The position numbers and the translations under genes are program-made. A stretch of 64,000 bases of DNA from Paractinoplanes polyasparticus (GTDB lineage: Bacteria; Actinomycetota; Actinomycetes; Mycobacteriales; Micromonosporaceae): NCBI RefSeq assembly GCF_019710575.1, contig NZ_JAHWFK010000051.1, positions 1-64,000 on the forward strand. The letters are read 5' to 3'. The first letter of the stretch is position 1. Each line of letters opens with the position of its first letter. Below the pieces are notes generated by a model. It was not told the DNA's origin. It was given only the letters and a program-made list of their open reading frames with translations, and made no database searches. Shown here piece by piece: positions 1-64,000 of the stretch.

Positions 1-76
1 GGTGCAGCCACAAATGCTTCCTCCCCATGATCAGTCGATCATGTTTGAGAAGCTCCACGAAAGCGGGGGGAACTCA
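1..76 (-). mobile_element. Left end of an IS3-family element running off the window
   Basis: Read on the minus strand, the terminus begins with TGAGTTCCCC at position 76, the TGA-type tip typical of IS3-family inverted repeats. About 65 bases further in, a GTG at 11-9 starts VAAP..., the usual opening of actinobacterial IS3 OrfA. The whole stretch matches a second copy at about 18093-18178: GTGGAGC..TTCAA.CATGATCG and the VAAP start are shared. The rest of the element lies outside the window. The 14 bp palindrome arms CATGATC / GATCATG at 27-44 sit inside it. Confidence 0.6.
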
Positions 77-2898
77 CGTGTGCACTCCAGCGACGCGGGC
101 GCTTCCGTGCCGGCATGTTCCCGCCACTCGCTGACGGCAAGGCTGCGGTTCGCCGTTTCGCATGCCTGCCGCATCCACTCGGCCGGCGAGAGCTGCCATC
201 GTTGTAGCTGGCCGGGGAAGTCGGTGTCGAGGTTGCTCCCGATTGCGGCCACCATCGCCTTCCCGTTGCCGGAGAACGCGATGGACGTCGCGAGGCCCGA
301 CTCGGGCGGGCTCAGGTCCAGCGACCCTATGGTGGTGCCGGTACGGCTGTCCTTGACCACCACGGTGTCGTCACCGCGGTGCTGCACGAACAGCTCGTCC
401 TGATTGCTGATCGCGAACACGCTCAGAGTGTCCGGATCGTTGGCGACAGTGCGGACGATCCGACCCGCGTCGACGTCCCAAAGGTTGACTACGTTGGTTG
501 TTTGGCGTTGCACGGCGAGTTTGTCGCCGACGAAGGTGATGCTGTTAGCGGCCAGGTAGGAGTCGGTGGCACGCTCCTGCGGCGACCGGGCCGCTATGAT
601 TCGGACGTCGTCGGTGTCGATCGTCGCCACGGCTACCCCGTCGGTGGTGATCACCGCCGCGCGTGTTCCGTCCGCGCTGATGGCTCCGATGCCTCCACCC
701 GGGTCGATCTCCGGATCTCCCTCAGGCAACGTGTCGATACGTCGCAGCAGCTCGCCGGTACGGGTGTCGTGGACTTCGATCGTGTTGGTGGCGTCGACAA
801 CCACAAGACGGGTGCCGTCATCTGTCACCCGCACCGCCTTCGTCCTAGAGACGCCGCTGTCGACTGGGAAGGCCACAGCAGGGGCGGGCAGCGGCAGATC
901 GGCCGGGGATCCTCTGACCAAGAGGCGGTTGTCGGGGGTCCAAGCGACTCCGCCGCCCGTCGTGATCGGAGCACTCGGCGTGCCGGGCACACCGTCGAAG
1001 CGGTGAATGCGTAAACCGTCGCCGGCCTCTGCGGACACGACTACTGCGGTCGCGTCATGGTTGGCCGTAATGGTGACCGGGGCGCACCCGGTGCACGGCG
1101 ACAACACCGATGTTGTGGTTCGTTTCGCTATCCGGTTCAGCTGGTTGGTGTCCCACAGCGCAACCGACGAGCCGGCGCCGGAGATCAGGTGTGAAGAGTC
1201 GCCGAGGAAGGCGAGTGTGTCGGGGTTGATCGATGCGTTGCCGGTCAACGCGAGTGGGGCTCTGCGAGTGCCGCCGGCTGCGACGACGGCGGATACGTAA
1301 ATGGTGCCGTTGCTGGCGGTGGCGGCTCGTTTGCCGTCGCGGGACAGCGCGAGCGCGGTCGGGAAACGGCCGACGCTGGCAGCTTCGCGGTGGTGATCGG
1401 TTGTGGCGGCGCTCAGGGCTCGGGTCTGCCAGATCGGAAGCCAGTCGGCGCCATTGGTGTAGGTCACCAGGCTGCCGTCGGGTGAGATCGCGGCTGCGGA
1501 GTTTTGCACGCCGAAACCGGCTGAGCCGATGGCAGACCGAGTGAGCGTGGGAAGGGTGCGCCGTTCCCAGTTGCCGTAGCCGCTGTCGAATAGCACGAGC
1601 TGCTGGTCAGTCGGGGCCATGATCTCGTTCCAGCCGCCGGTGTCGGTGGTGTCTACCGACCGAGTTGTTCCTCGATCAAGATCGATCATGGTGAGACGGC
1701 CGGGCGGCTCAAATGTGTCCGCGACGACTGAGTGCACGATGGCCGTCGTTCCCGACGGTGTCGCCGCCACCACCGGGTCGCTGTGACCGGGCGGGACAGT
1801 GATGTCATGTATGCCGGAGTCGGCCGCCCAGGCCACTGCTCGGGACTGATCGGCAGCGACGACGGTGCCGCCGTCGGCGCTGAGCGACAAGCTTCGTATT
1901 TCTCCGGGCAGGTCGGCGAGCTGCTGCGCCCTGGCGCCGGTGAACGGCCAGCGCATCACCCGTCCGTCCGCCGTGCCTGCAACGACGATCTTGCCGTCGC
2001 GGGAGCCGGCAACCCGCGTGACCTCAGCACCGGCGTGCAGGTACCGCACCAAGGAGGGGCTGGCGGTCATCGCGCGTAACAACCCGGCCTGGGTTTGCGG
2101 TACGGGATCGAGCCGGTACGCCTCAGCGGCCAGCAGCTGCGCCAAATCCAGCTGGCTGTCGAGATTGGCTACCGCAGCGGACGCCAGAGCCCGGGCGGAG
2201 GCGATCCGGGCCTGATCGAGGGCCGTGCGGCGCTGGCTGACCGCGATGACGGCGGCCACCACTACCAGCACCAGCAGCACGCACAACGCGATGACCGCCC
2301 CGGCGCGCTGCCGTCGCGCACGACGATGCAGCGTGATGTGCTCGCCCACAAGTAGATCCAGGTCCACGCCCCGGACCGGCGCGGCGATCTTCGCAACGTT
2401 TTGCAGCAGGTCAGGATTCGCGGCGTCCAAGCGGCCGGTCGTGGTCAGGCTTCGGACGTCGACCCACAGCGGCTCGGCGTCGAACATCTTCAGAGCGGCG
2501 GGTGGAAGCGCCGTGGTGAGCGCGCGATCCCAGCCCTTCAGGCCGTCACTCCAATGCAAAACACCCTTCGTCAACGCGATGATCACGTGATCGGGAGACC
2601 TGTTCTCGTCCCACCAGGCGACTTCCCGATTGACCCATTCCGATGAGGCAGCTTCGGGGGAAGCTAGCAGCACGAAGTACCGCGACGACTCCAGCGCCGC
2701 GATGATCGACTTTGTCAGGTTGTGGCCGGCGGACAGGCTTGTGTAGTCACGGAAGACACGCAGACTTCGCGGCCGATACCACGCAGTAGCAAACCGCTCC
2801 AACGAACCCTGCAGCGTTCTGGCCAGCTCACCGTTGACCGCATGGCTGTACGACATGAACGCGTCATACCGGTAGTCGGTGGCGGTGTCAGGGGACAC
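31..2898 (-). CDS. TIR domain - transmembrane - WD40 propeller protein
   Basis: Residues about 9-110 form a TIR domain (YDAFMSYS box, then VFRDYTSLSAG and SSEWVNREV; Glu92 is at the position of the NADase glutamate of TIR enzymes). Residues about 199-220 are one hydrophobic membrane segment after a basic stretch. The remaining 700 residues have repeated SxDG and LWD-type WD40 blades. Such proteins are thought to be membrane-anchored sensors in which the propeller detects something and TIR acts on NAD or signals; that role is inference. The start is GTG with GGAG five bases upstream. The last 14 residues (EFPPLSWSFSNMID) are encoded by the IS3 end, so the native stop has been replaced and the protein is slightly altered at its C-terminus. 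Confidence 0.85.
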   Translation of the reverse strand: MSPDTATDYRYDAFMSYSHAVNGELARTLQGSLERFATAWYRPRSLRVFRDYTSLSAGHNLTKSIIAALESSRYFVLLASPEAASSEWVNREVAWWDENRSPDHVIIALTKGVLHWSDGLKGWDRALTTALPPAALKMFDAEPLWVDVRSLTTTGRLDAANPDLLQNVAKIAAPVRGVDLDLLVGEHITLHRRARRQRAGAVIALCVLLVLVVVAAVIAVSQRRTALDQARIASARALASAAVANLDSQLDLAQLLAAEAYRLDPVPQTQAGLLRAMTASPSLVRYLHAGAEVTRVAGSRDGKIVVAGTADGRVMRWPFTGARAQQLADLPGEIRSLSLSADGGTVVAADQSRAVAWAADSGIHDITVPPGHSDPVVAATPSGTTAIVHSVVADTFEPPGRLTMIDLDRGTTRSVDTTDTGGWNEIMAPTDQQLVLFDSGYGNWERRTLPTLTRSAIGSAGFGVQNSAAAISPDGSLVTYTNGADWLPIWQTRALSAATTDHHREAASVGRFPTALALSRDGKRAATASNGTIYVSAVVAAGGTRRAPLALTGNASINPDTLAFLGDSSHLISGAGSSVALWDTNQLNRIAKRTTTSVLSPCTGCAPVTITANHDATAVVVSAEAGDGLRIHRFDGVPGTPSAPITTGGGVAWTPDNRLLVRGSPADLPLPAPAVAFPVDSGVSRTKAVRVTDDGTRLVVVDATNTIEVHDTRTGELLRRIDTLPEGDPEIDPGGGIGAISADGTRAAVITTDGVAVATIDTDDVRIIAARSPQERATDSYLAANSITFVGDKLAVQRQTTNVVNLWDVDAGRIVRTVANDPDTLSVFAISNQDELFVQHRGDDTVVVKDSRTGTTIGSLDLSPPESGLATSIAFSGNGKAMVAAIGSNLDTDFPGQLQRWQLSPAEWMRQACETANRSLAVSEWREHAGTEAPASLECTREFPPLSWSFSNMID

Positions 2899-3228
2899 GA
2901 AGGCTCCGATCAGCTCATCGCCGCGTTCAGCATCGTCACGGACTAAGCAGTGTCCGACAACGGTCGTCCGGAATGCATCGTCCTAACGGGCGACCGGCGC
3001 GAACGCCGCGTCGCAAGAACTCCCATGGACCTCGGACAGCGGCAAGGCAGGTGCCGTGTCGGCGGAGCCGCTGACGTGCCCAGGGCTCGGCTGCCGGCCG
3101 CACGGCGCGGATATGCCGGCAACACTGCCCTTCATCGCGTAGCGGGAGTAGACCCCTGCCACCAATAGAACGGATAGCGGCGACCTGAGCCCGGCACATG
3201 CCGGCCATCGTTCGCGGCTCAAGACTAG
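2899..3228. other. Gene-free spacer upstream of the TIR gene
   Basis: No reading frame here has recognisable protein similarity. The short frames on both strands have no ribosome site and overlap each other. It holds the promoter of the minus-strand TIR gene, but no clear -35/-10 pair is visible. It ends in CTAG (3225-3228), the target flank of the IS5-type element. Confidence 0.4.
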
Positions 3229-4120
3229 AGCGAATCTGACGGATCATGGCGGCGGTCGGGTCGTGCGCGGAGCCAGATCATGATCGAGGCGATGGTCACG
3301 GTGGCGTGGTACCGGTCTTTGAGCTTGTCGTAGCGTGTGGCGACGGCCCGGAACTGCTTGAGCCGGTTGAAGGCGCGTTCGATCTGGTTGCGGTCCCTGT
3401 ACCGCTCGGCGTCGAAGTTCGGTGGCCGCCCACCGCGGTTTCCTCGGCGGGCCCGACCGGCAATGACGTCATCGCGTTCCGGGATCGTGTGTGGGATCCG
3501 GCGTGCTCGCAGGGATTGGCGGTTGGCGCGGGAGCCGTAGGCCTTGTCCGCGGTCAAGTGGTCGAGACGTTTGCGGGGCCGGCCTTGGCCGGCGGGCCGG
3601 GCGATGCTGACGGCGTCGAGCAGCGACACCAGTTCCTTGGTGTCAGCGGCCTGACCTGCTGTGATCCGGGTGACCAGGCTGCGGCCGCGTCCCTCGGCGA
3701 GCAGATGCAGTTTGGTGGTCAGGCCGCCCCTTGAGCGGCCGATCCCTTGTGCTGCCCGCGATTCGGCCGGGCTCAGCCCCCTTTGCGGGCACCGGATGCG
3801 TTCTGGTGGGCACGCACGACGGTGGCGTCGGCCTGGGCCCGCCAGTCCAGATCGCCGGCGGCGTCCGCGTCGGTCCGCAGCCGCTGCGCGATGCGGTCCC
3901 AGGTGCCGTCCTGTTCCCATTGGGAGAACCGGTGATAGACCGTCTTCCAGGGCCCGTAGCGGTCCGGGACCTGATGCCACTTCGCGCCGTTCTCCGTGCG
4001 CCACAAAATCCCGTTGATCACCTGCCGGTGATCACGCCACCGGCCACCACGCTGCGGATCCATGCTCGGCAGCCACGGTTGCAGACGTTCCCACTCCGGA
4101 TCGGTCAAATCACCAGCCAC
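3225..4120 (-). CDS. IS5-family transposase OrfA/OrfB, joined by -1 frameshift
   Basis: OrfA (4120 to 3773) begins MAGDLTDPEWERLQPWLP, a DUF4096-type N-terminal DNA-binding domain, and ends ARKGG-stop. The second frame carries the DDE part: GRSRGGLTTKLHLLAEG, then DKAYGS, then a C-terminal RNQIERAFNRLKQFRAVATRYDK block. The frames meet at a slippery AAAGGGGGC (3776-3784). A -1 slip there gives ARKGG-LSPAESRAAQGIGRSRGG, which reads as one normal transposase of about 298 residues. The OrfB stop codon TAG is supplied by the CTAG target flank at 3225-3228. Nothing suggests inactivation. Confidence 0.85.
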
Positions 4121-4172
4121 GACAACCGCAACGATCGATCATGGCCACGCGTGATGATCCGTCAGATTCGCC
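3229..4172 (-). mobile_element. Complete IS5-family insertion sequence (about 944 bp)
   Basis: The ends are a 19-bp inverted repeat with one mismatch: AGCGAATCTGACGGATCAT at 3229 and, reversed, GGCGAATCTGACGGATCAT ending at 4172. Both ends are flanked by CTAG (3225-3228 and 4173-4176), matching the CTAG/YTAR target habit of the IS427 group of IS5. One transposase gene in two overlapping frames fills the element. The sharp ends, intact repeats and direct CTAG flanks suggest a recent and possibly still mobile insertion. Confidence 0.85.
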
Positions 4173-4383
4173 CTAGAGTGGAAGCCACATCGGCGATAAG
4201 GCTGCGAGCCTTGGGACCGCCGCCAACCACAGCCGCTGAGCCGGATCCTGCGACCCGTCCGATCCGCCGGGCGGGAATCATCGCGGCATCGCTCGAGCTC
4301 CGCGTGCCCGCGAACGTCTGGCGCGGTGGCGGACTGCGTCTGTCGTGCTGGAGCGGATGGCTGCCTGAGTAACGCGCGGACGG

Positions 4384-5100
4384 TTATGCGCCGCTCGTGA
4401 GGGAGCCGACCGCAGCAAGAACCTCGTCTGGATCGAGACGATCAAGGATCACGTCAGGATGATGAGCGGCCAGCTCGTCGCTTCCGGCTCTATGAGCGAC
4501 GACCACGACCCAGAAGCCGCCGTGCCGGGCACAGGCGATGTCGTTGGGAGCGTCCCCGATGACGACTGCCTTGGCCGGATCCAGCTGGCGGCCATAGACC
4601 TCGGAGTACCGACTCGCTACTACCGCGGGCAACTCGAAACGATCACGAGCATCCGAGCCGAAACCACCGATTCGTAGATCGAGGTACTCGTCAAGCTCCG
4701 ACACTGCCAGCTTGACCTCGGCGGCCGAACGGACATTTCCGGTCAGTACCGTCTGAACAAAGCCACCATGATGTAGTGCCGCGATGCTCGCCTTGGCACC
4801 CTGATACGGCGGCTGCACCTCAGCGAGCTCTTGGCGGCCCTCGTACATGACCGCGGCGATGGCTTCGTGGAACTGCGGTATGCCGGCTTCAGCCCTCAAG
4901 GTGTCGATCCCCGAGGCGATCGCGGTGTCAACGACGATGGACTCGTCTGTGTACCCGTGCACCTTCTTATCGGGGAAGACGACATCGGACTCTGTGATGC
5001 CGTACGTGCGAGCGGTGGCTCGGGTCAGCCATCGAAGGTCCGCAGGGATCAGGGTCCCATCGACGTCCCAGATGACCAGACCAGCATCGCCATCACTCAT
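4384..5100 (-). CDS. HAD-superfamily phosphatase
   Basis: A 238-residue haloacid-dehalogenase-type hydrolase. Motif I is WDVDGTLI (Asp12 nucleophile, Asp14 acid/base). The TGN near residue 119 is motif II, and GDAPNDIACA near residue 188 is motif IV for Mg2+. A helical cap lies between motifs I and II, as in phosphoglycolate-phosphatase-like members. The protein should be cytosolic and remove phosphate from a small metabolite; the substrate cannot be read from sequence. It starts at ATG and stands alone, with the IS5 element downstream and an unrelated plus-strand gene upstream. Confidence 0.8.
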   Translation of the reverse strand: MSDGDAGLVIWDVDGTLIPADLRWLTRATARTYGITESDVVFPDKKVHGYTDESIVVDTAIASGIDTLRAEAGIPQFHEAIAAVMYEGRQELAEVQPPYQGAKASIAALHHGGFVQTVLTGNVRSAAEVKLAVSELDEYLDLRIGGFGSDARDRFELPAVVASRYSEVYGRQLDPAKAVVIGDAPNDIACARHGGFWVVVVAHRAGSDELAAHHPDVILDRLDPDEVLAAVGSLTSGA

Positions 5101-5455
5101 AGGTTCATCGTCCTACATCAGCTAGCGCCCGGAGCATGCGCTGACCGGCGCCGCCCCACAGCATCGAGGGGGCAGAGCGGTGTCGGAACTTCGTCGGAGA
5201 GAGTCTTTGGGTGCCCCGGTAGTGCAGACGGTCCCCACGGGCCCGATCACCCTGCGTACACGCGATCATTAAGCCACTCTGAGCGTAGATGCGCGGATCT
5301 AGCCGATGAGAGCGCACTCGATCAGGTCCCTGATCTGTGCGGACAAGCCACCGACGACGCCGATATACGTCGGGCCGGAAAGGCGTACGCGAATCGCGCA
5401 CCAGCGTCCGCTCACGGGACAGCGTGTGGCCGGGGTGTGCCTGTAGCTTTCCCCC
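5101..5455. other. Intergenic region with leaderless-type promoter for the next gene
   Basis: No convincing coding sequence is visible on either strand. Near its right end TAGCTT (5444-5449) fits the actinobacterial -10 pattern TANNNT and lies seven bases before the ATG at 5456. There is no Shine-Dalgarno sequence, so the following gene is probably read from a leaderless mRNA. A -35 element is not clear. Confidence 0.35.
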
Positions 5456-5977
5456 ATGGTGTGGACTCGACGGCTCGCCCTCGCCGGGATTCTCTGGTGT
5501 GCCGGGCTGTTGGTGGCCACAACGCTGCCCGGTGGCCTTTCGTGGCCCATGCCCGTTGTTGTGTTGTCAGCGGGACTGCCAGTGCTGCCGGGTCTTGTCG
5601 CCGTCCTGGTGGCAGGCACAGGCCAGGCTAGCTTGAAGGCCGGGACCCGTGCTGGTAAGGCCAAGGCATTGGGGCGTCTGGTCCGCGAAGCGCTGCCGGT
5701 TTGGCTGCTGGTCGCGAGTGGGCTTCTGTTCGCCGGGTTCTGGTTAATCGCAGTTCTCGCCCTGACTGGCTCGCCAGGTGTGGCGGAGGAGCAGGCCGGA
5801 ACCTACGTTGTCAACAACAACGGTGAAACGACTGTCATCAGCGAGGCGGAGTATCTGACCTTGCGGGCGAAGGAGTCGCGGCTCGTAGTCGCATTGGCTG
5901 CCTGCAGCGGCGTCGGCGTTGCCGTCATCTCCACCGCTCTGCTTCGCCGGCAAGCCGGCGAGGCGGTACATCCGTAG
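5456..5977 (+). CDS. Small integral membrane protein of unknown function
   Basis: 173 residues with four hydrophobic stretches, at about 7-25, 33-53, 83-105 and 146-163. A charged loop around residue 60-75 (GTRAGKAKALGRLVRE) lies between the second and third. A polar loop around 108-140 includes VVNNNGETTVISEAEY. No named family is recognised. It has no ribosome site and an apparent leaderless promoter. No neighbour gives it a pathway. Confidence 0.6.
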   Translation: MVWTRRLALAGILWCAGLLVATTLPGGLSWPMPVVVLSAGLPVLPGLVAVLVAGTGQASLKAGTRAGKAKALGRLVREALPVWLLVASGLLFAGFWLIAVLALTGSPGVAEEQAGTYVVNNNGETTVISEAEYLTLRAKESRLVVALAACSGVGVAVISTALLRRQAGEAVHP

Positions 5978-6164
5978 GGAGGCGCTATTGGACCGTACTA
6001 ATCGGGGCGTTGCCGCCTCTGGCTGCCGGTGGGCCACGTTGAGGGCTGCATCGGTGAACGGCCGACCCAACCGCTCCGTCGAGACGAGAGGTCCAGACCC
6101 AGCGTCGCTCATGCAGTGAGTACTACTGCTTCGGGGATCGGCGTGGGGTATGCGCTGGCGCTTC

Positions 6165-6510
6165 TCAGTTTCTGTATCGGCGCGAATGCCGCGGTCGCCG
6201 CCGGCGATCGCGGCAGCCGCGGGGAAGGCCACGACGACCTCGATCACGAGGAGCACCGCGACCGCGCTGAGCAACCACCCGAACGGCAGATCGGGCCGCC
6301 GGTCGAGGAGGAGCGCGCCCGCCACTCCGTACGAGATCATCGTGCTCATGGGGTTCGCCCAGGCCGGCAGCTGATCGTGGCCGGTGGGCACTGCCCGGCC
6401 GGACGATGCCCACACCGTCAGGAACACCGTGCCGACGAACACAGCGACCAGCGTCGCCGCCGCCCAATGGCCGGCGCCGAACCTGGCTGTAACAGTTCGC
6501 GTGACGATGA
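6165..6510 (-). pseudogene. Remnant of a sensor histidine kinase N-terminal membrane region
   Basis: The minus frame reads FGAGHWAAATLVAVFVGTVF, then NPMSTMISYGVAGALLLDRR, then PDLPFGWLLSAVAVLLVIEV. This is the paired-helix pattern with 'RRP...FGWLL' found at the start of many actinobacterial sensor kinases. It has no plausible start codon, and after about 110 residues it becomes unrelated sequence. No DHp or ATPase domain follows, so I read it as a truncated relic. The 5978-6164 stretch on its left holds nothing recognisable. Confidence 0.35.
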
Positions 6511-6636
6511 GCCGAGCATGCCGCTGCGCCGACCGGCTGCGCAATGGCCGTTGTTCCCGGCGGTCGGGAGCATCTCCCGGGACGCCGGGAACCGGCGCTC
6601 TGGTCCAGGGGCGACGGCCGGCCACAGGCTGATGCC

Positions 6637-7335
6637 ATGACTACTTCCATGAAGTCCGAACGAGCCGGGAACGCGACAGCCGTGCGCCCACCCGGCACCG
6701 ACCTGAGACGGTTCGGCCTCGCCGCGGGCGCGCTGCTCGCGCCCTGGTTCATCCTCGCCTGCAACGTCGGCTGGGCGACAGCGCAGGCCGACGGTGCGAG
6801 CGACGCGACCGGCGCCGACTCGCTGGCCGCCGCTGCGGCCCATCCGGACCTGCTGCACAACGTCGTCCTCTTCGGCATGATCGGCGCACTGCTGATGATT
6901 CCGGCGGCGCTCGGCGCGGCCCGGATCGCCGGAGCCGGGCGGCTCTCCTTCATCGGCGGCACGCTGGTCGCCGCCGGCTACGTCTGCTACCTGGCCGTGC
7001 TGATGTCCGACCTCACCACCCTCGCGATGGTTCGCGTCGGCGGCCCGATGGCCGACTTCGCCCAGGTGCTCGACACCAGGCAGGAGTTCGCCGCCGGCAC
7101 GTGGGTCTTCCTGCTGTTCGTCCTCGGCAACATCGTCGGGACGTTCCTGCTCGGACTCGCGCTGTGGCGCTCCCGGGCGGTCCCCCGATGGGCCGCCGCC
7201 GCGATCATGGCCTGGCCACTGCTGCACATCACCGGCCTGCTGGCCGGGACCGAATGGATCGAGGTGGCCGGAGCCATCGTGCAGGGTGCGGGGTTCGCCG
7301 CCGTCGGGGTCCAACTGCTGCGGGGGAAATCGTGA
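6637..7335 (+). CDS. DUF4386-like multi-pass membrane protein
   Basis: 232 residues starting MTTSMKSERAG. About seven hydrophobic segments follow (FGLAAGALLAPWFI, VVLFGMIGALLMIPAALGA, FIGGTLVAAGYVCYLAVLM and others). The spacing resembles DUF4386-type membrane proteins; no catalytic motif is visible. It overlaps the next gene (GTGA, 7332-7335), so the two are translationally coupled and probably work in the same process, which is unknown. Confidence 0.65.
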   Translation: MTTSMKSERAGNATAVRPPGTDLRRFGLAAGALLAPWFILACNVGWATAQADGASDATGADSLAAAAAHPDLLHNVVLFGMIGALLMIPAALGAARIAGAGRLSFIGGTLVAAGYVCYLAVLMSDLTTLAMVRVGGPMADFAQVLDTRQEFAAGTWVFLLFVLGNIVGTFLLGLALWRSRAVPRWAAAAIMAWPLLHITGLLAGTEWIEVAGAIVQGAGFAAVGVQLLRGKS

Positions 7336-7664
7336 AGATAATTGCGTACGCGACCGCCACCGTCACCGTCCTGATGGCATTGCTGAACCTGCCGTTCGCC
7401 TTCGACGGAGACGTCGCCGCGCCGCTCGGACGGGTGGTCACGCTGCTGGGCGCGGCCGGTCTCGTCGCAGCCGTGGGGCTGGTCCGCCGAGCACCGTGGG
7501 CGGCGTGGGCCGTCGCCGCCGTCGCCGCCCTGAACATCGCCGGCGCACTGGTCGCCCTGGTGTCGGACCGCGAGGGTGCCCTCATCGGACTGACCGTGAG
7601 CATCTGCGGCCTGCTTCTCGCGGCGGCCTGCCTCAGGACCACGGCCCGGCAGGCGTCGGCCTGA
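7332..7664 (+). CDS. Small four-helix membrane protein, partner of the upstream gene
   Basis: 110 residues starting at GTG 7332 (VKIIAYATATVTVLMALLN), four bases inside the end of the previous gene. A longer frame extends upstream, but it overlaps the previous gene in an arginine-rich shadow frame, so the GTG at 7332 is the better start. Four hydrophobic segments cover almost the whole protein. It is followed directly by a strong terminator. Function unknown. Confidence 0.6.
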   Translation: MKIIAYATATVTVLMALLNLPFAFDGDVAAPLGRVVTLLGAAGLVAAVGLVRRAPWAAWAVAAVAALNIAGALVALVSDREGALIGLTVSICGLLLAAACLRTTARQASA

Positions 7665-7672
7665 TCACAAGT

Positions 7673-7702
7673 GCCGGGGTGCCGCGGGCGCGGCACCCCG
7701 GC
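7673..7702 (+). terminator. Rho-independent-type terminator
   Basis: Perfect 13-bp inverted repeat, GCCGGGGTGCCGC (7673-7685) and GCGGCACCCCGGC (7690-7702), with loop GGGC. It is followed by a T/C-rich run (gtttcgtcgtcccctttc) and lies 8 bases after the stop of the small membrane protein. Confidence 0.85.
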
Positions 7703-7849
7703 GTTTCGTCGTCCCCTTTCCCGGGCCCTCCCGGCAGACCTCAGGTTTGCCGCTACCCCTGGCCGCTCGACCCTGCGGCCGAGGTAGCACGCGATCGTCT
7801 CCGCGCTGACCCGTAATCGGGAGGAGTACATCGAACAGGCCACGATCAC

Positions 7850-7954
7850 ATGCCCGAGCTGCATTGGCTGCTCGGATACCCGTTCGCGTTGACCCTGATG
7901 ACAGTCAGCGGTGTCGTGCTGCACCGGATATTCAAGCGACGTAATTGGCTCTGA
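7850..7954 (+). pseudogene. C-terminal remnant of a CorA-type magnesium transporter
   Basis: The frame reads MPELHWLLGYPFALTLMTVS, then GVVLHRIFKRRNWL and a stop. This is the characteristic C-terminus of CorA: the MPEL..GYP linker after the first helix, the second helix and a basic tail. The soluble domain, first helix and GMN motif are missing. The sequence on its left (7703-7849) has no continuous homologous frame. It is therefore a 3' relic of a deleted gene. Confidence 0.6.
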
Positions 7955-7959
7955 CACCG

Positions 7960-8256
7960 TCAGCTGATTGCGGCCAAGCTCATTTTGCGCAACACCATGT
8001 GGGTGTCGGCGTCCTGAGCGCCGCCGAGCAGTCGCAGGTCGGCGACGGCTCGGTGCAGCTCGCGCATGCTGGGCGCGGACAGCAGCACGACGGCGTCGAT
8101 GTCCGCCGCGATCCACCAGGCCGCGGCGACGTACGGCTGAGCGCGCAGGTGATCGAGCAGGTGGCTACCCGCGACAGTGGTCCTGAGCCGGACGCAGACA
8201 ATCGCCTCGTGCCGGACGTCCTCTGCGTCCGGCTGGGCGCCGGGAAAATTGGTCAT
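7960..8256 (-). CDS. Stand-alone Lrp/AsnC ligand-binding (RAM) domain protein
   Basis: 98 residues that resemble only the C-terminal alpha-beta sandwich of Lrp/AsnC regulators (AIVCVRLRTTVAGSHLLDHL, then VAAAWWIAADIDAVVLLSAP, then ELHRAVADLRLLGGAQDAD). The helix-turn-helix is absent. Such proteins bind amino acids or partner proteins and do not bind DNA themselves. A TATACC seven bases before the ATG suggests a leaderless transcript. It is divergent to kdp, but a functional link is unproven. Confidence 0.55.
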   Translation of the reverse strand: MTNFPGAQPDAEDVRHEAIVCVRLRTTVAGSHLLDHLRAQPYVAAAWWIAADIDAVVLLSAPSMRELHRAVADLRLLGGAQDADTHMVLRKMSLAAIS

Positions 8257-8505
8257 GGCTGCAGGTATACGCCCCGCTGGTCTCCTCCGGCGCTCTTTTA
8301 ACGGCTTTGATGCAAGGCTCGGGCCGATGTTGACGCCGCAATTACGGCTAACTCTCAGTGGCGGCTGTCACCGTCCCCGTAAAAAGGGCGTTAACGAATG
8401 GCCGATGGGCGTAGTCATCGCGTGAATGCCGATGACAAAGGGTTTCGGTGCGCCGATGCTTCATCCCGAAGCAACACCACACATTCCTCGTCTAGGAGTC
8501 CTACC
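8257..8505 (+). promoter_or_regulatory. Control region upstream of the kdp operon
   Basis: A 249-base gap between the divergent RAM-domain gene and the first kdp reading frame. It contains a CCCC-gtaaaaa-GGGC type hairpin around 8375-8390 and repeated GCCGATG blocks near 8402, 8428 and 8452, but no clear -35/-10 pair. I looked for a c-di-AMP (ydaO) riboswitch and found no conserved core. AGGAG lies seven bases before the GTG at 8506. Confidence 0.3.
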
Positions 8506-8586
8506 GTGGCTGATCTCGTGTTCGTCGTGATCACGGTGGCGCTGTTCGCAGCGCTCGCCGTGCTGATCAAGGCGGTCGAACGCTGA
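8506..8586 (+). CDS. 26-residue membrane peptide leading the kdp operon
   Basis: Starts at GTG after AGGAG with a seven-base gap. It encodes [20 protein letters not shown] then IKAVER, essentially one transmembrane helix. Its TGA overlaps the ATG of kdpF (TGATG), so it is coupled to the operon. Similar mini-proteins precede kdpF in other actinomycetes as far as I recall. It may stabilise the Kdp complex as KdpF does; that is inference. Confidence 0.65.
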
Positions 8587-8675
8587 TGAGCGCCGTCAAC
8601 GTCATCGGCCTGGTCGTGGCCGTTCTGCTGGCCGCCTTCCTAGTCGCAGCCCTGCTCTTCCCGGAGAAGTTCTGA
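8586..8675 (+). CDS. kdpF: K+-transporting ATPase subunit F
   Basis: 29 residues: [20 protein letters not shown] then [10 protein letters not shown] single helix followed by the P-E-K/R-F tail is diagnostic of KdpF, the small lipid-like subunit that stabilises KdpABC in the membrane. Both ends overlap neighbouring genes (TGATG upstream, TGATG downstream with kdpA), so translation is coupled. Confidence 0.9.
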
Positions 8676-10321
8676 TGGCCGGCTGGATCTTCGTCATCAC
8701 CCTGGTAATCGCGCTGATCGCGGTCTACCGGCCCTTCGGCGATTACCTGTACCGGGTCGTCACCGGTAAGCGGAACAACGTCGTCGAGCGCGGTGTCTAC
8801 CGTCTCGTCGGTGTCGACCCGGCCACCGAGCAGACCTGGGGCGTCTATGCCCGCAGCGTCCTCGCCTTCTCGGCCGTCTCGATCCTGTTCCTGTTCATGT
8901 TCCTGCGTCTGCAGGACAAGCTGTGGCTGTCGCTCGGCATGCCGAACATGAACAGCCACGTCTCGTGGAACACCGCGGTCAGCTTCGTCTCCAACACCAA
9001 CTGGCAGGCGTACGCGGGTGAGTCCGCGCTGGGCCACCTGGTCCAGATGGCCGGCCTGGCGGTGCAGAACTTCGTGTCCGCGGCCGTCGGCATCGCGGTC
9101 GCCGTCGCCCTGATCCGCGGCTTCGCCTCGCGCGGGCGCAGCGAGCTGGGCAACTTCTGGGTCGACCTGACCCGGATCACCGTACGGGTTCTGCTGCCCG
9201 TGGCCGCGATAGCCGCGCTGATCTTCATGATCGGCGGGGTGGTGCAGAACCTGTCCGGCGGCACCGACGGGACCACGTTGACCGGGGCCGCGCAGCACAT
9301 CACCGGCGGTCCGGTGGCCACGCAGGAGGCAATCAAGCTGCTGGGCACCAACGGCGGCGGCTTCTACAACACCAACTCGGCCCACCCGTTCGAGAACCCC
9401 GCCACCTGGACCAACTGGATCCAGATCTTCTTGATCCTGCTGATCCCGTTCAGCCTGCCCCGGGTCTTCGGCCGCATGGTCGGGCAGAACCGGCAGGGCT
9501 ACGCGATCGTCGCGGTCATGGCCGTGCTGGCCATCACCTCGACCGCGCTGACCGTCGGCTTCGAGCTGCACGGGGCCGGCACGGTGCCGCAGGCGGTCGG
9601 TGCGGCGATGGAGGGCAAGGACGTCCGGTTCGGCATCCCCGACTCGGCAGCCTTCGCCGCGGCGACGACCCTGACCTCGACCGGCGCGGTCAACTCGTTC
9701 CACGACTCCTACACCGCCCTCGGCGGCATGATGCCGATGGTCAACATGATGCTCGGCGAGGCCGCCCCCGGCGGCACCGGCTCGGGTCTGTACGGCCTTC
9801 TCATCCTGGCGATCATCACGGTCTTCGTGGCCGGTCTCATGGTCGGGCGGACCCCGGAATACCTGGGCAAGAAGATCGGCGCCCGCGAGATGAAGTTGGC
9901 CTCGTCGTACTTCCTGATCACCCCGGCTTTGGTGCTGATCGGCACGGCCGCCGCCTTCGCCACGGGCAACAACTCGACGGCCCTCAACGTGGGGCCGCAT
10001 GGTCTCTCGGAAGTCCTGTACGCCTTCACGAGCGCGTCGAACAACAACGGCTCGGCGTTCGGCGGCATCACGGTGAACACGCCGTGGTGGGACACCGCGC
10101 TGGGGCTGGCCATGCTGCTCGGCCGCTTTCTGCCGATGGTGCTGGTGCTGGCCCTGGCCGGCTCACTGGCGCGGCAGAAGGCCACGCCTGAGTCCGAGGG
10201 CACTCTGCCCACTCACCAACCCCTGTTCGTCGGGCTGGTTGTCGGCGTCACCGTCGTTCTGGTCGCGCTGACCTTCCTGCCCGCTCTCGCTCTCGGACCC
10301 ATCGCGGAGGGCCTGTCATGA
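8675..10321 (+). CDS. kdpA: K+-transporting ATPase subunit A
   Basis: 548 residues, the normal length. KdpA is the channel-like K+-selective subunit with four membrane-P-loop repeats. Visible signatures are [19 protein letters not shown] near residue 225, [19 protein letters not shown] near 335, [11 protein letters not shown] near 405 and [11 protein letters not shown] near 453. It starts at ATG 8675 overlapping the kdpF stop, and its own TGA overlaps the kdpB ATG. It imports K+ under potassium limitation together with KdpB, KdpC and KdpF. Confidence 0.97.
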
Positions 10322-12456
10322 CCACCCCCACCCTCGAGAAGCCTCAAACCGAGGCAGCCGGACCGGCCGGTGACCGTAAGGTCGGCGGCGGCCTGCTCGA
10401 CCCGAAGCAGTTGTGGCAGTCGCTGCCGGCGGCAGCCAAGAAGCTCGACCCGCGCTTGATGTGGCGCAACCCGGTCATGTTCATCGTCGAGATCGGCGCG
10501 GTCTTCACCACCGTCCTGTCGATTGCCGACCCGAGCGTGTTCGCCTGGATCATCACGGTCTGGCTGTGGCTCACGGTCGTCTTCGCGAACCTGGCCGAGG
10601 CGGTAGCCGAAGGCCGCGGCAAGGCGCAGGCGGCGGCGCTGCGGGCGTCCAAGCAGGACATGGTCGCCTTCCTGCAGGACGGCCGCGAGATCCCGGCCAC
10701 CGAGCTGAAACTCGGCGACGTGGTCGTCGTCGTGGCCGGGCAGACCATCCCCGGTGACGGCGATGTCATCGAGGGCATCGCCAGCGTCGACGAGTCGGCC
10801 ATCACCGGCGAATCGGCCCCGGTGATCCGCGAGTCGGGCGGGGACCGCTCGGCCGTCACCGGCGGCACCAAGGTGCTCTCCGACCGGATCGTCGTCAGGA
10901 TCACGCAGAGGCCGGGCGAGAGCTTCGTCGACCGCATGATCGCCCTGGTCGAGGGTGCGAACCGGCAGAAGACCCCGAACGAGATCGCGCTCAACATCCT
11001 GCTGGCCGCGCTGACGATCATCTTCCTGCTGTCGGTGGTGACCCTGCAGCCCCTCGCAATCTTCTCGAAGGCCTTCAACGCGGCGGCGCCGGACACGCTG
11101 GCCATCGACGCCTACGGCGTGACCGGGATCGTGCTGGTCTCGCTGATCGTCTGCCTCATCCCGACCACCATCGGGGCCTTGCTCAGCGCCATCGGCATCG
11201 CCGGCATGGACCGCCTCGTGCAGCGCAACGTCCTGGCCATGTCCGGCCGCGCGGTCGAGGCCGCCGGCGATGTCAACACGCTGCTGCTCGACAAGACCGG
11301 CACCATCACCCTGGGCAACCGGCAGGCGGCCGAGTTCGTCCCGGTAGACGGGGTCACCGCGACCACGCTGGCCGACGCCGCCCAGCTGTCCAGCCTGGCC
11401 GACGAGACACCGGAGGGCCGCTCGGTAGTCGTCCTGGCCAAGAACAACTTCGGCCTGCGCGAGCGCGAGCCCGGCCTGATGCCGAACGCGACCTTCGTAC
11501 CGTTCACCGCGCAGACCCGGATGAGCGGTGTCGACCTCGCGGCCGACGGCGAGCAGCCGGCCCGCGAGGTCCGCAAGGGCGCGGCTTCCGCGGTCATGAA
11601 GTGGGTGCGGCAGAACGGCGGGCACCCGACCGAAGAGGTCGGCGGCATCGTCGACGCGATCAGCGGCAGTGGCGGCACCCCGCTGGTAGTGGCCGAGTTC
11701 GTGGCCGGTCAGCCGGCGCGGGCGCTCGGCGTCATCCACCTCAAAGACGTCGTGAAGGCCGGCATGCGGGCCCGCTTCGACGAGATGCGCAAGATGGGCA
11801 TCCGCACCGTCATGATCACCGGCGACAACCCGCGTACCGCCAAGGCGATCGCCGATGAGGCCGGCGTGGACGACTTCCTGGCCGAAGCCACACCCGAGGA
11901 CAAGCTCGCGTACATCAAGAAGGAACAGGAAGGCGGCCGGCTGGTCGCGATGACCGGCGACGGCACCAACGACGCGCCGGCCCTGGCCCAGGCGGACGTC
12001 GGTGTGGCCATGAACACCGGCACGTCGGCCGCCAAGGAGGCCGGCAACATGGTCGACCTCGACTCCGACCCGACCAAATTGATCGAGATCGTCGAGATCG
12101 GCAAGCAGTTGCTGATCACCCGGGGCGCGCTGACGACGTTCTCAATCAGCAACGACATCGCCAAATACTTTGCCATCATCCCGGCGATCTTCGCGGCAGT
12201 GTATCCGGGCCTCGACACGCTGAACGTGATGCGGCTGCACTCGCCGGGCTCGGCGATCCTGTCCGCGGTCATCTTCAACGCGCTGGTCATCGTCGCGCTG
12301 ATTCCGCTGGCCCTGCGCGGTGTGCGTTACCGCCCGTCGAGCGCCTCGGCGTTGCTGCGGCGCAACCTGTGGATCTACGGCCTCGGCGGCATCATCGTGC
12401 CGTTCGCCGGCATCAAACTCATCGACCTCCTCGTCCAGTTCATCCCCGGGATCTGA
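10318..12456 (+). CDS. kdpB: K+-transporting P-type ATPase subunit B
   Basis: 712 residues, an intact P-type ATPase. The TGES actuator motif ([10 protein letters not shown]) is near residue 162. The phosphorylation motif DKTGT has its Asp at about residue 325. MITGDN and [18 protein letters not shown] hinge motifs follow, and membrane helices are in the expected places. KdpB hydrolyses ATP to drive K+ uptake through KdpA. It overlaps kdpA by four bases and is followed by kdpC after 47 bases. Confidence 0.97.
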
Positions 12457-12503
12457 CATGCCCAGTCCAACCACCTCGCTCGCCACCCTGAATCGGAATT
12501 GAC

Positions 12504-13370
12504 ATGCGACTTCCGGCCTGGCTCGGCCAGCACCTCGCGGCGCTGCGGGCGCTGCTCGTCCTCACCGTCCTACTCGGACTCGCCTACCCACTCGCCTTCG
12601 TCGCCCTCGGTCGGGTTCCCGGCCTCGACGGCAAGGCGGACGGCTCGCTGATCACCGTCGGTGACAAGACCGTCGGCAGCAGCCTGATCGGCCAGGCCTA
12701 CACCGACGCCGACGGCAACCCGGTTCCGAAGTACTTCCAAAGCCGCCCGTCAGCTGCGGGCGACGGCTACGACCCCACCGCCACCTCGGCCGGCAACCTC
12801 GGCCCGGAAAGCGTCGTCGACACGCTCTCCGACGACCCCGAGGTCGCGTCGCAGAGCCTGCTGACCCAGGTCTGCGAGCGCAGCCTGGCGGTCGGCAAGC
12901 TCGAGGGCGTCGACGGCAGCCGGCCCTACTGCACGCCCGACGGGGTCGGCGCGGTGCTCGCCGTCTTCTACCGCGACGGCCTCACCGGACCGGTCACGCG
13001 CGCCGTATCGGTCAACCAGACCGGTGACCCGTTCGTACAGACCTACGCCGGTGTGACCGTCGAACCCGCGAAGAACGGCGAGGACTACCAGGCGCTCGGC
13101 GGGGTCATCACCCCGATCCGCGGCAACGCCCCGTCCTCGCCTGCTGTGCCGGCCGACGCGGTCACGGCGAGCGGCAGCGGCCTCGACCCGAACATCAGTC
13201 CGGCGTACGCCGAGCTGCAGGCACCGCGAATCGCCCGGGAACGCGGGTTCACGGAGGCCCGGGTGCGCCAGCTCATCGAGGAGCACACGGACGGACGGGC
13301 GCTCGGCTTCCTCGGCGAGCCCGCCGTCAACGTCCTCCAGCTGAACCTGGCCCTCGACGGCGAGCAGTAG
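12504..13370 (+). CDS. kdpC: K+-transporting ATPase subunit C, long actinomycete form
   Basis: KdpC has one N-terminal membrane helix (residues about 9-31) and a periplasmic domain that assists ATP binding and K+ affinity. The core motifs are present: YFQSRPSAAGDGYDPTATSAGNLGPES, PADAVTASGSGLDP.ISPAYA and GRALGFLGEP.VNVL. At 288 residues it is about 90 longer than the E. coli type. The extra block lies around residues 110-200, between NLGPES and PADAVTAS, and contains two cysteines (QVCERS, PYCTPD). From memory this insertion is common in Streptomyces and relatives. Confidence 0.95.
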   Translation: MRLPAWLGQHLAALRALLVLTVLLGLAYPLAFVALGRVPGLDGKADGSLITVGDKTVGSSLIGQAYTDADGNPVPKYFQSRPSAAGDGYDPTATSAGNLGPESVVDTLSDDPEVASQSLLTQVCERSLAVGKLEGVDGSRPYCTPDGVGAVLAVFYRDGLTGPVTRAVSVNQTGDPFVQTYAGVTVEPAKNGEDYQALGGVITPIRGNAPSSPAVPADAVTASGSGLDPNISPAYAELQAPRIARERGFTEARVRQLIEEHTDGRALGFLGEPAVNVLQLNLALDGEQ

Positions 13371-13405
13371 CAAACCCACAGTGGGACTGGGCAAGTCCCC
13401 ATCGC

Positions 13406-13453
13406 GGGTGGGCCGAGCCTTCCGGGCGCGTCAGCGCCAGGCTCGGCCCACCC
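13406..13453 (+). terminator. Long hairpin between kdpC and kdpD
   Basis: A perfect 15-bp stem: GGGTGGGCCGAGCCT (13406-13420) pairs with AGGCTCGGCCCACCC (13439-13453). The loop itself can pair GGCGC with GCGCC. It lies 35 bases after the kdpC stop and 48 before the kdpD start. It should reduce read-through from the transporter genes into the sensor gene or stabilise the kdpFABC 3' end. Confidence 0.75.
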
Positions 13454-13501
13454 CGGACACAACATCCTGGTCATATTTCGGGGCTTGAGAGAGCGGAACA
13501 C

Positions 13502-15982
13502 ATGGCACGCGGAGAACTGCGGATCTTTCTCGGCGCCGCACCCGGGGTCGGCAAGACCTACACCATGCTCGAGGAGGCACACCGGCGCGCCGAGCGCGGC
13601 ACCGACGTCGTGATCGGCTTGGTCGAAACGCATGGCCGCAAGCACACGCAGGCCATGATCGCCGACCTCGAGGTGGTGCCGCGCCGCACCGTCGAATACC
13701 GCGGGGCTGAGTTCACCGAGATGGACCTCGACGCCCTGGTGGCCCGCCGTCCCGAGCTGGCCGTCGTCGACGAGCTCGCCCACACCAACGTGCCCGGATC
13801 GAAGCACGCCAAGCGCTGGGAAGACGTCAACGAGCTGCTCGACGCCGGGATCGACGTGCTGACCACGGTCAACATCCAGCACCTGGAGTCCCTCAACGAC
13901 GTGGTCGCCCAGATCACCGGGGCTCAGCAGCGCGAGACCGTGCCCGACGCCGTGGTGCGCGCCGCCGAGCAGGTCGAGCTGGTCGACATGACCCCGGAGG
14001 CACTGCGCCGGCGCATGGCCCACGGCAACATCTACAAACCGGAGAAGATCGACGCCGCCCTGGGCAACTACTTCCGTACCGGGAACCTCACCGCACTGCG
14101 GGAGCTGGCCCTGCTGTGGCTGGCCGACAAGGTCGAGGAGCAGCTCGACAAATACCGCGCCGACAACCGCATCAGCGCCACCTGGGAGACCCGGGAACGC
14201 ATCGTGGTGGCCCTGACCGGCGGCCTCGAAGGCGACACCCTGATCCGCCGGGCCGCGCGGATCGCCGCCCGCGACAAGGGCGCCGACCTGATGGCCGTCC
14301 ACGTCACCCGCAACGACGGGTTGGCCGGAGCCGACCCGGCCGTGCTGGCGCGGCAAAGGGTCCTCGTCGAAAGCCTCGGCGGCACCTACCACCAGGTGGT
14401 CGGAGCGGACGTGCCGCGCGCGCTGCTCGACTTCGCGGGCGCGGTCAACGCGACCCAGATCGTGCTGGGCGCATCGAGCCGCGGCAAGCTCGCCCAGCTG
14501 TTCGCGGCCGGCGTCGGTGTCACCACGACAGCCATGTCCGGCTCGATCGACGTGCACCTGGTGACCCACGAACGCGCCGCGCAGGGCCGCCGGGCCCGAC
14601 GCATGCCCGCTGCCCTGTCCCGGCGCCGCCGGATCGCCGGGTTCCTGACTGTGGTGCTCGGGTTTCCGGCTCTGACCGCCGTCTTGGAGGTCGGCCCGTC
14701 GCTCTCGCTGATCAACGACATCTTGCTTTTCCTGGCCGCCGTCGTCGGCGTCTCACTGATCGGCGGGCTGTGGCCGGCATTGCTCGCCGCGGTGGCCGGC
14801 TCGCTGTTGCTCAACTGGTATTTCGTCCAGCCGTACCGCCGGTTCACCATCGCCGAGGGCGACAACCTCCTGGCCCTTGCCATCTTCGTGGTAGTGGCGC
14901 TCGCGGTGAGCTGGGTCGTCGACACCGCCGCCCGCAGGACAAGGCAGGCCGCGGCCGCCTCGGCCGACGCCCAGACCCTGGCTACCGTCGCCGGCGGTGT
15001 GCTGCGCGGCGAGCGCCCACTCATGGCACTGCTCGAGCGGCTGCGGGAGACGTTCACCCTCGACTCGGTAACGCTTCTCGACCACGGAGCCGTCGCCGCT
15101 CACGTGGGGGAGGCCTGCACCAGGGCCCGGGACGCCGACGTCGAGGTCAAGGTCGACGACACCATGACCATGCTGCTGCGCGGCCGTCCCCTGGAAGCCT
15201 CCGACCGGCGCATCGTGGAGGCGTTCGCCGCCCAAGCCACCGTCGCCCTGCGCCAGGAACGCCTCGCCGCCGAAGCAGCAGCCGCCAAACCGCTGGCCGA
15301 GGCCGACCGGATGCGCACCGCCCTGCTCGCCGCGGTCAGCCACGACCTGCGCACCCCGCTGGCCTCCGCCAAGGCCGCCGTGGCCAGCCTACGCAGCGAA
15401 GAAGTGCACTTCGACGAGAGCGACCGCCGGGAACTTCTGGCCACCGCCGACGAATCCCTCGACCGCCTCGTCCGGCTGGTCACCAACCTGCTCGACATGA
15501 GCCGGCTGCAGGCCGGCGCGCTCGGCGTCAACGCCGTCGACCTCGGCGCCGAGGACGCCGTGCCCCGCGCCCTCGATGAGCTCGGGCCGGAGGGCCGCAA
15601 GGTCGCCGTGCACATCCCCGACGACCTGCCGCCGGTACACGCCGACCCTGGCCTGCTCGAACAGATCCTCATCAACCTGGTCGCCAACGCCCTGCGCTAC
15701 AGCCCGGCCGACGAACCGCCGGCCATCACGGCCAGCACCCTCGGCAGCACGTTGGAACTACGCATCATCGACCACGGCCCCGGGATCCCCGAAGACCGCT
15801 GGGACTACGTGTTCCTGCCCTTCCAGCGCCTCGGCGACCGCGACAACCACACCGGCGTCGGCCTTGGCCTCGCGCTGTCCCGCGGCCTCACCGAGGCGAT
15901 GGGCGGCACCCTCGTCCCCGAACACACCCCCGGAGGGGGACTCACCATGATCCTCACTCTGCCCACCGGGCGCACCGCATGA
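13502..15982 (+). CDS. kdpD: K+-sensing histidine kinase KdpD
   Basis: 826 residues. The N-terminal KdpD domain (1 to about 210) has the Walker-like GAAPGVGKTYTMLEEA and the DELAHTN motif. A universal-stress-protein-like domain follows (about 230-350, VVALTGGLEGD). A four-helix DUF4118 membrane block is at about 380-480, then a GAF-like linker. The kinase core has AAVSHDLRTPLASAK (phosphorylated His near 614), an N box, and G boxes DHGPGIPED and GVGLGLALSRGL. KdpD should sense low K+ or turgor and phosphorylate KdpE. Its stop overlaps kdpE by four bases, but that partner is damaged. Confidence 0.95.
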   Translation: MARGELRIFLGAAPGVGKTYTMLEEAHRRAERGTDVVIGLVETHGRKHTQAMIADLEVVPRRTVEYRGAEFTEMDLDALVARRPELAVVDELAHTNVPGSKHAKRWEDVNELLDAGIDVLTTVNIQHLESLNDVVAQITGAQQRETVPDAVVRAAEQVELVDMTPEALRRRMAHGNIYKPEKIDAALGNYFRTGNLTALRELALLWLADKVEEQLDKYRADNRISATWETRERIVVALTGGLEGDTLIRRAARIAARDKGADLMAVHVTRNDGLAGADPAVLARQRVLVESLGGTYHQVVGADVPRALLDFAGAVNATQIVLGASSRGKLAQLFAAGVGVTTTAMSGSIDVHLVTHERAAQGRRARRMPAALSRRRRIAGFLTVVLGFPALTAVLEVGPSLSLINDILLFLAAVVGVSLIGGLWPALLAAVAGSLLLNWYFVQPYRRFTIAEGDNLLALAIFVVVALAVSWVVDTAARRTRQAAAASADAQTLATVAGGVLRGERPLMALLERLRETFTLDSVTLLDHGAVAAHVGEACTRARDADVEVKVDDTMTMLLRGRPLEASDRRIVEAFAAQATVALRQERLAAEAAAAKPLAEADRMRTALLAAVSHDLRTPLASAKAAVASLRSEEVHFDESDRRELLATADESLDRLVRLVTNLLDMSRLQAGALGVNAVDLGAEDAVPRALDELGPEGRKVAVHIPDDLPPVHADPGLLEQILINLVANALRYSPADEPPAITASTLGSTLELRIIDHGPGIPEDRWDYVFLPFQRLGDRDNHTGVGLGLALSRGLTEAMGGTLVPEHTPGGGLTMILTLPTGRTA

Positions 15983-16314
15983 CCCGCATCCTCGTGGTCG
16001 ACGACGAGCCGCAAATCGTCCGCGCCCTGCGCATCAACCTGCGAGCCCGCAACTACGACGTCGACACCGCCCCGAACGGCACGAGCGCGCTGCAAGCCGC
16101 TTCGCGCCAGCACCCGGACCTGATCGTGCTCGACCTGAAGACCGAGGGCTATGGCGGCCATCCGATGAAGGTCTACGTCCATCGCCGTCGGCCCGAGCAA
16201 ATGTCCGCCTGGTTGCGCGACGCAGGTTTCACGGTCAACGCGCAGATGGTCCTCGGTCCAGATGAGAGCTCTCCGGGAGCAGTCCTCATCGCACACCTGA
16301 CACCCGGTAACTGA
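15979..16314 (+). CDS. kdpE: Truncated KdpE receiver fused to a methyltransferase-like tail
   Basis: Residues 1-53 are a normal response-regulator receiver start: ILVVDDEPQIV with acidic pair Asp8/Asp9, and DLIVLDL with phosphoacceptor Asp52. At about 16138 the sequence jumps to an unrelated 58-residue tail (GGHPMKVYVHRRRPEQM, AWLRDAGFTVNAQMVLGP) resembling the C-terminus of class I SAM methyltransferases. The rest of the receiver and the whole winged-helix domain are gone, leaving 111 residues against about 225 for KdpE. The frame is open across the join. A deletion between kdpE and a former downstream methyltransferase gene explains this best. The product cannot bind DNA as KdpE does. Confidence 0.8.
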   Translation: MTRILVVDDEPQIVRALRINLRARNYDVDTAPNGTSALQAASRQHPDLIVLDLKTEGYGGHPMKVYVHRRRPEQMSAWLRDAGFTVNAQMVLGPDESSPGAVLIAHLTPGN

Positions 16315-16388
16315 TCTGAGGCACCGCTGGACGTCCACCTGGGGCCGCGGATGCCGGGGAGTTGGTGGCCAATCGTTTCCTGAGATTC

Positions 16389-16406
16389 CACTGAGGCCTC
16401 TCAGTG
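16389..16406. terminator. Short hairpin between convergent genes
   Basis: CACTGAG (16389-16395), GCCT loop, CTCAGTG (16400-16406). It lies between the kdpE-chimera stop and the 3' end of the minus-strand ankyrin gene, so it could serve both. The 16407-16506 stretch shows nothing else. Confidence 0.45.
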
Positions 16407-16506
16407 CGCTCGTACCGGCACGCCGCCGGCACCCGACACGGTGCGCGCCGCCCGGCAGGCACCAATCACTGCCGCAGCACGGCCAGTATCATTGGCGCAT
16501 GGCACG

Positions 16507-17460
16507 TTAGTTGATTGAGACTGCCCACCAGTCGCGGGCGGGCAGCCGTACCCATCGGTCCGGCTCGGTGAACGGGCGGGCGTCGGCGGGATGTACGCCG
16601 GCGTAGGCGCAGCAGTACCCGATGGCGTGGTGCTGGTACAGGAAATCTCGCAGGATCTCGGCAGTGGGTGCGTCGGCCTCGGACCATCCGCCGCCCGGAT
16701 GCAGGTCCCACCCGGTGATGACACCGTCGTGCACCGCCGCGCCCTGATTGCCGCTCTTCGGGTTGGCGTACATGCCGTAGCACACCGTGCCGGCCGACAG
16801 CAGCAGCGCGACCAGCGGCATAGAAGCGCCGTACGCCCATGGCTGGCTGACGATGCAGCCTCCGGACACGTCGGTGACGCCGACGGTGCGGATCGACTCT
16901 TCGTCGGTGGCGTTCCACATGTCCTCGACGTCGATGTCATCCCCGACCACCGTGGCGTCCAGGCGCCGTACCGCCTCGGCGGCGTCGATGTTGGCCACAC
17001 AGCACAGGCTCATGCCCTCGCCGTACATGTCGGCGAGCGCACCGATGAGCCCGCGCGCCTCAGCGACGGCGGCGGCCTCGGCCTCCGTCAGCGTCGCAGT
17101 CGTGTCGAACAGCTCTGGCGTCGCCCCGGCACGGCTCAGCCGCGCCGGTGACCATCCGGACATCATCGGCCGCTCGGGGTCCGCCCCGGCGGCCACCAGA
17201 GCGCGGGCGTTGTCGGGCTTGCCGGCATGGACGGCGAGCCAGAGCGCGGTGCGTCCGTCGTCGACGGCGTCCACGTCGTCAACGAGCCGCGCCAGCTCCG
17301 TCACCACCTCGGCCGAGCCGTCCCGCGCCGCGTGGTGCAGCGGCCGCCCGTGCCCGCCCCAGAGGGTGTTCGGGTCTGCGCCGGCCGCGAGCCGTTCCTG
17401 CACGAGGGCGAGGTCCGACCACGACCTGTATCCCATCCGCGACCAGCCGACATCCGTCAT
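16507..17460 (-). CDS. Ankyrin-repeat protein
   Basis: 317 residues. About three ankyrin repeats occupy residues 12-125 (GADPNTLWGGHGRPLHHAAR, DDGRTALWLAVHAGKPDNAR, AAGADPERPMMSGWSPARLS). The remaining 190 residues form a domain I do not recognise (DVSGGCIVSQPWAYGASMPL, GVITGWDLHPGGGWSEADAP, CAYAGVHPADARPFTEPDRW), cysteine- and tryptophan-rich and without a signal peptide. The second of two adjacent ATGs (17458-17460) sits five bases after GGAGG and is preferred. It probably binds a protein partner in the cytosol; the partner is unknown. Confidence 0.7.
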   Translation of the reverse strand: MTDVGWSRMGYRSWSDLALVQERLAAGADPNTLWGGHGRPLHHAARDGSAEVVTELARLVDDVDAVDDGRTALWLAVHAGKPDNARALVAAGADPERPMMSGWSPARLSRAGATPELFDTTATLTEAEAAAVAEARGLIGALADMYGEGMSLCCVANIDAAEAVRRLDATVVGDDIDVEDMWNATDEESIRTVGVTDVSGGCIVSQPWAYGASMPLVALLLSAGTVCYGMYANPKSGNQGAAVHDGVITGWDLHPGGGWSEADAPTAEILRDFLYQHHAIGYCCAYAGVHPADARPFTEPDRWVRLPARDWWAVSIN

Positions 17461-17587
17461 CATTGCCTCCCGATGTCCCCCGGACCGGATCAGAGTATGA
17501 GACGGCAGACGGATGCACACACCGGATGAGCGAAGCGGTACTGCAGCCAGTGCCGTAGCCACCGCTCAGCCGGCCGACCGTTGGCTG

Positions 17588-17785
17588 TGCTACTCCTGAT
17601 GCGTCGACCACGACCACAACTGATGCCCGCACGAGCCGACCGTGAAGAACCCGACCTGCGGCAACTGCACGCGCGGATTGCTGTGCCGTCGGTGCAATTC
17701 CGCCCTGGGCCAACTCGCCGACGACCCTCAGCGACTGGAACGAGCCCTTCAGTACCTGCTCGACACCCGGGCTCGAACCAGCGTT
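17588..17785 (+). pseudogene. Remnant of a recombination endonuclease VII (HNH) gene
   Basis: The frame reads VDHDHN-stop-CP, then CGNCTRGLLCRRCNSALGQL, then ADDPQRLERALQYLLDTR. This is the zinc-binding and catalytic segment of the endonuclease VII family (DHDH, CxxC...RGLLCxxCN.ALG). An in-frame TGA stands where the family has the first cysteine of a CC pair, and a second TGA lies just upstream. No start or N-terminal half is visible. Such genes come from phage or mobile DNA. Confidence 0.55.
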
Positions 17786-17954
17786 CCACTGCTGTCCGCG
17801 TGCTCGCAGGGACAGCCGGAATCCAGGCGTTCTTCCTTCGCTCGGGCTTCCGGATCTTGCGCGGTCGTAGCGCCCTTTTGGCCGTGAACCACGCGCCGCC
17901 GTCATAGCGGGTCTGCGACTTCGGTCGGCTGCTTGATCAGGTGTCCCGCCTGAC

Positions 17955-18178
17955 ACGTGAAGCCTCACGGGTTGCGGACGTACTTCGCTTGCGGCCGACC
18001 GCGATGCCGTCGCGGCGCAGCTACCGGTGCACCCGGCCGGCACCATAGGTGAAGCCGCGGGCTTTCCAGATCTCAGCGCCGGCACCGCTCGTCGGGTACT
18101 TCTTCGGTGCTGCGACGGATGCTTCCCCTCATGACCAGGCGATCATGCTTGAAAGGCTCCACCAAACCGGGGAACTCA
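17955..18178 (-). mobile_element. Internally deleted IS3-family relic
   Basis: It starts at 18178 with TGAGTTCCCCGG, the same tip and leader as the IS3 end at 1-76. The OrfA start then reads VAAPKKYP (18116-18093). After 'TSGAGAEIWKARG' it jumps to OrfB-like sequence FTYGAGRVHR, a stop, then LRRDGIAVGRKRS and TREA (the YG.RRVHAEL..G..VGRKRV..LMR region of IS3 OrfB). Most of OrfA, the catalytic domain and the right end are missing. The 17786-17954 stretch has no recognisable frame. Confidence 0.6.
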
Positions 18179-18193
18179 GCGACGTTGCGGGGG

Positions 18194-19486
18194 TCAATCA
18201 ACGGCGGTGACGGTCAAGGTGTCCCCGCGCGGGCAGATCAGGTAGCCGGACACACCCTGGCAGCTCTGCTCGGCGAGCCGGTCAACCGTGCCGAGGGCGG
18301 TCTGCCGGCCATCAGCCAGGTCAAGGCGGTTCACGGCGGTGCGATCATGGGGCCTGCCCGTGGCGCGCAGCAGGATCAGTGAACCGGCCGGGCCGGCCAC
18401 GAACGCCTCCTGGCCACCGAGCGGACGGCCGATCGTGCGGCCGGTGGCCGCGTCGACCAGGACCGTTGTGGCCGAGGCCAGATTGGCGGCGGCGGAGAGC
18501 AGCAAGCGGTCGGCGCCAAGATTCCACACGAACCGCATGTCGTCGCGCCGCCAGGTCTCACGACCGGTAGCGGGATCGCGGCCGGCCACACCACGCACAC
18601 CGGCCGTGCAGATCAACGGGCCGCAGCCGGTGACGTAGCCGATCAGCTCGTCGGACAACCACAGCCGGCGCAGGTCGGCGGCGTGGTAGATGGTGGCAGC
18701 GGTCTGGGCGGACGCTGTGCGGATCACCACCAGTTGGGCGCCGACCGGGAAGAACGTCGCGGAATACACCCCGTTCCAGGGGATGCGGCTGCGATGGCGT
18801 ACGGCGCCGTCGTCGTAGTTGTAGACGGTGGCGTCGCCGGTGGCGGTCATCGTGATGATCGACGTGGGCCGGGCACCTTCGGTGATGGTTGTCCATTCCT
18901 CGGCCGGGGTTATCGACCGTCGCCATACCTGGTGGCCGTCGCGTAGCCCGACCAGGCGCAGGCCGGTGGTCGCACCGGACTGGCTGGTCTCGGCGAGCAG
19001 CACGCCGCTACCCAGCGGCGACGACGAGGAGGCGCCGGCGGCCTGCCAGAGCTGTGTGCCGGTTGCCGCGTCGAGCGCGATCGTGCGGGGCCCCGGCGCA
19101 GAGGGGGTCGAGCCGATCGGTGGCGGGCCGGTGGTCACCAGCACGACATCTCCGGCGGGCCGGATACCGTACGCGTCGCCGGTCGGCGTGCTCCATCGCA
19201 GGCGGCCGGTGTGCAGGTCGAAGGCGACAACCTCGGCCGGCCCGGAAGGACTGCTGCGATTCAGGTAAACAGTCCGGCCGTCCACAGCCACGGTGTCACT
19301 GGGCTGCAGCGCCGTCGTCCAGAGCGGCCGCACCAGGGACGGCGCCGGCGGCGTCGAGGCGGTCATCGCGGCCAGACCGAGCGCGGTCAGAACGACCAGC
19401 GCCAGCCGGCGCAGCCGCGGCAGGTTCACCGGCGCGGCAGCTGCCCCGGTGGCAGCCTCTGCGTTACCGAGGTCAATCAGAGTCAT
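18194..19486 (-). CDS. Membrane-anchored PQQ-like beta-propeller protein
   Basis: 430 residues from ATG 19484-19486. A membrane helix lies at about residues 28-46 (LRRLALVVLTALGLAAM). The exported domain has repeated propeller blades: VVAFDLHTGRLRWSTPTG, IALDAATGTQLWQAAG, LVGLRDGHQVWRRSI, GRDPATGRETWRRDD. These are the tryptophan-docking repeats of the PQQ_2 type, but no quinoprotein active-site residues are seen, so it is probably a binding scaffold. A longer open frame upstream is arginine-rich noise. The stop lies only 15 bases from the IS3 relic. Confidence 0.75.
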   Translation of the reverse strand: MTLIDLGNAEAATGAAAAPVNLPRLRRLALVVLTALGLAAMTASTPPAPSLVRPLWTTALQPSDTVAVDGRTVYLNRSSPSGPAEVVAFDLHTGRLRWSTPTGDAYGIRPAGDVVLVTTGPPPIGSTPSAPGPRTIALDAATGTQLWQAAGASSSSPLGSGVLLAETSQSGATTGLRLVGLRDGHQVWRRSITPAEEWTTITEGARPTSIITMTATGDATVYNYDDGAVRHRSRIPWNGVYSATFFPVGAQLVVIRTASAQTAATIYHAADLRRLWLSDELIGYVTGCGPLICTAGVRGVAGRDPATGRETWRRDDMRFVWNLGADRLLLSAAANLASATTVLVDAATGRTIGRPLGGQEAFVAGPAGSLILLRATGRPHDRTAVNRLDLADGRQTALGTVDRLAEQSCQGVSGYLICPRGDTLTVTAVD

Positions 19487-19905
19487 CGTCAGCCGACCAA
19501 CGTCACCGCGCACGCGTCCCGCATCTTGTAAGCAAGATAGCTCGATGGCGTGGTTGCCGGCTCGTGCAGCAACATCTGCCGGACACGTTAACCCCATTTG
19601 GTGTTCCAGCCGTGGGTCGGTCGGCGCCCGGGCGTGCGGGTGGTCTTTGTCAGCGGGGGCGGTCTCGTGGTGGTCGACCGATTGCCGGCTCTCAGATCTG
19701 TCGGCCGGTGTAGCGCGGTTGGCCGGGTCGCCGCGACCGTCCGCGAAGCGAGGTTTCACTTGACATCGATCAAGGGCCTGCGAGGGTGGCGGATCTGAGC
19801 GACCGCCCGAAGTCCGGCGGTGCCGAGACTGGAGTTGCAAACCCGGCATGACCCCTTCCGGACGTCGACGATGCTGACTGCCCGGCGTACCCATATCCTG
19901 GGTTG
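19487..19905. promoter_or_regulatory. Divergent intergenic region with a short dyad
   Basis: No coding sequence is recognised. ATCTTG-TAAG-CAAGAT (19523-19538) is a perfect 6-bp dyad 37 bases upstream of the propeller gene and could be an operator. At the right end TATCCT (about 19893-19898) matches TANNNT and lies seven bases before the next ATG, with no Shine-Dalgarno sequence. Confidence 0.35.
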
Positions 19906-21066
19906 ATGTTCCGCCGTAAGAGGGTTGTTCAGGATGTGGTCGTTGCCGACAGCATGCGCCGGTTCTTCGACAGGCTGAAGGCAAGCGACCGGGCTGTTCC
20001 CGAGTTCGTGGCCCATCGGTACGGTCAGCACCTGTTCGGGCGGCCCGGCGATCTGCTTTCCGACGAGCTGTCGCGGTCCCGGTACTACGTCGGTCTCTCG
20101 ACCGGGGACAGCACACACAGCTTCGCCGACCTGACCCGGCGCGCCACCCTGGTGGCCGACACCCTGCTGCTGGCCCACGATCGCACGGCGCGCTACCACG
20201 AGATCGGCGTGCAGACCCGGCACACGACGCTCGATCTGGAGGACTCCCACATCCCGTTTCTGGGCGCCGCCCCGTCGGCGGAGTTGGCCATGGGAATCGC
20301 CGCCGGGCAGTCCCTGTCCCGCCCGGATCTGGAGCGGCGCAACAGCGTGAACACCGCCTTCGGCATGCACTGCCCCGACCTGCGCGCGCTCGGCACCTGG
20401 ATCCTGGACGCGGAGCCGCTGCTCAGGGCGGGGCTCACCTGGTACCTGCCGAGCTACTCACTGAACAAGTACACGACGGTCGAGGGAGTCCGTCACGACT
20501 CACGCGAGCCGGCCGTGGAGACCAAAAAGGCCCTCGACTACCTCATCAGGGACGGCCGGGCGGTGGACGCGTCCGGCGCCGATCCGATCAAGAGCAAGCT
20601 GGTCCGGCCCGTCCTGCACACCGAACTGCCGTTCCTGCAGGGCGTGAGCCTGCGCGACTTCAGCAAGATCACCGTCGACGAGTTCGGCTCGTTCGCCGCC
20701 TTCCGCGACTTCCTGCGGCTGACCCTGCTCGGGCTCGACGACGCCCTCAACGACGTCCAGTCCGAACGCGAGATGCTCAAGATCGGTCTCAAGATCAACG
20801 AAGAGGTACGGGCCATGCGCGCCGCGATGGTCGTGGCCCAGCGCAAACGGGCCCTCTCCGCCAGTGGCGCCGTGCTCGGGGCGGCCGGCACCGTGCTGCT
20901 CGCCGTCTACGGCCCGGCGCTGGCCACGGCCATCGCCGCCCTCGGCGCGAGCGGTGGGGTGTGGGGCTTCGTCAGCGCCATGAGCGAAGGCAGCACCACG
21001 GTCCTGCGGGAGAACAAGTGGTACTACGTGTGGGCGCTGGCCAACAGCAGCACGCGCGACGGGTGA
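19906..21066 (+). CDS. Unknown protein with C-terminal membrane or hydrophobic hairpin
   Basis: 386 residues, family not recognised. The N-terminal 290 residues are mixed alpha/beta and soluble-looking, with motifs such as HTTLDLEDSHIPFLGAAPS and PVLHTELPFLQGVSLRDFSK. A helical stretch with many charges follows (LNDVQSEREMLKIGLKINEE). Residues about 310-355 are a glycine/alanine-rich hydrophobic hairpin. The ATG at 19906 is preferred over the TTG three bases earlier; a -10-like TATCCT seven bases upstream suggests leaderless expression. The DUF6232 gene starts 5 bases after its stop, so the two are an operon. Confidence 0.6.
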   Translation: MFRRKRVVQDVVVADSMRRFFDRLKASDRAVPEFVAHRYGQHLFGRPGDLLSDELSRSRYYVGLSTGDSTHSFADLTRRATLVADTLLLAHDRTARYHEIGVQTRHTTLDLEDSHIPFLGAAPSAELAMGIAAGQSLSRPDLERRNSVNTAFGMHCPDLRALGTWILDAEPLLRAGLTWYLPSYSLNKYTTVEGVRHDSREPAVETKKALDYLIRDGRAVDASGADPIKSKLVRPVLHTELPFLQGVSLRDFSKITVDEFGSFAAFRDFLRLTLLGLDDALNDVQSEREMLKIGLKINEEVRAMRAAMVVAQRKRALSASGAVLGAAGTVLLAVYGPALATAIAALGASGGVWGFVSAMSEGSTTVLRENKWYYVWALANSSTRDG

Positions 21067-21070
21067 TCGG

Positions 21071-21502
21071 GTGCGGACCTACTACAGCGGCTCGGACGCG
21101 CTGGTCACCGCGACCACCCTGACGATCCGCCCGCCGAAGGGCCCCACGTACGCGCTGCGCGACCTCGACCCCGGGCATCTCACGATCGTCACGAACGAGA
21201 ACTGGTTCGTGTACCTCTTCCCGGTGGCCTCGGTGGTCGTCTCGATGCTCTACGGGAGTCCCGTGATCGCCTACGAGTATGGGTGGCGGCCGTTCGCGAT
21301 CTTGGTGTTCGTGGCGGCGGTGATCGGTGCCGCCGGCTGGGCGTGGTACTGGCGACATCGCAAGGATTACACCCTGGAGGGCGTCTACCGCGGAACCAGG
21401 ACGTCGCTGCTGACGGTCAGCAACGAGGCAAGAGCCTTCCAGATCCGGTACGCGATCCGCGAGGCGATGGAGAATCCCACCGAACAGACGGGAGCCGGCT
21501 GA
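21071..21502 (+). CDS. DUF6232 family membrane protein
   Basis: 143 residues from GTG 21071. The opening RTYYSGSDALVT, a small beta-rich segment, two central membrane helices (about 49-68 and 74-92) and the closing YTLEGVYRGTRTSLLTVSNE match the DUF6232 pattern of actinomycete proteins. Function unknown. It begins 5 bases after the previous gene and is probably co-translated with it. Confidence 0.7.
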   Translation: MRTYYSGSDALVTATTLTIRPPKGPTYALRDLDPGHLTIVTNENWFVYLFPVASVVVSMLYGSPVIAYEYGWRPFAILVFVAAVIGAAGWAWYWRHRKDYTLEGVYRGTRTSLLTVSNEARAFQIRYAIREAMENPTEQTGAG

Positions 21503-21696
21503 GCCCCTTTTTCGAAGTGGGCGCAGCTCAGGCCGGTTCGAAGTGGTGTTCTGCGCGAGTAAGTGCAGCAGTGCCTCGTTCACCGGGCCGGTCCCGTCCG
21601 TTCCTGGGCGGGCGAAGGCGGGGTTGGTCGCCAGGACGTCCGGGAAGGCGGCTCCCAGCAAGGCCGCGCCGGCGGCCGGACGGCACCCGCATCGAG

Positions 21697-22449
21697 TTAT
21701 CGAGGGTCAGCGGACGCTTGGTGGACGCGCCGCCCGTCCGGTTGAACCAGTTGGCTGAACCGCCCGGCGTCGGCGGCGCGGGGCACGTTGTTGAACATGA
21801 CGTACGCCGGGCCGGTGCCGACGGTGTCGGCGAGCTGCGCCAACTCGGCGTCCGTGTACACGTGGCGGGCGCCGGTGATGCCGTGCAGGCGGTAGTAGGC
21901 CATCGGCGTCAAGCTGGGGCGCAGGAACGGGTCGGCGGCGTGGGTCAGGTCCAGTTCCTCGCACAGATCCCGGACCACGTCGTCCGGCCAGGGGCCGCGC
22001 GGCTCCCACACCAGCCGGACGCCGTCGGGCCGGCGCGCCCGGGCGATGAACTCACGCAACCGCGCGATGGCGGGCTCGGTCGTCCGGAAGCTCGCCGGGC
22101 ATCGGAGAAGGATCGCGGTCGCTCGCGGGATCGCGGCGCACTCGAGCGTGGTGTCCCAGGCGCGCGCGACGATGGGCGTCCACCGGAAACCGCCGACCTC
22201 GGCGCGTTCCTCGGCGCTCAGCGATGTGCGCAGCCGCCGGTACGTGGAGCTTTCGCCTCATGGCGTGATCAACTGCCACGCCTTGACGGTGAACTCGAAC
22301 GCCGGGGGAACGCCGGCCCGCCATCGCCGTAGCGTCGCCTCGCGGGGCGGCTCGTAGAACGTCTGCTGTGTCTCCAGCACCCGGAAGCGTTGCGCGTAGG
22401 ACGTCAGCGCCATGCCGGCTCCGCACAGGCCTACCTTCACTGGCGTCAT
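21697..22449 (-). pseudogene. DUF72 (YecE-like) gene interrupted by an in-frame TGA
   Basis: The upper part reads MTPVKVGLCGAGMALTSYAQ ... FEFTVKAWQLITP, then TGA at 22258-22260. The same frame continues GESSTYRRLRTSLSAEERAE ... ATAILLRCPASFRTTE ... VWEPRGPWPDDVV ... VMFNNVPRAADAGRF to a stop at 21697. Together these give a full DUF72 protein of about 250 residues. Relatives have ITHPASSPTYRRLR at the break, so the stop is a point nonsense change with no frameshift. DUF72 proteins have a TIM-barrel fold and unknown activity. Confidence 0.75.
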
Positions 22450-22599
22450 GCGTGGTGCATACCCTCCCGTTCCCGAGGGAATCGCCGACCGGGCAGCGGC
22501 CGCCGGCAGGCAGCCGCTTCCTCCCAGCTGACGCCAGATTGCAGGCATCGCCATTGAGGCCGGGGATGGGGCCGCGTCGCGGTCCCACCCCCGGAGGAA

Positions 22600-25500
22600 T
22601 CACTTCAAGCCGAAGGCGCGGGTGATGCGTTGTTCGACGGTGTTGCCCCGACTGTCCGAGGCGGTCGTGCGCAGCGTGACGAACGCTGCTTCGTGCGGAG
22701 CGTCGAGCTTGGCCCGCCAGGCGTATCCCTGCTGCCGCAGGCCGGTGTGCTGCCAGGTCTTGCCGTCGTCGTAAGAGACGTCGACCGTGACCTTTCGGAT
22801 GGTTCCGGCGCCCACGACCCCCGGCAGGGTCGACGGAGTCACGTCCAGATCGGCGTGCCGGTCGGCCTTCCCGGCCGGGTCGGTCCTGACCGCGTAGTCG
22901 AGCTGGATCAGCGCCGGCTTCTCGTCCTGGCCGGACTTGACCGGACCCGATGTGAAGCCCCACTCGGTGTGCGTGCTCGTCGAGTACGGTCCGGCAACCT
23001 CGCCGCGGCTGTTCTCCGACACCAACCGGTAAGGCAGGCGTTCCGGGGCGAGGGTGAGATAGAGCCCGCCGTTGTCGTCATCGCTGCGGGCGATCAGGTC
23101 CTTGCCCTGATATAGCTGCAGCGACTGTTGAGCCGTACCCCACGCCATGGCACCCATGTGTGCGGCGCCGGAGTCGCCCCAGCCGGGAACGGACGCCTGG
23201 AACGCGTCACCGCTGTGCCGGACGACCGTGTCCGAGATGCTGGCCAGGCGCGGCCGCTGCACCGGGCTGAACCACGTCTCCGCGGCCTTGTCTCCGGCGC
23301 GATAGGTCTTCCATTCCGACTGTTGGCTGATCACGTTGGGGATCAGGACCTGGGTGGACCAGGGGATTCCCGCGGTGACCCATTCGGTTCGCTCGCCCTG
23401 TGCCGGGGCCGGCGCCGGCGTGAGCGACGTCATGGTGTTGCCGGCGCCGCGACTGCCGCGCGCTTGCAGGACGCGGTCCGAACGCCAGTTGCGGTAGGAC
23501 GCCGTGATGCGAGCCAGGTTGGACTTGTCCGTCCGGTAGGTCAGGTCGGCCGGCAGACCACCATGGTAGTCGCGCTGCAGGTCGTAGACGTACTTCGCGG
23601 CCGGGTTCGACGTCACGTCGAGCTTGACCCGCCGTTCCCGCTGGATCCGGCTGATCAGCTGGTTCCCCTGGTCGTGAGAGAGCGTGACCACGGTGACCGG
23701 CGGCGGGTCGACGGGCCCCCATTCCGAGGTCGTCCACGGGGCGAGCCGGCCGACTCCGTCGTTGACGACCACCAGCATGCGGGCGCCTGCGGCGGCCGCG
23801 GCCGCCGCCTCGTCCTCGATCTTCTTCGCGGTGTCGTGTCGCACCACGAGGGCTTTGCCGCGGGCGTCGCGGTCACCGGCGAGGACGGCGTCGACGTGCG
23901 ACGAGCCGGCCGGCAGGGGTTGAGCGGCGTGCTGCGCCCGCAGGTCGTCGTAGCCGGTGATCTCCAAGGCGGGCTGGGTGAGACGCCAGCGGGTGCCGAA
24001 CGCGAAGCCGTCCGTCTCGGTGTTTCCGGTGGGCAGGGCCCAGACACTGTCGTAGGAGGCGTCCGGTGCCGCCCCGACGAACCAGTTGCTACCGCCGCTG
24101 ATCCGGCTCTGTTGGCTGAAACTGAAGCTCGCCTCGGTCACCTCGGCGCGTTCGGGGGTGCTGGTCCGGACACGCCTGGCCTTGGCGGCGTCGAACACCA
24201 CGGCCCGGTCCCGGTCAAGCTTGAGCCCGTTCGCCGGCATGAGGACGGCGCCCTTCGAGTAGGGGCCGTGCACCCCTTCGACGTCACCGCGGAACCATGC
24301 GGCGTACGTGTCAACCGGCAGACGCAGGGTCGCGGCGCCGGTGGCGTCGACGCTGACGTACTCGTAGGTGCCGTTGGCCCCCATCACCGTGAGGGTTCCG
24401 GCCAAGGGCTTTCCGCTGCGGTCCTTGGTCGTCACGACGAGCTTGTGCCGCTCGGTCTCCTGCCCGACCGACAGGGTCGTACGCATGGTCACCGAGCCCG
24501 CGGTCGCGGTCAGGAAGCCGGAGAACGCCTGGTCGAAAGGCATTCCGTCGAACGAGACGGTCACCTTCACCTCAGCGTTGCCGTGCGCCGGAACGGTGAG
24601 CTGCGGCTGCGAGAGCGTCAACTGCCCGGCCGGGAGACCGTTGAAGGAGGCCGACAGATCGAGCGTCACCGGGTCGTCGCCGAGGTTGGTGTAGCGAACC
24701 GGCCGTGTGACCGGGGCGTTCACCGCCGGTGAGGTCCACTCGGCATAGCCGAAGTTGACGCTGCCGGAGCCGAAGAGGGTTGCCTTCGCCGCCGCGGCGA
24801 CGTCGAGACGGCCGGTGCCACCCGCGTACGCGGTCATTCCCGGCAGTTGCTTGGTGGTGCTCGTCAGCAGCTCCTTGAGCTGCTCTCCATTCAGTTCGGG
24901 GTGCTTGGCGGCCAGCAGCGCGGCGGCGCCGGCGACGTGCGGTGTCGCCATCGAGGTGCCGCTCATGACGAGGTAGGAGCCCTCGCCCTCCTGTGCGTAC
25001 TGGGAGCGGGCGGCCAGGATCTCGGTGCCGGGGGCGGTGAGGTCGGGCTTGACCGCCCGGTCGCCGAGGCGCGGGCCCATGCTCGAGAAGCCGGCGAGCG
25101 CGTCAGTGTTGTTGACCGCGCCGACGCTCAGGGCGGCGTCCGCGGCAGCGGGCGTGCCGATCCCGTACTCGCGTCCCTGGTTGCCGGCCGCGATGACGAA
25201 GAGCGCCCCGGTCTCGGCGCTGAGCTCGTTGACCGCGATGCTCATCGGGTCGGTGCCGTCGGTCGGACTGTCACCCAGGCTCAGGTTGATGATCTTGGCG
25301 TGCTGATCGCGCGCCGCCCACTCCATCCCCTCGATGATCCCGGAATTCTCGCCGTAGTTGTTGTCGCCGAGCACCTTGCCGATGTGCAGGCGGACGCCGG
25401 GCGCGACGCCCTTCTCGACACCGCCGGACGCGGCGCCCGAACCCGCGATGGTCGAGGCGACGTGCGTGCCGTGGCCCAGCCGGTCGAGGATCGGGAACTC

Positions 25501-26259
25501 GGGAACGAAGTTCTTCGTGGCGACGATCCGATCGGCCAGGTCGGGATGATCCGGGTCGATGCCGCTGTCGAGCACCGCGACGTCGACCCCGGCGCCGATG
25601 TTGCCGCCGGCCCACACCTGCGGCGCGCCGATCTGAGCGGTGCTCTCGGCGAGGGCACCCTGCGACTTGCCGTCCAGCCAGATCTTCGTGATGCCGCCGC
25701 CGAGGGCGGGCGCGGCGCCGGCGACGCGCTTCCGGCTGGTAGAGGTGATCGAGGTCCAGAAGTCGTCCGACCGCTCGGCCTTGAGCGCGGCGCCCTGGAT
25801 GCTCTCGAGGTCGAGCACCTTCTCGGCGCTGTCCAGCGACGCGGAGGCCTTGGCCCGAGCGGACTTGTCGGCGTAGCGGACGATCAGCGGGAGCCGGTCG
25901 CTGTGCGCGTCGTCGTAGCCGTCCTCGACGAGCTCGGTCAGGTTGAACAGCTGCTTGTCGAGCAGACCGGCCGAGACGTACGGCAGGGCCGGGTCGGGAT
26001 AGACGAAAGTGTCCTTGCCCTTGCGCTGTGCGAGAAAGCCGACGGGCCGGCCCTGCTCATCACGCACCTGAGGGCTGGTAGCTCCGTCGGCGGTCATGGT
26101 GACGGTCACTTTCTCACCGGTGAGGAGAGTGACCGTTGCCGTCGGTCCGGCGCCGGGTGAGGCGACCGTCGAGGCGGCGGCCGGAGCTGCCGGGGCTAGA
26201 GCGAGCGGGACCACGCACACGGCGATGAGTCCTGCCCCGCGTAAACGCGACAATGGCAC
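22600..26259 (-). CDS. Large secreted subtilisin-like (S8) serine protease
   Basis: About 1219 residues from GTG 26257-26259, which has GAGG six bases upstream. An ATG 54 bases earlier has no ribosome site. A Sec signal peptide (AGLIAVCVVPLALAPAAPAAA) is followed by a propeptide. The catalytic triad is Asp in VAVLDSGIDPDHPD (near 229), His in GHGTHVAS (near 266) and Ser in GTSMATPHVAGAAA (near 433), with the oxyanion Asn in AAGNQG. The long C-terminus has Ig-like stretches, a PA-like segment (ARMLVVVNDGVGRLAPW) and a final domain ending YDDGKTWQHTGL..DSRGNTVEQ. It should degrade extracellular protein. A paralogue of the same layout lies at 54900-58127. Confidence 0.9.
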   Translation of the reverse strand: MPLSRLRGAGLIAVCVVPLALAPAAPAAASTVASPGAGPTATVTLLTGEKVTVTMTADGATSPQVRDEQGRPVGFLAQRKGKDTFVYPDPALPYVSAGLLDKQLFNLTELVEDGYDDAHSDRLPLIVRYADKSARAKASASLDSAEKVLDLESIQGAALKAERSDDFWTSITSTSRKRVAGAAPALGGGITKIWLDGKSQGALAESTAQIGAPQVWAGGNIGAGVDVAVLDSGIDPDHPDLADRIVATKNFVPEFPILDRLGHGTHVASTIAGSGAASGGVEKGVAPGVRLHIGKVLGDNNYGENSGIIEGMEWAARDQHAKIINLSLGDSPTDGTDPMSIAVNELSAETGALFVIAAGNQGREYGIGTPAAADAALSVGAVNNTDALAGFSSMGPRLGDRAVKPDLTAPGTEILAARSQYAQEGEGSYLVMSGTSMATPHVAGAAALLAAKHPELNGEQLKELLTSTTKQLPGMTAYAGGTGRLDVAAAAKATLFGSGSVNFGYAEWTSPAVNAPVTRPVRYTNLGDDPVTLDLSASFNGLPAGQLTLSQPQLTVPAHGNAEVKVTVSFDGMPFDQAFSGFLTATAGSVTMRTTLSVGQETERHKLVVTTKDRSGKPLAGTLTVMGANGTYEYVSVDATGAATLRLPVDTYAAWFRGDVEGVHGPYSKGAVLMPANGLKLDRDRAVVFDAAKARRVRTSTPERAEVTEASFSFSQQSRISGGSNWFVGAAPDASYDSVWALPTGNTETDGFAFGTRWRLTQPALEITGYDDLRAQHAAQPLPAGSSHVDAVLAGDRDARGKALVVRHDTAKKIEDEAAAAAAAGARMLVVVNDGVGRLAPWTTSEWGPVDPPPVTVVTLSHDQGNQLISRIQRERRVKLDVTSNPAAKYVYDLQRDYHGGLPADLTYRTDKSNLARITASYRNWRSDRVLQARGSRGAGNTMTSLTPAPAPAQGERTEWVTAGIPWSTQVLIPNVISQQSEWKTYRAGDKAAETWFSPVQRPRLASISDTVVRHSGDAFQASVPGWGDSGAAHMGAMAWGTAQQSLQLYQGKDLIARSDDDNGGLYLTLAPERLPYRLVSENSRGEVAGPYSTSTHTEWGFTSGPVKSGQDEKPALIQLDYAVRTDPAGKADRHADLDVTPSTLPGVVGAGTIRKVTVDVSYDDGKTWQHTGLRQQGYAWRAKLDAPHEAAFVTLRTTASDSRGNTVEQRITRAFGLK

Positions 26260-26670
26260 CAGGGGCCTCGCAAAGGTATCGATGGGAGCGATCCCAAGCA
26301 ATATGAAGATCATCGATTACGTTCGCGCAACAGCTTCATTACGGCCGAAGCCCCACTACGGCCCGCGACGATGACCGACGGCGGGTGGACGGACACCCGG
26401 CAGCGTTGAGCACGCTGCCGCACGAGCGGGGCAGAGACGGCGGACGCACCGGCAGCCGACCGCCCTCCGGCTACGTGGCTCGACAGGGCCACCATGACGG
26501 CCGCGAAGGCGGCGCCGGACACCTCACCCACTCCGAATACCGAAACCTGCCCGCAAGTCGTTGAGACCACCTCAGTCTCGAGGAATCCCGCTGGTGAACC
26601 AAAGCTGCGTGTCGTACGTCGTAGAGCGGACGGACGTCGGAAAACACGATCCAGTGCAGAAAGCTCAGGC
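26260..26670. other. Divergent intergenic region
   Basis: Lies between the minus-strand subtilase and the plus-strand dehydrogenase, so it must contain both promoters. No -35/-10 pair or dyad stands out. A longer open frame extends the dehydrogenase leftward here but lacks similarity and is probably not translated. Confidence 0.3.
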
Positions 26671-27471
26671 ATGAGATACCTCGTTACAGGAACCTCCAGC
26701 GGCATCGGCCGAGTGACGGCTTTGCGGCTCGCCGAACGTGGACACCACGTCCTGGCCGGAGTACGCGACACGGCGCACGCTCCACAACACCCGCTGATCC
26801 GGCCGATCATCATCGATGTCACAGACCCCGAGCAGGTCGCTGCGGCGGCGCGGGGTATCGATGAGCTTCACGGGCTGGTCAACAACGCCGGGGTGACCTT
26901 CGCCGGACCCATCGAAGAATTTCCTCTCGACCGGTTGCGAGAGCAGTTCGAAATTAACGTTGTCGGGCTGGTAGCAGTGACGCAGGCATTCCTGCCCGCA
27001 ATCAGGGCGAACCGTGGCCGTGTAGTCATGGTGAGTTCGACCAGCGGCCGCGTCGTCTTTCCTATGCTGGGGGCGTTCAGCGCTTCCAAGTACGCCGTGG
27101 AAGCAGTCTCCGACGCGCTGCGCCGGGAACTCCGGCCGTGGAACGTGCCGGTAGTCGTCATCGTGCCGGGCAGCTTCAAGTCCCGTAACCGGCACAAGAC
27201 CGAGCAGGTGGCGACAGCTGACCGTTCGAACGCGGCACAGAGCCTGTACGGCGACGCCATGGATGCCTTCCTCAGGTTCAGCAGAAAAGTGGAGGAGGGG
27301 GCCGGCGACCCTGGCAAAGTAGCGGCCGTCATCGAGCGCGCACTCACCGCAGGAAATCCTCGGCGACGTTATGTGGTGGGCATCGATTCACGCGCGGCCA
27401 TCGCCATGGGAAAATTTCTGCCGACCCGGACTTCAGACGCGCTTCTTGGCAAAATCGCGGGAATCAAATGA
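26671..27471 (+). CDS. Short-chain dehydrogenase/reductase lacking the catalytic Tyr
   Basis: 266 residues. The Rossmann N-terminus is MRYLVTGTSSGIGRVTALRL (TGxxxGIG), with NNAG at LVNNAGVTF and the catalytic Ser region VMVSSTSGR. At the YxxxK site the sequence is GAFSASKYAVEA: Lys is kept, but the usual Tyr is Phe. The C-terminal part resembles retinol-dehydrogenase/17-beta-HSD-like SDRs (SDALRRELRPWNVPVVVIVPG). Oxidoreductase activity is therefore doubtful unless the adjacent Tyr of SKY substitutes. It starts at ATG 26671 with a weak AAGCTCAGG site. Confidence 0.75.
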   Translation: MRYLVTGTSSGIGRVTALRLAERGHHVLAGVRDTAHAPQHPLIRPIIIDVTDPEQVAAAARGIDELHGLVNNAGVTFAGPIEEFPLDRLREQFEINVVGLVAVTQAFLPAIRANRGRVVMVSSTSGRVVFPMLGAFSASKYAVEAVSDALRRELRPWNVPVVVIVPGSFKSRNRHKTEQVATADRSNAAQSLYGDAMDAFLRFSRKVEEGAGDPGKVAAVIERALTAGNPRRRYVVGIDSRAAIAMGKFLPTRTSDALLGKIAGIK

Positions 27472-27497
27472 CGCCACGTAGCGGTGACCGCCGTTGA

Positions 27498-28319
27498 TCA
27501 AGCCTGGCCGGGCCCGGGCTTCGTGCCGGTGACGACCCAGATCGTGAGCACCGCGAGCAGCGTGCCGTCGGTGACGGCTCGGTCCACCTCCGCCAGCCAC
27601 GGCTCAGCTGTCTCGCCCAATTTCAAGAGGGGGCCTTGCAGTACGGCGCGATCCAGGACGGACATCAGGGCGGCAGCCTCGGCGTAGTCGGTCATCGCGA
27701 CGGTGACCGGCTCGGCCCGGACGTCGGCGAGGCCCGTGGTGACCAGTCGGCGGCGCAGAGTGCGGCCGGTTGACGTCGCGGTCGGCAACGTCGGAGCGAG
27801 CATGCGGTACGCCTCGCTCAGCTGTGGCGTCCCGTCGAACAGCATGGATTCCCAGTCGGTGTCGATCAGACACAGCCGACCGCCGGGGCGCAACACCCGT
27901 ACCATCTCGGCGATGGCGGCGTCGGGATCCGTGACGTGCTGGAGCACGCGCTCGCACCGGGCTCCGTCGAAGTAATCGTCCGGGTACGGCAATGCCAGCG
28001 CGTCGCCCTGCTCGTATCGCACCGTCGCGGTGTCGGCGCGCTCGCGGGCGAAGTCCACGGCGGCCCGCGAGCTGTCGACGCCGACCACCTCGCCCGTCGG
28101 GCCGACCAGTGCTGCAAGCTCGCGCACCACTTCACCGGTGCCCGAGCCCACGTCCAGCAGCCGGGCCGGATCGTGGAGGTCCCATGCCTCCTGCGCCCTT
28201 CGGCGGACTCGGCGGATCGCCGGCAAGCGGGCGGTCACTTCCAGGTGCTGCAACAGGAAGCGCCGATTGTCGGCGGTCTGTTCGTCCAGAGCGGTGAAGG
28301 GAGTTCGTACGTTGTCCAC
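27498..28319 (-). CDS. Class I SAM-dependent methyltransferase
   Basis: 273 residues from GTG 28317-28319, with GAGG six bases upstream. Motif I is LLDVGSGTGEVV (SAM binding), with VVGVDSS for motif post-I, GDALALPYPDDYFDGARCE for motif II and VLRPGGRLCLID for motif III. This is the UbiE/Methyltransf_11 type. The substrate is unknown. It is divergent from the following hydrolase. Its upstream region carries a TTGACTGTGT...ACACAGT promoter/operator also present before two other genes of the window. Confidence 0.85.
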   Translation of the reverse strand: MDNVRTPFTALDEQTADNRRFLLQHLEVTARLPAIRRVRRRAQEAWDLHDPARLLDVGSGTGEVVRELAALVGPTGEVVGVDSSRAAVDFARERADTATVRYEQGDALALPYPDDYFDGARCERVLQHVTDPDAAIAEMVRVLRPGGRLCLIDTDWESMLFDGTPQLSEAYRMLAPTLPTATSTGRTLRRRLVTTGLADVRAEPVTVAMTDYAEAAALMSVLDRAVLQGPLLKLGETAEPWLAEVDRAVTDGTLLAVLTIWVVTGTKPGPGQA

Positions 28320-28347
28320 TGTCTACCTCGGTGCGATGTCGTCCGAG

Positions 28348-28373
28348 CCTCGAGCTGAGCTCGTGGCTCGAGG
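28348..28373. repeat. Inverted repeat in the methyltransferase leader
   Basis: Perfect arms CCTCGAGC (28348-28355) and GCTCGAGG (28366-28373) around a 10-base loop that is itself partly palindromic (GAGCTC). It sits between the putative promoter at 28395-28423 and the methyltransferase start, so it could act as an operator or an mRNA hairpin. Confidence 0.4.
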
Positions 28374-28394
28374 TCGAAGGGCTTCCGGGACCAT

Positions 28395-28423
28395 CAGAAA
28401 CTGTGTGCTGGCAACACAGTCAA
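28395..28423 (-). promoter_or_regulatory. Shared promoter/operator, copy A
   Basis: Minus strand: TTGACT (28423-28418), a 17-base spacer, then TTTCTG (28400-28395). A perfect dyad ACTGTGT-N7-ACACAGT covers 28420-28400 and overlaps the -35 box. Copies B (32783-32811) and C (62725-62748) have the same order. It lies about 76 bases upstream of the methyltransferase start and points toward it. Confidence 0.6.
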
Positions 28424-28602
28424 TGCCGGGAGCCGGACTTCAACATCCCGCTCGCGTACTCCGCTTCGTGCTTGACTCGGTAGCGGGTACATAGTTTCGG
28501 CTTGCCGAGAAGGCAGAGGAGTTCGAACTGTGCCCAGACCGACGCCGGAATGCTCGGTCTGAGCCGACGGAACTCGGGTGTTGTGTTGATCATGAAATCA
28601 GG

Positions 28603-29463
28603 GTGGGCCGCTTGCGACCGATGATTCTCGTCCACGGGGCGTGGCACGGCAGTTGGTGCTGGACACCAGTCACGCCCCACCTGGCCGCCCGAGGCATACC
28701 ATCGATCGCGGTGGACCTCGCCGGGCACGGTCTGAACGGCCGGCCGCCGGCCGGCCGCTCCGCGCGGCCCTTCGATCCGGCCGTGCTGGCCACCGAACTC
28801 TCGCCGGTTGCCGGCGTGAGCGTACGCGATGCGGCCGAGGCACTCGTCGACCGGATCCGGCTGGCCGGGAACGGAGAGCCCGGTGTCGTCGTCGCGCACA
28901 GCCTGGGGGGCGTGATCGCGACAGCCGCCGCCGAGCTCGCCCCCGAGCTGTTCGCGCACCTCGTCTATCTCAGCGCGTACGTCCCCGTCGCCGCGTCCGT
29001 CGGCGAGCTCGCCGCGAGCTACCACACCTTCGACCGGGTGCTGGTCGCTGACCCGGCGATGGTGGGCGCGTTGCGTCTCGACCCGGCGAACCCTGCCCTC
29101 CGAGATGAGATCTTGGAGTTGTTCTACGGCGACGTCGCCGCGTCGGAGGCCGAGGCGGCCATCGCCTTGCTCAGCAACGACGCGCCCGCGCAGTTCGCCG
29201 CAGAGAAGGTGCCGGTGACCCGGGACCGCTTCGGTGCGGTCCCGCACTCGTACGTCGTCTGCACCAAGGACAATGCCATCCCGGAGGCCCTGCAGCGCCG
29301 CATGGTCCGCGACATCGACGCCGTTTCCGTCACGGCGACGGCGGTGGTCACGCTGGACAGCTCTCACTCCGCCTTCCTGTCCCGCCCGGCGGAGCTGGCC
29401 GCGGTCCTGGCGGAGGCCGATCGGCAGCCGACCGCCGTCACCGCGCACACGTCCTGCATCTGA
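28603..29463 (+). CDS. Alpha/beta hydrolase of the esterase/hydroxynitrile-lyase-like type
   Basis: 286 residues. The core begins MILVHGAWHGSWCWTPV (oxyanion HGAWHG). The nucleophile elbow is VVVAHSLGGVIATA (Ser in AHSLGG). An acid in the VCTKDNAIPEALQ region and His in DSSHSAFLSRPAELA complete the triad. This is the layout of plant-MES/hydroxynitrile-lyase-like esterases common in actinomycetes. No signal peptide is present, so it is cytosolic. Start choice is uncertain between GTG 28603 and ATG 28621; neither has a good ribosome site. Confidence 0.8.
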   Translation: MGRLRPMILVHGAWHGSWCWTPVTPHLAARGIPSIAVDLAGHGLNGRPPAGRSARPFDPAVLATELSPVAGVSVRDAAEALVDRIRLAGNGEPGVVVAHSLGGVIATAAAELAPELFAHLVYLSAYVPVAASVGELAASYHTFDRVLVADPAMVGALRLDPANPALRDEILELFYGDVAASEAEAAIALLSNDAPAQFAAEKVPVTRDRFGAVPHSYVVCTKDNAIPEALQRRMVRDIDAVSVTATAVVTLDSSHSAFLSRPAELAAVLAEADRQPTAVTAHTSCI

Positions 29464-29542
29464 TAGCGAGACACCTCGACGGCGGGGTTGCCGGCTGGGG
29501 TGAGAGCCACCTGTACCGGTTCGACCCAAGAGTGTGAGCACC

Positions 29543-29574
29543 GTGTGACTGTGACGGCGCTCGCACAGTCACAC
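29543..29574 (+). terminator. Perfect 11-bp hairpin after the hydrolase
   Basis: GTGTGACTGTG (29543-29553) pairs exactly with CACAGTCACAC (29564-29574) around a 10-base loop. It starts 79 bases after the hydrolase stop and is not followed by a T run, so it is a factor-independent terminator of the GC type or an operator for the next gene, whose start is 113 bases downstream. Confidence 0.5.
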
Positions 29575-29686
29575 ATCAGCGGCGTTCAGAGCTTGACCAT
29601 GTTCCTACAACAGGCTGTCAGATCACCCCAGTACGGGTGACGGTTCCGCTCACAACAGGCGCCGCACCGGCTCACAAGGGGGAAAC

Positions 29687-30241
29687 ATGAACATCACGGT
29701 GATCGGACGAGGCACTCTCGGGGGCGGACTGGCCGACCGGTGGGAGCGCAGCGAGCATTACGTGACCCGGCTCGGGCGTGGCGGTGGTGACGCCGGCGCT
29801 TCAGAGGTGGTGCTGCTCGCCGTGCCCGGGGACGCTGTGGAGGCGGCTCTGGCATCGGTCGTCGGGCTCAAAGGCAAGACGGTGCTTGACGCCACGAACC
29901 TCTATGGCGACACCAGGCCCCCGGCCGGGTTCGCCTCGAACGCCGAGTACGTCAGGTCGGTGACCGGCGGGCCGACGGCCAAGGCGTTCAATGCCAACTT
30001 CGCGTCGTTGTTCGACCGGGTCCTCGATGCCCGGGTCTGGCCGAGCAACCTGTGGTCCGGCGACGATGAAGCGAAGGACGTGGTCGAGCGACTCAGTCAC
30101 GAGGCGGGCTACGAAGCGGTCCGTCTGGGCCAGCTGACCGCGGCCTCGACCCAGGAGAGTCTGGCCGGTGTCCTGTTCGGGATCGCCCAGTCCGGGCTGG
30201 GCGAGTTCGTCTACCGGATGGCGCCGCCCGAGAAGCTCTGA
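29687..30241 (+). CDS. NAD(P)-binding protein of the F420-dependent NADP reductase type
   Basis: 184 residues starting [19 protein letters not shown], a GxGxxG Rossmann motif. Then come [25 protein letters not shown] and [13 protein letters not shown], in the order seen in F420H2:NADP+ oxidoreductase-like (F420_oxidored superfamily) proteins. It is shorter than the full enzyme (about 220), so the redox partner is uncertain. GGGGG lies before the ATG. The next gene follows after 31 bases in the same direction. Confidence 0.75.
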
Positions 30242-31691
30242 GCTGCGGTCGCTGAGTAGGAGGATGATGGCGATGGCACACGACGAGCGGGTATCCGTGG
30301 CGTTGGTGACGGGCGTCGGTAGCCCCGAGGGCATCGGCTTTGCGATCGCGACGGAGCTTGTGGGGGCGGGCTTGCGCGTGGCGATCACCGCGACCACCAG
30401 CCGGGTGCACGAACGCGCAGCGGAACTCGGCGCCGGCACGGTCGGATTCGTCGCCGATCTGCGCGAGCGGGATCAAGCGCGCCGGCTGATCGACGACGTC
30501 CACGCGGCGGTGGGGGAGCTGGACGTCCTGGTCAACAACGCCGGCATGGTGCAGACAGGGTACGCCGGCGAGTCCGCCGTGCTTGGCGAGCTCGACCCGG
30601 ACGGGTTCGACCGTCAGCTCGCCATCACACTGACCACCTGCTTCAACGTCACCCGCCTGGTCATGCCCGGGATGATCGGGCGCGGCCACGGTCGGGTCGT
30701 GAACATCTCCTCGGTCACGGGCCCGTTCGTCAGTGTGCCCGGCCAGTCCGCGTACGCCGCGGCGAAGGCCGGCATGGACGGTCTCACCCGGACGTGGGCG
30801 CTGGAGGCAGGCCCGTACGGGGTTACCGTCAACAGCGTCGCCCCGGGCTGGATCGCGACCGCGTCCAGCCCGCCGGCGGAACTGCGGGCCGGCGCCGCGA
30901 CGCCGGTCGGTCGGCCCGGAAGGCCCGACGAGGTGGCGGCGGCGGTCGCTTTTCTGGTCTCGCCGAAGGCCGGCTACATCACCGGCCAGGTGCTGGTCGT
31001 GGACGGCGGTAATCGGCTGGACGAGCGCCGTGCTTGACTCCTGACGTGATCGGGCGCGCCGTTGAGGGGGACTAACCCGGGGAAGGCAGCCGGACGGCTG
31101 GGGAAGGGGCCGACGGACCGGGTCGGTCTGAAAAGACTGCAGCATGAGCGCTGCGAAACGGCGCGAGGCGGCTACGCGCTGCTGCGGAGTGTCGGCGCGG
31201 ATTCCCTCGTTGGCCATGAGCGCGAGAGTGATGTCCTCGAGCTCGAAGTCTTTACGTAGGGAACCGGCCTCCTTGGCCCGCCGCACCAGGCTCAGCAGCT
31301 CGCGCACCGTCTGATCGCGCTCGGCCGCCAGCTCGGCCGGTGCGGACAGCGCCGAGGTGAAGGCCCGGGCGAATCCCCGGTCGAGCGCGTGCAGGGCCAT
31401 CAGCTGCTCGACGACTTGGCGGAGACCGGCCCAAGGGTCGTCGACGGCCTGACCCTGCCGGACGATCGCAGCGCAGGATGCTGCCCGCTCCGCGAAGGCC
31501 TCATCGAGCAATGCCTTCTTGGTCGGGAAATGCCGGTAGATGGTGGCGGCTCCGACCTCGGCGCGGCGGGCGATCTCCCGAATCGGGACATCCAGCCCCT
31601 CGGCTGCGAAAGCGCCGCGCGCGACGGCGAGGATGCGCTCACGGTTGTCGCGGGCGTCCGAGCGCATCGCCTCTCTCACTTGCTCCGTCAT
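30093..31691 (-). CDS. TetR-family regulator whose stop codon is lost (run-on frame)
   Basis: The true regulator is at the 5' end, 31691 to about 31100. [20 protein letters not shown] is followed by the helix-turn-helix [20 protein letters not shown] and a C-terminal domain ending [13 protein letters not shown], about 185 residues, the usual TetR size. Beyond that the frame has no stop until 30093 and runs antisense through the short-chain dehydrogenase. The run-on is arginine-rich and has no similarity. A TAG in another frame near 31077 suggests a late frameshift removed the native stop. It is divergent from the NmrA-like gene and probably represses it through the palindrome at 31700-31711. 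Confidence 0.65.
30273..31037 (+). CDS. FabG-like short-chain dehydrogenase
   Basis: 254 residues. [20 protein letters not shown] is a slightly stretched TGxxxGxG cofactor site. NNAG occurs in VLVNNAGMV and the catalytic Ser is in NISSVTGPF. Tyr and Lys are in [11 protein letters not shown], and the C-terminal [14 protein letters not shown] is classical. It probably reduces a 3-oxo group with NAD(P)H. Three ATGs follow AGGAGG; the third (30273) has a normal nine-base spacing. It is probably in one operon with the preceding reductase-like gene. Confidence 0.85.
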
Positions 31692-31699
31692 CGTTCTCA

Positions 31700-31711
31700 G
31701 TTTAGCTAAAC
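31700..31711. promoter_or_regulatory. TetR operator candidate
   Basis: The 12-base perfect palindrome GTTTAGCTAAAC lies in the 49-base gap between the divergent TetR (start 31691) and NmrA-like (start 31741) genes. TTTAGCTAAA-type sites are common operators of this TetR subfamily. Binding here would block both promoters. Confidence 0.65.
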
Positions 31712-31740
31712 GGACGGGGTGCTTCGTTACGGTTCCCGGC

Positions 31741-32661
31741 ATGAGCGATACCGACAAGACGATCGTCGTCCTGGGCGCCACCGGCCAACAGGGCGGCGCC
31801 GTGTCCGCGGCACTGCGGGCTCAAGGCCGGACGGTACGCGCTGTGGTCCGGAATCCGGTCGGGGACCGGGCGCAGGCTCTCGCCGCCATGGGAGTCGACA
31901 TCGTACGAGGCGACCTGCGCGATCCGCAGTCGCTGCGTGCCGCGTTCTCCGGCGCCCACGGCGTCTTCAGCGTCCAGCCCAGTTCGGGTCAGGCCGGCGC
32001 CGACCTGACCGACGAGGACGAGATCCGTTTCGCGACCAGCGTCGCCGAGGCCGCCGAGCAGAGCGGAGTCGCCCACTTCGTCTACACCTCGACGGTCGCC
32101 GCGGGCGCCACCCTCACCGGCGTTCCGCACTTCGATACCAAGATCCGGATCGAGGCTCATCTGCGCGGTCTGGGTCTTCCCGCAACCGTCGTCCGCCCGG
32201 CCAGTTTCATGGACACCTTGGTCCTGCCCGGGATGGGCTTGGACCAGGGACAGCTGTCGTTCCTTATGCGTCCTGGCCAGAGCATGCAGTTCATCGCGGT
32301 TCACGACATCGGCCGGATCGTCGCCGCGATCTTCGCCGACCCGGACCGCTACCTCGGCCTGACCTTGGAGATCGCCGGCGACCAGCTGACCGGCAACGAC
32401 CTGGCCGGCCATCTGACCCGGGCAGTGGGCAAGCCGATCAGCTACAGCCGTTTCCCGGCAACACTGCTGGCACAGTCGAGGGCTCTCGCCGACTCGGTCA
32501 TGCTTGTCGACTCCGGCCGCCTGGCGGGGCAGGCCGACCAGGAAACGCTACGCGCCCAGTTCCCGTTCCTGCTGACCTTTGAGCAGTGGCTGGCCGGTCC
32601 CGGGGCAGCCCTGCTCCGGCAGGGCCTCCATTTCACCGGTGTAGGGGTCGGCCTGCGCTGA
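31741..32661 (+). CDS. NmrA-like NAD(P)-binding protein
   Basis: 306 residues: TIVVLGATGQQGGAVSAAL (GxxGxxG), VDIVRGDLRDPQSL and VAHFVYTSTVAAG are typical of the NmrA / SDR-a5 group. These include redox-sensing regulators and quinone or isoflavone-type reductases. The catalytic YxxxK is not obvious; a THFDTK-like Lys stands in its place (VPHFDTKIRIE). Cytosolic. It is expressed from the TetR-controlled divergent promoter and was probably induced when TetR binds a small hydrophobic compound (inference). Confidence 0.8.
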   Translation: MSDTDKTIVVLGATGQQGGAVSAALRAQGRTVRAVVRNPVGDRAQALAAMGVDIVRGDLRDPQSLRAAFSGAHGVFSVQPSSGQAGADLTDEDEIRFATSVAEAAEQSGVAHFVYTSTVAAGATLTGVPHFDTKIRIEAHLRGLGLPATVVRPASFMDTLVLPGMGLDQGQLSFLMRPGQSMQFIAVHDIGRIVAAIFADPDRYLGLTLEIAGDQLTGNDLAGHLTRAVGKPISYSRFPATLLAQSRALADSVMLVDSGRLAGQADQETLRAQFPFLLTFEQWLAGPGAALLRQGLHFTGVGVGLR

Positions 32662-32674
32662 CCCTCAGGAACGA

Positions 32675-32692
32675 CCGGCCACCAGTGGCCGG
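32675..32692 (+). terminator. Hairpin after the NmrA-like gene
   Basis: CCGGCCAC (32675-32682), CA, GTGGCCGG (32685-32692): an 8-bp perfect stem 13 bases after the stop. The loop of two is tight, so the inner pair probably opens. Likely terminator. Confidence 0.5.
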
Positions 32693-32782
32693 CCGTTCGG
32701 GGACGTTGGCCCAGCGGCAGAAAGGGTGTTCGACGTCGATGCCACCCTGGTACTGGAACGGAGTCGAATGCTGCCGCTCGGC

Positions 32783-32811
32783 TTGACTGTGTCGTGGGAA
32801 CACCATTTCTG
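32783..32811 (+). promoter_or_regulatory. Shared promoter/operator, copy B
   Basis: TTGACT (32783-32788), a 17-base spacer, then TTTCTG (32806-32811), identical in spacing to copy A. The dyad is ACTGTGT-N7-ACACCAT. After TTTCTG both A and B continue GATG and, within a few bases, CCGGAAG. It lies 47 bases upstream of the S33 peptidase start on the coding strand. Confidence 0.6.
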
Positions 32812-32858
32812 ATGCCGGAAGACTTCACGGTGTTGAATCCTTCCGACAGGAGATCGCG

Positions 32859-34535
32859 ATGTCCCGTGTCCTTCCCCGCATCCTGGCGGCCCTGGTGACC
32901 GTCGGCGCCGGCCTCGTCGCCGCGCCGGCGGCCCACTCCGACACCTCCCCTGTCCAGAGCAGTGTGGACGCGCTGGTCTCCCGGGACCGGTTCGTCGGTG
33001 TGCCGGCGTCGTCGCTTCCGGCCGAGGCCACGACGCGGACCACTGGATCAGTGGTGTCCAAGCTGCAGTGGGGTACCTGTCCCACCGATGCGCCGGCTCC
33101 ACAGCAGTGCGCAACGCTGCAGGTGCCGCTCGACTACCGCCACCCCCACGGCCGGGCGATCTCGGTGGAGGTGTCGCGCATCCCGGCAGCCGACCCAGCG
33201 AAGCGCAAAGGCGTCCTGATGCTCAACGGCGGGGGCCCCAGCGCCAACCTCGACGTGCCGACCGCATTCGGCACCCTGTTGCCCGCCGAGGTGCGTGACA
33301 GCTATGACCTGGTGGCCTTCGACCCGCGCGGTATCGGCTACAGCACGCCGATGAGCTGCGGCCGCGGTGCCGAAGAGCTGATCCGTGACTTACAGCTGTC
33401 ACTTCTTTCGTTCCCCGCCGCCGACGGCTCGATCGGCACGAACGTGTCGTTCGCGAGGCGGATGGCCAAGCAGTGCGCCGCGAACTCCGGTGACCTGCTC
33501 AAACACATCACCACCGCGAACGTCGCCCGCGACATGGACCAGATCCGCCGGGCCCTTGGTGAGCGCACGGTTTCCTACTACGGCCTCTCCTGGGGTACGT
33601 ACCTCGGCTCGCTCTATCGGGCGCTGTTCCCGCGCACCGTCGACCGGATGGTGATCGACAGCTCGGTCGATCCGAATGTCCGCGGCTACGCCGATTTCCA
33701 GACTTTCAGCGGCGCGATGGAGGACCGCTGGCCCGACCTCGCCGCCTTCGGCGTCGCCAACGCCGGCTCCGTACGTCTTGGCAACACCGTACGAGAGGTG
33801 CGGAAGAACTATCTGGCGCTGATGGCCCGGCTCGACCGCCACCCAGTCATGCTGGCGGAGACCCGAGCTCCAATCAACGGCAACTTCGTCCGGCTGTTCA
33901 CGTGGCTGCTGTCATACAGCGACGCCGCCCTCATCGCCACCGAGGAAGCGCCAATCCCGCAGATGGCTCAGCTCTGGGGCGCTGCCGGTGCTGTCGCCGC
34001 GGGACACGCCACCGCCGCCGATCGTGCGTTCCTGGCCGGCCTGGCCAACGGTCTGGTCGCCAGCGGCACGCTGCCGAATGTCCCGCAGGACAACCTCCTC
34101 TCGGTCGGGTGGGCGTACAGCTGCGGCGACAAGGCCTGGCCCCGCAAGGTCGGGACGTACGCCCGCAACGTCGCGGCCGACCGGGCCACGTTCCCGCTGA
34201 CCGCCGGTGCTCCCGCGAACGTCGCGCCCTGCTCGGCGTGGGCCGTGCAGCCGGCCGGACCGGAGCCGACGGTCGAGCCGATCGGCCGGCGTAACGTGCT
34301 GATTCTGCAGAACGAACGGGACCCGTCCACCCCGCTGGGCGGGGCCTACGGCATGCGCCGGGCGATGGGCTCGGATGCCGTTCTGGTCACCGTCGACGCC
34401 GGCGGCCATGGCGTGCTGATCCATCCGAAGCCGAACGCCTGCGCGATCGGCGCCCTCACTTCCTATCTCACCACCGGAGCTTTGCCCGCCACCGACAAGG
34501 CCTGCGCGAAAGCCCTGTCATCCGGCCGGGCCTGA
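32859..34535 (+). CDS. Secreted S33-family tripeptidyl aminopeptidase-like hydrolase
   Basis: 558 residues with a Sec signal peptide (RILAALVTVGAGLVAAPAAH). The alpha/beta-hydrolase core has GGGPSAN as oxyanion region, DLVAFDPRGIGYSTP and the nucleophile elbow YYGLSWGTYLG (Ser near 244). The acid is in LILQNERDPSTPLGGA and the His in DAGGHGVL, with the C-terminal TAP-like cap domain. Streptomyces SlpD/SlpE and TAP are relatives that remove tripeptides from exported proteins. AGGAG lies before the ATG. The shared promoter motif lies just upstream and a strong terminator just downstream, so it is a single-gene unit. Confidence 0.88.
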   Translation: MSRVLPRILAALVTVGAGLVAAPAAHSDTSPVQSSVDALVSRDRFVGVPASSLPAEATTRTTGSVVSKLQWGTCPTDAPAPQQCATLQVPLDYRHPHGRAISVEVSRIPAADPAKRKGVLMLNGGGPSANLDVPTAFGTLLPAEVRDSYDLVAFDPRGIGYSTPMSCGRGAEELIRDLQLSLLSFPAADGSIGTNVSFARRMAKQCAANSGDLLKHITTANVARDMDQIRRALGERTVSYYGLSWGTYLGSLYRALFPRTVDRMVIDSSVDPNVRGYADFQTFSGAMEDRWPDLAAFGVANAGSVRLGNTVREVRKNYLALMARLDRHPVMLAETRAPINGNFVRLFTWLLSYSDAALIATEEAPIPQMAQLWGAAGAVAAGHATAADRAFLAGLANGLVASGTLPNVPQDNLLSVGWAYSCGDKAWPRKVGTYARNVAADRATFPLTAGAPANVAPCSAWAVQPAGPEPTVEPIGRRNVLILQNERDPSTPLGGAYGMRRAMGSDAVLVTVDAGGHGVLIHPKPNACAIGALTSYLTTGALPATDKACAKALSSGRA

Positions 34536-34542
34536 GATTCGG

Positions 34543-34582
34543 GCCGGGCCGGGCCGCCCGTCGTCCGGCGGCCCGGCCCGGC
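34543..34582 (+). terminator. Strong GC hairpin terminator
   Basis: A 16-bp perfect stem, GCCGGGCCGGGCCGCC (34543-34558) with its complement at 34567-34582, loop of eight, 7 bases after the peptidase stop. The following 34583-34909 stretch shows no gene I can support. Confidence 0.85.
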
Positions 34583-34909
34583 GCCGCGCTCATCCTCGGA
34601 TGAGCTGTACCGGGATGAGCAGTGCCCGATCGGTCTTTGCCTGACTGCTCTCGACGAGCGAGCACAGACTCGAGACATGGCAGACCTGCTCGACACCGGG
34701 AACATCCTGGAGCGGCCAGGGCCAGGCTGACGAACGCCCAGTCTTGGTAGCGGTGGCGTTTCGCACCGTCGCCGGCGGACAGCCGTTGCCACGCCCGGTC
34801 CGGCGCGCCTGCGGCGATCTGATCAGCGCGGTGAACACCGAGGCCGGTCGGTGCTCCGTGCGAGCAGGCAACCGCTAGGACGTAGCCGAACCGATGCCGT
34901 CGCAGCGCC

Positions 34910-35140
34910 GTGCCCAGAGCTCATTGCCGGATCGGTCGCACCTCTTTCGCGTACGAGCAGACGGCATTGCTCGATGGCGAATTCGTGGTGTCCGGCGGGG
35001 CCACCGTGGTGCTGCGCGCAGCCGGCGGGCCCCTCGACCTTCCGGCGGAGCTGATCGCCGAACTCGGCGAGCTGCGGTCCGCCGAGACCGGGCCGGAGCC
35101 CGCGAACGAGGGCAGTGGATCTTGGCGTGTTGAAGTCTGA
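34910..35140 (+). pseudogene. Remnant of a hotdog-fold acyl-CoA thioesterase C-terminus
   Basis: The frame reads CRIGRTSFAYEQTALLDGEF, then VVSGGATVVLRAAGGPLDLP, then AELIAELGEL. This matches the last strands and tail of 4HBT-type thioesterases ('R.SFTYEQ..LLDGEVVA.G.ATVV'). The catalytic N-terminal half is missing and no matching frame lies upstream. It could be a short real protein of 76 residues, but a relic is more likely. Confidence 0.4.
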
Positions 35141-35200
35141 ACGCTTTGCGAGCCGATTGGCAAGTAACAGGTTGGAAGCGCGAAATTGCCGAGGAGGGCC

Positions 35201-35773
35201 ATGGCTTCGGATGCGGATTTGATTGGCCGGTCGCTGGACGGCGATGTCGACGCCTTCGTGGAGGTGGTCGAGCGTCATGAGGTCGCCGTCGGTTCGTACC
35301 TCGCTCGGCGGGTGGGGCGTGATGCGGCCGAGGACCTGTTGGGCGAGGTCTGGGTGGCGGCGTTCGAGTCGCGGCGGTCGTACGACCGGTCGTACGACGG
35401 CGCGCGGCCGTGGCTGTACGGGGTGGCGATGAACCGGTTGCGCCGCTACTTGCGGTCCCGGCCGGCCGAGGACCTGGTCGCGGACGTGCCGGACCTGGCT
35501 TCTGGAGAGGATCCGTGGTCAGCGGTGGACCTCGGGATGGACGCCCGGACAGCGCTGCGTTCGGCCTTGATGCGGCTCAAACCGCAGGAGCGGGAGGTCC
35601 TGCGGCTCGTCGCCTGGGAGGACCTGACCGCGGCCGACGCCGCCCGGGCGCTCGGCATACCGGCCGGCACCGCGCGTCGGCTGCTGAGCCAGGCCAGAAC
35701 GGCTCTGCGCGAGGCGCCCGGAGTGTCCGCGCTTCTGAAGGATCGCAACAGCGCGAAGGAGAGACACCGATGA
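35201..35773 (+). CDS. Sigma-70 family (ECF-type) RNA polymerase sigma factor
   Basis: 190 residues with GAGGAGG before ATG 35201. Region 2 runs about 8-85 (DADLIGRSLDGDVDAFVEVV, AAEDLLGEVWVAAF, RPWLYGVAMNRLRRYLR). Region 4 runs about 120-170 (LRSALMRLKPQEREVLRLVA, then LTAADAARALGIPAGTARRL, a helix-turn-helix). It directs RNA polymerase to a small regulon. Its stop overlaps the start of the next gene (ATGA), typical of a sigma factor with its regulator. Confidence 0.9.
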   Translation: MASDADLIGRSLDGDVDAFVEVVERHEVAVGSYLARRVGRDAAEDLLGEVWVAAFESRRSYDRSYDGARPWLYGVAMNRLRRYLRSRPAEDLVADVPDLASGEDPWSAVDLGMDARTALRSALMRLKPQEREVLRLVAWEDLTAADAARALGIPAGTARRLLSQARTALREAPGVSALLKDRNSAKERHR

Positions 35774-36915
35774 CCGACGAGCTCGATCTGGTCGGTGAGT
35801 TGGGCAGCGCAGAACCACTGCGTCCGGAGGCGTATCAGCGGGCGCGGGCGGTGCTGCGGGCGGCGATGGCCGACCCCGGAACCGTGCGGTTACTGCGCGA
35901 CATATCAGCGGAGGAAACGACAATGGAGACGACTTCAACCATGGAAACGACGACAGACACGCGGGACCAGGAAAGCAGCCCGGCGATTCGGCGCCGCCGA
36001 GGGCTCGGTATCGCGGGCCGGCTCGGCATCGGCGCCGGGGTCGGGGTTGCCGCCGCGGCGGCGGTGGTCGCTGTGGTGCTCCACTCGTCGGCGTCCGGGG
36101 ACGTGGTGGCCGGTAAGGACACGTCGGCAGCCGTCTCGAATCCGGCTAGCGCCGACGGGTCCGCGGACCGTGCGCCGCTGATGGTTCTGGCCGGGTCCAT
36201 CAAGACGGCCACCCCCTCGTCGGGCGACGCGTGGCTGGTCAAAGCGACCCAGGTCAACGGCACCAAGACCATGCAGGTCGTCTACACGCTGTACACCGAC
36301 AGTCGGGCCATCTATTCGGGCAACAGCGTGCAGGACGTCAAGCGGGCGATCACCCGTCACCAGGACCAGATGAGGGCCAGTGGCTACGCTCCACTGCTCA
36401 AGGCGGCCGTCGCAGCGGCGGACAGCAGCCCGGCCGACGGCCGGACTCAGATGCTGAAGGCGGCTGGGGACCAGCTGGTCGGCCTGGACCCCGCGGCGCA
36501 GAAGGCGGAGTGGGACAAGGAGCAGGCGGCCGCCCAGGTGATCATCAAGCAGAAGGGTGGCAACGCCAAGCCGACGCCGTACAGCCCGAAGGCTGTCCAG
36601 CGGCACTTCGACAACGCCCTGTGGACGTACAGCACCGAAGCGCTGTCCGCCGGCGACGGCAACACGCAGGTCCGGGCCGGTGTGCTGCGTCTGCTGTCGA
36701 CCATCGCCGCGGTCGGCGTCGAGAACTCGACCACCGACGGCAAGGCCACGCTGACGATCACCGCCGGCCCCGAGGTATTCGGCGGCGAGGGCGGCGAGGT
36801 GCTGACCATCGACGCCAAGACCGGCATGCTGGTCAAGAGCGTATCCACCGTGCCGGGGATTCCCCAGGCCACTACTACCTATCAGTCCTCCCGGGTGACG
36901 ACAGCCGACCTCTAG
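35770..36915 (+). CDS. CU044_5270-type membrane protein, partner of the sigma factor
   Basis: 381 residues. A cytosolic N-terminus of about 75 residues (LDLVGELGSAEPLRPEAYQR) precedes a basic stretch (RRRRGLG) and one membrane helix at about residues 84-101 (GVAAAAAVVAVVLH). A large extracytoplasmic domain follows. This is the layout of the CU044_5270 family, which usually follows ECF sigma genes and probably works as an anti-sigma or co-sensor. It overlaps the sigma gene by four bases, so it is made in step with it. Confidence 0.75.
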   Translation: MTDELDLVGELGSAEPLRPEAYQRARAVLRAAMADPGTVRLLRDISAEETTMETTSTMETTTDTRDQESSPAIRRRRGLGIAGRLGIGAGVGVAAAAAVVAVVLHSSASGDVVAGKDTSAAVSNPASADGSADRAPLMVLAGSIKTATPSSGDAWLVKATQVNGTKTMQVVYTLYTDSRAIYSGNSVQDVKRAITRHQDQMRASGYAPLLKAAVAAADSSPADGRTQMLKAAGDQLVGLDPAAQKAEWDKEQAAAQVIIKQKGGNAKPTPYSPKAVQRHFDNALWTYSTEALSAGDGNTQVRAGVLRLLSTIAAVGVENSTTDGKATLTITAGPEVFGGEGGEVLTIDAKTGMLVKSVSTVPGIPQATTTYQSSRVTTADL

Positions 36916-36982
36916 ACCGCAACCCACGCCCAGTAGCAACACCCGCAAATGGGCGTGACGCCTCCGGCGATCGCTGACGGTG

Positions 36983-37005
36983 CGGGCCGCCTACCCGGCG
37001 GCCCG
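36983..37005. terminator. Hairpin terminator after the sigma operon
   Basis: CGGGCCGCC (36983-36991), TACCC loop, GGCGGCCCG (36997-37005). Flanking CGGT/ACCG extend the stem past one mismatch. It lies between the convergent sigma operon and the TetR gene and can serve both. The rest of 36916-37148 holds no gene. Confidence 0.7.
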
Positions 37006-37148
37006 AACCGTCGCTTCGTGGCCGCCGCGTCTTGAGCGCCGAGGTACGGCATGTCATCGAGCCGGTCCTCGATATGGCCGGCGCCGACGACGGCCCGGCC
37101 GCAAGCACTGTGATGTCGCCGTGTGCTCGGACACGCCGGCCACGAAGG

Positions 37149-37751
37149 TCATTTCTTGTTGCGTGCGTCCAACATCTGCCTGATCTGCGCGGCATCCGGG
37201 CCTGGACCAGCGCTCGGAAACGGAGACACGCGTAGTCCGGCGAGATGGATGTCGAGGAAACGTTCCCAGGCGTCGGGGGCGACGGAGCCGCTCACGGCGA
37301 CGACACCGCGCACTCCCCAGATCAGGATCTGCAGGTCGCCCTTCGTGGTCCTGTCGTTGATCATGTGATGCGTCTTCGCCTGGGTCAGGAGTTGATCGAA
37401 CAGGCTGTCGAGTCGCTCGCCCACGCCCGGGCCTCGGCCACTGATGAACCTGTCGGAATAGCCGAGGTGTTCGATCAGCGATCGGCTGAGCCGTCGCAGG
37501 AATTCCTCCAGGCCTGTCCCGTCGCCTCGCGCGAGGGCATCCTGCGCTGCCGTGATGAGGCCCTCGTACAGCGTATTCACCAGCTGGTCGAGCAGGAGAT
37601 CCTTGGTCGGGAAATGGCGGTACACGGTGCCGACGCCGACGCCCGCACGGCTGGCGACAGCTTCCATCCCCACATCAGTTCCCAGTTCGGAGAACACCTC
37701 ATGGGCACTCCTCAGGATCAGCTCCTGGTTCCGGGCCTTGTCTCGGCGCAC
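37149..37751 (-). CDS. TetR-family transcriptional regulator
   Basis: 200 residues from GTG 37749-37751. The N-terminal helix-turn-helix is GMEAVASRAGVGVGTVYRHF and is followed by the usual PTKDLLLDQLV. The C-terminal ligand domain resembles the TetR_C 'SbtR-like' type (LIEHLGYSDRFISGRGPG, LLTQAKTHHMINDRTTKGDL, IWGVRGVVAV). It overlaps by 34 bases the MFS remnant upstream, suggesting it once followed an exporter gene. A dyad at 37995-38018 is a plausible operator. Confidence 0.85.
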   Translation of the reverse strand: MRRDKARNQELILRSAHEVFSELGTDVGMEAVASRAGVGVGTVYRHFPTKDLLLDQLVNTLYEGLITAAQDALARGDGTGLEEFLRRLSRSLIEHLGYSDRFISGRGPGVGERLDSLFDQLLTQAKTHHMINDRTTKGDLQILIWGVRGVVAVSGSVAPDAWERFLDIHLAGLRVSPFPSAGPGPDAAQIRQMLDARNKK

Positions 37752-37963
37752 GAGAACTCCTCTCCCGGCGCGTCGGGAACGCCTGTTCCGCCGGCACGCA
37801 TTGCCAGTTCACCCTGTTCAGCCGGCGGCGTGATCGGAGCTTTCCGTTGCGTGGCGGGGGTTTCAGGGATGAGAAGCGCGCCCACGGCAGCTACCGCTAG
37901 TACGACCGCCTTCGTGGCGAAGCCGAGTGTATAGCCGACACCGTCCGGCAGGCCGTTCGGCAT
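37718..37963 (-). pseudogene. C-terminal remnant of an MFS-type exporter
   Basis: The 81-residue frame MPNGLPDGVGYTLGFATKAV continues into VLAVAAVGALLIPE and a polar tail. It looks like the last membrane helix and cytosolic tail of a drug-exporter-type MFS protein. The other helices are absent. The operator-like dyad lies only 32 bases upstream, so nearly the whole gene between promoter and 3' end has been deleted. A small real protein cannot be excluded. Confidence 0.4.
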
Positions 37964-37994
37964 CAGGACGGTTGATGCGGCGCCAACTGTACAC

Positions 37995-38018
37995 GAAACG
38001 GAAGCAGACGTCCGTTTC
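37995..38018. promoter_or_regulatory. TetR operator candidate
   Basis: Perfect 8-bp arms GAAACGGA (37995-38002) and TCCGTTTC (38011-38018) around an 8-base spacer, with an extra half site CCGTTTCG at 38018-38025. It lies between the MFS remnant/TetR pair on the minus strand and the FBP gene on the plus strand, so it could control both. Confidence 0.55.
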
Positions 38019-38051
38019 CGTTTCGGCCGTTCTGCGGGTACCGTCGCTCGC

Positions 38052-38561
38052 ATGGAACCGCTCGACGAGAAAGAGATCCGGAGCTCCTTCGTCAATTGCA
38101 GCAAGGGCGAGGCCGGTCGCATCAAGCTGCCCCCGGGCTTCACCGATGGGTCTGTGCCATGGGCCGACCTCGACTTCCTCGGCTGGCCCGACCCCGCAGC
38201 GCCGCAGCGAGCCGCCTTGGTCGCGCCGGGACCCGACGGTCCGGTCGGTCTGGTCCTCCGGCGATCCGCGGCGAGCAAGGGGCACGGACTGCGGTCGAGC
38301 ATGTGCCGTATCTGCCAGACCGAGCACGCCTCCTCGGGTGTGACACTTTTCGCGGCACCACTGGCCGGCGCCTCGGGCCGACGAGGCAACACGGTCGGCG
38401 AGTACGTGTGCTCGGACCTGGCCTGCTCGCTTTATCTGCGCGGTAAGCGCCAGCCCCGCGGACGCCTGGTTCAGCCTGAGGAGACGCTTACGCTTGATCA
38501 GCGTGTCGCCAGGGCCATGACCAGGCTCACCGCTTTCACCGACCGGGTAGCGGCCGGCTGA
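38052..38561 (+). CDS. FBP-domain (treble-clef zinc-finger) protein
   Basis: 169 residues. An FBP-type C-terminal zinc-finger fold carries cysteine pairs MCRICQ (near 80) and CSDLAC (near 121), preceded by LDFLGWPDP and VLRR and followed by LRGKRQPRGRL and a helical end. The family resembles the C-terminal domain of elongation factor G-binding protein FBP/FusB, which rescues EF-G stalled on ribosomes. A role at the ribosome here is inference. It has its own start at ATG 38052, just right of the dyad. Confidence 0.7.
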   Translation: MEPLDEKEIRSSFVNCSKGEAGRIKLPPGFTDGSVPWADLDFLGWPDPAAPQRAALVAPGPDGPVGLVLRRSAASKGHGLRSSMCRICQTEHASSGVTLFAAPLAGASGRRGNTVGEYVCSDLACSLYLRGKRQPRGRLVQPEETLTLDQRVARAMTRLTAFTDRVAAG

Positions 38562-38591
38562 GGCCCGAGCGGTCACCCGCCGCATGAAGAC

Positions 38592-39041
38592 CTAAGTGGA
38601 CTCGGCCGGGCTCTCGGAGCGGGTGCGCTGGTAATGCCGCCGTGCCTTGAGCTTGTTGCCGCAGGTCGCCATCGAGCACCAGCGGGCGTTGTTCGATTTG
38701 CTGCGGTCCAACAGGAACAGGGCGCATTCGTGGTTGGCGCAGGCGCGCAGCCGGCCGGGCCGGCTGCGTTCCAGCTCGTCCCAGGCCACGATCGCCCGGA
38801 TCAGCCGGTCCTGGGGGGCGTGGATCGTCCAGGTCAGCCGCCCCTCCTCGGAGATCGACGGATGTGAGGTCACCCCGGCCAGTAGTGGGGTCAATGCCGA
38901 CGGTGGGAGATCGCCGCGGACGACTGCCTGCAGGATGTCGCGCCCGGCGCGGAGTTCGGCGTCCGGCTCCAGGGTCTCGGTGCGGACGCCGTCCACCACG
39001 GGGGTGCTGTTGAGCAGCGCGAGGAGCAGCTCCTCATCCAT
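38592..39041 (-). CDS. CGNR zinc-finger protein (ABATE-type)
   Basis: 149 residues from ATG 39039-39041 with GGAGG four bases upstream. The N-terminal ABATE-like stress domain (LLLALLNSTPVVDG) leads to the C-terminal CGNR zinc finger: RACANHECALFLLDRSKSNN followed by ARWCSMATCGNKLKARRHY. The CGN(K/R) motif with four cysteines is diagnostic. These are putative transcription regulators. It is divergent from the hydrolase at 39124, with a 30-bp dyad between the two genes as a likely binding site. Confidence 0.85.
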   Translation of the reverse strand: MDEELLLALLNSTPVVDGVRTETLEPDAELRAGRDILQAVVRGDLPPSALTPLLAGVTSHPSISEEGRLTWTIHAPQDRLIRAIVAWDELERSRPGRLRACANHECALFLLDRSKSNNARWCSMATCGNKLKARRHYQRTRSESPAEST

Positions 39042-39065
39042 ATAACCTCCAAAGCTCGCTTGACA

Positions 39066-39095
39066 GGTTACAGGATGACAGTCATTCTTGTAACC
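39066..39095. promoter_or_regulatory. 30-bp dyad between CGNR and hydrolase genes
   Basis: Outer arms GGTTACA (39066-39072) and TGTAACC (39089-39095) enclose a perfect core palindrome ATGACAGTCAT (39075-39085). A TTGACA (39060-39065) abuts the left arm and could be the -35 box of the plus-strand hydrolase. The position fits an operator of the CGNR protein acting on both genes. Confidence 0.55.
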
Positions 39096-39123
39096 GGCTA
39101 AATAACTCAAGGAGGTTAGGTCG

Positions 39124-39996
39124 ATGACTCATCACCGCTACGCGACCGTCGACGGACACCGGATCTTCTACCGTGAGGCGGGCGACCCGGCAAACCCCGC
39201 CATCGTGCTGCTGCACGGCTATCCGACCAGCTCGAACATGTTCCGCGAGCTCATCCCGCGGCTGGCCGCCCGTTACCACGTGATCGCGCCTGACCACCTC
39301 GGCTTCGGCCTCTCCGACGCCCCGCCGGTGACCGCGTTCGACTACACCTTCGACGCGCTCGCGACGATCACCGAGGGCCTGGTGCGCCAGCTGGGCGTCG
39401 AGCGCTACGCGATCTACGTCCAGGACTACGGCGCGCCGATCGGGTGGCGGCTCGCTCTGCGCGACCCGGGCGCCATCACGGCGATCATCACCCAGAACGG
39501 CAACGCGTACGAGGAAGGCTTCGTCCCCGAGTTCTGGGACGGCCTGTGGGAGTACGGCCGCAACCGCAACGCCGAGACCGAAGCGACGATGCGGCAGGCG
39601 CTGAGCCTCGACGCTATCCGCTGGCAGTATCTGACCGGCGAGCCTGACGAGAGCCTGGTCGACCCCACCGTCTGGGGACACGACCACGCGCTGGTGTCCC
39701 GGCCCGGGAACGACGCCGTGCAGCTGGATCTGTTCGCCGACTACCCGACGAACAGGTCGCTCTATCCGCGGCTGCACGAGTACTTCCGCGAGCACCGGCC
39801 GCCGCTGCTCGCGGTCTGGGGTGACGGTGACGAGATCTTCGGCCCGGCTGGTGCGAAGGCCTTCGCCGGTGACCTGCCGGACGCGCGGATCCACCTGCTG
39901 ACCGGCGGTCACTTCCTGCTCGAGTCCCGGGTCGAGGACGTCGCGAACCTCATGCTCGACTTCCTGGACGAGGTCAACGCTCAGCGACGCCACTGA
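39124..39996 (+). CDS. Alpha/beta hydrolase, haloalkane-dehalogenase/epoxide-hydrolase type
   Basis: 290 residues with GGAGG eight bases before the ATG. The oxyanion motif is LLHGYPTSSNMF. The nucleophile is Asp101 in YVQDYGAPIG, an Asp as in epoxide hydrolases and dehalogenases and not a Ser. The acid is in WGDGDEIFG and the His in LTGGHFLLES. It should open a small epoxide or remove a halide; the substrate is unknown. No signal peptide. Control through the dyad at 39066-39095 is likely. Confidence 0.85.
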   Translation: MTHHRYATVDGHRIFYREAGDPANPAIVLLHGYPTSSNMFRELIPRLAARYHVIAPDHLGFGLSDAPPVTAFDYTFDALATITEGLVRQLGVERYAIYVQDYGAPIGWRLALRDPGAITAIITQNGNAYEEGFVPEFWDGLWEYGRNRNAETEATMRQALSLDAIRWQYLTGEPDESLVDPTVWGHDHALVSRPGNDAVQLDLFADYPTNRSLYPRLHEYFREHRPPLLAVWGDGDEIFGPAGAKAFAGDLPDARIHLLTGGHFLLESRVEDVANLMLDFLDEVNAQRRH

Positions 39997-40011
39997 TGGG
40001 CTCCGCCGAGG

Positions 40012-40674
40012 TCAGGCCGGCAGGTCGGCCAGCAGGGCTCGACGGGCGGCGTGCACGTGCTCCTCGGCCACAGCGGCCAGGGTCTCCTGATCGCCCTCGC
40101 GAATCAGCTCCGCGAGCTCGCGGTGCTCGGTGATGACGCGGTCGCGGTAGTGGGCGGCGCCGACCGTGACCCGGCGCAGCTGGAACAGGTGGACCTGGGA
40201 GCGCAACGCACGCCATGCCTCGTGCAGGCGCGTGTTGCCCGCCGCTGCGTACACGGCCTCGTGAAAGGCCATGTCGAGGGCGACCAGCTGGGCGCCGGTG
40301 ACCCCGGCGGCCACGGCTGCCGCCATCTCGGTGACCAGTGCGTCCAGGCCCGCGAGCTGCTGGGACGTGGCGGCGTGGTGGGCGGTGGTGGCGGCCAGCC
40401 GGTCGAGGGCGGCGCGCAGCGTGTACACCTCGCCCACGTCGGCCGCGGTCACGTCGACGACGCGCGTGCCGCGGTGCCAGATCGTACGGATCAACCCCTC
40501 GTGCTCCAGCCGGGTCAGGCCCTCGCGAACCGAGCCGCGGCTGACCCCTAGCGAGGCGGCCAGCTCCACCTCGCGCAGGGTGGCGCCGGGCGGGAAATGA
40601 CCCTCGAAGATGGCGTCGCGGATCCGGTCGGCGGCCTCGTCGGCGAGGCCGCGGCGCAACACAGGGCTGGTCAT
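40012..40674 (-). CDS. GntR-family (FadR/FCD type) regulator
   Basis: 220 residues from ATG 40672-40674. The winged helix spans about 5-70 (IRDAIFEGHFPPGATLREVE, LAASLGVSRGSVREGLTRLE). An all-helical FCD ligand domain follows, with metal-site-like residues in LDMAFHEAVYAAAGN and ITEHRELAELI. It is divergent from the VOC-SDR-amidotransferase operon, 46 bases away, and probably represses it until a carboxylic-acid-like ligand binds (inference). An upstream ATG in the same frame lies inside the operator and is less likely. Confidence 0.88.
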   Translation of the reverse strand: MTSPVLRRGLADEAADRIRDAIFEGHFPPGATLREVELAASLGVSRGSVREGLTRLEHEGLIRTIWHRGTRVVDVTAADVGEVYTLRAALDRLAATTAHHAATSQQLAGLDALVTEMAAAVAAGVTGAQLVALDMAFHEAVYAAAGNTRLHEAWRALRSQVHLFQLRRVTVGAAHYRDRVITEHRELAELIREGDQETLAAVAEEHVHAARRALLADLPA

Positions 40675-40678
40675 GTCT

Positions 40679-40692
40679 GAATGTTGACATTC
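40679..40692. promoter_or_regulatory. GntR operator candidate
   Basis: GAATGT-TG-ACATTC: 6-bp perfect arms in the short divergent gap, with a TTGACA (40684-40689) inside it that can be the -35 box of the plus-strand operon. A wider ATGTT...AACAT pair (40681-40697) overlaps it. Confidence 0.55.
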
Positions 40693-40720
40693 GAACATCA
40701 GGCGGCGCAAGCTCTTGGGC

Positions 40721-41143
40721 ATGCCTGAACGCCCCGCTGTCCATCTCGCCGTTCCCGTCGACGACCTGCCCGCTGCCCGTGCCTTTTACGGCGGCGTGCT
40801 CGGCCTGGCCGAGGGCCGGTCCAGCGACCACTGGGTCGACTGGAGCCTGCACGGCCACCAGCTGGTCACGCACGTGATCCCGGGCACGGTTCGCCCGGCC
40901 GGGGAGAGCGAGGTCGACTCCCACGAGGTGCCGATCCCGCACTTCGGCCTGCTGCTGAGCACGCCCGAGTTCCATGCCCTCGCCGACCGGCTGCGCGCAG
41001 CGGGCACGGCCTTCCTGATCGAGCCCTACCTGCGCTTCCCTGGCGCGCCCGGCGAGCAGTGGACGATGTTCTTCCGCGACCCGGCCGGCAACGCGCTGGA
41101 GTTCAAGGCGTTCCGGGACGAGTCGCAGGTGTTCGCCCGATGA
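40721..41143 (+). CDS. VOC-superfamily (glyoxalase/dioxygenase-fold) protein
   Basis: 140 residues from ATG 40721. The pattern is VHLAVPVDDLPAARAFYGGV with a second module ending MFFRDPAGNALEFKAF, the usual last strand with the metal-binding Glu of VOC proteins. HFGLLLSTPEFHALADRL supplies the second-repeat start. It belongs to the 'DUF/glyoxalase-like' VOC group that includes lyases and dioxygenases. It is the first gene of an operon and overlaps the SDR gene by four bases. Confidence 0.8.
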   Translation: MPERPAVHLAVPVDDLPAARAFYGGVLGLAEGRSSDHWVDWSLHGHQLVTHVIPGTVRPAGESEVDSHEVPIPHFGLLLSTPEFHALADRLRAAGTAFLIEPYLRFPGAPGEQWTMFFRDPAGNALEFKAFRDESQVFAR

Positions 41144-41898
41144 GGCGCGTCCTGGTCACCGGCGCCTCGCGGGGCATCGGCCGGGCGATCGCGACGGCGT
41201 TCGCGGCGCACGGCGACCGGGTGGCGGTCCACTACGCGTCGGCCCGGGCCGACGCCGAGCAGACGCTGAGCGTCCTGACGGGCACCGGTCACGTCCTGGT
41301 GGGCGGAGACCTCGGCGACCCGGTCGCGGCCCGGCAGGTGGTCGAGTCGGCGGTACGAGACCTCGGCGGCATCGACGTCCTGGTGAACAACGCGGCCGTC
41401 GCCCCCGGTGCGGACAACCGGCATCCGATCGCCACCACCCCGTACGAGCAATGGCACTCCACCTGGCGCCGCATGCTCGAGGTCGACCTGCTCGGTGCGG
41501 CCGACGTGACCCACGGCGTCGTCACGCACCTGATCGAGCGGGGGGCGCCCGGCAGCATCGTCAACGTCGGCTCCCGCGGGGCCTACCGGGGTGAGCCCGA
41601 CTATCCGGCCTACGGCGCCGCGAAGGCCGCCCTGCACGCGTTCGGCCAGTCGATGGCGGTCGCCCTGGCGCCGTACGACATCGCCGTCACCTCGGTCGCG
41701 CCCGGCTTCATCAGCACGGACCGCCAACAGGCCAAACTCGACGGCCCCGACGGCGCGGAGGTGATGAGCCAGAGCCCGTTCGGCCGGGTCGGCACTCCCG
41801 AAGAGGTTGCCGCGGCCGTGCTGCACCTCAGCTCGCCCGAGGCGCGCTGGTCCTCCGGGGCCGTCCTCGACCTCAACGGCGCCTCCTACCTCCGCTGA
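41140..41898 (+). CDS. Short-chain dehydrogenase/reductase
   Basis: 252 residues. RVLVTGASRGIGRAIATAFA (cofactor), DVLVNNAAVAPG (NNA), VNVGSRGAYRGE (catalytic Ser) and YPAYGAAKAALHAF (Tyr and Lys) are all intact. VAPGFISTDR and SSGAVLDLNGASYL close the protein. A classical NAD(P)-dependent alcohol/keto reductase, cytosolic. It is translationally coupled to the VOC gene (ATGA) and followed by the amidotransferase gene after 14 bases. Confidence 0.88.
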   Translation: MRRVLVTGASRGIGRAIATAFAAHGDRVAVHYASARADAEQTLSVLTGTGHVLVGGDLGDPVAARQVVESAVRDLGGIDVLVNNAAVAPGADNRHPIATTPYEQWHSTWRRMLEVDLLGAADVTHGVVTHLIERGAPGSIVNVGSRGAYRGEPDYPAYGAAKAALHAFGQSMAVALAPYDIAVTSVAPGFISTDRQQAKLDGPDGAEVMSQSPFGRVGTPEEVAAAVLHLSSPEARWSSGAVLDLNGASYLR

Positions 41899-41912
41899 CG
41901 AAGGAAATTCTC

Positions 41913-42614
41913 ATGTCCCGCACCGTCCTGGCCGTCCGTCACCTAGCCTTCGAAGACCTGGGGTTGCTCGCACCGGTGCTGCACGAGCGCGGCCACACCG
42001 TCCGGTATGTCGACGCGGGCATCGACCCCCTCACCACCGCCGGCCTTCTCGACGCCGACCTGCTCGTCATCCTCGGTGGACCGATCGGCGCCAACGACGA
42101 CGACCGCTACCCGTTCGTGGCCGACGAGATCAACGCCTTGCGGGTACGTCTGAACGCGCGCCGGCCCACCCTCGGCATCTGCCTCGGCGCCCAGCTCATG
42201 GCCCGCGCCCTCGACACCAAGGTGCACCCCACCGGCCATACCGAGATCGGCTACGCCCCGCTCGACCTGACCGCCGAGGCAGCCGGCACCCCGTTGCGGC
42301 ACCTGGCCGGAGTGCCGGTGCTGCACTGGCACAACGACGGCTTCGACCTGCCCGCGGGGACCACCGGCCTCGCCTCGACCGCGACCACCCCCCATCAGGC
42401 CTTCGCCGACGGCGCACACCTCCTGGGTCTCCAGTTCCACCTGGAGACCCCGCAGCACGACCTCGAACGCTGGCTGATCGGCCATGCCGAAGCGCTCTCC
42501 GCCGCCGGGATCGACCCCCGCACCCTGCGGGACCAGGCCGCCCGCCACGGCCCCGCCCTGACCGAGGCCGCCCGCCGCACGCTGACCGAGTGGCTCAGCA
42601 AGGCCGGCTTCTGA
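41913..42614 (+). CDS. Class I glutamine amidotransferase-like protein
   Basis: 233 residues. The nucleophile elbow is TLGICLGAQLMA with Cys90, and the catalytic His/Glu pair is in GLQFHLETP. LLVILGGPIGANDDDRYPF matches the oxyanion region of GMP-synthase-like GATases. As a free-standing GATase it may transfer ammonia from glutamine or act as a gamma-glutamyl hydrolase. It is the third gene of the GntR-controlled operon and is followed by a bidirectional terminator. Confidence 0.85.
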   Translation: MSRTVLAVRHLAFEDLGLLAPVLHERGHTVRYVDAGIDPLTTAGLLDADLLVILGGPIGANDDDRYPFVADEINALRVRLNARRPTLGICLGAQLMARALDTKVHPTGHTEIGYAPLDLTAEAAGTPLRHLAGVPVLHWHNDGFDLPAGTTGLASTATTPHQAFADGAHLLGLQFHLETPQHDLERWLIGHAEALSAAGIDPRTLRDQAARHGPALTEAARRTLTEWLSKAGF

Positions 42615-42700
42615 CCGCCGTTCAGGTGCTCGGACGACGAGGACGCCGCCCCGAGACTCGCCTGCCCGGGGCGCTCCGTGCGGTCTTCCCCACCCGCTCC

Positions 42701-42729
42701 GCCCGGAAGGTGGAGGCCACCTTCCGGGC
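42701..42729. terminator. Bidirectional terminator
   Basis: A 13-bp perfect stem, GCCCGGAAGGTGG (42701-42713) and CCACCTTCCGGGC (42717-42729), with an AGG loop, lies between the convergent amidotransferase and GcvPB-like genes. A weaker CGCCCCG...CGGGGCG stem precedes it. Confidence 0.8.
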
Positions 42730-42808
42730 GCAGATTCCGCTGGGCGGCACTCACCGGTGGTAGAGGTCGTGTTCTCGCCTCAACCTGCGCCGCCCGCCGC
42801 CGTGACGA

Positions 42809-44356
42809 CTAGCGACCCGTCTTTCGCTGGTAGGCACGCCAAGTCGTTGCCCTGGTCTTCGGGTCGTCGGTCGCGCCGGGCTTCAGGCGGTGAACCGCTT
42901 GTTTGTGCGGCGCCGTCTTGACGTGTTCCGGATTCGAGTAGGCCTCGTCGGAGACCTTCTTGACGACGGCGACCCAGGTGTCGAGCGCCTCCTTGCCCCA
43001 CATCTCGCCGGCTTCCGGCGTGAACGGCTCGGGAAGCAGCCAGGGTTCGTGGCTGGTCCACGGCGGGTCGATGCCGAAGTCGGACATCCGGTTCTGGACG
43101 TCGTGGATGTCGACTCCGGTCTCCTCCTTGAGCGTCTGCAGGCTGTAGCGCGTCATCTCGAGACGCGGCAACTTGGCGTCGGGGTGTGACCGCGTCACCC
43201 CTCGGATGGCGACCAAGCCCTTCTCCATGTAGTTGTTGGCCAGAACGGAGAGGTCCGAGACCTGCGCCATCCCCTCGGCGCCCATCGCTCGCGACCAGGC
43301 GTAGGCCTTCACCACCACCGGTACGTTGCCCCAGAACTCGCGGATCTTGCCGATGCTCTGGGGCCGGTCGTAGTCGAGGTGGTACCGACTGCCGTCAAAG
43401 GCGACCAGCGGCGACGGGAGGAAGGGCGCGAGCTCGGCCGAGCAGCCGTAGGCGCCGACCGCCGGCCCGCCGACACCGCTCTTGGGTGCTCCGAACGTCT
43501 TGTGGAGCATGAACATGCAGGCGTCGAATCCGAGCTCGCGCGGCCGGAGCTTTCCGATGATGCCGTTGAAGTTCGCGCTGTCGTGGAAGGCGAGCCCGCC
43601 CGCCTCGTGGACGATGCGCACCCAATCCTTCATCTCCGGGTTGTAGACGCCCATGTCGTCGGGGTTGTTGACCATCAGGGCCGCCGTGCGGTTCGAGACC
43701 GCGGCCTTCAGCGCGTCCAGGGACGGATAGCCGTTCTCGTCGAGCGGAAGAGTGACGACCTTGAACCCCGCCATGGCCGCGGTCGCGGCGCTGGAGGGAT
43801 GGGTCTGGATCGTGGTGATGATTTCGTCGCGCTGTTCCAGCTCGCCCCGGGCCGCGTGATAGCCGCGCGTCACGGCGCAGTTGACGTACGCCGCCTCGGC
43901 GCCGCCACCCGCCTGGAAGACGAACTGATCCATGCCCGAGACTTCGCGCAGGATCAGGTCCATGCCGTGGACGATTTCCAGCGTTCCTTGCAGGGTGTCC
44001 TCGTGCTGGAGCGGATGCACCTCGGTGATCTCCGGCCGCCAGGCGATCGCCTCGTTGACCGCCGGGTTGTACTTCATCGTGCAGGTGCCGAACAGGCTGA
44101 TCCCCATCATGCCGAGTGTCTGCTGGGACAGACGCAGATAGTGATAGAGCACCTCCGGCTCGGAGAGCTCCGGCAGGGCGGGTCGATCGCGGCGGCGCAC
44201 CGCATCCGGAATCAGGTTCTCGGCCGGACCGACGCCGGCCTCGATCTCGTCCTCCACTCGCGAGAACAGCACCCCGCGGCGGCCCGCAGCGCCCATCTGG
44301 TGGATGACCGGCTCGCGCCAGACCGGAGCTTGAAGTTCCTTCGGTTCGATGCTCAT
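42809..44356 (-). CDS. Divergent GcvPB-like PLP enzyme subunit
   Basis: 515 residues of the glycine dehydrogenase (decarboxylating) subunit 2 fold. It keeps SLFGTCTMKYNP and the PLP lysine in MLHKTFGAP (Lys286). The invariant glycine loop after HKTF, normally PHGGGGPG, is here PKSGVGGPA. DGANLN is changed to DSANFN, and the QPxAGAQGE-like region is QAGGGAEAAYVN. The C-terminus is a normal length. It overlaps the GcvPA-like gene by four bases. The family decarboxylates glycine onto lipoyl-GcvH; these changes and the lack of gcvH/gcvT nearby suggest another amino-acid or amine substrate (inference). Confidence 0.8.
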   Translation of the reverse strand: MSIEPKELQAPVWREPVIHQMGAAGRRGVLFSRVEDEIEAGVGPAENLIPDAVRRRDRPALPELSEPEVLYHYLRLSQQTLGMMGISLFGTCTMKYNPAVNEAIAWRPEITEVHPLQHEDTLQGTLEIVHGMDLILREVSGMDQFVFQAGGGAEAAYVNCAVTRGYHAARGELEQRDEIITTIQTHPSSAATAAMAGFKVVTLPLDENGYPSLDALKAAVSNRTAALMVNNPDDMGVYNPEMKDWVRIVHEAGGLAFHDSANFNGIIGKLRPRELGFDACMFMLHKTFGAPKSGVGGPAVGAYGCSAELAPFLPSPLVAFDGSRYHLDYDRPQSIGKIREFWGNVPVVVKAYAWSRAMGAEGMAQVSDLSVLANNYMEKGLVAIRGVTRSHPDAKLPRLEMTRYSLQTLKEETGVDIHDVQNRMSDFGIDPPWTSHEPWLLPEPFTPEAGEMWGKEALDTWVAVVKKVSDEAYSNPEHVKTAPHKQAVHRLKPGATDDPKTRATTWRAYQRKTGR

Positions 44357-45756
44357 CGCGCGATCGCCTTCGTGAGGGCGCCGACCAGGCGCTCGATGTC
44401 GTTCCCGGTGTGGATCTCGGTGACGCAGTACAGAGCGCTCGCGCCCAGCTCGGGGAATTCCTGCGACAAGTCCTTGCCGCCGAAGATGCCTTGCTCCCGC
44501 AGGGATTCGTTGATCTCGCCGACTTCTCGTCCGGTGCCGTCGAAGTTGACGACGAACTCCTTGAAGAAACCGGAGGGGAAGGTGACGCGTACGCCTTCGA
44601 TCTCGGCCAGCCGCCGCGCCGCGTGATGCGCCCGCTGCAGGATGACGCCGCCGATCTCCTCGAAACCCTTCGGGCCCATCAGCGCCATGTAGGTGGCTGC
44701 GGCGATCGCCCACATGTAGACCGAGTGACCGGTCCAGTCGTTGCCCTTGTCGCGCTTGCCGTAGGAGGACTGCTCGAACAGGCTCAAGCCGAAGCCGTAC
44801 TCGCCGGGTTCGATCGTCTCGGCAATGCTGATGAGCAGCGACGGGTACTGGTGTGCGTAGCGATCGTCGTCGCGGGTCGCGATGAAGCCGCCGACCCCGC
44901 CGCCGGTGTTCAGATGGACGCCGAGGGGCTGGATCGTGCCGACGACGATGTCCGCGCCGTAACTGACGGGCGCGGCGAGCACGCCGAGCGAGAGGGGATC
45001 GACCCCGACGATCAGCTCCGCGCCCGCCGCGTGGGTGATCTCGGCGATGGCGGCGCCCTGATGCTCGATCACGCCGAGATAGGAGGGCGTCTCGAAATAG
45101 ACGGCGGCCGTCTGGTCGCCGACCGCGGCGCGCAGGTCGTCCAAGTCCATCAAGCCGGTGGCCGGGTCGTAGCCGACGAGGCGGACGGCGATGTGGTTGG
45201 CCATCTCGACCGGCTCGCAGTAGTTGCGGATCACCGAGAGGCGCTCGGGGTCGATGGCCCGCACGACCGCGACCTCGTTGCGCCCCGTCAGGCGGGAAGC
45301 CATCCGTAGCGCCGACCCGGCCGCGCCGCCCCAACTGCGCACCGGCAGACCGACCATGTCCAGATCGACGAGCTCGGCCAGCTGGCTGCAGAATTCGAAC
45401 CATGCCTGGTTGCGGCCGTGGTCGGAGCTGGGTTCGCCGAAGACCGAGGTGAGCCATTCGTTACGGCGGACCACCTCGTCGCAGGCGGCGGGCACGTGAT
45501 GCTGCCAGCTGCCCGCGCCGAGGAAGTTGAGGTTCTGCTCGACGGTCCGGTTCTTCGCCAGGATGCCGATGAGATGCCGGGTGAGTTCGCTCTCGCTGAG
45601 CGCGGGCGGCAGGTCGATGGGACGGTTGGTGCGGTGGTCGGCCGGGATCTGGCTGAACAGCTCTTCGATGCTGTCGGCGCCGATCGCGTCGAGCATCTCC
45701 CGCTGAAGTTCGGGCACCGAGTTGGCCATGTACGGATGTGCCGTGCTTTCTCCCAT
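44353..45756 (-). CDS. Divergent GcvPA-like PLP enzyme subunit
   Basis: 467 residues of the subunit 1 type. The FLGAGSWQHHVPAACDEVV opening is conserved. The next motif of true GcvPA, YTPYQ.EISQG, is replaced by VFGEPSSDHGRNQ, and DGATALAEA by SWGGAAGSALRMA. The central AELIVGVDPLSLGVLAAPVS, GADIVVGTIQPLG and FGL..FEQSSYGKRDKGN regions remain. ATG 45754-45756 has GGAG seven bases upstream. It probably forms an alpha2beta2 enzyme with the next gene. Actinomycetes normally carry one-chain GcvP, so a two-subunit set is unusual here. Confidence 0.8.
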   Translation of the reverse strand: MGESTAHPYMANSVPELQREMLDAIGADSIEELFSQIPADHRTNRPIDLPPALSESELTRHLIGILAKNRTVEQNLNFLGAGSWQHHVPAACDEVVRRNEWLTSVFGEPSSDHGRNQAWFEFCSQLAELVDLDMVGLPVRSWGGAAGSALRMASRLTGRNEVAVVRAIDPERLSVIRNYCEPVEMANHIAVRLVGYDPATGLMDLDDLRAAVGDQTAAVYFETPSYLGVIEHQGAAIAEITHAAGAELIVGVDPLSLGVLAAPVSYGADIVVGTIQPLGVHLNTGGGVGGFIATRDDDRYAHQYPSLLISIAETIEPGEYGFGLSLFEQSSYGKRDKGNDWTGHSVYMWAIAAATYMALMGPKGFEEIGGVILQRAHHAARRLAEIEGVRVTFPSGFFKEFVVNFDGTGREVGEINESLREQGIFGGKDLSQEFPELGASALYCVTEIHTGNDIERLVGALTKAIAR

Positions 45757-45793
45757 GAAAGGTCTCCTTCGTCGGGATGAGAAAGGGCAGCGG

Positions 45794-46924
45794 TCACGCC
45801 TCCACTTTGAAGAGCGTGCTGCGGTTGGGGCCGGTTTCGATCCGGACATAGCCGGCGAGCATCGCGTCCACCTCGGCGTCGCCGGTGTCCACGTGCAGTG
45901 ATGCGGTTTCGAGGGCGAGCAGCTTCTCCAGGCTGGAGATGACGATGATGTGGTCACGTCCGACCTGGCGGATCACTGCAGCGCTGATTTGCTGGTTACC
46001 CCGTCCGAACAGGCTGCCCTGGCCGCCGAGAACGCCGACCACGATCCACGTCTCCCGGCCCTGCATGAGGTCGAGAAGCGCTTGTTCGTCGAGGTCGGCG
46101 CCGACGGATTTGCCGTCCAGCACGGCATCGACGCCGAGCAGGGTCGAGGGCAGGTCGAGAGCATCGGCGACGCGACGTGTTGTCGTACCGGGACCGAGGA
46201 TGTAGAGGTGGCCGGGCTTCATGCCGGCTGCGACCTGCTGGGCCGCGAGACGCAGCGCGGTTTCGCCGCTCGCCCCCGATCCGGCTTTGGCATTCTGCGA
46301 CAGATGACGCTCGTACGGGCTACGGGCGTAGCCGTAGAGCCGTGCGGAAAGGCGATCGCCGCGAAAGGCGGCTTCGTCGAGGTCCATCACCTCGGCTTCG
46401 CGCAGCCGCGCCGCCGGACTGGCCGCGAGGAACAGGGTGGCGAGGTGTCCGGCATTGCGCGGGCTGGTGCCGAACACCGCGGAGTGCATCTTCACGCCGG
46501 CCGGCACGCCGAGCACGGGCACCCCGTCGCCCACCGCCGCCAGGACGTCGCGCGCCGTCCCGTCGCCGCCGACGAACAGGAGGAGATCGACCGAGCGCGC
46601 CGCCATGATCTCAGCCGCCGCTCGCGTGTCGGCGGACGTGGTCGGCCCGGGCCCCGGACTGTGCACCACCTCCACATCGAGACCGGCTGCGCGCGCCACA
46701 TCCTCGCCCAACTCGCCGGAACCGGTGAGAACACGCAACGGCGTCCCGATCTCGACCAGACGGTTCATCGCGCCGCGGGCGCGTTCCTCGGCGCCCGGGC
46801 GTGCGCCCCGTCGCCAGGCTTCTTGAAGGACGTCCTCGCCGTCGGTGCCCTTGAGCCCGACACTGCCGCCCATCCCCGCCACGGGATTGATGATGAGGCC
46901 GAGCGTTGCGCCTTGGGCTGTCAT
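45794..46924 (-). CDS. AcoX / ATP-NAD-kinase-family protein
   Basis: 376 residues. LIINPVAGMGGSVGLKGTDG opens the NAD-kinase-like fold. FVGGDGTARDVLAAV carries the GGDGT motif (119-123), and GVPAGVKMHSAVFGTSPRNA is the AcoX signature. In acetoin clusters AcoX has no established reaction; the fold phosphorylates NAD or a related ligand. It has GAGGAG before the ATG and is the first gene of the operon, 37 bases ahead of the GcvPA-like gene. Its link to PLP subunits suggests that cofactor or substrate phosphorylation is part of the pathway (inference). Confidence 0.8.
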   Translation of the reverse strand: MTAQGATLGLIINPVAGMGGSVGLKGTDGEDVLQEAWRRGARPGAEERARGAMNRLVEIGTPLRVLTGSGELGEDVARAAGLDVEVVHSPGPGPTTSADTRAAAEIMAARSVDLLLFVGGDGTARDVLAAVGDGVPVLGVPAGVKMHSAVFGTSPRNAGHLATLFLAASPAARLREAEVMDLDEAAFRGDRLSARLYGYARSPYERHLSQNAKAGSGASGETALRLAAQQVAAGMKPGHLYILGPGTTTRRVADALDLPSTLLGVDAVLDGKSVGADLDEQALLDLMQGRETWIVVGVLGGQGSLFGRGNQQISAAVIRQVGRDHIIVISSLEKLLALETASLHVDTGDAEVDAMLAGYVRIETGPNRSTLFKVEA

Positions 46925-47044
46925 GCCGTCTCCTCAGGATGTTCGCTGGCTCCGTCGCCACACGTACTTCGACGGATCGACCCTCAGCCCCCCGGTTCCC
47001 CTGGCTGATCGGGGGATTCGCTGGCTGCGCCTGTCCTGACTTCG

Positions 47045-47075
47045 AGTGGAGGCCGTGTCCTTACGACACGGTCAA
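47045..47075 (-). promoter_or_regulatory. MerR-type promoter of the AcoX-GcvPA/B-like operon
   Basis: Minus strand: TTGACC (47075-47070), a 19-base spacer, then TCCACT (47050-47045). The spacer holds a perfect 7-bp dyad CCGTGTC-N5-GACACGG (47071-47053). A 19-bp spacer over a central dyad is the hallmark of MerR-activated promoters. It lies about 120 bases upstream of the AcoX-like start, and a MerR gene follows on the right. The remaining parts of 46925-47262 hold no gene. Confidence 0.6.
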
Positions 47076-47262
47076 GACAAGTGAGCCGTAACACGCCGAT
47101 GCCATGAACGGGAGCGCGCCGCGATCCGTTGTCAGGGTGTGAATGCCGACTTGAAGCATCGGCTCCGCGTGAAGCGCTGTTCTGCGCCACGCCCACGGCA
47201 GCGTCGTACCGCGCACAGCACGACGACATGCTGTTGATCCATTCCAGTGTGCGGAGCGGTCG

Positions 47263-48015
47263 TCAGATTGACGCCGAGTGCTCACCGTCCTGCAGAAGCC
47301 TTTGTGCGAGAACGCCAGCCCGTGATAAAACGTCGATTTGGGCGGGGTTATAAAGTTCCACCACTGCCTGAATCACCGTCTGATGCGTGACGCCCGTATT
47401 TTTCGACAGGTGTCCCACCGGGTTTCTCAGCCATGGATAGTCAACAAGATTCTGCGCGAGAGCCGGCGCCAGCCGTTCTGCGAGCCGCTGCCGAGTGTTC
47501 TCGTCCGCGTCCGCCGGTAGAGCGTTGATTTCGTTCCCGACAGCGGCGGATTCGGCATCGACCTCCACCATTCGCCGCAAGTCCGCCAGAGCGGCCTCGT
47601 CGTAAAGCTGCGTATAGACGTGAAGAATCGAGTTGTCCGTATCGGACAGGTGTGACGCGACGGACTCGAACCCCGCCGGTGCATCGGCCGGCGCGTCGCC
47701 ATGCAGGATCGCCGCGATGTCGGCTCGAGCCTGCTGTATGTGCTCGATGCTGGCCGCGAGCCGGCGATCGAGCTCCTGCAGCGCATCCGGTGTGCCTTCA
47801 CCTCCCGCGCTGACCTCATCCACCTTTGAGAGTGGCAGGCCCAGATCGGCCAATCGCCGTATCCGCAGCAGCCGTACCAGATGCCGTACCCCGTACCTTT
47901 TGTACCCGTTGTACCCGCGGTCGGGCTCGTCCAGCAGGCCAAGCCGGTGATAGTGCCGAATAGTGTTCACCGTGGCGCCTGCTAGTTCGGCAAGCTCGCG
48001 GGTGCTCCAAGGCAT
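47263..48015 (-). CDS. MerR-family regulator with a large effector domain
   Basis: 250 residues from ATG 48013-48015 after AAGGAA. The MerR winged helix is WSTRELAELAGATVNTIRHY then HRLGLLDEPDRGYNGYKRYG, followed by a dimerisation helix. No metal-binding cysteines are present in the effector part. The C-terminal 150 residues are mostly helical (DNSILHVYTQLYDEAALADL, RQRLAERLAPALAQNLVDYP) and suggest an organic effector. It is on the same strand as, and directly upstream of, the AcoX-GcvP-like operon, whose promoter has the MerR architecture. Confidence 0.85.
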   Translation of the reverse strand: MPWSTRELAELAGATVNTIRHYHRLGLLDEPDRGYNGYKRYGVRHLVRLLRIRRLADLGLPLSKVDEVSAGGEGTPDALQELDRRLAASIEHIQQARADIAAILHGDAPADAPAGFESVASHLSDTDNSILHVYTQLYDEAALADLRRMVEVDAESAAVGNEINALPADADENTRQRLAERLAPALAQNLVDYPWLRNPVGHLSKNTGVTHQTVIQAVVELYNPAQIDVLSRAGVLAQRLLQDGEHSASI

Positions 48016-48341
48016 GGGCTGTTCCTTGTCTGAAAGCGCTGCGGACAAGACAGGTCGGACATCGGATGGTTCGTCCGGTCGGAAGTCGTTCGCCGCCCGA
48101 CCACGGAGCTACTGAGTCCATCGGCCCGGATACGGCAAGCCGCCGGTTGCCCGGGCGTGGCGGTATCAGGCTCACACCGACGGCCGCGCCGTCGCGTCGG
48201 TAACAACCGCGTAGTTGTCACGGCGTGGCACCCCGGGAAGCCGCCCAGGTGGCGGGTGATGATCCGGAGCTATCGCGTGCCGCGTCCGGGACGACTACCG
48301 TGTCGGCTATCTGAACTGCGGCTTTGACAGAGGACGTTCTG
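48016..48341. other. Divergent intergenic region between MerR and LuxR genes
   Basis: No coding sequence is supported. GTAACAAC-N6-GTTGTCAC (about 48209-48230) is an 8-bp near-perfect dyad and may be an operator. GAGG stands eight bases before the GTG at 48342. Confidence 0.35.
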
Positions 48342-51083
48342 GTGGATCTCGTGGGCCGGCGCGTGGAGCGTGCAACGGTCGAGAAGTTCCTCTCGCTGGC
48401 GCGGGTCGGGCGCAGCGGCTCTCTGGTGGTGCGCGGGGAAGCCGGGATCGGGAAGACCGCCGTGCTCGAGCACGCCCGGCAGACGGCACTCGCCGCCGGC
48501 TTCCGAGTGGAGTCCTCGGTCGGCGTCGAGTCCGAGACGCAGTTCGCCTTCGCAGGGCTGCACCAGCTGTGTGCGCCCCTGCTGGATCGCACCGGCGTGC
48601 TGTCCGAGCCGCAGCGGGTCGCTCTCGGCGTGGCGTTCGGACTCCACGGTGGCGCCGCGCCGGACCGGTTCCTGGTCGGGTTGGCCATCCTGAACCTGAT
48701 GGCTGAGGTCGCCGAGAGAGAGCCGTTGCTGTGTCTGGTCGATGACGCACAGTGGCTGGATGAGGCGTCAGCACAGGTCCTGACCTTCGTGGCCCGGCGT
48801 GTGGGGGCCGAAAGGCTGGCCCTCGTGTTCGGGCTGCGCGACATCGACGACAGCGACCGGCTTCCGTTCACGGGGTTGCCGGAGCTACGTCTGGAACGGC
48901 TCGGCGCGTCCGATGCGCGTGCGCTGCTCAGTGCTGCGGTGCGGACCCCGCTGGACGAGGGGGTGCGCGAACGGATCCTCGCCGAAGCGAGCGGCAACCC
49001 GTTGGCGCTGCTGGAACTGCCCCGCAACATTCGGTTGGCCGACTTCGCGGGCGGGTTCGAGCTGCCCGACGTGCTCGACGTCCCGCACCGCATCGAGGAG
49101 AGCTTCCGCCGCCGTTCGGCCAGCCTGCCGCCCGAGACGCAGTTGCTGCTGCTGGTTGCCGCGTCCGAACCGACGGGTGACGTGGCGTTGCTGTGGCGCG
49201 CGGCCGCGCGTCTGAACCTCGCTCGTGAGGCTGCAGTGCCCGCGGAGGCCGCCGGGCTGCTGGAGACCGGCGTGCGGGTACGGTTCCGCCACCCGCTGGT
49301 GCGGTCGGCAGTGTATCGAGCAGCCACGCCGCCGGACCGTCGCCGCGCCCACGGCGCGCTGGCCGACGCGACCGACCCGAAGGCCGACCCGGACCGCCGC
49401 GCCTGGCAACGCGCGCAGGCGGTGCTCGGAGTTGACGAAGAAGCTGCCGAAGGGTTGGAGCGCTCGGCCGAACGAGCGCGAGCCCGCGGGGGAGTGGCCG
49501 CCGCGGCCGCGTTCCTGCAGCGCGCATCCGAGCTGACGCCGGAACCTGCGCTTCGCGCGAAACGCGCATTGGACGCAGCGCAAGCCAAGCATGAGGCCGG
49601 TGCGACCGAGACCGCCCTCGAGCTGCTGGCGGTTGCGGCCGCCGGACCGTTGGACGCCCTGCCACGCGCCCGCGTCGAGTTGCTCCGCGCCCAGATTGCG
49701 TTCTACCAGAGCCGAGGCAGCGACGTGCCCGGGATGCTGCTCGCCGCCGCTGAGACACTCGCCCCTCTGGACCCGGCGCTGGCCCGCGAAACCTATCTCC
49801 ACGCGATCGATGCCGCGATCCACGCCGGTCGCCTTGCTCGCGGCCGCGGGGCGCTGGAGGCAGCCGAAACTGCCCTCGGCGCGCCCGCGTCCTCGAAGCC
49901 GCCGCAGCCGGTCGATCTGTTGCTGGACGGACTGGCCACGAGGTTCACGCAGGGGTACGAGGCAAGTGTCATCCCGCTGCAGGGTGCACTCGAGACGCTG
50001 CGCGACCACGACTCCGGAGCCGGCGACAGCGACCGCCGCTGGCTGTGGTTGGCCTGCCACGTCGCGGCGATGCTGTGGGATGACGAGGCACTCTACGTAC
50101 TGGCAGACCGCGCGGTCCGGCTCTCCCGCGAGGCCGGCGCGCTGTCCATGCTTCCCGCCGCGCTCAACGCGGTTGCCTCAGTGCTCGTGCTGACCGGCGA
50201 CCTCGCCCGTGCCGCCGAGCTGGCCGCGGAGGAAACCGCGATCACGCAGGCGACGGGGGCTCCGCCGCTGCCCAACGCCCGGCTCATGCTGGCTGCCTGG
50301 CGTGGCCACGAGCCCGAAACGCTGGAACTGTACGCGGCCATGGTCGAAGAGGCGACGGGGCGGGGCGAGGGTGCCACGGTCGGCCTGGCCCAGGCCACGC
50401 TCGCAGCGCTGCACAACGGTCTGGGCAATTACGACGACGCGTTCGCCGCCGCGCAACCGCCGTGGCAGTACGACGACTTGGCGTACAGCAGTCTGGCCCT
50501 GCCCGAGCTCATCGAAGCGGCATCCCGTGCCGGTGAGCCGAAACGTGCGGCCGCCGCGCTGGAGCAGCTCAACTCCCGGGCCCGTGCCAGTGGGACTCAG
50601 TTTGCCCTGGGGTTGCTCGCGCGCTCACGTGCCCTGCTGACCACTGGTCCTGCCGCCGAGGAGCACTACCGCCAGGCGATCGAGCGGCTCACCAACTGCC
50701 GGATGGCCGTCTACCTCGCCCGCACCCACCTCGTCTACGGCGAATGGCTACGCCGCGAACGTCGCCGCCAGGAGGCCCGCGATCAGCTCCGCACCGCCCA
50801 CAAGCTGTTGTCGGACATGGGCGCGGAAGCGTTCGCGGCGCGCGCCGCCCGCGAGCTGAGCGCCGCCGGTGAGCACCCGAGCAAACGGAACGCCCAGCCC
50901 GCCGACGCGCTCACCGCCCACGAACTGCACATCGCACGCCTCGTGGCAACCGGAGCAACCTCCCGTGAGGTCGGCGCACAGCTGTTCCTCAGCCCACGGA
51001 CCATCGAAACCCACCTGCGCAACATCTTCCGCAAGCTGGGCATCACCTCACGCCGCGAACTCAAAGAACTCCAACTTCCCTGA
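48342..51083 (+). CDS. Large ATP-binding LuxR regulator (LAL-like), copy 1
   Basis: 913 residues. Walker A is GEAGIGKTAVLEHA near residue 35, Walker B is LLCLVDDAQWLDEAS, and a STAND/AAA-type ATPase spans about 1-300. A long helical, TPR-like middle of about 500 residues follows. The C-terminal LuxR helix-turn-helix is LTAHELHIARLVATGATSRE and FLSPRTIETHLRNIFRKLGI. This is the MalT/LAL architecture: ATP and ligand drive assembly on DNA. The GTG at 48342 has GAGG eight bases upstream; a TTG 18 bases earlier is less likely. A very similar gene faces it at 58220-60970. Confidence 0.9.
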   Translation: MDLVGRRVERATVEKFLSLARVGRSGSLVVRGEAGIGKTAVLEHARQTALAAGFRVESSVGVESETQFAFAGLHQLCAPLLDRTGVLSEPQRVALGVAFGLHGGAAPDRFLVGLAILNLMAEVAEREPLLCLVDDAQWLDEASAQVLTFVARRVGAERLALVFGLRDIDDSDRLPFTGLPELRLERLGASDARALLSAAVRTPLDEGVRERILAEASGNPLALLELPRNIRLADFAGGFELPDVLDVPHRIEESFRRRSASLPPETQLLLLVAASEPTGDVALLWRAAARLNLAREAAVPAEAAGLLETGVRVRFRHPLVRSAVYRAATPPDRRRAHGALADATDPKADPDRRAWQRAQAVLGVDEEAAEGLERSAERARARGGVAAAAAFLQRASELTPEPALRAKRALDAAQAKHEAGATETALELLAVAAAGPLDALPRARVELLRAQIAFYQSRGSDVPGMLLAAAETLAPLDPALARETYLHAIDAAIHAGRLARGRGALEAAETALGAPASSKPPQPVDLLLDGLATRFTQGYEASVIPLQGALETLRDHDSGAGDSDRRWLWLACHVAAMLWDDEALYVLADRAVRLSREAGALSMLPAALNAVASVLVLTGDLARAAELAAEETAITQATGAPPLPNARLMLAAWRGHEPETLELYAAMVEEATGRGEGATVGLAQATLAALHNGLGNYDDAFAAAQPPWQYDDLAYSSLALPELIEAASRAGEPKRAAAALEQLNSRARASGTQFALGLLARSRALLTTGPAAEEHYRQAIERLTNCRMAVYLARTHLVYGEWLRRERRRQEARDQLRTAHKLLSDMGAEAFAARAARELSAAGEHPSKRNAQPADALTAHELHIARLVATGATSREVGAQLFLSPRTIETHLRNIFRKLGITSRRELKELQLP

Positions 51084-51109
51084 CCGGGCCGGTGCAGCCG
51101 CACCGAAGA

Positions 51110-51388
51110 CGGGTCGCCGTGCCCACGGACGCCCCACCACATGAGGACCAGCATCGACGACTGCATGATGCCGACGGCGAGGCGGTCGGCGTCACCGAAC
51201 AGGATCGCGGTCGACCTGATGCCGATCGAACGATCGTCGTCGCGGTCGGCCATCGCGTACGTGGTGTCGTAGGCCATTGTCCACAGCACGCCGGCCAGGA
51301 AGAGGAGCCAAGCCGCCGGTGGCATCTCGGCGTTGTTGGCCGCGAAAACCTTGGGAACCGACCAGCTGAAGGCGACACCGAGCGCCAT
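51110..51388 (-). pseudogene. Remnant of a UbiA-type prenyltransferase
   Basis: The minus frame reads LGVAFSWSVPKVFAANNAEM, then PPAAWLLFLAGVLWTMAYDT, then TYAMADRDDDRSIGIRSTAI and LFGDADRLAVGIMQ. This is the central part of 4-hydroxybenzoate polyprenyltransferase, including the second Asp-rich motif. The first Asp-rich motif and the C-terminal helices are missing. It lies between the LuxR stop and an unrelated hydrolase, so it is a fragment of a deleted gene. Confidence 0.65.
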
Positions 51389-51423
51389 CCGACTGTGCAG
51401 TCCTGGATGAGGCCGACGGGGCG

Positions 51424-52434
51424 TCAGCGGTGCTTGGTCAGCCAGGAGGTGACGTCATTGATGACTGCTTCGTCGGGGTTGCCGACGCCCGGCGAGTACT
51501 CGCTCGTTTGGTTCATCAAGTGGCCCAGTCCGGGGTAGGTGATGAGCCGATGGTCCTTGTGACCGGCCCTCGTGAGCGCGGCGTCGGTGGCGATGGCGCC
51601 GCTCGTCCTGGTCTGGATGTCGTTCTCGCCGTTGAGCAACAGCACCGGCCCGCAGTACAGCGGCAAGTCGTCCGCGGGCAGGGCGAAGCGGGCGATGTCC
51701 TCGAGGTAGGCGTCCGAACCCTTCGGGGCGCCTTCGTGCAGCAGACCGAGCTGCGCGCCGATCGACTGGTAGTAGAGCGTCTCGCGCGGCCCTCCGCCGA
51801 CCACCCCCAGCATCACGACGCCGGCCGGCTCGACGATGCCGAAACGCTGCGGGTCGGCGGCCAGGTTGCTCGCCACCATCGTGCCCTCGCTGTGTCCGAG
51901 CAGGAACAGCCGATTCGCGTCCACCCGCTTGTGCTTCTGCGCGAACCTGACGGCCGCTGCGGCATCGCGCAGCACCTGCTCGTACGGCTTCTTCGGATAC
52001 AGCTGGGCGGGATCATCGGTGAGTAAGGGGCCGACGCCGAGCACGCCTCGTTTGTTGAACCGCAGCACCGCGAACCCTTGCCGGTTCACCGCCTGGGCGA
52101 TGGGCTTGAAGGTGGAGTCTGATCCGGACAAGGCCTGGTCCATGTCGTTCAGGCCGCTGCCGTGCAACAGCACCACCGTGGGCAGTCTGCCTTCAGCGCC
52201 GCGAGGATAGGACAACTCGCCCTTCGCGACCCAGCCGCCGTCCATGGGGATCTCGACCCGTTCACGGACGATGTCCTCCCAGCCGGTACGCCCAGCCGCG
52301 AACGCAGTGGCAGCGGCCTCCGATGTCGCGAACGGGGCCAAACCGACCATCAGCGCCGCGGTGATGACGGCCACCCCGCTCGCGGTGTTCGAACGTCGGA
52401 ACTCGGCCAACGGTTCGGTGGTGTGCTGCGCCAT
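51424..52434 (-). CDS. Exported alpha/beta hydrolase (dienelactone-hydrolase/BAAT-like)
   Basis: 336 residues from ATG 52432-52434 (GGAG six bases upstream). A hydrophobic segment at about 18-42 is a signal peptide or anchor. The core has VVLLHGSGLNDMDQAL and the nucleophile elbow LFLLGHSEGTMVAS (Ser in GHSEG). The acid is in LLLNGENDIQTRTSGA and the His in YPGLGHLMN. Resembles periplasmic esterases or peptidase-like hydrolases. Substrate unknown. The 52435-52737 gap on its right, shared with the divergent sensor kinase, shows no clear promoter. Confidence 0.8.
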   Translation of the reverse strand: MAQHTTEPLAEFRRSNTASGVAVITAALMVGLAPFATSEAAATAFAAGRTGWEDIVRERVEIPMDGGWVAKGELSYPRGAEGRLPTVVLLHGSGLNDMDQALSGSDSTFKPIAQAVNRQGFAVLRFNKRGVLGVGPLLTDDPAQLYPKKPYEQVLRDAAAAVRFAQKHKRVDANRLFLLGHSEGTMVASNLAADPQRFGIVEPAGVVMLGVVGGGPRETLYYQSIGAQLGLLHEGAPKGSDAYLEDIARFALPADDLPLYCGPVLLLNGENDIQTRTSGAIATDAALTRAGHKDHRLITYPGLGHLMNQTSEYSPGVGNPDEAVINDVTSWLTKHR

Positions 52435-52737
52435 GGCGGGCTCCTCGAACAGGCTGGGCGGAACGTCGGACGGCCGCACCGGGCGGCACCAAAACCGTGC
52501 CCTTCGCCGCCTGGCCGGCACATCTGGCGCGAGCACGAACTTCGGCTTGCGACCTGCGACGGAGGCCGGCGGAGGCGATTGCGTCGCAGGTATGAATCTT
52601 GTCGGTCGGCCGCGGTGGAGGGGTCGCTCCGGGCGTCGGCGTCGCTAGCATCGGTGCGGGCTCGTCGGTAGCTTGCCGCCGGCATCACCAGCGCAGGAAA
52701 TGGACCGGCAGGAGAAGGCGTGAACAGGTGAAAGGCA

Positions 52738-54042
52738 ATGGATGAACCCCAGAGGTTCGCCAAGTCAGCCGAGCGAAGACGTTTTCTCGACGACTGGGTC
52801 CGACGGCTGGACGCGCTGGGGCTGAGCACACCGTTCCGGCGCGACGCCGCGTTCGCGGTTGTGGTGGCGGTCCTGACCGCGGGCCTGTACCTGCTTCCCA
52901 GTGGTGCCCATCCGGTCACCTCCGTTGTCCCTTCGGACGTCCCCATCCTGATCTTGTTGATGGCGCAGGCAGCGGTCCTGTGTTTCCGCCGGGTACGACC
53001 TATCTGGTGCGCGGCCGCGGTGTTCGCCCTGCAGATCGCCCTGGCTTCGGCCGCGCCGCCGGGAGAGGGTCTGCGGGGAATGGCGCTACTCATCGCCGTT
53101 TACACCTGCGGCACGCTACTGCCCGGGGTCCGCGCCTATGTTCTGGCCGTGCTCGCGGCGTTCATCGAGATCGGGAGCTTCGTGGTGCTCAGCGCGATTC
53201 CCGCGGCCCTGGCCGCGGACGCCACCGCGTCGCCCTGGCCGCTGGTCACGCGCTTCTCCGGGCAGTTCTTCCTGACGCTGCTGCTGTACGGCACAGCGGC
53301 TCTGCTGGGCCGCAGCGCCACGATCCGCCGGCGTTACACCGAGATCGTCGAGCTCCGCGCGGCCGAGGCCGCGGAGAACCTCCGCGTTCGCACCGACGCC
53401 GCCCTGGCCGCCGAACGCACTCGGATGGCGCGCGAGTTGCACGATGTTGCCGCCCATCACCTGACGGCCCTCATCGTTCAGGCCACCGTCGTGGAACGGA
53501 TGCTCGACCGGGACCTCGACGCCGCCCGCCGCGCCGCCGCCGCCATCCGTACCGAGGGCAAGAGCGCGTTGGGCAATCTTCGGTCGGTGGTGGGCACCCT
53601 TCGGGAGACCGGGCCGATCGAACTCGATGGCGCGGCCGTACCGGGACTGCAGGGGATCGGCGAACTGGTGGCCAGCCACGCGGACACGTGGAACCGCCCG
53701 AAATTGATCGTGTCGGGAGAAGCCGGTGACCTGTCGGCGGCGGCGGAGCTGACCTTCTACCGTGTGGCCCAGGAAGCACTCTCCAACGCCCGCGATCACG
53801 CCCCGGGCGCCGAGGTGACTGTCAAGATCGACCACCGTACGGACGGCAGCGTGCTCGAGGTTCTCAACGGCCCGGCGACTGCGGGGCCGGTGCGAGCCGA
53901 CCGTCACCATCGCGGATTCGGCCTGATCGGCATGCGCGAGCGAGCCGGCCTGGTCGGCGCCGCCTTGACCGCGGGCCCGACTCCGCACGGCGGCTGGTCG
54001 GTCAAGTTGACCGTTCCTCGCGAGGGCGGCCGGCGTTCATGA
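52738..54042 (+). CDS. Orphan sensor histidine kinase (HisKA_3 type)
   Basis: 434 residues. Five to six membrane helices lie between about 38 and 200, with very little periplasmic domain. A coiled segment and the HisKA_3 box MARELHDVAAHHLTALIVQA (His near 235) follow. The HATPase has EALSNARDHAPGAEV (N box) and GFGLIGMRERAGLVGAAL (G box). NarL/DesK-like kinases of this type pass phosphate to LuxR-type response regulators. None lies nearby, so its partner is elsewhere or has been lost. Confidence 0.88.
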   Translation: MDEPQRFAKSAERRRFLDDWVRRLDALGLSTPFRRDAAFAVVVAVLTAGLYLLPSGAHPVTSVVPSDVPILILLMAQAAVLCFRRVRPIWCAAAVFALQIALASAAPPGEGLRGMALLIAVYTCGTLLPGVRAYVLAVLAAFIEIGSFVVLSAIPAALAADATASPWPLVTRFSGQFFLTLLLYGTAALLGRSATIRRRYTEIVELRAAEAAENLRVRTDAALAAERTRMARELHDVAAHHLTALIVQATVVERMLDRDLDAARRAAAAIRTEGKSALGNLRSVVGTLRETGPIELDGAAVPGLQGIGELVASHADTWNRPKLIVSGEAGDLSAAAELTFYRVAQEALSNARDHAPGAEVTVKIDHRTDGSVLEVLNGPATAGPVRADRHHRGFGLIGMRERAGLVGAALTAGPTPHGGWSVKLTVPREGGRRS

Positions 54043-54142
54043 TTACAAGCCGGCCCGGCGGTCGAAGGGCTGCCCGCGACCCCGGGGCCTGGCTTTCTGT
54101 GCGCTGAGCCCGGATGTGGGCCCGATGGCCGACTCGACCGTG

Positions 54143-54664
54143 TCAGTCGAGGTTCGGCAGCACGTCGATCTGGTACCGCGTCAACACGGGCAGCACCTCG
54201 GCGATTTTCTCCGGGCCCCAGGCCGGTGCTGACTCGCCGGCCCGGGGATCGTCGCCCGCATCCAGGAACATGCCCTCCGGGCCGCCGGGGGAGTACATGA
54301 ACACCATCCGTGCGCTGTGCACTCCGCGGTTGAAGAAGGAGTGGCGGATACCCGGGGGTACGAAGACGAAGTCGCCCTGTCGCGCGGTGAACCGACGATC
54401 CCCGTCCAGAAATTCGAGCTCACCGGAGAGAAGGAAGAACGCCTCGCTCTCGCTCCCGTGCGCATGCGGATCGGAACCGCGCCCCGGTGGGACGGTCGCA
54501 TCGATGAAACCGAACGCGCCGCCCGTGTTGGCTGCGGTGGCCTTCACCGTGTAGACGTCACCCGCCACCCATTTGGTGACGCCTTCATCGGCCGGGACGT
54601 ACATCGCGCCGCGTCGGTGATAGCGCGGGTCATCCGGGTCGACGCCCGGTATGGAAAGGCTCAT
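54143..54664 (-). CDS. Cupin-domain protein
   Basis: 173 residues. Cupin motif 1 is PHAHGSESEAFFLLSGELEF (His67, His69, Glu74 as metal ligands) and motif 2 is PPGIRHSFFN (His108). Both are intact, so a metal is probably bound. Family members include dioxygenases, isomerases and small-molecule binding proteins; nothing here decides. It stands alone and is divergent to the subtilase gene. The 54665-54899 gap between them has no clear promoter elements. Confidence 0.8.
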   Translation of the reverse strand: MSLSIPGVDPDDPRYHRRGAMYVPADEGVTKWVAGDVYTVKATAANTGGAFGFIDATVPPGRGSDPHAHGSESEAFFLLSGELEFLDGDRRFTARQGDFVFVPPGIRHSFFNRGVHSARMVFMYSPGGPEGMFLDAGDDPRAGESAPAWGPEKIAEVLPVLTRYQIDVLPNLD

Positions 54665-54899
54665 TCCTTCATTGCATTCCCTGTTCCAGGAACACGGTCA
54701 AGGTACACCGCCCGAACATTGTCAAGCCAGGCAGTCGTCGCGAGGTGGTGGGCGCTTATCCGGCGGCTCAGCATCATACGTAAGTGATATTGACATTGTC
54801 GATGTGTCTTCTGTGACAACTGCTCCGGGCAACGTATCGGCGGCGGCAGGGATCTATGCCATTGACCGATGGTCCCTTTTGGAGCGAGGTAACGGACAG

Positions 54900-57800
54900 A
54901 TGCGTACGAGACGATGGGTTACCGCTGCGGTGGCGCTGGGGACGGCCGCCGCACTCACGGTGGCCGTCCCTTCCGCCGCGGCAGCGGAAAATGCTCCGCC
55001 CAGACCCGCGCCGGCGGGACAGAAGCCGTTCACGGTCACTCTGATCACCGGCGACCGCGTCACGGTGTCCGGTGACAGGGTCACGTTCGAACACGGTCCG
55101 GGCCGAGCCGGCATCCGGTTCTCGAGCCGGATCGTCGACGGTCATCGGCACGTCGTTCCGTCGGATGCGATGCCGCTGCTGCGGCAGGGCCGGCTCGACG
55201 ACCGGCTGTTCGACGTGACCGCGTTGCGGGAGTTCGGTTACACCGGTGACAGCGATCTGCCGTTGCTGGTGAAGTACCCGAAGAACACGAAGCGCGCCGG
55301 CGTCGGGGCCCGGGCCGGTCGGGTCCTGGCCGCGTCGGGTCTGCTGGCGACGACGACGTCGCGGGCCGAGCGGGCAGCGTTGTGGACCTCGATGACCACG
55401 GGTCCGAGTACGGCTCGCACGCTGAGCGCCGGAGTCGAACGGGTCTACCTGGACGGGCAGCGCGATCTGAGCCTCGATGTCAGTGTGCCGCAGATCGGTG
55501 CTCCGGCCGCGTGGCAGCAGGGCCTGGACGGCACCGGGGTGACGGTAGCCGTGATCGACACGGGCATCGACGCCACCCACCCGGACTTCGCCGGCAAGAT
55601 CGTGGCGAGTGCGAACTTCACCGACGACGAAAGCACCGACGACCTTGTCGGTCATGGCACCCACGTCGCGTCGATCGTCGCCGGCACCGGTGCGAAATCC
55701 GGCGGCAAGTACCGGGGGGTGGCGCCGGGCGCCCAGCTGGCGATCGCGAAAGCGTGCAAGAGCCGCTGCTCCGAATCGGCGCTGCTGGCCGCCATGGAGT
55801 GGGCCGCCCCGCGGGCGTCAGTGGTCAACCTGAGCGTGGGTGGCCCCGACTCCTCGGAGCTGGACCCGATGGAGCAGGCCGTCAACGACCTCACCGCGCA
55901 GTACGGCACCCTGTTCGTGGCCGCAGCGGGCAACCTCGGGCTTCGGCCGACGGCGCCGGTGGACTCGCCGGCCAGCGCGGACGCGGCGCTGGCGGTGGGG
56001 GCGGTCGACGATCGTGACGATCTTGCCCCGTTGTCCAATCGTGGTCCGCGCGTCGGTGACGGCGCGGTCAAGCCGGACATCACCGCGCCGGGTGTGAACA
56101 TCGTGGCTGCGCGGGCGGCCAACGGCCGCATGGGTGAGCCGGTCGACGACGGATACACCAGCCTGAACGGCACTTCGATGGCCACCCCGCACGTGGCCGG
56201 CGCCGCCGCGATTCTCTCCCAGCAGCACGCGGACTGGTCGCCGGGCCGTAAGAAGGCGGCGCTGATGGGCGCCGCGCAGCCGAACACCGCCCTGGACATC
56301 TTCCAGCAGGGCGCCGGGCGTGTGGACGTGGGCCGGGCGGTACGCCAGACCGTGGTAGCCGACCTGCCGAGCGTGAACTTCGGAGTTCAGGCATGGCCAC
56401 ACTCCGACGACACTCCGATCAGCAAGACGCTGACGTACCGCAACAGCGGCACCGCAGCGGTCGCCCTCGCCCTGACGATCGAGGGCGGTTCCGGCATGTT
56501 CTCGGTGTCGCCGGCGACCCTGACCGTTCCGGCCGGGGGCACCGCGACCGCCACCGCGGTCGCTGACACCCGGGTCGAGGGGACGGACGGCTACAAGACC
56601 GCTCGTGTCGTGGCGTCGGGTTCTCCGGACACCCGGATCGTCACGCCGGTGGTGGTCAACCGCGATGTCGAGCGGTACGACGTGACCTTCTCGCACATCG
56701 ACCGCACCGGTGCGCCGGACACCGACTTCCACTTCGGGGGCCTCATCCGGCTCGATCGTCAACAGCCCACCGAATACATCACCAGCGGAGGCCCGGACGA
56801 GACGATCAGCTTGCCCAAGGGTTCCTACGGGTTGTCCACCGAGTTCTTCGCCGGAGACAGCACCAGCGTGCTGGTGCATCCGAAGCTCGTCGTCGATCGG
56901 AGCATGACTGTCACGCTGGATGCTCGTACGGCCAAGCCGGTGAAGGTGACACCGCCGCGCACCGACGCCCGGCAGGTGCTCACCACCGTCGATGCCGTTT
57001 GGACCACATCCCACGGTCAGGCGGGAACCACCTCCTTCTCGTACGCCCCGGGTGACCTGCTGGCCGCCCGCGTCGGGCCGGCGCAGCAAGCGGACGAGTT
57101 CAGCGCTCTGGTCAGCAGCGCGTTCGCGAAGTGGAAGAACGACGACGAGGGTTTCCTGGACAGTCCGTTCTCCTACAACGTGGCGTACTCCCGCAGTGGT
57201 GACTTCTTCACCGGCTTCGACATGAAGGTCAGGACCGCGGACCTGGCCACGGTGAGGGCCCGGTACGCGCAGGACGTGGACGGTGCCACCGGGACCAAGG
57301 AATACCGTCCGAGCCTGGGCAGATGGAACGGAAGCACCGAGTCCGTGCCGTTTTCGCTGCCGTTCGAACGCACGGAGTACGTCGGCGGTGACGGCACTGT
57401 GGACTGGCAGGGCGAATTCGCGCAACGGCTGGACGGCGAGACGCTGAGCACCGCCACCGGGCCGGCCCAGCGCCCCGTTGCGGGCAAGGTCTATCAGCAG
57501 ACGTGGAACACCCCGGTGTTCGCGCCCTCGGTCGCCGGTGACCCCGCCTTGTCCGGGGTGACGCGCAGGGATGACACCATCGCGGCCTATGTGCCGCTGT
57601 TCGGTGACGGAGCCGGGCACGGTGGCGACTCGGTGACGGATACCCGCCGCACGGCCCTCTACGCGGCCGGCCAGCTGGTCGGCGAGACCGATGGCGATTT
57701 CCCTGATTTCCCGGTGGCGGCGGAGCGCACGGCTTACCGGCTGGAGAAGTCGGCCACCCGTTCGGCCCCGTTCCGGCTGAGCACGTCGGTCAGCGGGGTG

Positions 57801-58127
57801 TGGACGTTCTCGTCGGCGTCGGGTGACACCGTGCTGCCGGTGTCGACGGTTCGGTTCAGCCCGAAGCACGCTTCGGCGGGCAGTTTCACCATCCCGGTGA
57901 CGGTCGACCGCGCGCCCGGGTCGGCGGCGGGGTCGAACCGCACGTTGACCGCTGAGTTCTCCACCGATGACGGCCGCACCTGGCGTACGGCAACCGTCAG
58001 CAGTGACCGCCGGAGCATCCGGGTGACCAATCCGACGTCCGGCTTCGTGTCGCTGCGGGCCACCTCCACCGACACGGCGGGCAACACCGCCACCGTGACC
58101 GTGATCCGGGCGTACGTGATCAGTTGA
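54900..58127 (+). CDS. Large secreted subtilisin-like (S8) serine protease, second copy
   Basis: 1075 residues from ATG 54900; GAGG lies ten bases upstream. A signal peptide (WVTAAVALGTAAALTVAVPS, then AAAA) and a propeptide come first. The triad is Asp in VAVIDTGIDATHPDF (near 219), His in GHGTHVASIV (near 253) and Ser in NGTSMATPHVAGAAA (near 425), with Asn in AAAGNLG. A fervidolysin-like TLTYRNSGTAAVALAL segment and a C-terminal Ig-like domain (STDDGRTWRTATV, ATSTDTAGNTATV) follow. Layout matches the 22600-26259 protease but without its PA-like insert. It should act outside the cell on protein. Confidence 0.92.
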   Translation: MRTRRWVTAAVALGTAAALTVAVPSAAAAENAPPRPAPAGQKPFTVTLITGDRVTVSGDRVTFEHGPGRAGIRFSSRIVDGHRHVVPSDAMPLLRQGRLDDRLFDVTALREFGYTGDSDLPLLVKYPKNTKRAGVGARAGRVLAASGLLATTTSRAERAALWTSMTTGPSTARTLSAGVERVYLDGQRDLSLDVSVPQIGAPAAWQQGLDGTGVTVAVIDTGIDATHPDFAGKIVASANFTDDESTDDLVGHGTHVASIVAGTGAKSGGKYRGVAPGAQLAIAKACKSRCSESALLAAMEWAAPRASVVNLSVGGPDSSELDPMEQAVNDLTAQYGTLFVAAAGNLGLRPTAPVDSPASADAALAVGAVDDRDDLAPLSNRGPRVGDGAVKPDITAPGVNIVAARAANGRMGEPVDDGYTSLNGTSMATPHVAGAAAILSQQHADWSPGRKKAALMGAAQPNTALDIFQQGAGRVDVGRAVRQTVVADLPSVNFGVQAWPHSDDTPISKTLTYRNSGTAAVALALTIEGGSGMFSVSPATLTVPAGGTATATAVADTRVEGTDGYKTARVVASGSPDTRIVTPVVVNRDVERYDVTFSHIDRTGAPDTDFHFGGLIRLDRQQPTEYITSGGPDETISLPKGSYGLSTEFFAGDSTSVLVHPKLVVDRSMTVTLDARTAKPVKVTPPRTDARQVLTTVDAVWTTSHGQAGTTSFSYAPGDLLAARVGPAQQADEFSALVSSAFAKWKNDDEGFLDSPFSYNVAYSRSGDFFTGFDMKVRTADLATVRARYAQDVDGATGTKEYRPSLGRWNGSTESVPFSLPFERTEYVGGDGTVDWQGEFAQRLDGETLSTATGPAQRPVAGKVYQQTWNTPVFAPSVAGDPALSGVTRRDDTIAAYVPLFGDGAGHGGDSVTDTRRTALYAAGQLVGETDGDFPDFPVAAERTAYRLEKSATRSAPFRLSTSVSGVWTFSSASGDTVLPVSTVRFSPKHASAGSFTIPVTVDRAPGSAAGSNRTLTAEFSTDDGRTWRTATVSSDRRSIRVTNPTSGFVSLRATSTDTAGNTATVTVIRAYVIS

Positions 58128-58135
58128 TCCTGCCC

Positions 58136-58181
58136 GCGGGGATGACGCCCGGTCCGAAACCGGGCCGTCATCCCCGCGGAC
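58136..58181. terminator. Long bidirectional terminator
   Basis: CCGCGGGGATGACG (58136-58149) pairs with CGTCATCCCCGCGG (58168-58181). An inner CCCGGT/ACCGGG stem (58150-58155, 58161-58166) has loop CCGAA. A 20-bp stem with one bulge lies 8 bases after the protease stop and 38 before the 3' end of the LuxR gene. Confidence 0.9.
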
Positions 58182-58219
58182 CTTGACGGACCGGTGACCG
58201 TGCTCGTCGTCCACCCGGT

Positions 58220-60970
58220 TCAGGGGAGCCGCAGCTCCGCGAGCTGCCGGCGGGAGGTGATGCCGAGCTTGCGAAATATGCTGCGCAGGTGCGCTTCGAC
58301 CGTGCGCGGGCTGAGGAACAGCTGCGAGGCGACCTCGCGGGATGTTGCCCCGGTAGCCACCAATCGCGCGATGTACGCCTCCTGGGCAGTGAGTGCGTCG
58401 GTCGGCTGGGCGCCTCGCCTGCGAGGGTGCTCACCGGTGGCGCGGAGCTCCCGTGCGGCACGTTCGGCGTACGCCTCCGCGCCCATGTCCGACAGCAGCC
58501 GGTGCGCCGTGCGGAGTTCTTCGCGCGCAGCTTGCCGACGGCCCTCGCGGCGCAGCCACTCGCCGTACACCAGGTGCGCACGGGCCAGGTGAGCGGCCAT
58601 GCGGCAGCTGTCCAGCCGCTCGATCGCCTCACGGTAGTGAGCCTCGGCGGTCGGCCCCGTGCTGACCAGGGCGCGCGAGCGCGCCGCCATACCGAGCGCC
58701 CAGTGGGTGCCGCTGGCCCCGGCCCGCGACTCCAGTTTGTCGCAGGCGGCAGCAGCGCGCTCAGGCTGGTCGGCTCGGACGGCCGCCTCGACCAGCTCCG
58801 GAAGCGCGATGCTGCCGTGAGCCAGCTCGTCGAGCTCGGTCAGTCGATACGCCGCGTCGCATGATCTGTCGAAGTTGCCCAGCCCGTTGTGCAGATAGGC
58901 GAGGGCGAGGTCGGCGCTGCTGACGCCCAGACCCTCGCCGCGCGACGTCGCCCTCTCGACCGCGGCCGCGACGAGCTCGGGCGTACCCGGTTGCGTACCG
59001 CGCCAACCAGCCAGGGAGAGCCTTGAGTTGGGGAGCGGCGGGGCAGCGATCGCTCGCGTGATCTCATCTTCTTCCGCGAACAACTCGGCGGCCTGGCCGA
59101 GTTCGCCGGTGAGCACGAGCACAATGGCCAGGGCGTTCAGTGCGGAGGGAAGCCTCGCGAGCGCACCCGCCTCGCGGGCGAGCCGGACGGCGCGCGTGGC
59201 CAGTACGTACATCGCCTCGTCGTCCCACAGCATGGCCGCGACGTGGCAGGCCAGCCAGACCCAGCGGCCATCGACGTCGTCGTCGGATCGGGAGTCGTTG
59301 TTGACGAGCGACTCCAGGGCCTGCTGCAGGCTGGGAACGCTGGCCTCGTACCCGCGCGTGAACCTGATGGACAAACCGGCCAGAAGCAGATCGACCGGCC
59401 GCGACGACGTCGTCAGTGGCGCCGCCCGCTCAGCGGCCACGGCTACCTCGCGCAGGTAGTGGACGGGGGCGAAGCGGCCGGCGTGGAACGTCGCCTCGAT
59501 CGCCTCGACGAAGGCCTCGCGGGCCAACTCCGCGTCAAGCGGAACGAGCGTACCCGCGGCCTGGAGCAGCATCCCCGGCACGTGGCTGCCGCGGGTCAGG
59601 CGGAACGCGATCCGGGCGCGTAGTAGCTCGCCGCGCGCCTCCTGCAGGGCGTCCAGCGGCCCGGCGGCCGCGACGGTCAGCAGGTCCAGGGCTGCTTCGG
59701 CCGCCCCGGCGTCATGCGTGGCGTAGGCGGCCTTCAAGGCCCGTGCTGCCCGGGCGGCCGGGTCCGGGGTGAGTTCGGCCGCGCGTTGCAGGAACGCGGC
59801 TGCGGCGGCCAGCCCGCCCCGGGCGCGAGCCCGGTCGGCCGAGCGCTCCAGTTCAGCGGCGGCGTCCTCGTCGGTGCCCGGCACAGCTTGTGCTCGGTGC
59901 CAGGCGCGGCGGTCCGGGTCGTGCGGGTCCGTGGCGGCGGCCAGCGCGCCGTGCGCGCGACGCTTGTCGGGCGATGTGGCCGCCTGGTAGACCGCCGAGC
60001 GCACCAGCGGGTGACGGAAGCGGACCCGCTTGTCGATGACAAACAACCCGGCTTGCTCGGCGGGTGCGGCCGCTTCGGGGGCTATACCCAGGTGGGTGGC
60101 AGCGCGCCACAGCAACGCCGTCTCGCCGGTCGGGTCGGCGGCGGCGACCAGGAGCAGGAGCTGAGTCTCGGCCGGCAACCCGGCCGAGCGGCGCCGGAAG
60201 CCGTCCTCGACCCGATGAGGGACCTTGGGCACCTCCGGTAGATCGAACCCGCCGGCCAGTACTGCCGACTGGGCGTTGTTCGGCAGCTCCAGCAGTGCCA
60301 GGGGGTTGCCACGGGCCTCGGCGATGATCTGGTCGCGGACCTCGTCATCGAGCGGTCCACGGACCGCGGCGGTCAGTAGCGTCAACGCATCGGCGTCGCC
60401 GAGGCCGCCCAGGCGCAGCTCGGGAAGCCCGGCGAACGGACCGGCCGCGCCCGCGCCCGGGTCGAGGTCACGCACGCCGAACAGCAGTGCCACCCGCTCG
60501 GCGGACACCCGCCGCGCCACGAACGCCAGGACCTGAGCAGAAGCCTCGTCCAACCATTGCGCGTCGTCGACCAGACACAGCAGCGGTTCCTCCTCGGCGA
60601 CCTCGGCCACCAGGGTGAGCGTCGCCAACCCGACCAGGAAGCGGTCCGGGGCCGGCCCGGTTCGAAGCCCGAACGCCACGCCCAGCGCGGCCTGCTGGGG
60701 GTCGGGTAGCTCATGAAGACGGCCCAGCAGCGGGCTGCACAGCTGGTGCAGACCGGCGAACGCGAACTGCGCCTCGGCCCCTACCCCCGCACAGGACTCC
60801 ACCCGGAAGCCCGCTGAGCCGGCGGCCTCGCGGGCATGCTCCAGCAGAGCCGTTTTCCCGATGCCCGCCTCCCCGTGCACCACCAGCGCCGCACTGCGCC
60901 CGGCCCGTGCCCGCACGAGCACCCGCTCGAGCGCCTCACGCTCCGCGCGCCGCCCCACGAGGGCGCTCAT
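58220..60970 (-). CDS. Large ATP-binding LuxR regulator (LAL-like), copy 2
   Basis: 916 residues from ATG 60968-60970, starting MSALVGRRAEREALERVLVR. Walker A is GEAGIGKTALLEHA and Walker B is LLCLVDDAQWLDEASAQVLA. A long helical middle precedes the C-terminal LuxR domain LTAQEAYIARLVATGATSRE and FLSPRTVEAHLRSIFRKLGI. It aligns end to end with the gene at 48342-51083 with long identical stretches, so the two are paralogues in inverted orientation about 7 kb apart. Neighbours give no clear target; the subtilase and sensor kinase between the copies are candidates. Confidence 0.9.
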   Translation of the reverse strand: MSALVGRRAEREALERVLVRARAGRSAALVVHGEAGIGKTALLEHAREAAGSAGFRVESCAGVGAEAQFAFAGLHQLCSPLLGRLHELPDPQQAALGVAFGLRTGPAPDRFLVGLATLTLVAEVAEEEPLLCLVDDAQWLDEASAQVLAFVARRVSAERVALLFGVRDLDPGAGAAGPFAGLPELRLGGLGDADALTLLTAAVRGPLDDEVRDQIIAEARGNPLALLELPNNAQSAVLAGGFDLPEVPKVPHRVEDGFRRRSAGLPAETQLLLLVAAADPTGETALLWRAATHLGIAPEAAAPAEQAGLFVIDKRVRFRHPLVRSAVYQAATSPDKRRAHGALAAATDPHDPDRRAWHRAQAVPGTDEDAAAELERSADRARARGGLAAAAAFLQRAAELTPDPAARAARALKAAYATHDAGAAEAALDLLTVAAAGPLDALQEARGELLRARIAFRLTRGSHVPGMLLQAAGTLVPLDAELAREAFVEAIEATFHAGRFAPVHYLREVAVAAERAAPLTTSSRPVDLLLAGLSIRFTRGYEASVPSLQQALESLVNNDSRSDDDVDGRWVWLACHVAAMLWDDEAMYVLATRAVRLAREAGALARLPSALNALAIVLVLTGELGQAAELFAEEDEITRAIAAPPLPNSRLSLAGWRGTQPGTPELVAAAVERATSRGEGLGVSSADLALAYLHNGLGNFDRSCDAAYRLTELDELAHGSIALPELVEAAVRADQPERAAAACDKLESRAGASGTHWALGMAARSRALVSTGPTAEAHYREAIERLDSCRMAAHLARAHLVYGEWLRREGRRQAAREELRTAHRLLSDMGAEAYAERAARELRATGEHPRRRGAQPTDALTAQEAYIARLVATGATSREVASQLFLSPRTVEAHLRSIFRKLGITSRRQLAELRLP

Positions 60971-61139
60971 GGTCGCTCAACTCCCCGGTCACACGGCACC
61001 AGGTGATTCTCATCGACACGAACCACCAACTGCCATAGCTACGGGAGCGTGACAACGCTGTGACCGGCAGCGACACCGGACAAACCGGGACGCGACGACG
61101 CCCCGACCGGAGCGAACCTGATCACACGGCTTGATCAAC

Positions 61140-61544
61140 TCAGTGTGCGCTGGTGGCGGTGGGACGCACCACGAAGATCACGCGTGCGGCGGCGTCGGGC
61201 GGCGGCGTGGCGCCGAACGGGGCGTCGTACCGCTTGGCCAACTCCACGAAGAAGACGCCCGCCGGATCAGCATCGATGCGCTCGACGACACCCCGCACCT
61301 CGAGGTATCGGTACGGATCGGCGGGGTCGACGATCGACAAGGACACCGCCGGATTGGTCGTGACGTTGCGGTACTTGCGACGGAAGTTTGTGTGAGTGAA
61401 CCGGACGAATTCGCCGTCCCAGCTGAACCACATCGGATTGACCTGCGGGGCGCCGTCGTCGCGCACGGTCGCCAGATGTGCGATCAGCGGCCGTTCCAAA
61501 AGATCGATGAACTTGCCGGGAATGATCTCATGATCAGATGTCAT
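61140..61544 (-). CDS. PPOX-class F420-dependent oxidoreductase-like protein
   Basis: 134 residues with the split-barrel flavin/F420 fold: RPLIAHLATVRDDGAPQVNP then MWFSWDGEFVRFTH, RKYRNVTTNPAVSLSIVDPA and YRYLEVRGVVERI. This is the pattern of actinobacterial 'TIGR03618 F420-dependent PPOX' enzymes, which reduce small molecules with F420H2. The gene is monocistronic. The 60971-61139 gap on its left holds nothing else. Confidence 0.85.
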   Translation of the reverse strand: MTSDHEIIPGKFIDLLERPLIAHLATVRDDGAPQVNPMWFSWDGEFVRFTHTNFRRKYRNVTTNPAVSLSIVDPADPYRYLEVRGVVERIDADPAGVFFVELAKRYDAPFGATPPPDAAARVIFVVRPTATSAH

Positions 61545-61647
61545 AATTCAGACCTGCCAGCCCTGTAGGCGTGAAATAATTCAACGTAACCGGACCACCC
61601 GATCGGCACTGGCATCGATCCCCTCAGCGCGCCGCCTCGGGTGCTTC

Positions 61648-62580
61648 TCACGCTCCTGCGGTCCGTTTGCGCTTCGCTCGTTCCACGAACCAGACCATGG
61701 CGACCGCCGCGACATTCATCACCATCAGGATGATGAGATTGGCGCCGGGGCCCGCGCCGACGGACCGGTCGAGTGTCGTCGATTCGCCCCCGGTGAACAG
61801 GGCGTTCAGGATGCCCGCGATCACATTGTTCGAGACATGAAGGGCAATGGCGGCTTCCAGGCCACCGCTGATGAGACCCATGACGGTCGTGCATGCCGAG
61901 AGAACGATCAGATAGCTGACGAGCCACGGGTCCAGCGTCACGTGGACCACCGCGAAGAGCACGCCCGAGACGAGGATGGCGAAGGCGATGGCGAGGCGGG
62001 TGTTGCGGAACCAGGAGCCGGCGGCTGGGATGAGCGCTCCTCGGAACGCGATTTCTTCGCCCGCGGACTGCAGCGGGGTGGCGACGAGGGTGACGAGGAT
62101 GATGGCGATGGTGGTCGCCCCGACGGCGAACGAGTCCCATCCCGTTGACTCCGGGGCGATCAGGAGAGTCACGAGGATGCTCAAGCCCACCAGAACGGCA
62201 GACCCCAACAGATAGACGCCGACACGGCGCCGATCGAAGGCTCGGGTGTGGCGGAACACCGCCCGCCACGACACCTTGGCCATGGACGCCACCAGCATCG
62301 TCATGAGCACGGCGGTGATGGCGGTACTGATGCCCGTCGCGGCGATCGAGAGCGGCGTGAGGGTGGGCCTGTTCGGGTCGGTCGGCCCCTCGATGGCCAC
62401 GACCCCCTGGAACACGATGACCTGGACGAGCAGGAGCGTTACCGGGATCGCGATGAGAACGACGAGTGACTTCCATCGCGCCATGCGGAAGTGGACGCCG
62501 AAGGGACGATCGGGGTCGGTGCCCGGGAGCGCCGACACGGCGTCGCGGTCACCTTGACTGATGCTTGTGCGTTCGGTCAT
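61648..62580 (-). CDS. CPBP-family intramembrane glutamic protease
   Basis: 310 residues with about eight membrane helices. The CPBP signature AGEEIAFRG (Glu175-Glu176 and Arg180) is complete. The second motif FAVVHVTLDP and the third ALHVSNNVIAG supply the histidines and Asn expected of Rce1-like proteases. Relatives cut prenylated proteins, peptide precursors or bacteriocin leaders; the role here is unknown. The gene starts at ATG 62578-62580. Upstream (62725-62748) is copy C of the shared promoter motif, pointing at this gene. Confidence 0.85.
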   Translation of the reverse strand: MTERTSISQGDRDAVSALPGTDPDRPFGVHFRMARWKSLVVLIAIPVTLLLVQVIVFQGVVAIEGPTDPNRPTLTPLSIAATGISTAITAVLMTMLVASMAKVSWRAVFRHTRAFDRRRVGVYLLGSAVLVGLSILVTLLIAPESTGWDSFAVGATTIAIILVTLVATPLQSAGEEIAFRGALIPAAGSWFRNTRLAIAFAILVSGVLFAVVHVTLDPWLVSYLIVLSACTTVMGLISGGLEAAIALHVSNNVIAGILNALFTGGESTTLDRSVGAGPGANLIILMVMNVAAVAMVWFVERAKRKRTAGA

Positions 62581-62724
62581 CGTTCAGCGCTCACAGGGAT
62601 GGGTTCGAAACCGGCGGTCACGACGATCGACGGGGAGTACCGGCATTGCTGAGCCGGCCTGTAACGCCTACCTGCAGCGCAAAGCCAATGCTGAACGTCA
62701 CTCGTCGTCATGTGACCACCCCAC

Positions 62725-62748
62725 ACCATGTGCTGGGAACACAGTCAA
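62725..62748 (-). promoter_or_regulatory. Shared promoter/operator, copy C
   Basis: Minus strand: TTGACT (62748-62743) begins ACTGTGT (62745-62739), then N7 TCCCAGC and ACATGGT (62731-62725). The first 20 bases differ from copy A at one position only. The sequence after it diverges, and no TTTCTG follows. It lies about 145 bases upstream of the CPBP gene on its coding strand. The rest of 62581-62837 holds no gene. Confidence 0.5.
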
Positions 62749-62837
62749 GGGCACGTCGAGATCCCGATGCTGGAGCCACCCCACGCCGGCTTGACGAAGG
62801 CGGGCAGGCAGGACCACCCCCAAGGGCGCGCCTTGAC

Positions 62838-64000
62838 CTACACGCTGACCGCGGTGTCCCCGGACTCGGAGGGCAGCTGCGGCGTTCGGTCCACCGGGTC
62901 TCTCCAGATCAGGGCGACCACCACACCGGTGAGGATGACGGCGGTGACGGCGAACGGGATCGGGATGAGCGGGTCGACGAGGACGAGGACCGCTCCGACC
63001 GGCACGATGATGTTGATGTGGCGTCCGGCGTTGCGACGCATCACGAGCAGCCAGGTCCCGAGGATGAAGACGGCGATCGGAACGGTGTAGGCGAAGGAGG
63101 CGACCACCGGGTCGAGCTGACTGTGGCCGGTGATCACGTCGATTTCGGCTTCGATGCCGGCGGAGAGCGCGCCGGCCGCGGCGAAGACGAAGTAGTGACC
63201 GTAGCCGTAACCGAGCGAGAGGCCCAGACCGCCGATGGCGGTGTGGTGCGGCGCCCAGAAGTACACCCACCACAACGCGGCCGTGACGACCAGGGTGAGC
63301 ACGGCCACCCCGATCAGCGGACCGAGGGCGTCTCCCTCGTGCAGCGCTTCGATGATCGCGTTGGCCGAGGCCAGCAGGCTCTCGCCCAGCAGGATGAGGG
63401 CGAACAGGCCGAACCGATCGGCGAGGTGGTGCGGATGCCGCGGGGTGCCGCCCCGTCGTTCCGCGACGATCGGCACCGAGAGCTCGGCCCCGAACAGGAC
63501 GATCACGGCGACCCAGAACGCGCCGGTGGGCAGCAGCAGCGAGGCCAGCCAGAGGATCTGCAGGGCGGCGATGCCGATGGCGTAGGCGGTGGTGGACCGG
63601 CGGGCGTCTCCGGCCCGGCGTGACGCACGCATCCACTGCGCGACCAGCGCGATGCGCATCACGACATAGGCCAGCACCAGCACGACATAGTCCTGGTCCT
63701 CGAACGCCGCCTGGATGCCCGAGGCGAGCACGAGCACGCCGCCCATCTGCACGATGGTCAACAGGCGGTAGAGCCAGTCGTCGGTGTCGAACGAGGTGGC
63801 GAACCACGTGAAGTTCATCCACGCCCACCAGATCCCGAAGAACACGACGGCGTAGTTGACGACGCCTTCGACAAGATGCGCTTCGCTGAGCTGGTGGTGC
63901 AGCTGGACGGAAGCGATGCTGACCGCGACGACGAAGACCAGGTCGAAGAACAGCTCCAGCGACGACGCGGTCCGGCCGGTCTCGTGCGGGTCACGTGGCC
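62838..64000 (-). CDS. Low-temperature-requirement A (LtrA) family membrane protein, partial
   Basis: The frame is open to the window edge; its 5' end lies beyond 64000. The visible start reads DPHETGRTASSLELFFDLVF, then VVFFGIWWAWMNFTWFATSF and YRLLTIVQMGGVLVLASGIQ, the LtrA signature. HHLADRFGLFALILLGES and about ten membrane helices follow. LtrA was first described in Listeria growth at low temperature; its activity is unknown. The GTG-started frame at 63845 is internal and not the true start. The 3' end is complete. Confidence 0.88.
   Translation of the reverse strand, partial: PRDPHETGRTASSLELFFDLVFVVAVSIASVQLHHQLSEAHLVEGVVNYAVVFFGIWWAWMNFTWFATSFDTDDWLYRLLTIVQMGGVLVLASGIQAAFEDQDYVVLVLAYVVMRIALVAQWMRASRRAGDARRSTTAYAIGIAALQILWLASLLLPTGAFWVAVIVLFGAELSVPIVAERRGGTPRHPHHLADRFGLFALILLGESLLASANAIIEALHEGDALGPLIGVAVLTLVVTAALWWVYFWAPHHTAIGGLGLSLGYGYGHYFVFAAAGALSAGIEAEIDVITGHSQLDPVVASFAYTVPIAVFILGTWLLVMRRNAGRHINIIVPVGAVLVLVDPLIPIPFAVTAVILTGVVVALIWRDPVDRTPQLPSESGDTAVSV

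Follow-up and report, generated by a model that had tools for sequence, protein, structure and literature searches.

Active-site changes and neighbouring genes point to an uncharacterised, kinase-linked amino-acid enzyme related to split glycine decarboxylase, with a possible vitamin B6 link

Here, we find that a GcvPA-like/GcvPB-like gene pair, encoded together with a kinase in the window (the whole 64-kb stretch of DNA that was analysed), is a paralogue of split glycine decarboxylase, despite passing the NCBI cut-offs for GcvPA and GcvPB, and that this set of three genes, hereafter the triad, has been passed between very different bacteria. The altered active site of the pair and the genes found beside it point to an amino-acid enzyme yet to be characterised, possibly one connected with vitamin B6. 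The reading that we favour, and hold to be rather probable, is that the pair is an old, functional GcvP paralogue that uses a non-glycine amino acid as substrate, with a kinase predicted to carry out a reaction like that of its relatives encoded near pdxB. Databases name the pair glycine decarboxylase; should this be a misnomer, metabolic models include a second glycine decarboxylase that does not exist.

Organization and conservation of the triad

The three genes lie tightly packed on the minus strand at positions 42809-46924 (Table 1), and the 37-bp gap and 4-bp overlap (ATGA) described in an earlier, sequence-only reading of the window were confirmed. Each is under purifying selection, with dN/dS values of 0.13, 0.20, and 0.26 relative to the related locus L034. 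The reported absence of gcvH, gcvT, and lpd from the window likewise held up, with no matches at E≤1e-3 in tblastn searches using three GcvH, two GcvT, and two Lpd queries. Homologues of the MerR-type regulator (E≤1e-30) were found in 3 of 80 related loci and homologues of the 919-aa regulator in 4 of 80 (L034, L041, L042, and L045, two of them from Luteimonas).

Table 1. Coordinates of the triad and adjacent context genes in the window
Feature	Position	Strand	Remarks
GcvPB-like subunit, 515 aa	42809-44356	minus	PLP-binding partner; keeps K286, H186, D259
GcvPA-like subunit, 467 aa	44353-45756	minus	YTPYQPExSQG and DGATA missing; Q276 kept
NAD-kinase/diacylglycerol-kinase-fold small-molecule kinase, 376 aa	45794-46924	minus	GGDGT motif; kin of pdxB-near kinases
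MerR-type regulator	47263-48048	minus	Upstream of triad; context gene, membership uncertain
Large regulator, 919 aa	48324-51083	plus	ATPase + LuxR-like, by eye; membership uncertain

At least 80 sequenced loci carry members of the family (at least 61% identity). Conserved linkage to the kinase was among the checks proposed, and by tblastn the kinase is indeed present in 77 of the 80 best related loci, such that linkage of the triad spans phyla. The GcvPA-like gene was detected in 79 of these loci, with locus L074 starting at the GcvPB-like gene, while the pair occurs without a detected kinase at L075, L076, and the haloarchaeal plasmid L115.

A DapA-like or FAD-oxidase-like gene sits beside the triad in 34 of 80 loci, as in amino-compound catabolism. 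Across the 52 more distant loci, neighbours include DapA-like (30), FAD amino-acid-oxidase-like (28), 3HAD-like (23), OYE (20), polar amino-acid binding protein (16), and class III aminotransferase (12) genes, these counts being approximate, as some loci were mis-framed in ORF clustering. SSADH and transporter genes are also among the cluster genes in this half of the family. The 28 loci of the half to which the window belongs have varied neighbours that point to no pathway, with acyl-CoA synthetase genes in 13 loci and, by eye, TetR-like regulators in 10; APC permeases are found in two annotated plasmids. Reading the substrate from neighbouring genes was set aside: the distant half has the look of amino-compound catabolism, yet no single known pathway fits, and hydroxyproline, opine, ectoine, and carnitine routes each seemed to be without key genes.

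A glycine decarboxylase paralogue with replaced conserved positions

The tree check proposed in the sequence-only reading placed both subunits in a clade of their own, separated with support 100 from split as well as one-chain GcvP. In the GcvPB tree, the family forms a clade of 52 rows on a branch of length 2.03 with support 100, and for both subunits it lies apart from 10 split canonical rows, five of which come from triad genomes; canonical sampling in these trees comprised 5 or 10 split rows and 5 to 11 one-chain rows. The proposed count of GcvP genes showed that each of the 36 triad genomes searched encodes a canonical GcvP at another locus, and GcvH was present in all 40 searched. Placement inside the canonical clade with no other gcvP in the genome, the outcome named beforehand as counting against a divergent enzyme, thus did not occur. 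At the family loci themselves, GcvH and GcvT had no match at E≤1e-4 in 85 loci, compared with GcvH in 3 of 5 canonical control loci, and Lpd-like flavoproteins were found in 3 of the 85 (L040, L045, and L112). It is the combination of the separate clade, the canonical GcvP and the GcvH found in every genome searched, and the lack of GcvH and GcvT at the loci that leads us to regard the pair as a paralogue.

The pair resembles split GcvPA/GcvPB (1wyt; GCSPA-GCSPB model 9a73) in its fold, its two subunits encoded by adjacent genes, and its PLP lysine and PLP-contact motifs. It also passes the NCBI equivalog cut-offs (501.4 vs 441 bits for GcvPB and 446 vs 364 bits for GcvPA), and five annotated plasmids name family proteins GcvPA/GcvPB. 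It differs in forming its own clade, in the linked kinase and missing gcvH and gcvT of its loci, and in the replacement by other fixed residues of 29 GcvPB and 15 GcvPA positions conserved in canonical proteins; a further 58 GcvPB and 33 GcvPA conserved positions, including K286, H186, and D259, are retained. A predicted model of the GcvPB-like subunit aligned to 1wyt_B with a Z of 38.3, and Z values against split P-protein structures span 38.3-38.8. The mean pLDDT of this model is 70.6 and its N- and C-terminal parts are weak, so only its fold was considered.

Retention of the PLP lysine in the GcvPB-like subunit, noted from the letters at the outset, was verified at K286, with H285 preceding it. 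This subunit contains HKTFGAPKSGVGGPA and DSANFN, and so the motif changes first singled out, PKSGVGG and DSAN, are present, but they make weak hallmarks of the family; the diagnostic positions differ. At position 260, where this subunit has the S of DSAN, 65 of 88 rows have H, 13 have S, 8 have A, and 2 have Q, making S atypical, and the one-residue insert of PKSGVGG occurs in 32 of 88 GcvPB rows. The diagnostic changes are K292, M281, M283, R398, E400, R403, and H436, with K292 in 87 of 88 GcvPB rows and R398 and R403 in all 88. Loss of YTPYQ.EISQG and DGATA from the GcvPA-like subunit was borne out by the letters at both sites, where VFGEPSSDHG replaces the YTPYQPExSQG (or near) of sampled glycine decarboxylases and RSWGGAA stands at the place of their YDGATA-like letters. 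Across the two subunits, the canonical motifs PHGGGGPG, LNLHKTF, YTPYQPExSQG, and YDGATA were not found intact, with H292K, N283M, and H281M in the GcvPB-like subunit and loss of a tyrosine and D141S in the GcvPA-like subunit. We take the positions of these motifs to line the substrate site, and Q276 of the GcvPA-like subunit, as in canonical GcvPA, presumably occupies the place of the PLP lysine. The basal row L124 retains the canonical H/N/H in its GcvPB-like subunit, which counts against our main reading.

These observations bear directly on whether the pair is instead a second, conditional glycine decarboxylase P-protein relying on GcvH, GcvT, and Lpd of the housekeeping system, an explanation we consider unlikely. 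Because GcvH is present in all 40 triad genomes searched, the housekeeping protein could still serve the pair, and both the passed equivalog cut-offs and the intact PLP site fit a glycine enzyme. Such an enzyme is harder to reconcile with the different residues now fixed near the PLP lysine and in the GcvPA-like subunit, with 85 loci devoid of gcvT and gcvH, and with genomes that already encode a canonical GcvP in every case searched. That the triad genes are decaying, non-functional copies is highly improbable: the frames are open, the dN/dS values already oppose decay, linkage is preserved in 77 of 80 loci and across phyla, and we found nothing in favour of this explanation.

The linked kinase and its relatives near pdxB

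The sequence-only reading labelled the third protein AcoX/NAD-kinase-fold; the fold assignment stood, while the acetoin AcoX part did not. The kinase scores 69.8 bits against Pfam NAD_kinase (cut-off 25.5 bits), and its predicted model (pTM 0.58) aligns to the NAD kinase 7qvs with a Z of 11.4 and to DgkB with a Z of 11.6. With NAD kinases and diacylglycerol kinases it shares its fold and the GGDGT motif, but it differs in carrying invariant GVKMHS- and GRGNQ-type motifs, which to our knowledge are absent from NAD kinases, and in its scores against the NCBIfam NAD kinase equivalog models, none of which is near its cut-off (best 13.9 vs 309 bits). Similarity to AcoX is distant (E about 1e-5) and lies around GGDGT; the two are set apart by long branches, of 6.0 and 4.0, and AcoX adjoins acetoin dehydrogenase genes. 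Searches of 85 family loci with AcoA and AcoB queries gave nothing at E≤1e-5, and an AcoC query matched weakly in L044 and L045 (E 1e-12 and 1e-14). With the four AcoX rows forming a branch of their own at support 100, identity with acetoin AcoX was ruled out, and the label is unsupported because AcoX is so distant a branch. We take COG3199 to be the label of the triad kinase family; among the literature matches listed, none concerned the triad, and none of the open-licence papers searched contained COG3199.

Outside the triad, the kinase is most closely related to gammaproteobacterial kinases encoded near pdxB in 19 of 20 loci, where pdxB lies upstream in the same orientation and no more than 1.5 kb away. 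These kinases are 39-47% identical to the triad kinase, group with it against AcoX with support 100, and share with it 58 positions conserved in both types, with no fixed differences at 90%. Unlike the triad kinases, they adjoin pdxB, and their 20 loci contain no GcvPA/GcvPB match. Conservation is restricted to the pdxB type at a further 48 positions and to the triad type at 15, so the substrates of the two may differ; for example, most triad rows have M, L, or V in place of R180 of the pdxB type and Y in place of E199. That the pdxB-near protein is an erythronate kinase replacing Epd was unsupported, as Epd is over its cut-off in 59 of 59 genomes of the block examined, with or without the kinase, a block itself defined by the Epd cut-off, such that the test is uninformative for the 36 genomes that fall below it.

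Proposed function and roles of the kinase

On our main reading, the GcvPB-like subunit would bind PLP at K286, its fold and PLP site following from the family, and the GcvPA-like subunit would form the other wall of the active site in a predicted complex. The pair is probably a two-subunit PLP enzyme that acts on a non-glycine amino acid, probably without GcvH and with no need for a dedicated lipoyl-GcvH. Its pocket would be rebuilt for a substrate that is probably larger or bears an extra acidic or phosphate group, given the newly conserved K292, R398, and R403, which, judged from sequence, putatively lie in this pocket. Decarboxylation or other C-alpha chemistry is probable, likely within an amino-compound catabolic pathway. 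The kinase reaction would probably be close to that of the pdxB-near relatives; because these lie near pdxB, a B6 vitamer or 4-hydroxythreonine-like substrate seems likelier than acetoin, making B6 vitamers and hydroxy-amino acids the candidate kinase substrates. If true, a lipoyl-independent derivative of the P-protein would be a case of re-use of the glycine cleavage scaffold.

The kinase may be fitted into this main reading in different ways. It is doubtful, in our estimation, that it first phosphorylates a 4-hydroxythreonine-like hydroxy-amino acid, with the GcvP-like complex then decarboxylating or cleaving the phosphorylated product, whose phosphate the new basic residues would hold. Linkage in 77 of 80 loci and the near-invariance of K292, R398, and R403 fit this order of events, as do the related kinases near pdxB, a gene whose pathway passes through 4-phosphohydroxy-threonine (PMC9997740); loci L075, L076, and L115, which keep the pair with no kinase found, do not. 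There is a modest possibility, also compatible with the main reading, that the kinase phosphorylates pyridoxal (B6 vitamers) as a member of a new fold class, and that it would supply PLP in the triad and replace PdxY near pdxB. Beyond the upstream pdxB in 19 of 20 loci, this is favoured by a comparison of 57 genomes (those 59 that exceed the Epd cut-off, with two triad genomes left out), in which an over-cut-off PdxY/PdxK is missing from 6 of 9 with the kinase vs 2 of 48 without it (Fisher 5.8e-5, which ignores kinship). However, the seven of these nine kinases that were placed in the tree form one clade, three of the nine genomes keep both kinase and PdxY/PdxK, and both triad genomes of the block have PdxY. 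In a second family, the kinase is present in 96 of 116 genomes, none passes the PdxY cut-off, and the single near PdxY match is from a kinase-less genome, but 19 of the 20 kinase-less genomes are also without a PdxY-type match at E≤1e-40. Similarly, 19 of the 36 genomes outside the block are kinase-less, and 18 of these also lack PdxY. B6 kinases are, moreover, unusual in catabolic operons.

Joined together, these proposals would describe a new GcvH-independent, GcvP-derived class of two-subunit PLP enzyme and a new NAD-kinase-fold kinase class that is also the missing B6 or 4-hydroxythreonine kinase near pdxB in many gammaproteobacteria, with the triad a candidate mobile module that would tie a new decarboxylase to the supply of PLP or to phosphorylation of its substrate; we regard this whole as speculative and rather improbable. 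Alternative B6 kinases are said to await discovery (PMC9997740), and the link between the kinase and pdxB offers a concrete candidate for them.

Separation of the triad from glycine decarboxylase

The three packed genes claimed by the sequence-only reading are present on the minus strand, separated by a 37-bp gap and a 4-bp (ATGA) overlap, and its claim that the 64 kb lack gcvH, gcvT and lpd also holds, as queries for all three gave zero matches at E<=1e-3. Pfam domains matched in the triad are NAD_kinase, GDC-P and class V aminotransferase. The GcvPB-like (PB) and GcvPA-like (PA) proteins are homologous to glycine decarboxylase: both exceed their NCBIfam cut-offs (PB 501 vs 441 for GcvPB; PA 446 vs 364 for GcvPA), and their nearest solved structures are the two 1wyt subunits (E 3e-72 and 7e-59, respectively). 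The database name for the family is glycine dehydrogenase, and no paper on it was found among the open-licence literature matches listed. Elsewhere in the same genome, a different contig encodes a canonical GcvP as one chain in a 937-aa frame, and GcvH and three GcvT-family matches are also present.

Coordinates of the triad and other features
Feature	Record	Positions	Strand	Description
Triad	window	46924 down to 42809	minus	three genes
Kinase	window	45794-46924	minus	376 aa
PA	window	44353-45756	minus	467 aa, GcvPA-like
PB	window	42809-44356	minus	515 aa, GcvPB-like
Regulator	window	48324-51083		919 aa, ATPase plus LuxR-like (by eye)
L115 PA-PB	Natronosalvus halobius plasmid	12490-15542		53-55% identity
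L120 pair	Deinococcus plasmid	2059-7080		GcvPA/GcvPB

In the tree test that had been suggested, the family forms a clade separate from canonical GcvP for both subunits. A 68-row PB tree divided all 52 family rows from 5 split and 11 one-chain GcvP by a branch of length 2.03 with support 100, and a second pair of trees including 10 split canonical rows, 5 from triad genomes, again set the family apart, with 19 family rows for PB, 18 for PA and support of 100 each; these are SH-aLRT values from a quick search with a small canonical sample, several long-branched rows of which were flagged by the program. A GcvP count was also suggested earlier for the same genome; a GDC-P search covered 36 of 40 triad genomes, and all 36 held a GDC-P match above 380 bits in addition to the triad, which we take to be a canonical GcvP.

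Of the sites that both canonical groups conserve, 58 are retained and 29 replaced in PB, against 33 and 15 in PA. Retained in PB are the PLP lysine K286, H285, T287, F288, the D259-x-A-N motif and H186; its replacements include H281M, N283M, H292K, H400E, E401M and H430D. Those in PA include D141S, R329Q, Q331S, H332Y, S340D and N341W, and one tyrosine is gone. PB residues R398, E400, R403 and H436 occur in 88 of 88 rows and K292 in 87, and the genes are under purifying selection, with dN/dS against the related locus L034 of 0.13 (PB), 0.20 (PA) and 0.26 (kinase), which marks the family as functional. In the basal member (L124/L127, genome G241, contig of 4241 bp), with PB then kinase on the same strand, positions 281, 283 and 292 beside the PLP lysine are still the canonical H, N and H although the new R398 and R403 are present, and it is possibly an evolutionary intermediate.

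GcvH is present in each of the 40 triad genomes that were searched, drawn from 82 loci and genomes, and it is not linked to the family loci: neither GcvH nor GcvT matched in 85 of these at E<=1e-4, and the same GcvH search matched in three of five canonical loci (L121, L122, L123). Lpd-like flavoproteins matched in three of the 85 (L040, L045, L112). PA-PB probably acts independently of GcvH. On the Deinococcus plasmid, genes for a MOSC protein and a class III aminotransferase come after the L120 pair; gcvT and gcvH are absent within the 8.4 kb, and the pair is possibly a further use outside glycine cleavage.

Distribution and gene neighborhoods

The family is a real, conserved and mobile paralogue. 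A contig scan gave 208 pattern matches, 200 encoding relatives at any distance, and the best 80 of these (at least 61% identity) come from Actinomycetota, Pseudomonadota and one Pedobacter. Identities of 77-82% between the window and such distant hosts as Rhodococcus, Sphingomonas, Pseudomonas and Pedobacter imply horizontal transfer of the triad. Family members occur in 8 of 23 matching plasmid records (53-82% identity, including a haloarchaeal one at 53%), in 2 of 24 genomes searched from the window's genus and in 2 of 296 across its phylum, the window's genome counted.

Linkage is conserved in the best 80 loci, of which 79 contain PA and 77 the kinase (same strand in 64, opposite in 13); L074 starts at PB, and L075 and L076 are PA-PB with the kinase undetected. 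The AcoX linkage that was to be tested stands as linkage to a kinase, but not one of the acetoin AcoX type. The kinase is also undetected at L115, where the divergent haloarchaeal PA-PB lies among peptidases, a gamma-glutamyltransferase and a dipeptide transporter. Homologues of the 919-aa regulator lie in triad loci L034, L041, L042 and L045, from an Actinoplanes, a Nocardioides and two Luteimonas strains (the latter at 63-70% identity), as if it co-travels with the triad.

Neighbors were named from one representative per cluster, mostly below NCBIfam cut-offs, by eye or from annotated plasmids, and were counted with a simple gene caller that mis-framed some loci. Across the 52 more distant loci, the approximate counts are 30 DapA-like, 28 FAD amino-acid-oxidase-like, 23 3-hydroxyacyl-CoA-dehydrogenase-like, 20 OYE, 16 polar amino-acid binding protein, 16 2Fe-2S/FAD protein, 15 IclR-like and 12 class III aminotransferase; in the 28 close loci, an acyl-CoA synthetase recurs in 13 and a TetR-like regulator in 10. 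A DapA-like or FAD-oxidase-like gene is present in 34 of the best 80 loci, and this type of cluster also occurs on two annotated plasmids. The family's role is probably catabolism of an amino compound.

Kinase relatives and a possible role in vitamin B6

Sequence and fold together place the triad kinase near NAD and diacylglycerol kinases (model mean pLDDT 90.7, pTM 0.58); searching solved structures by profile yielded only weak hits (best E 0.029), and Foldseek alone gave nothing at E<=0.001. The acetoin AcoX label does not survive comparison: relatives among 95 gammaproteobacteria match at E of about 1e-97 to 1e-57, whereas AcoX beside acetoin dehydrogenase genes matches at only 1e-4 to 1e-5. 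PMC6722718 also describes an acetoin operon containing an ATP-NAD kinase gene. In a 58-row tree, 34 triad kinases grouped with 20 gammaproteobacterial ones (L151-L170, here pdxB-type; support 100), the basal L124 kinase falling with the latter, while four AcoX rows formed a far branch.

These 20 kinases are 39-47% identical to the triad kinase, and their loci had no match to GcvPA or GcvPB. Of the 20 loci, 19 have a same-strand pdxB no more than 1.5 kb upstream (L166 is without it), with a match distance below 400 bp in 10; the PdxB assignment, checked at one locus, scored 444.5 bits against 434 for one model and fell below a second model's cut-off. The two kinase types have 58 conserved positions in common and none fixed differently at 90%, although 48 are conserved only in the pdxB type and 15 only in the triad type; they likely catalyze close or equal reactions.

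The link between kinase and pdxB is the most testable surprise, and the pdxB-linked kinases are candidates for an alternative B6 kinase, a class of which PMC9997740 says that members are still to be found. Among 57 genomes over the Epd cut-off (two triad genomes removed), the PdxY/PdxK cut-off was unmet in 6 of 9 with the kinase vs 2 of 48 without it (Fisher p 5.8e-5, kinship ignored), and seven of the nine kinases, those entered in the tree, form one clade. In the other 36 genomes, the PdxY cut-off was passed in the kinase-less G463 alone, so most kinase-less genomes there also are without PdxY. Another family had the kinase in 96 of 116 genomes; no genome there reached the cut-off for PdxY, and a single near match came from the kinase-less G567. 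A simple erythronate-kinase bypass is disfavored in the block of 59 genomes, where Epd is present throughout.

Proposed reaction

PA and PB would form a complex in which PLP on K286 of PB, walled by PA, makes an external aldimine with a non-glycine amino acid, which would then undergo decarboxylation or related C-alpha chemistry; the new basic residues may bind an additional acidic or phosphate group. The kinase may either charge the cofactor pool or phosphorylate the substrate, so that B6-vitamer kinase and substrate kinase would be two versions of this one reading. In two unrelated hosts (L039, L086), class A beta-lactamase-like open frames, identified by eye, lie less than 8 kb from the triad.
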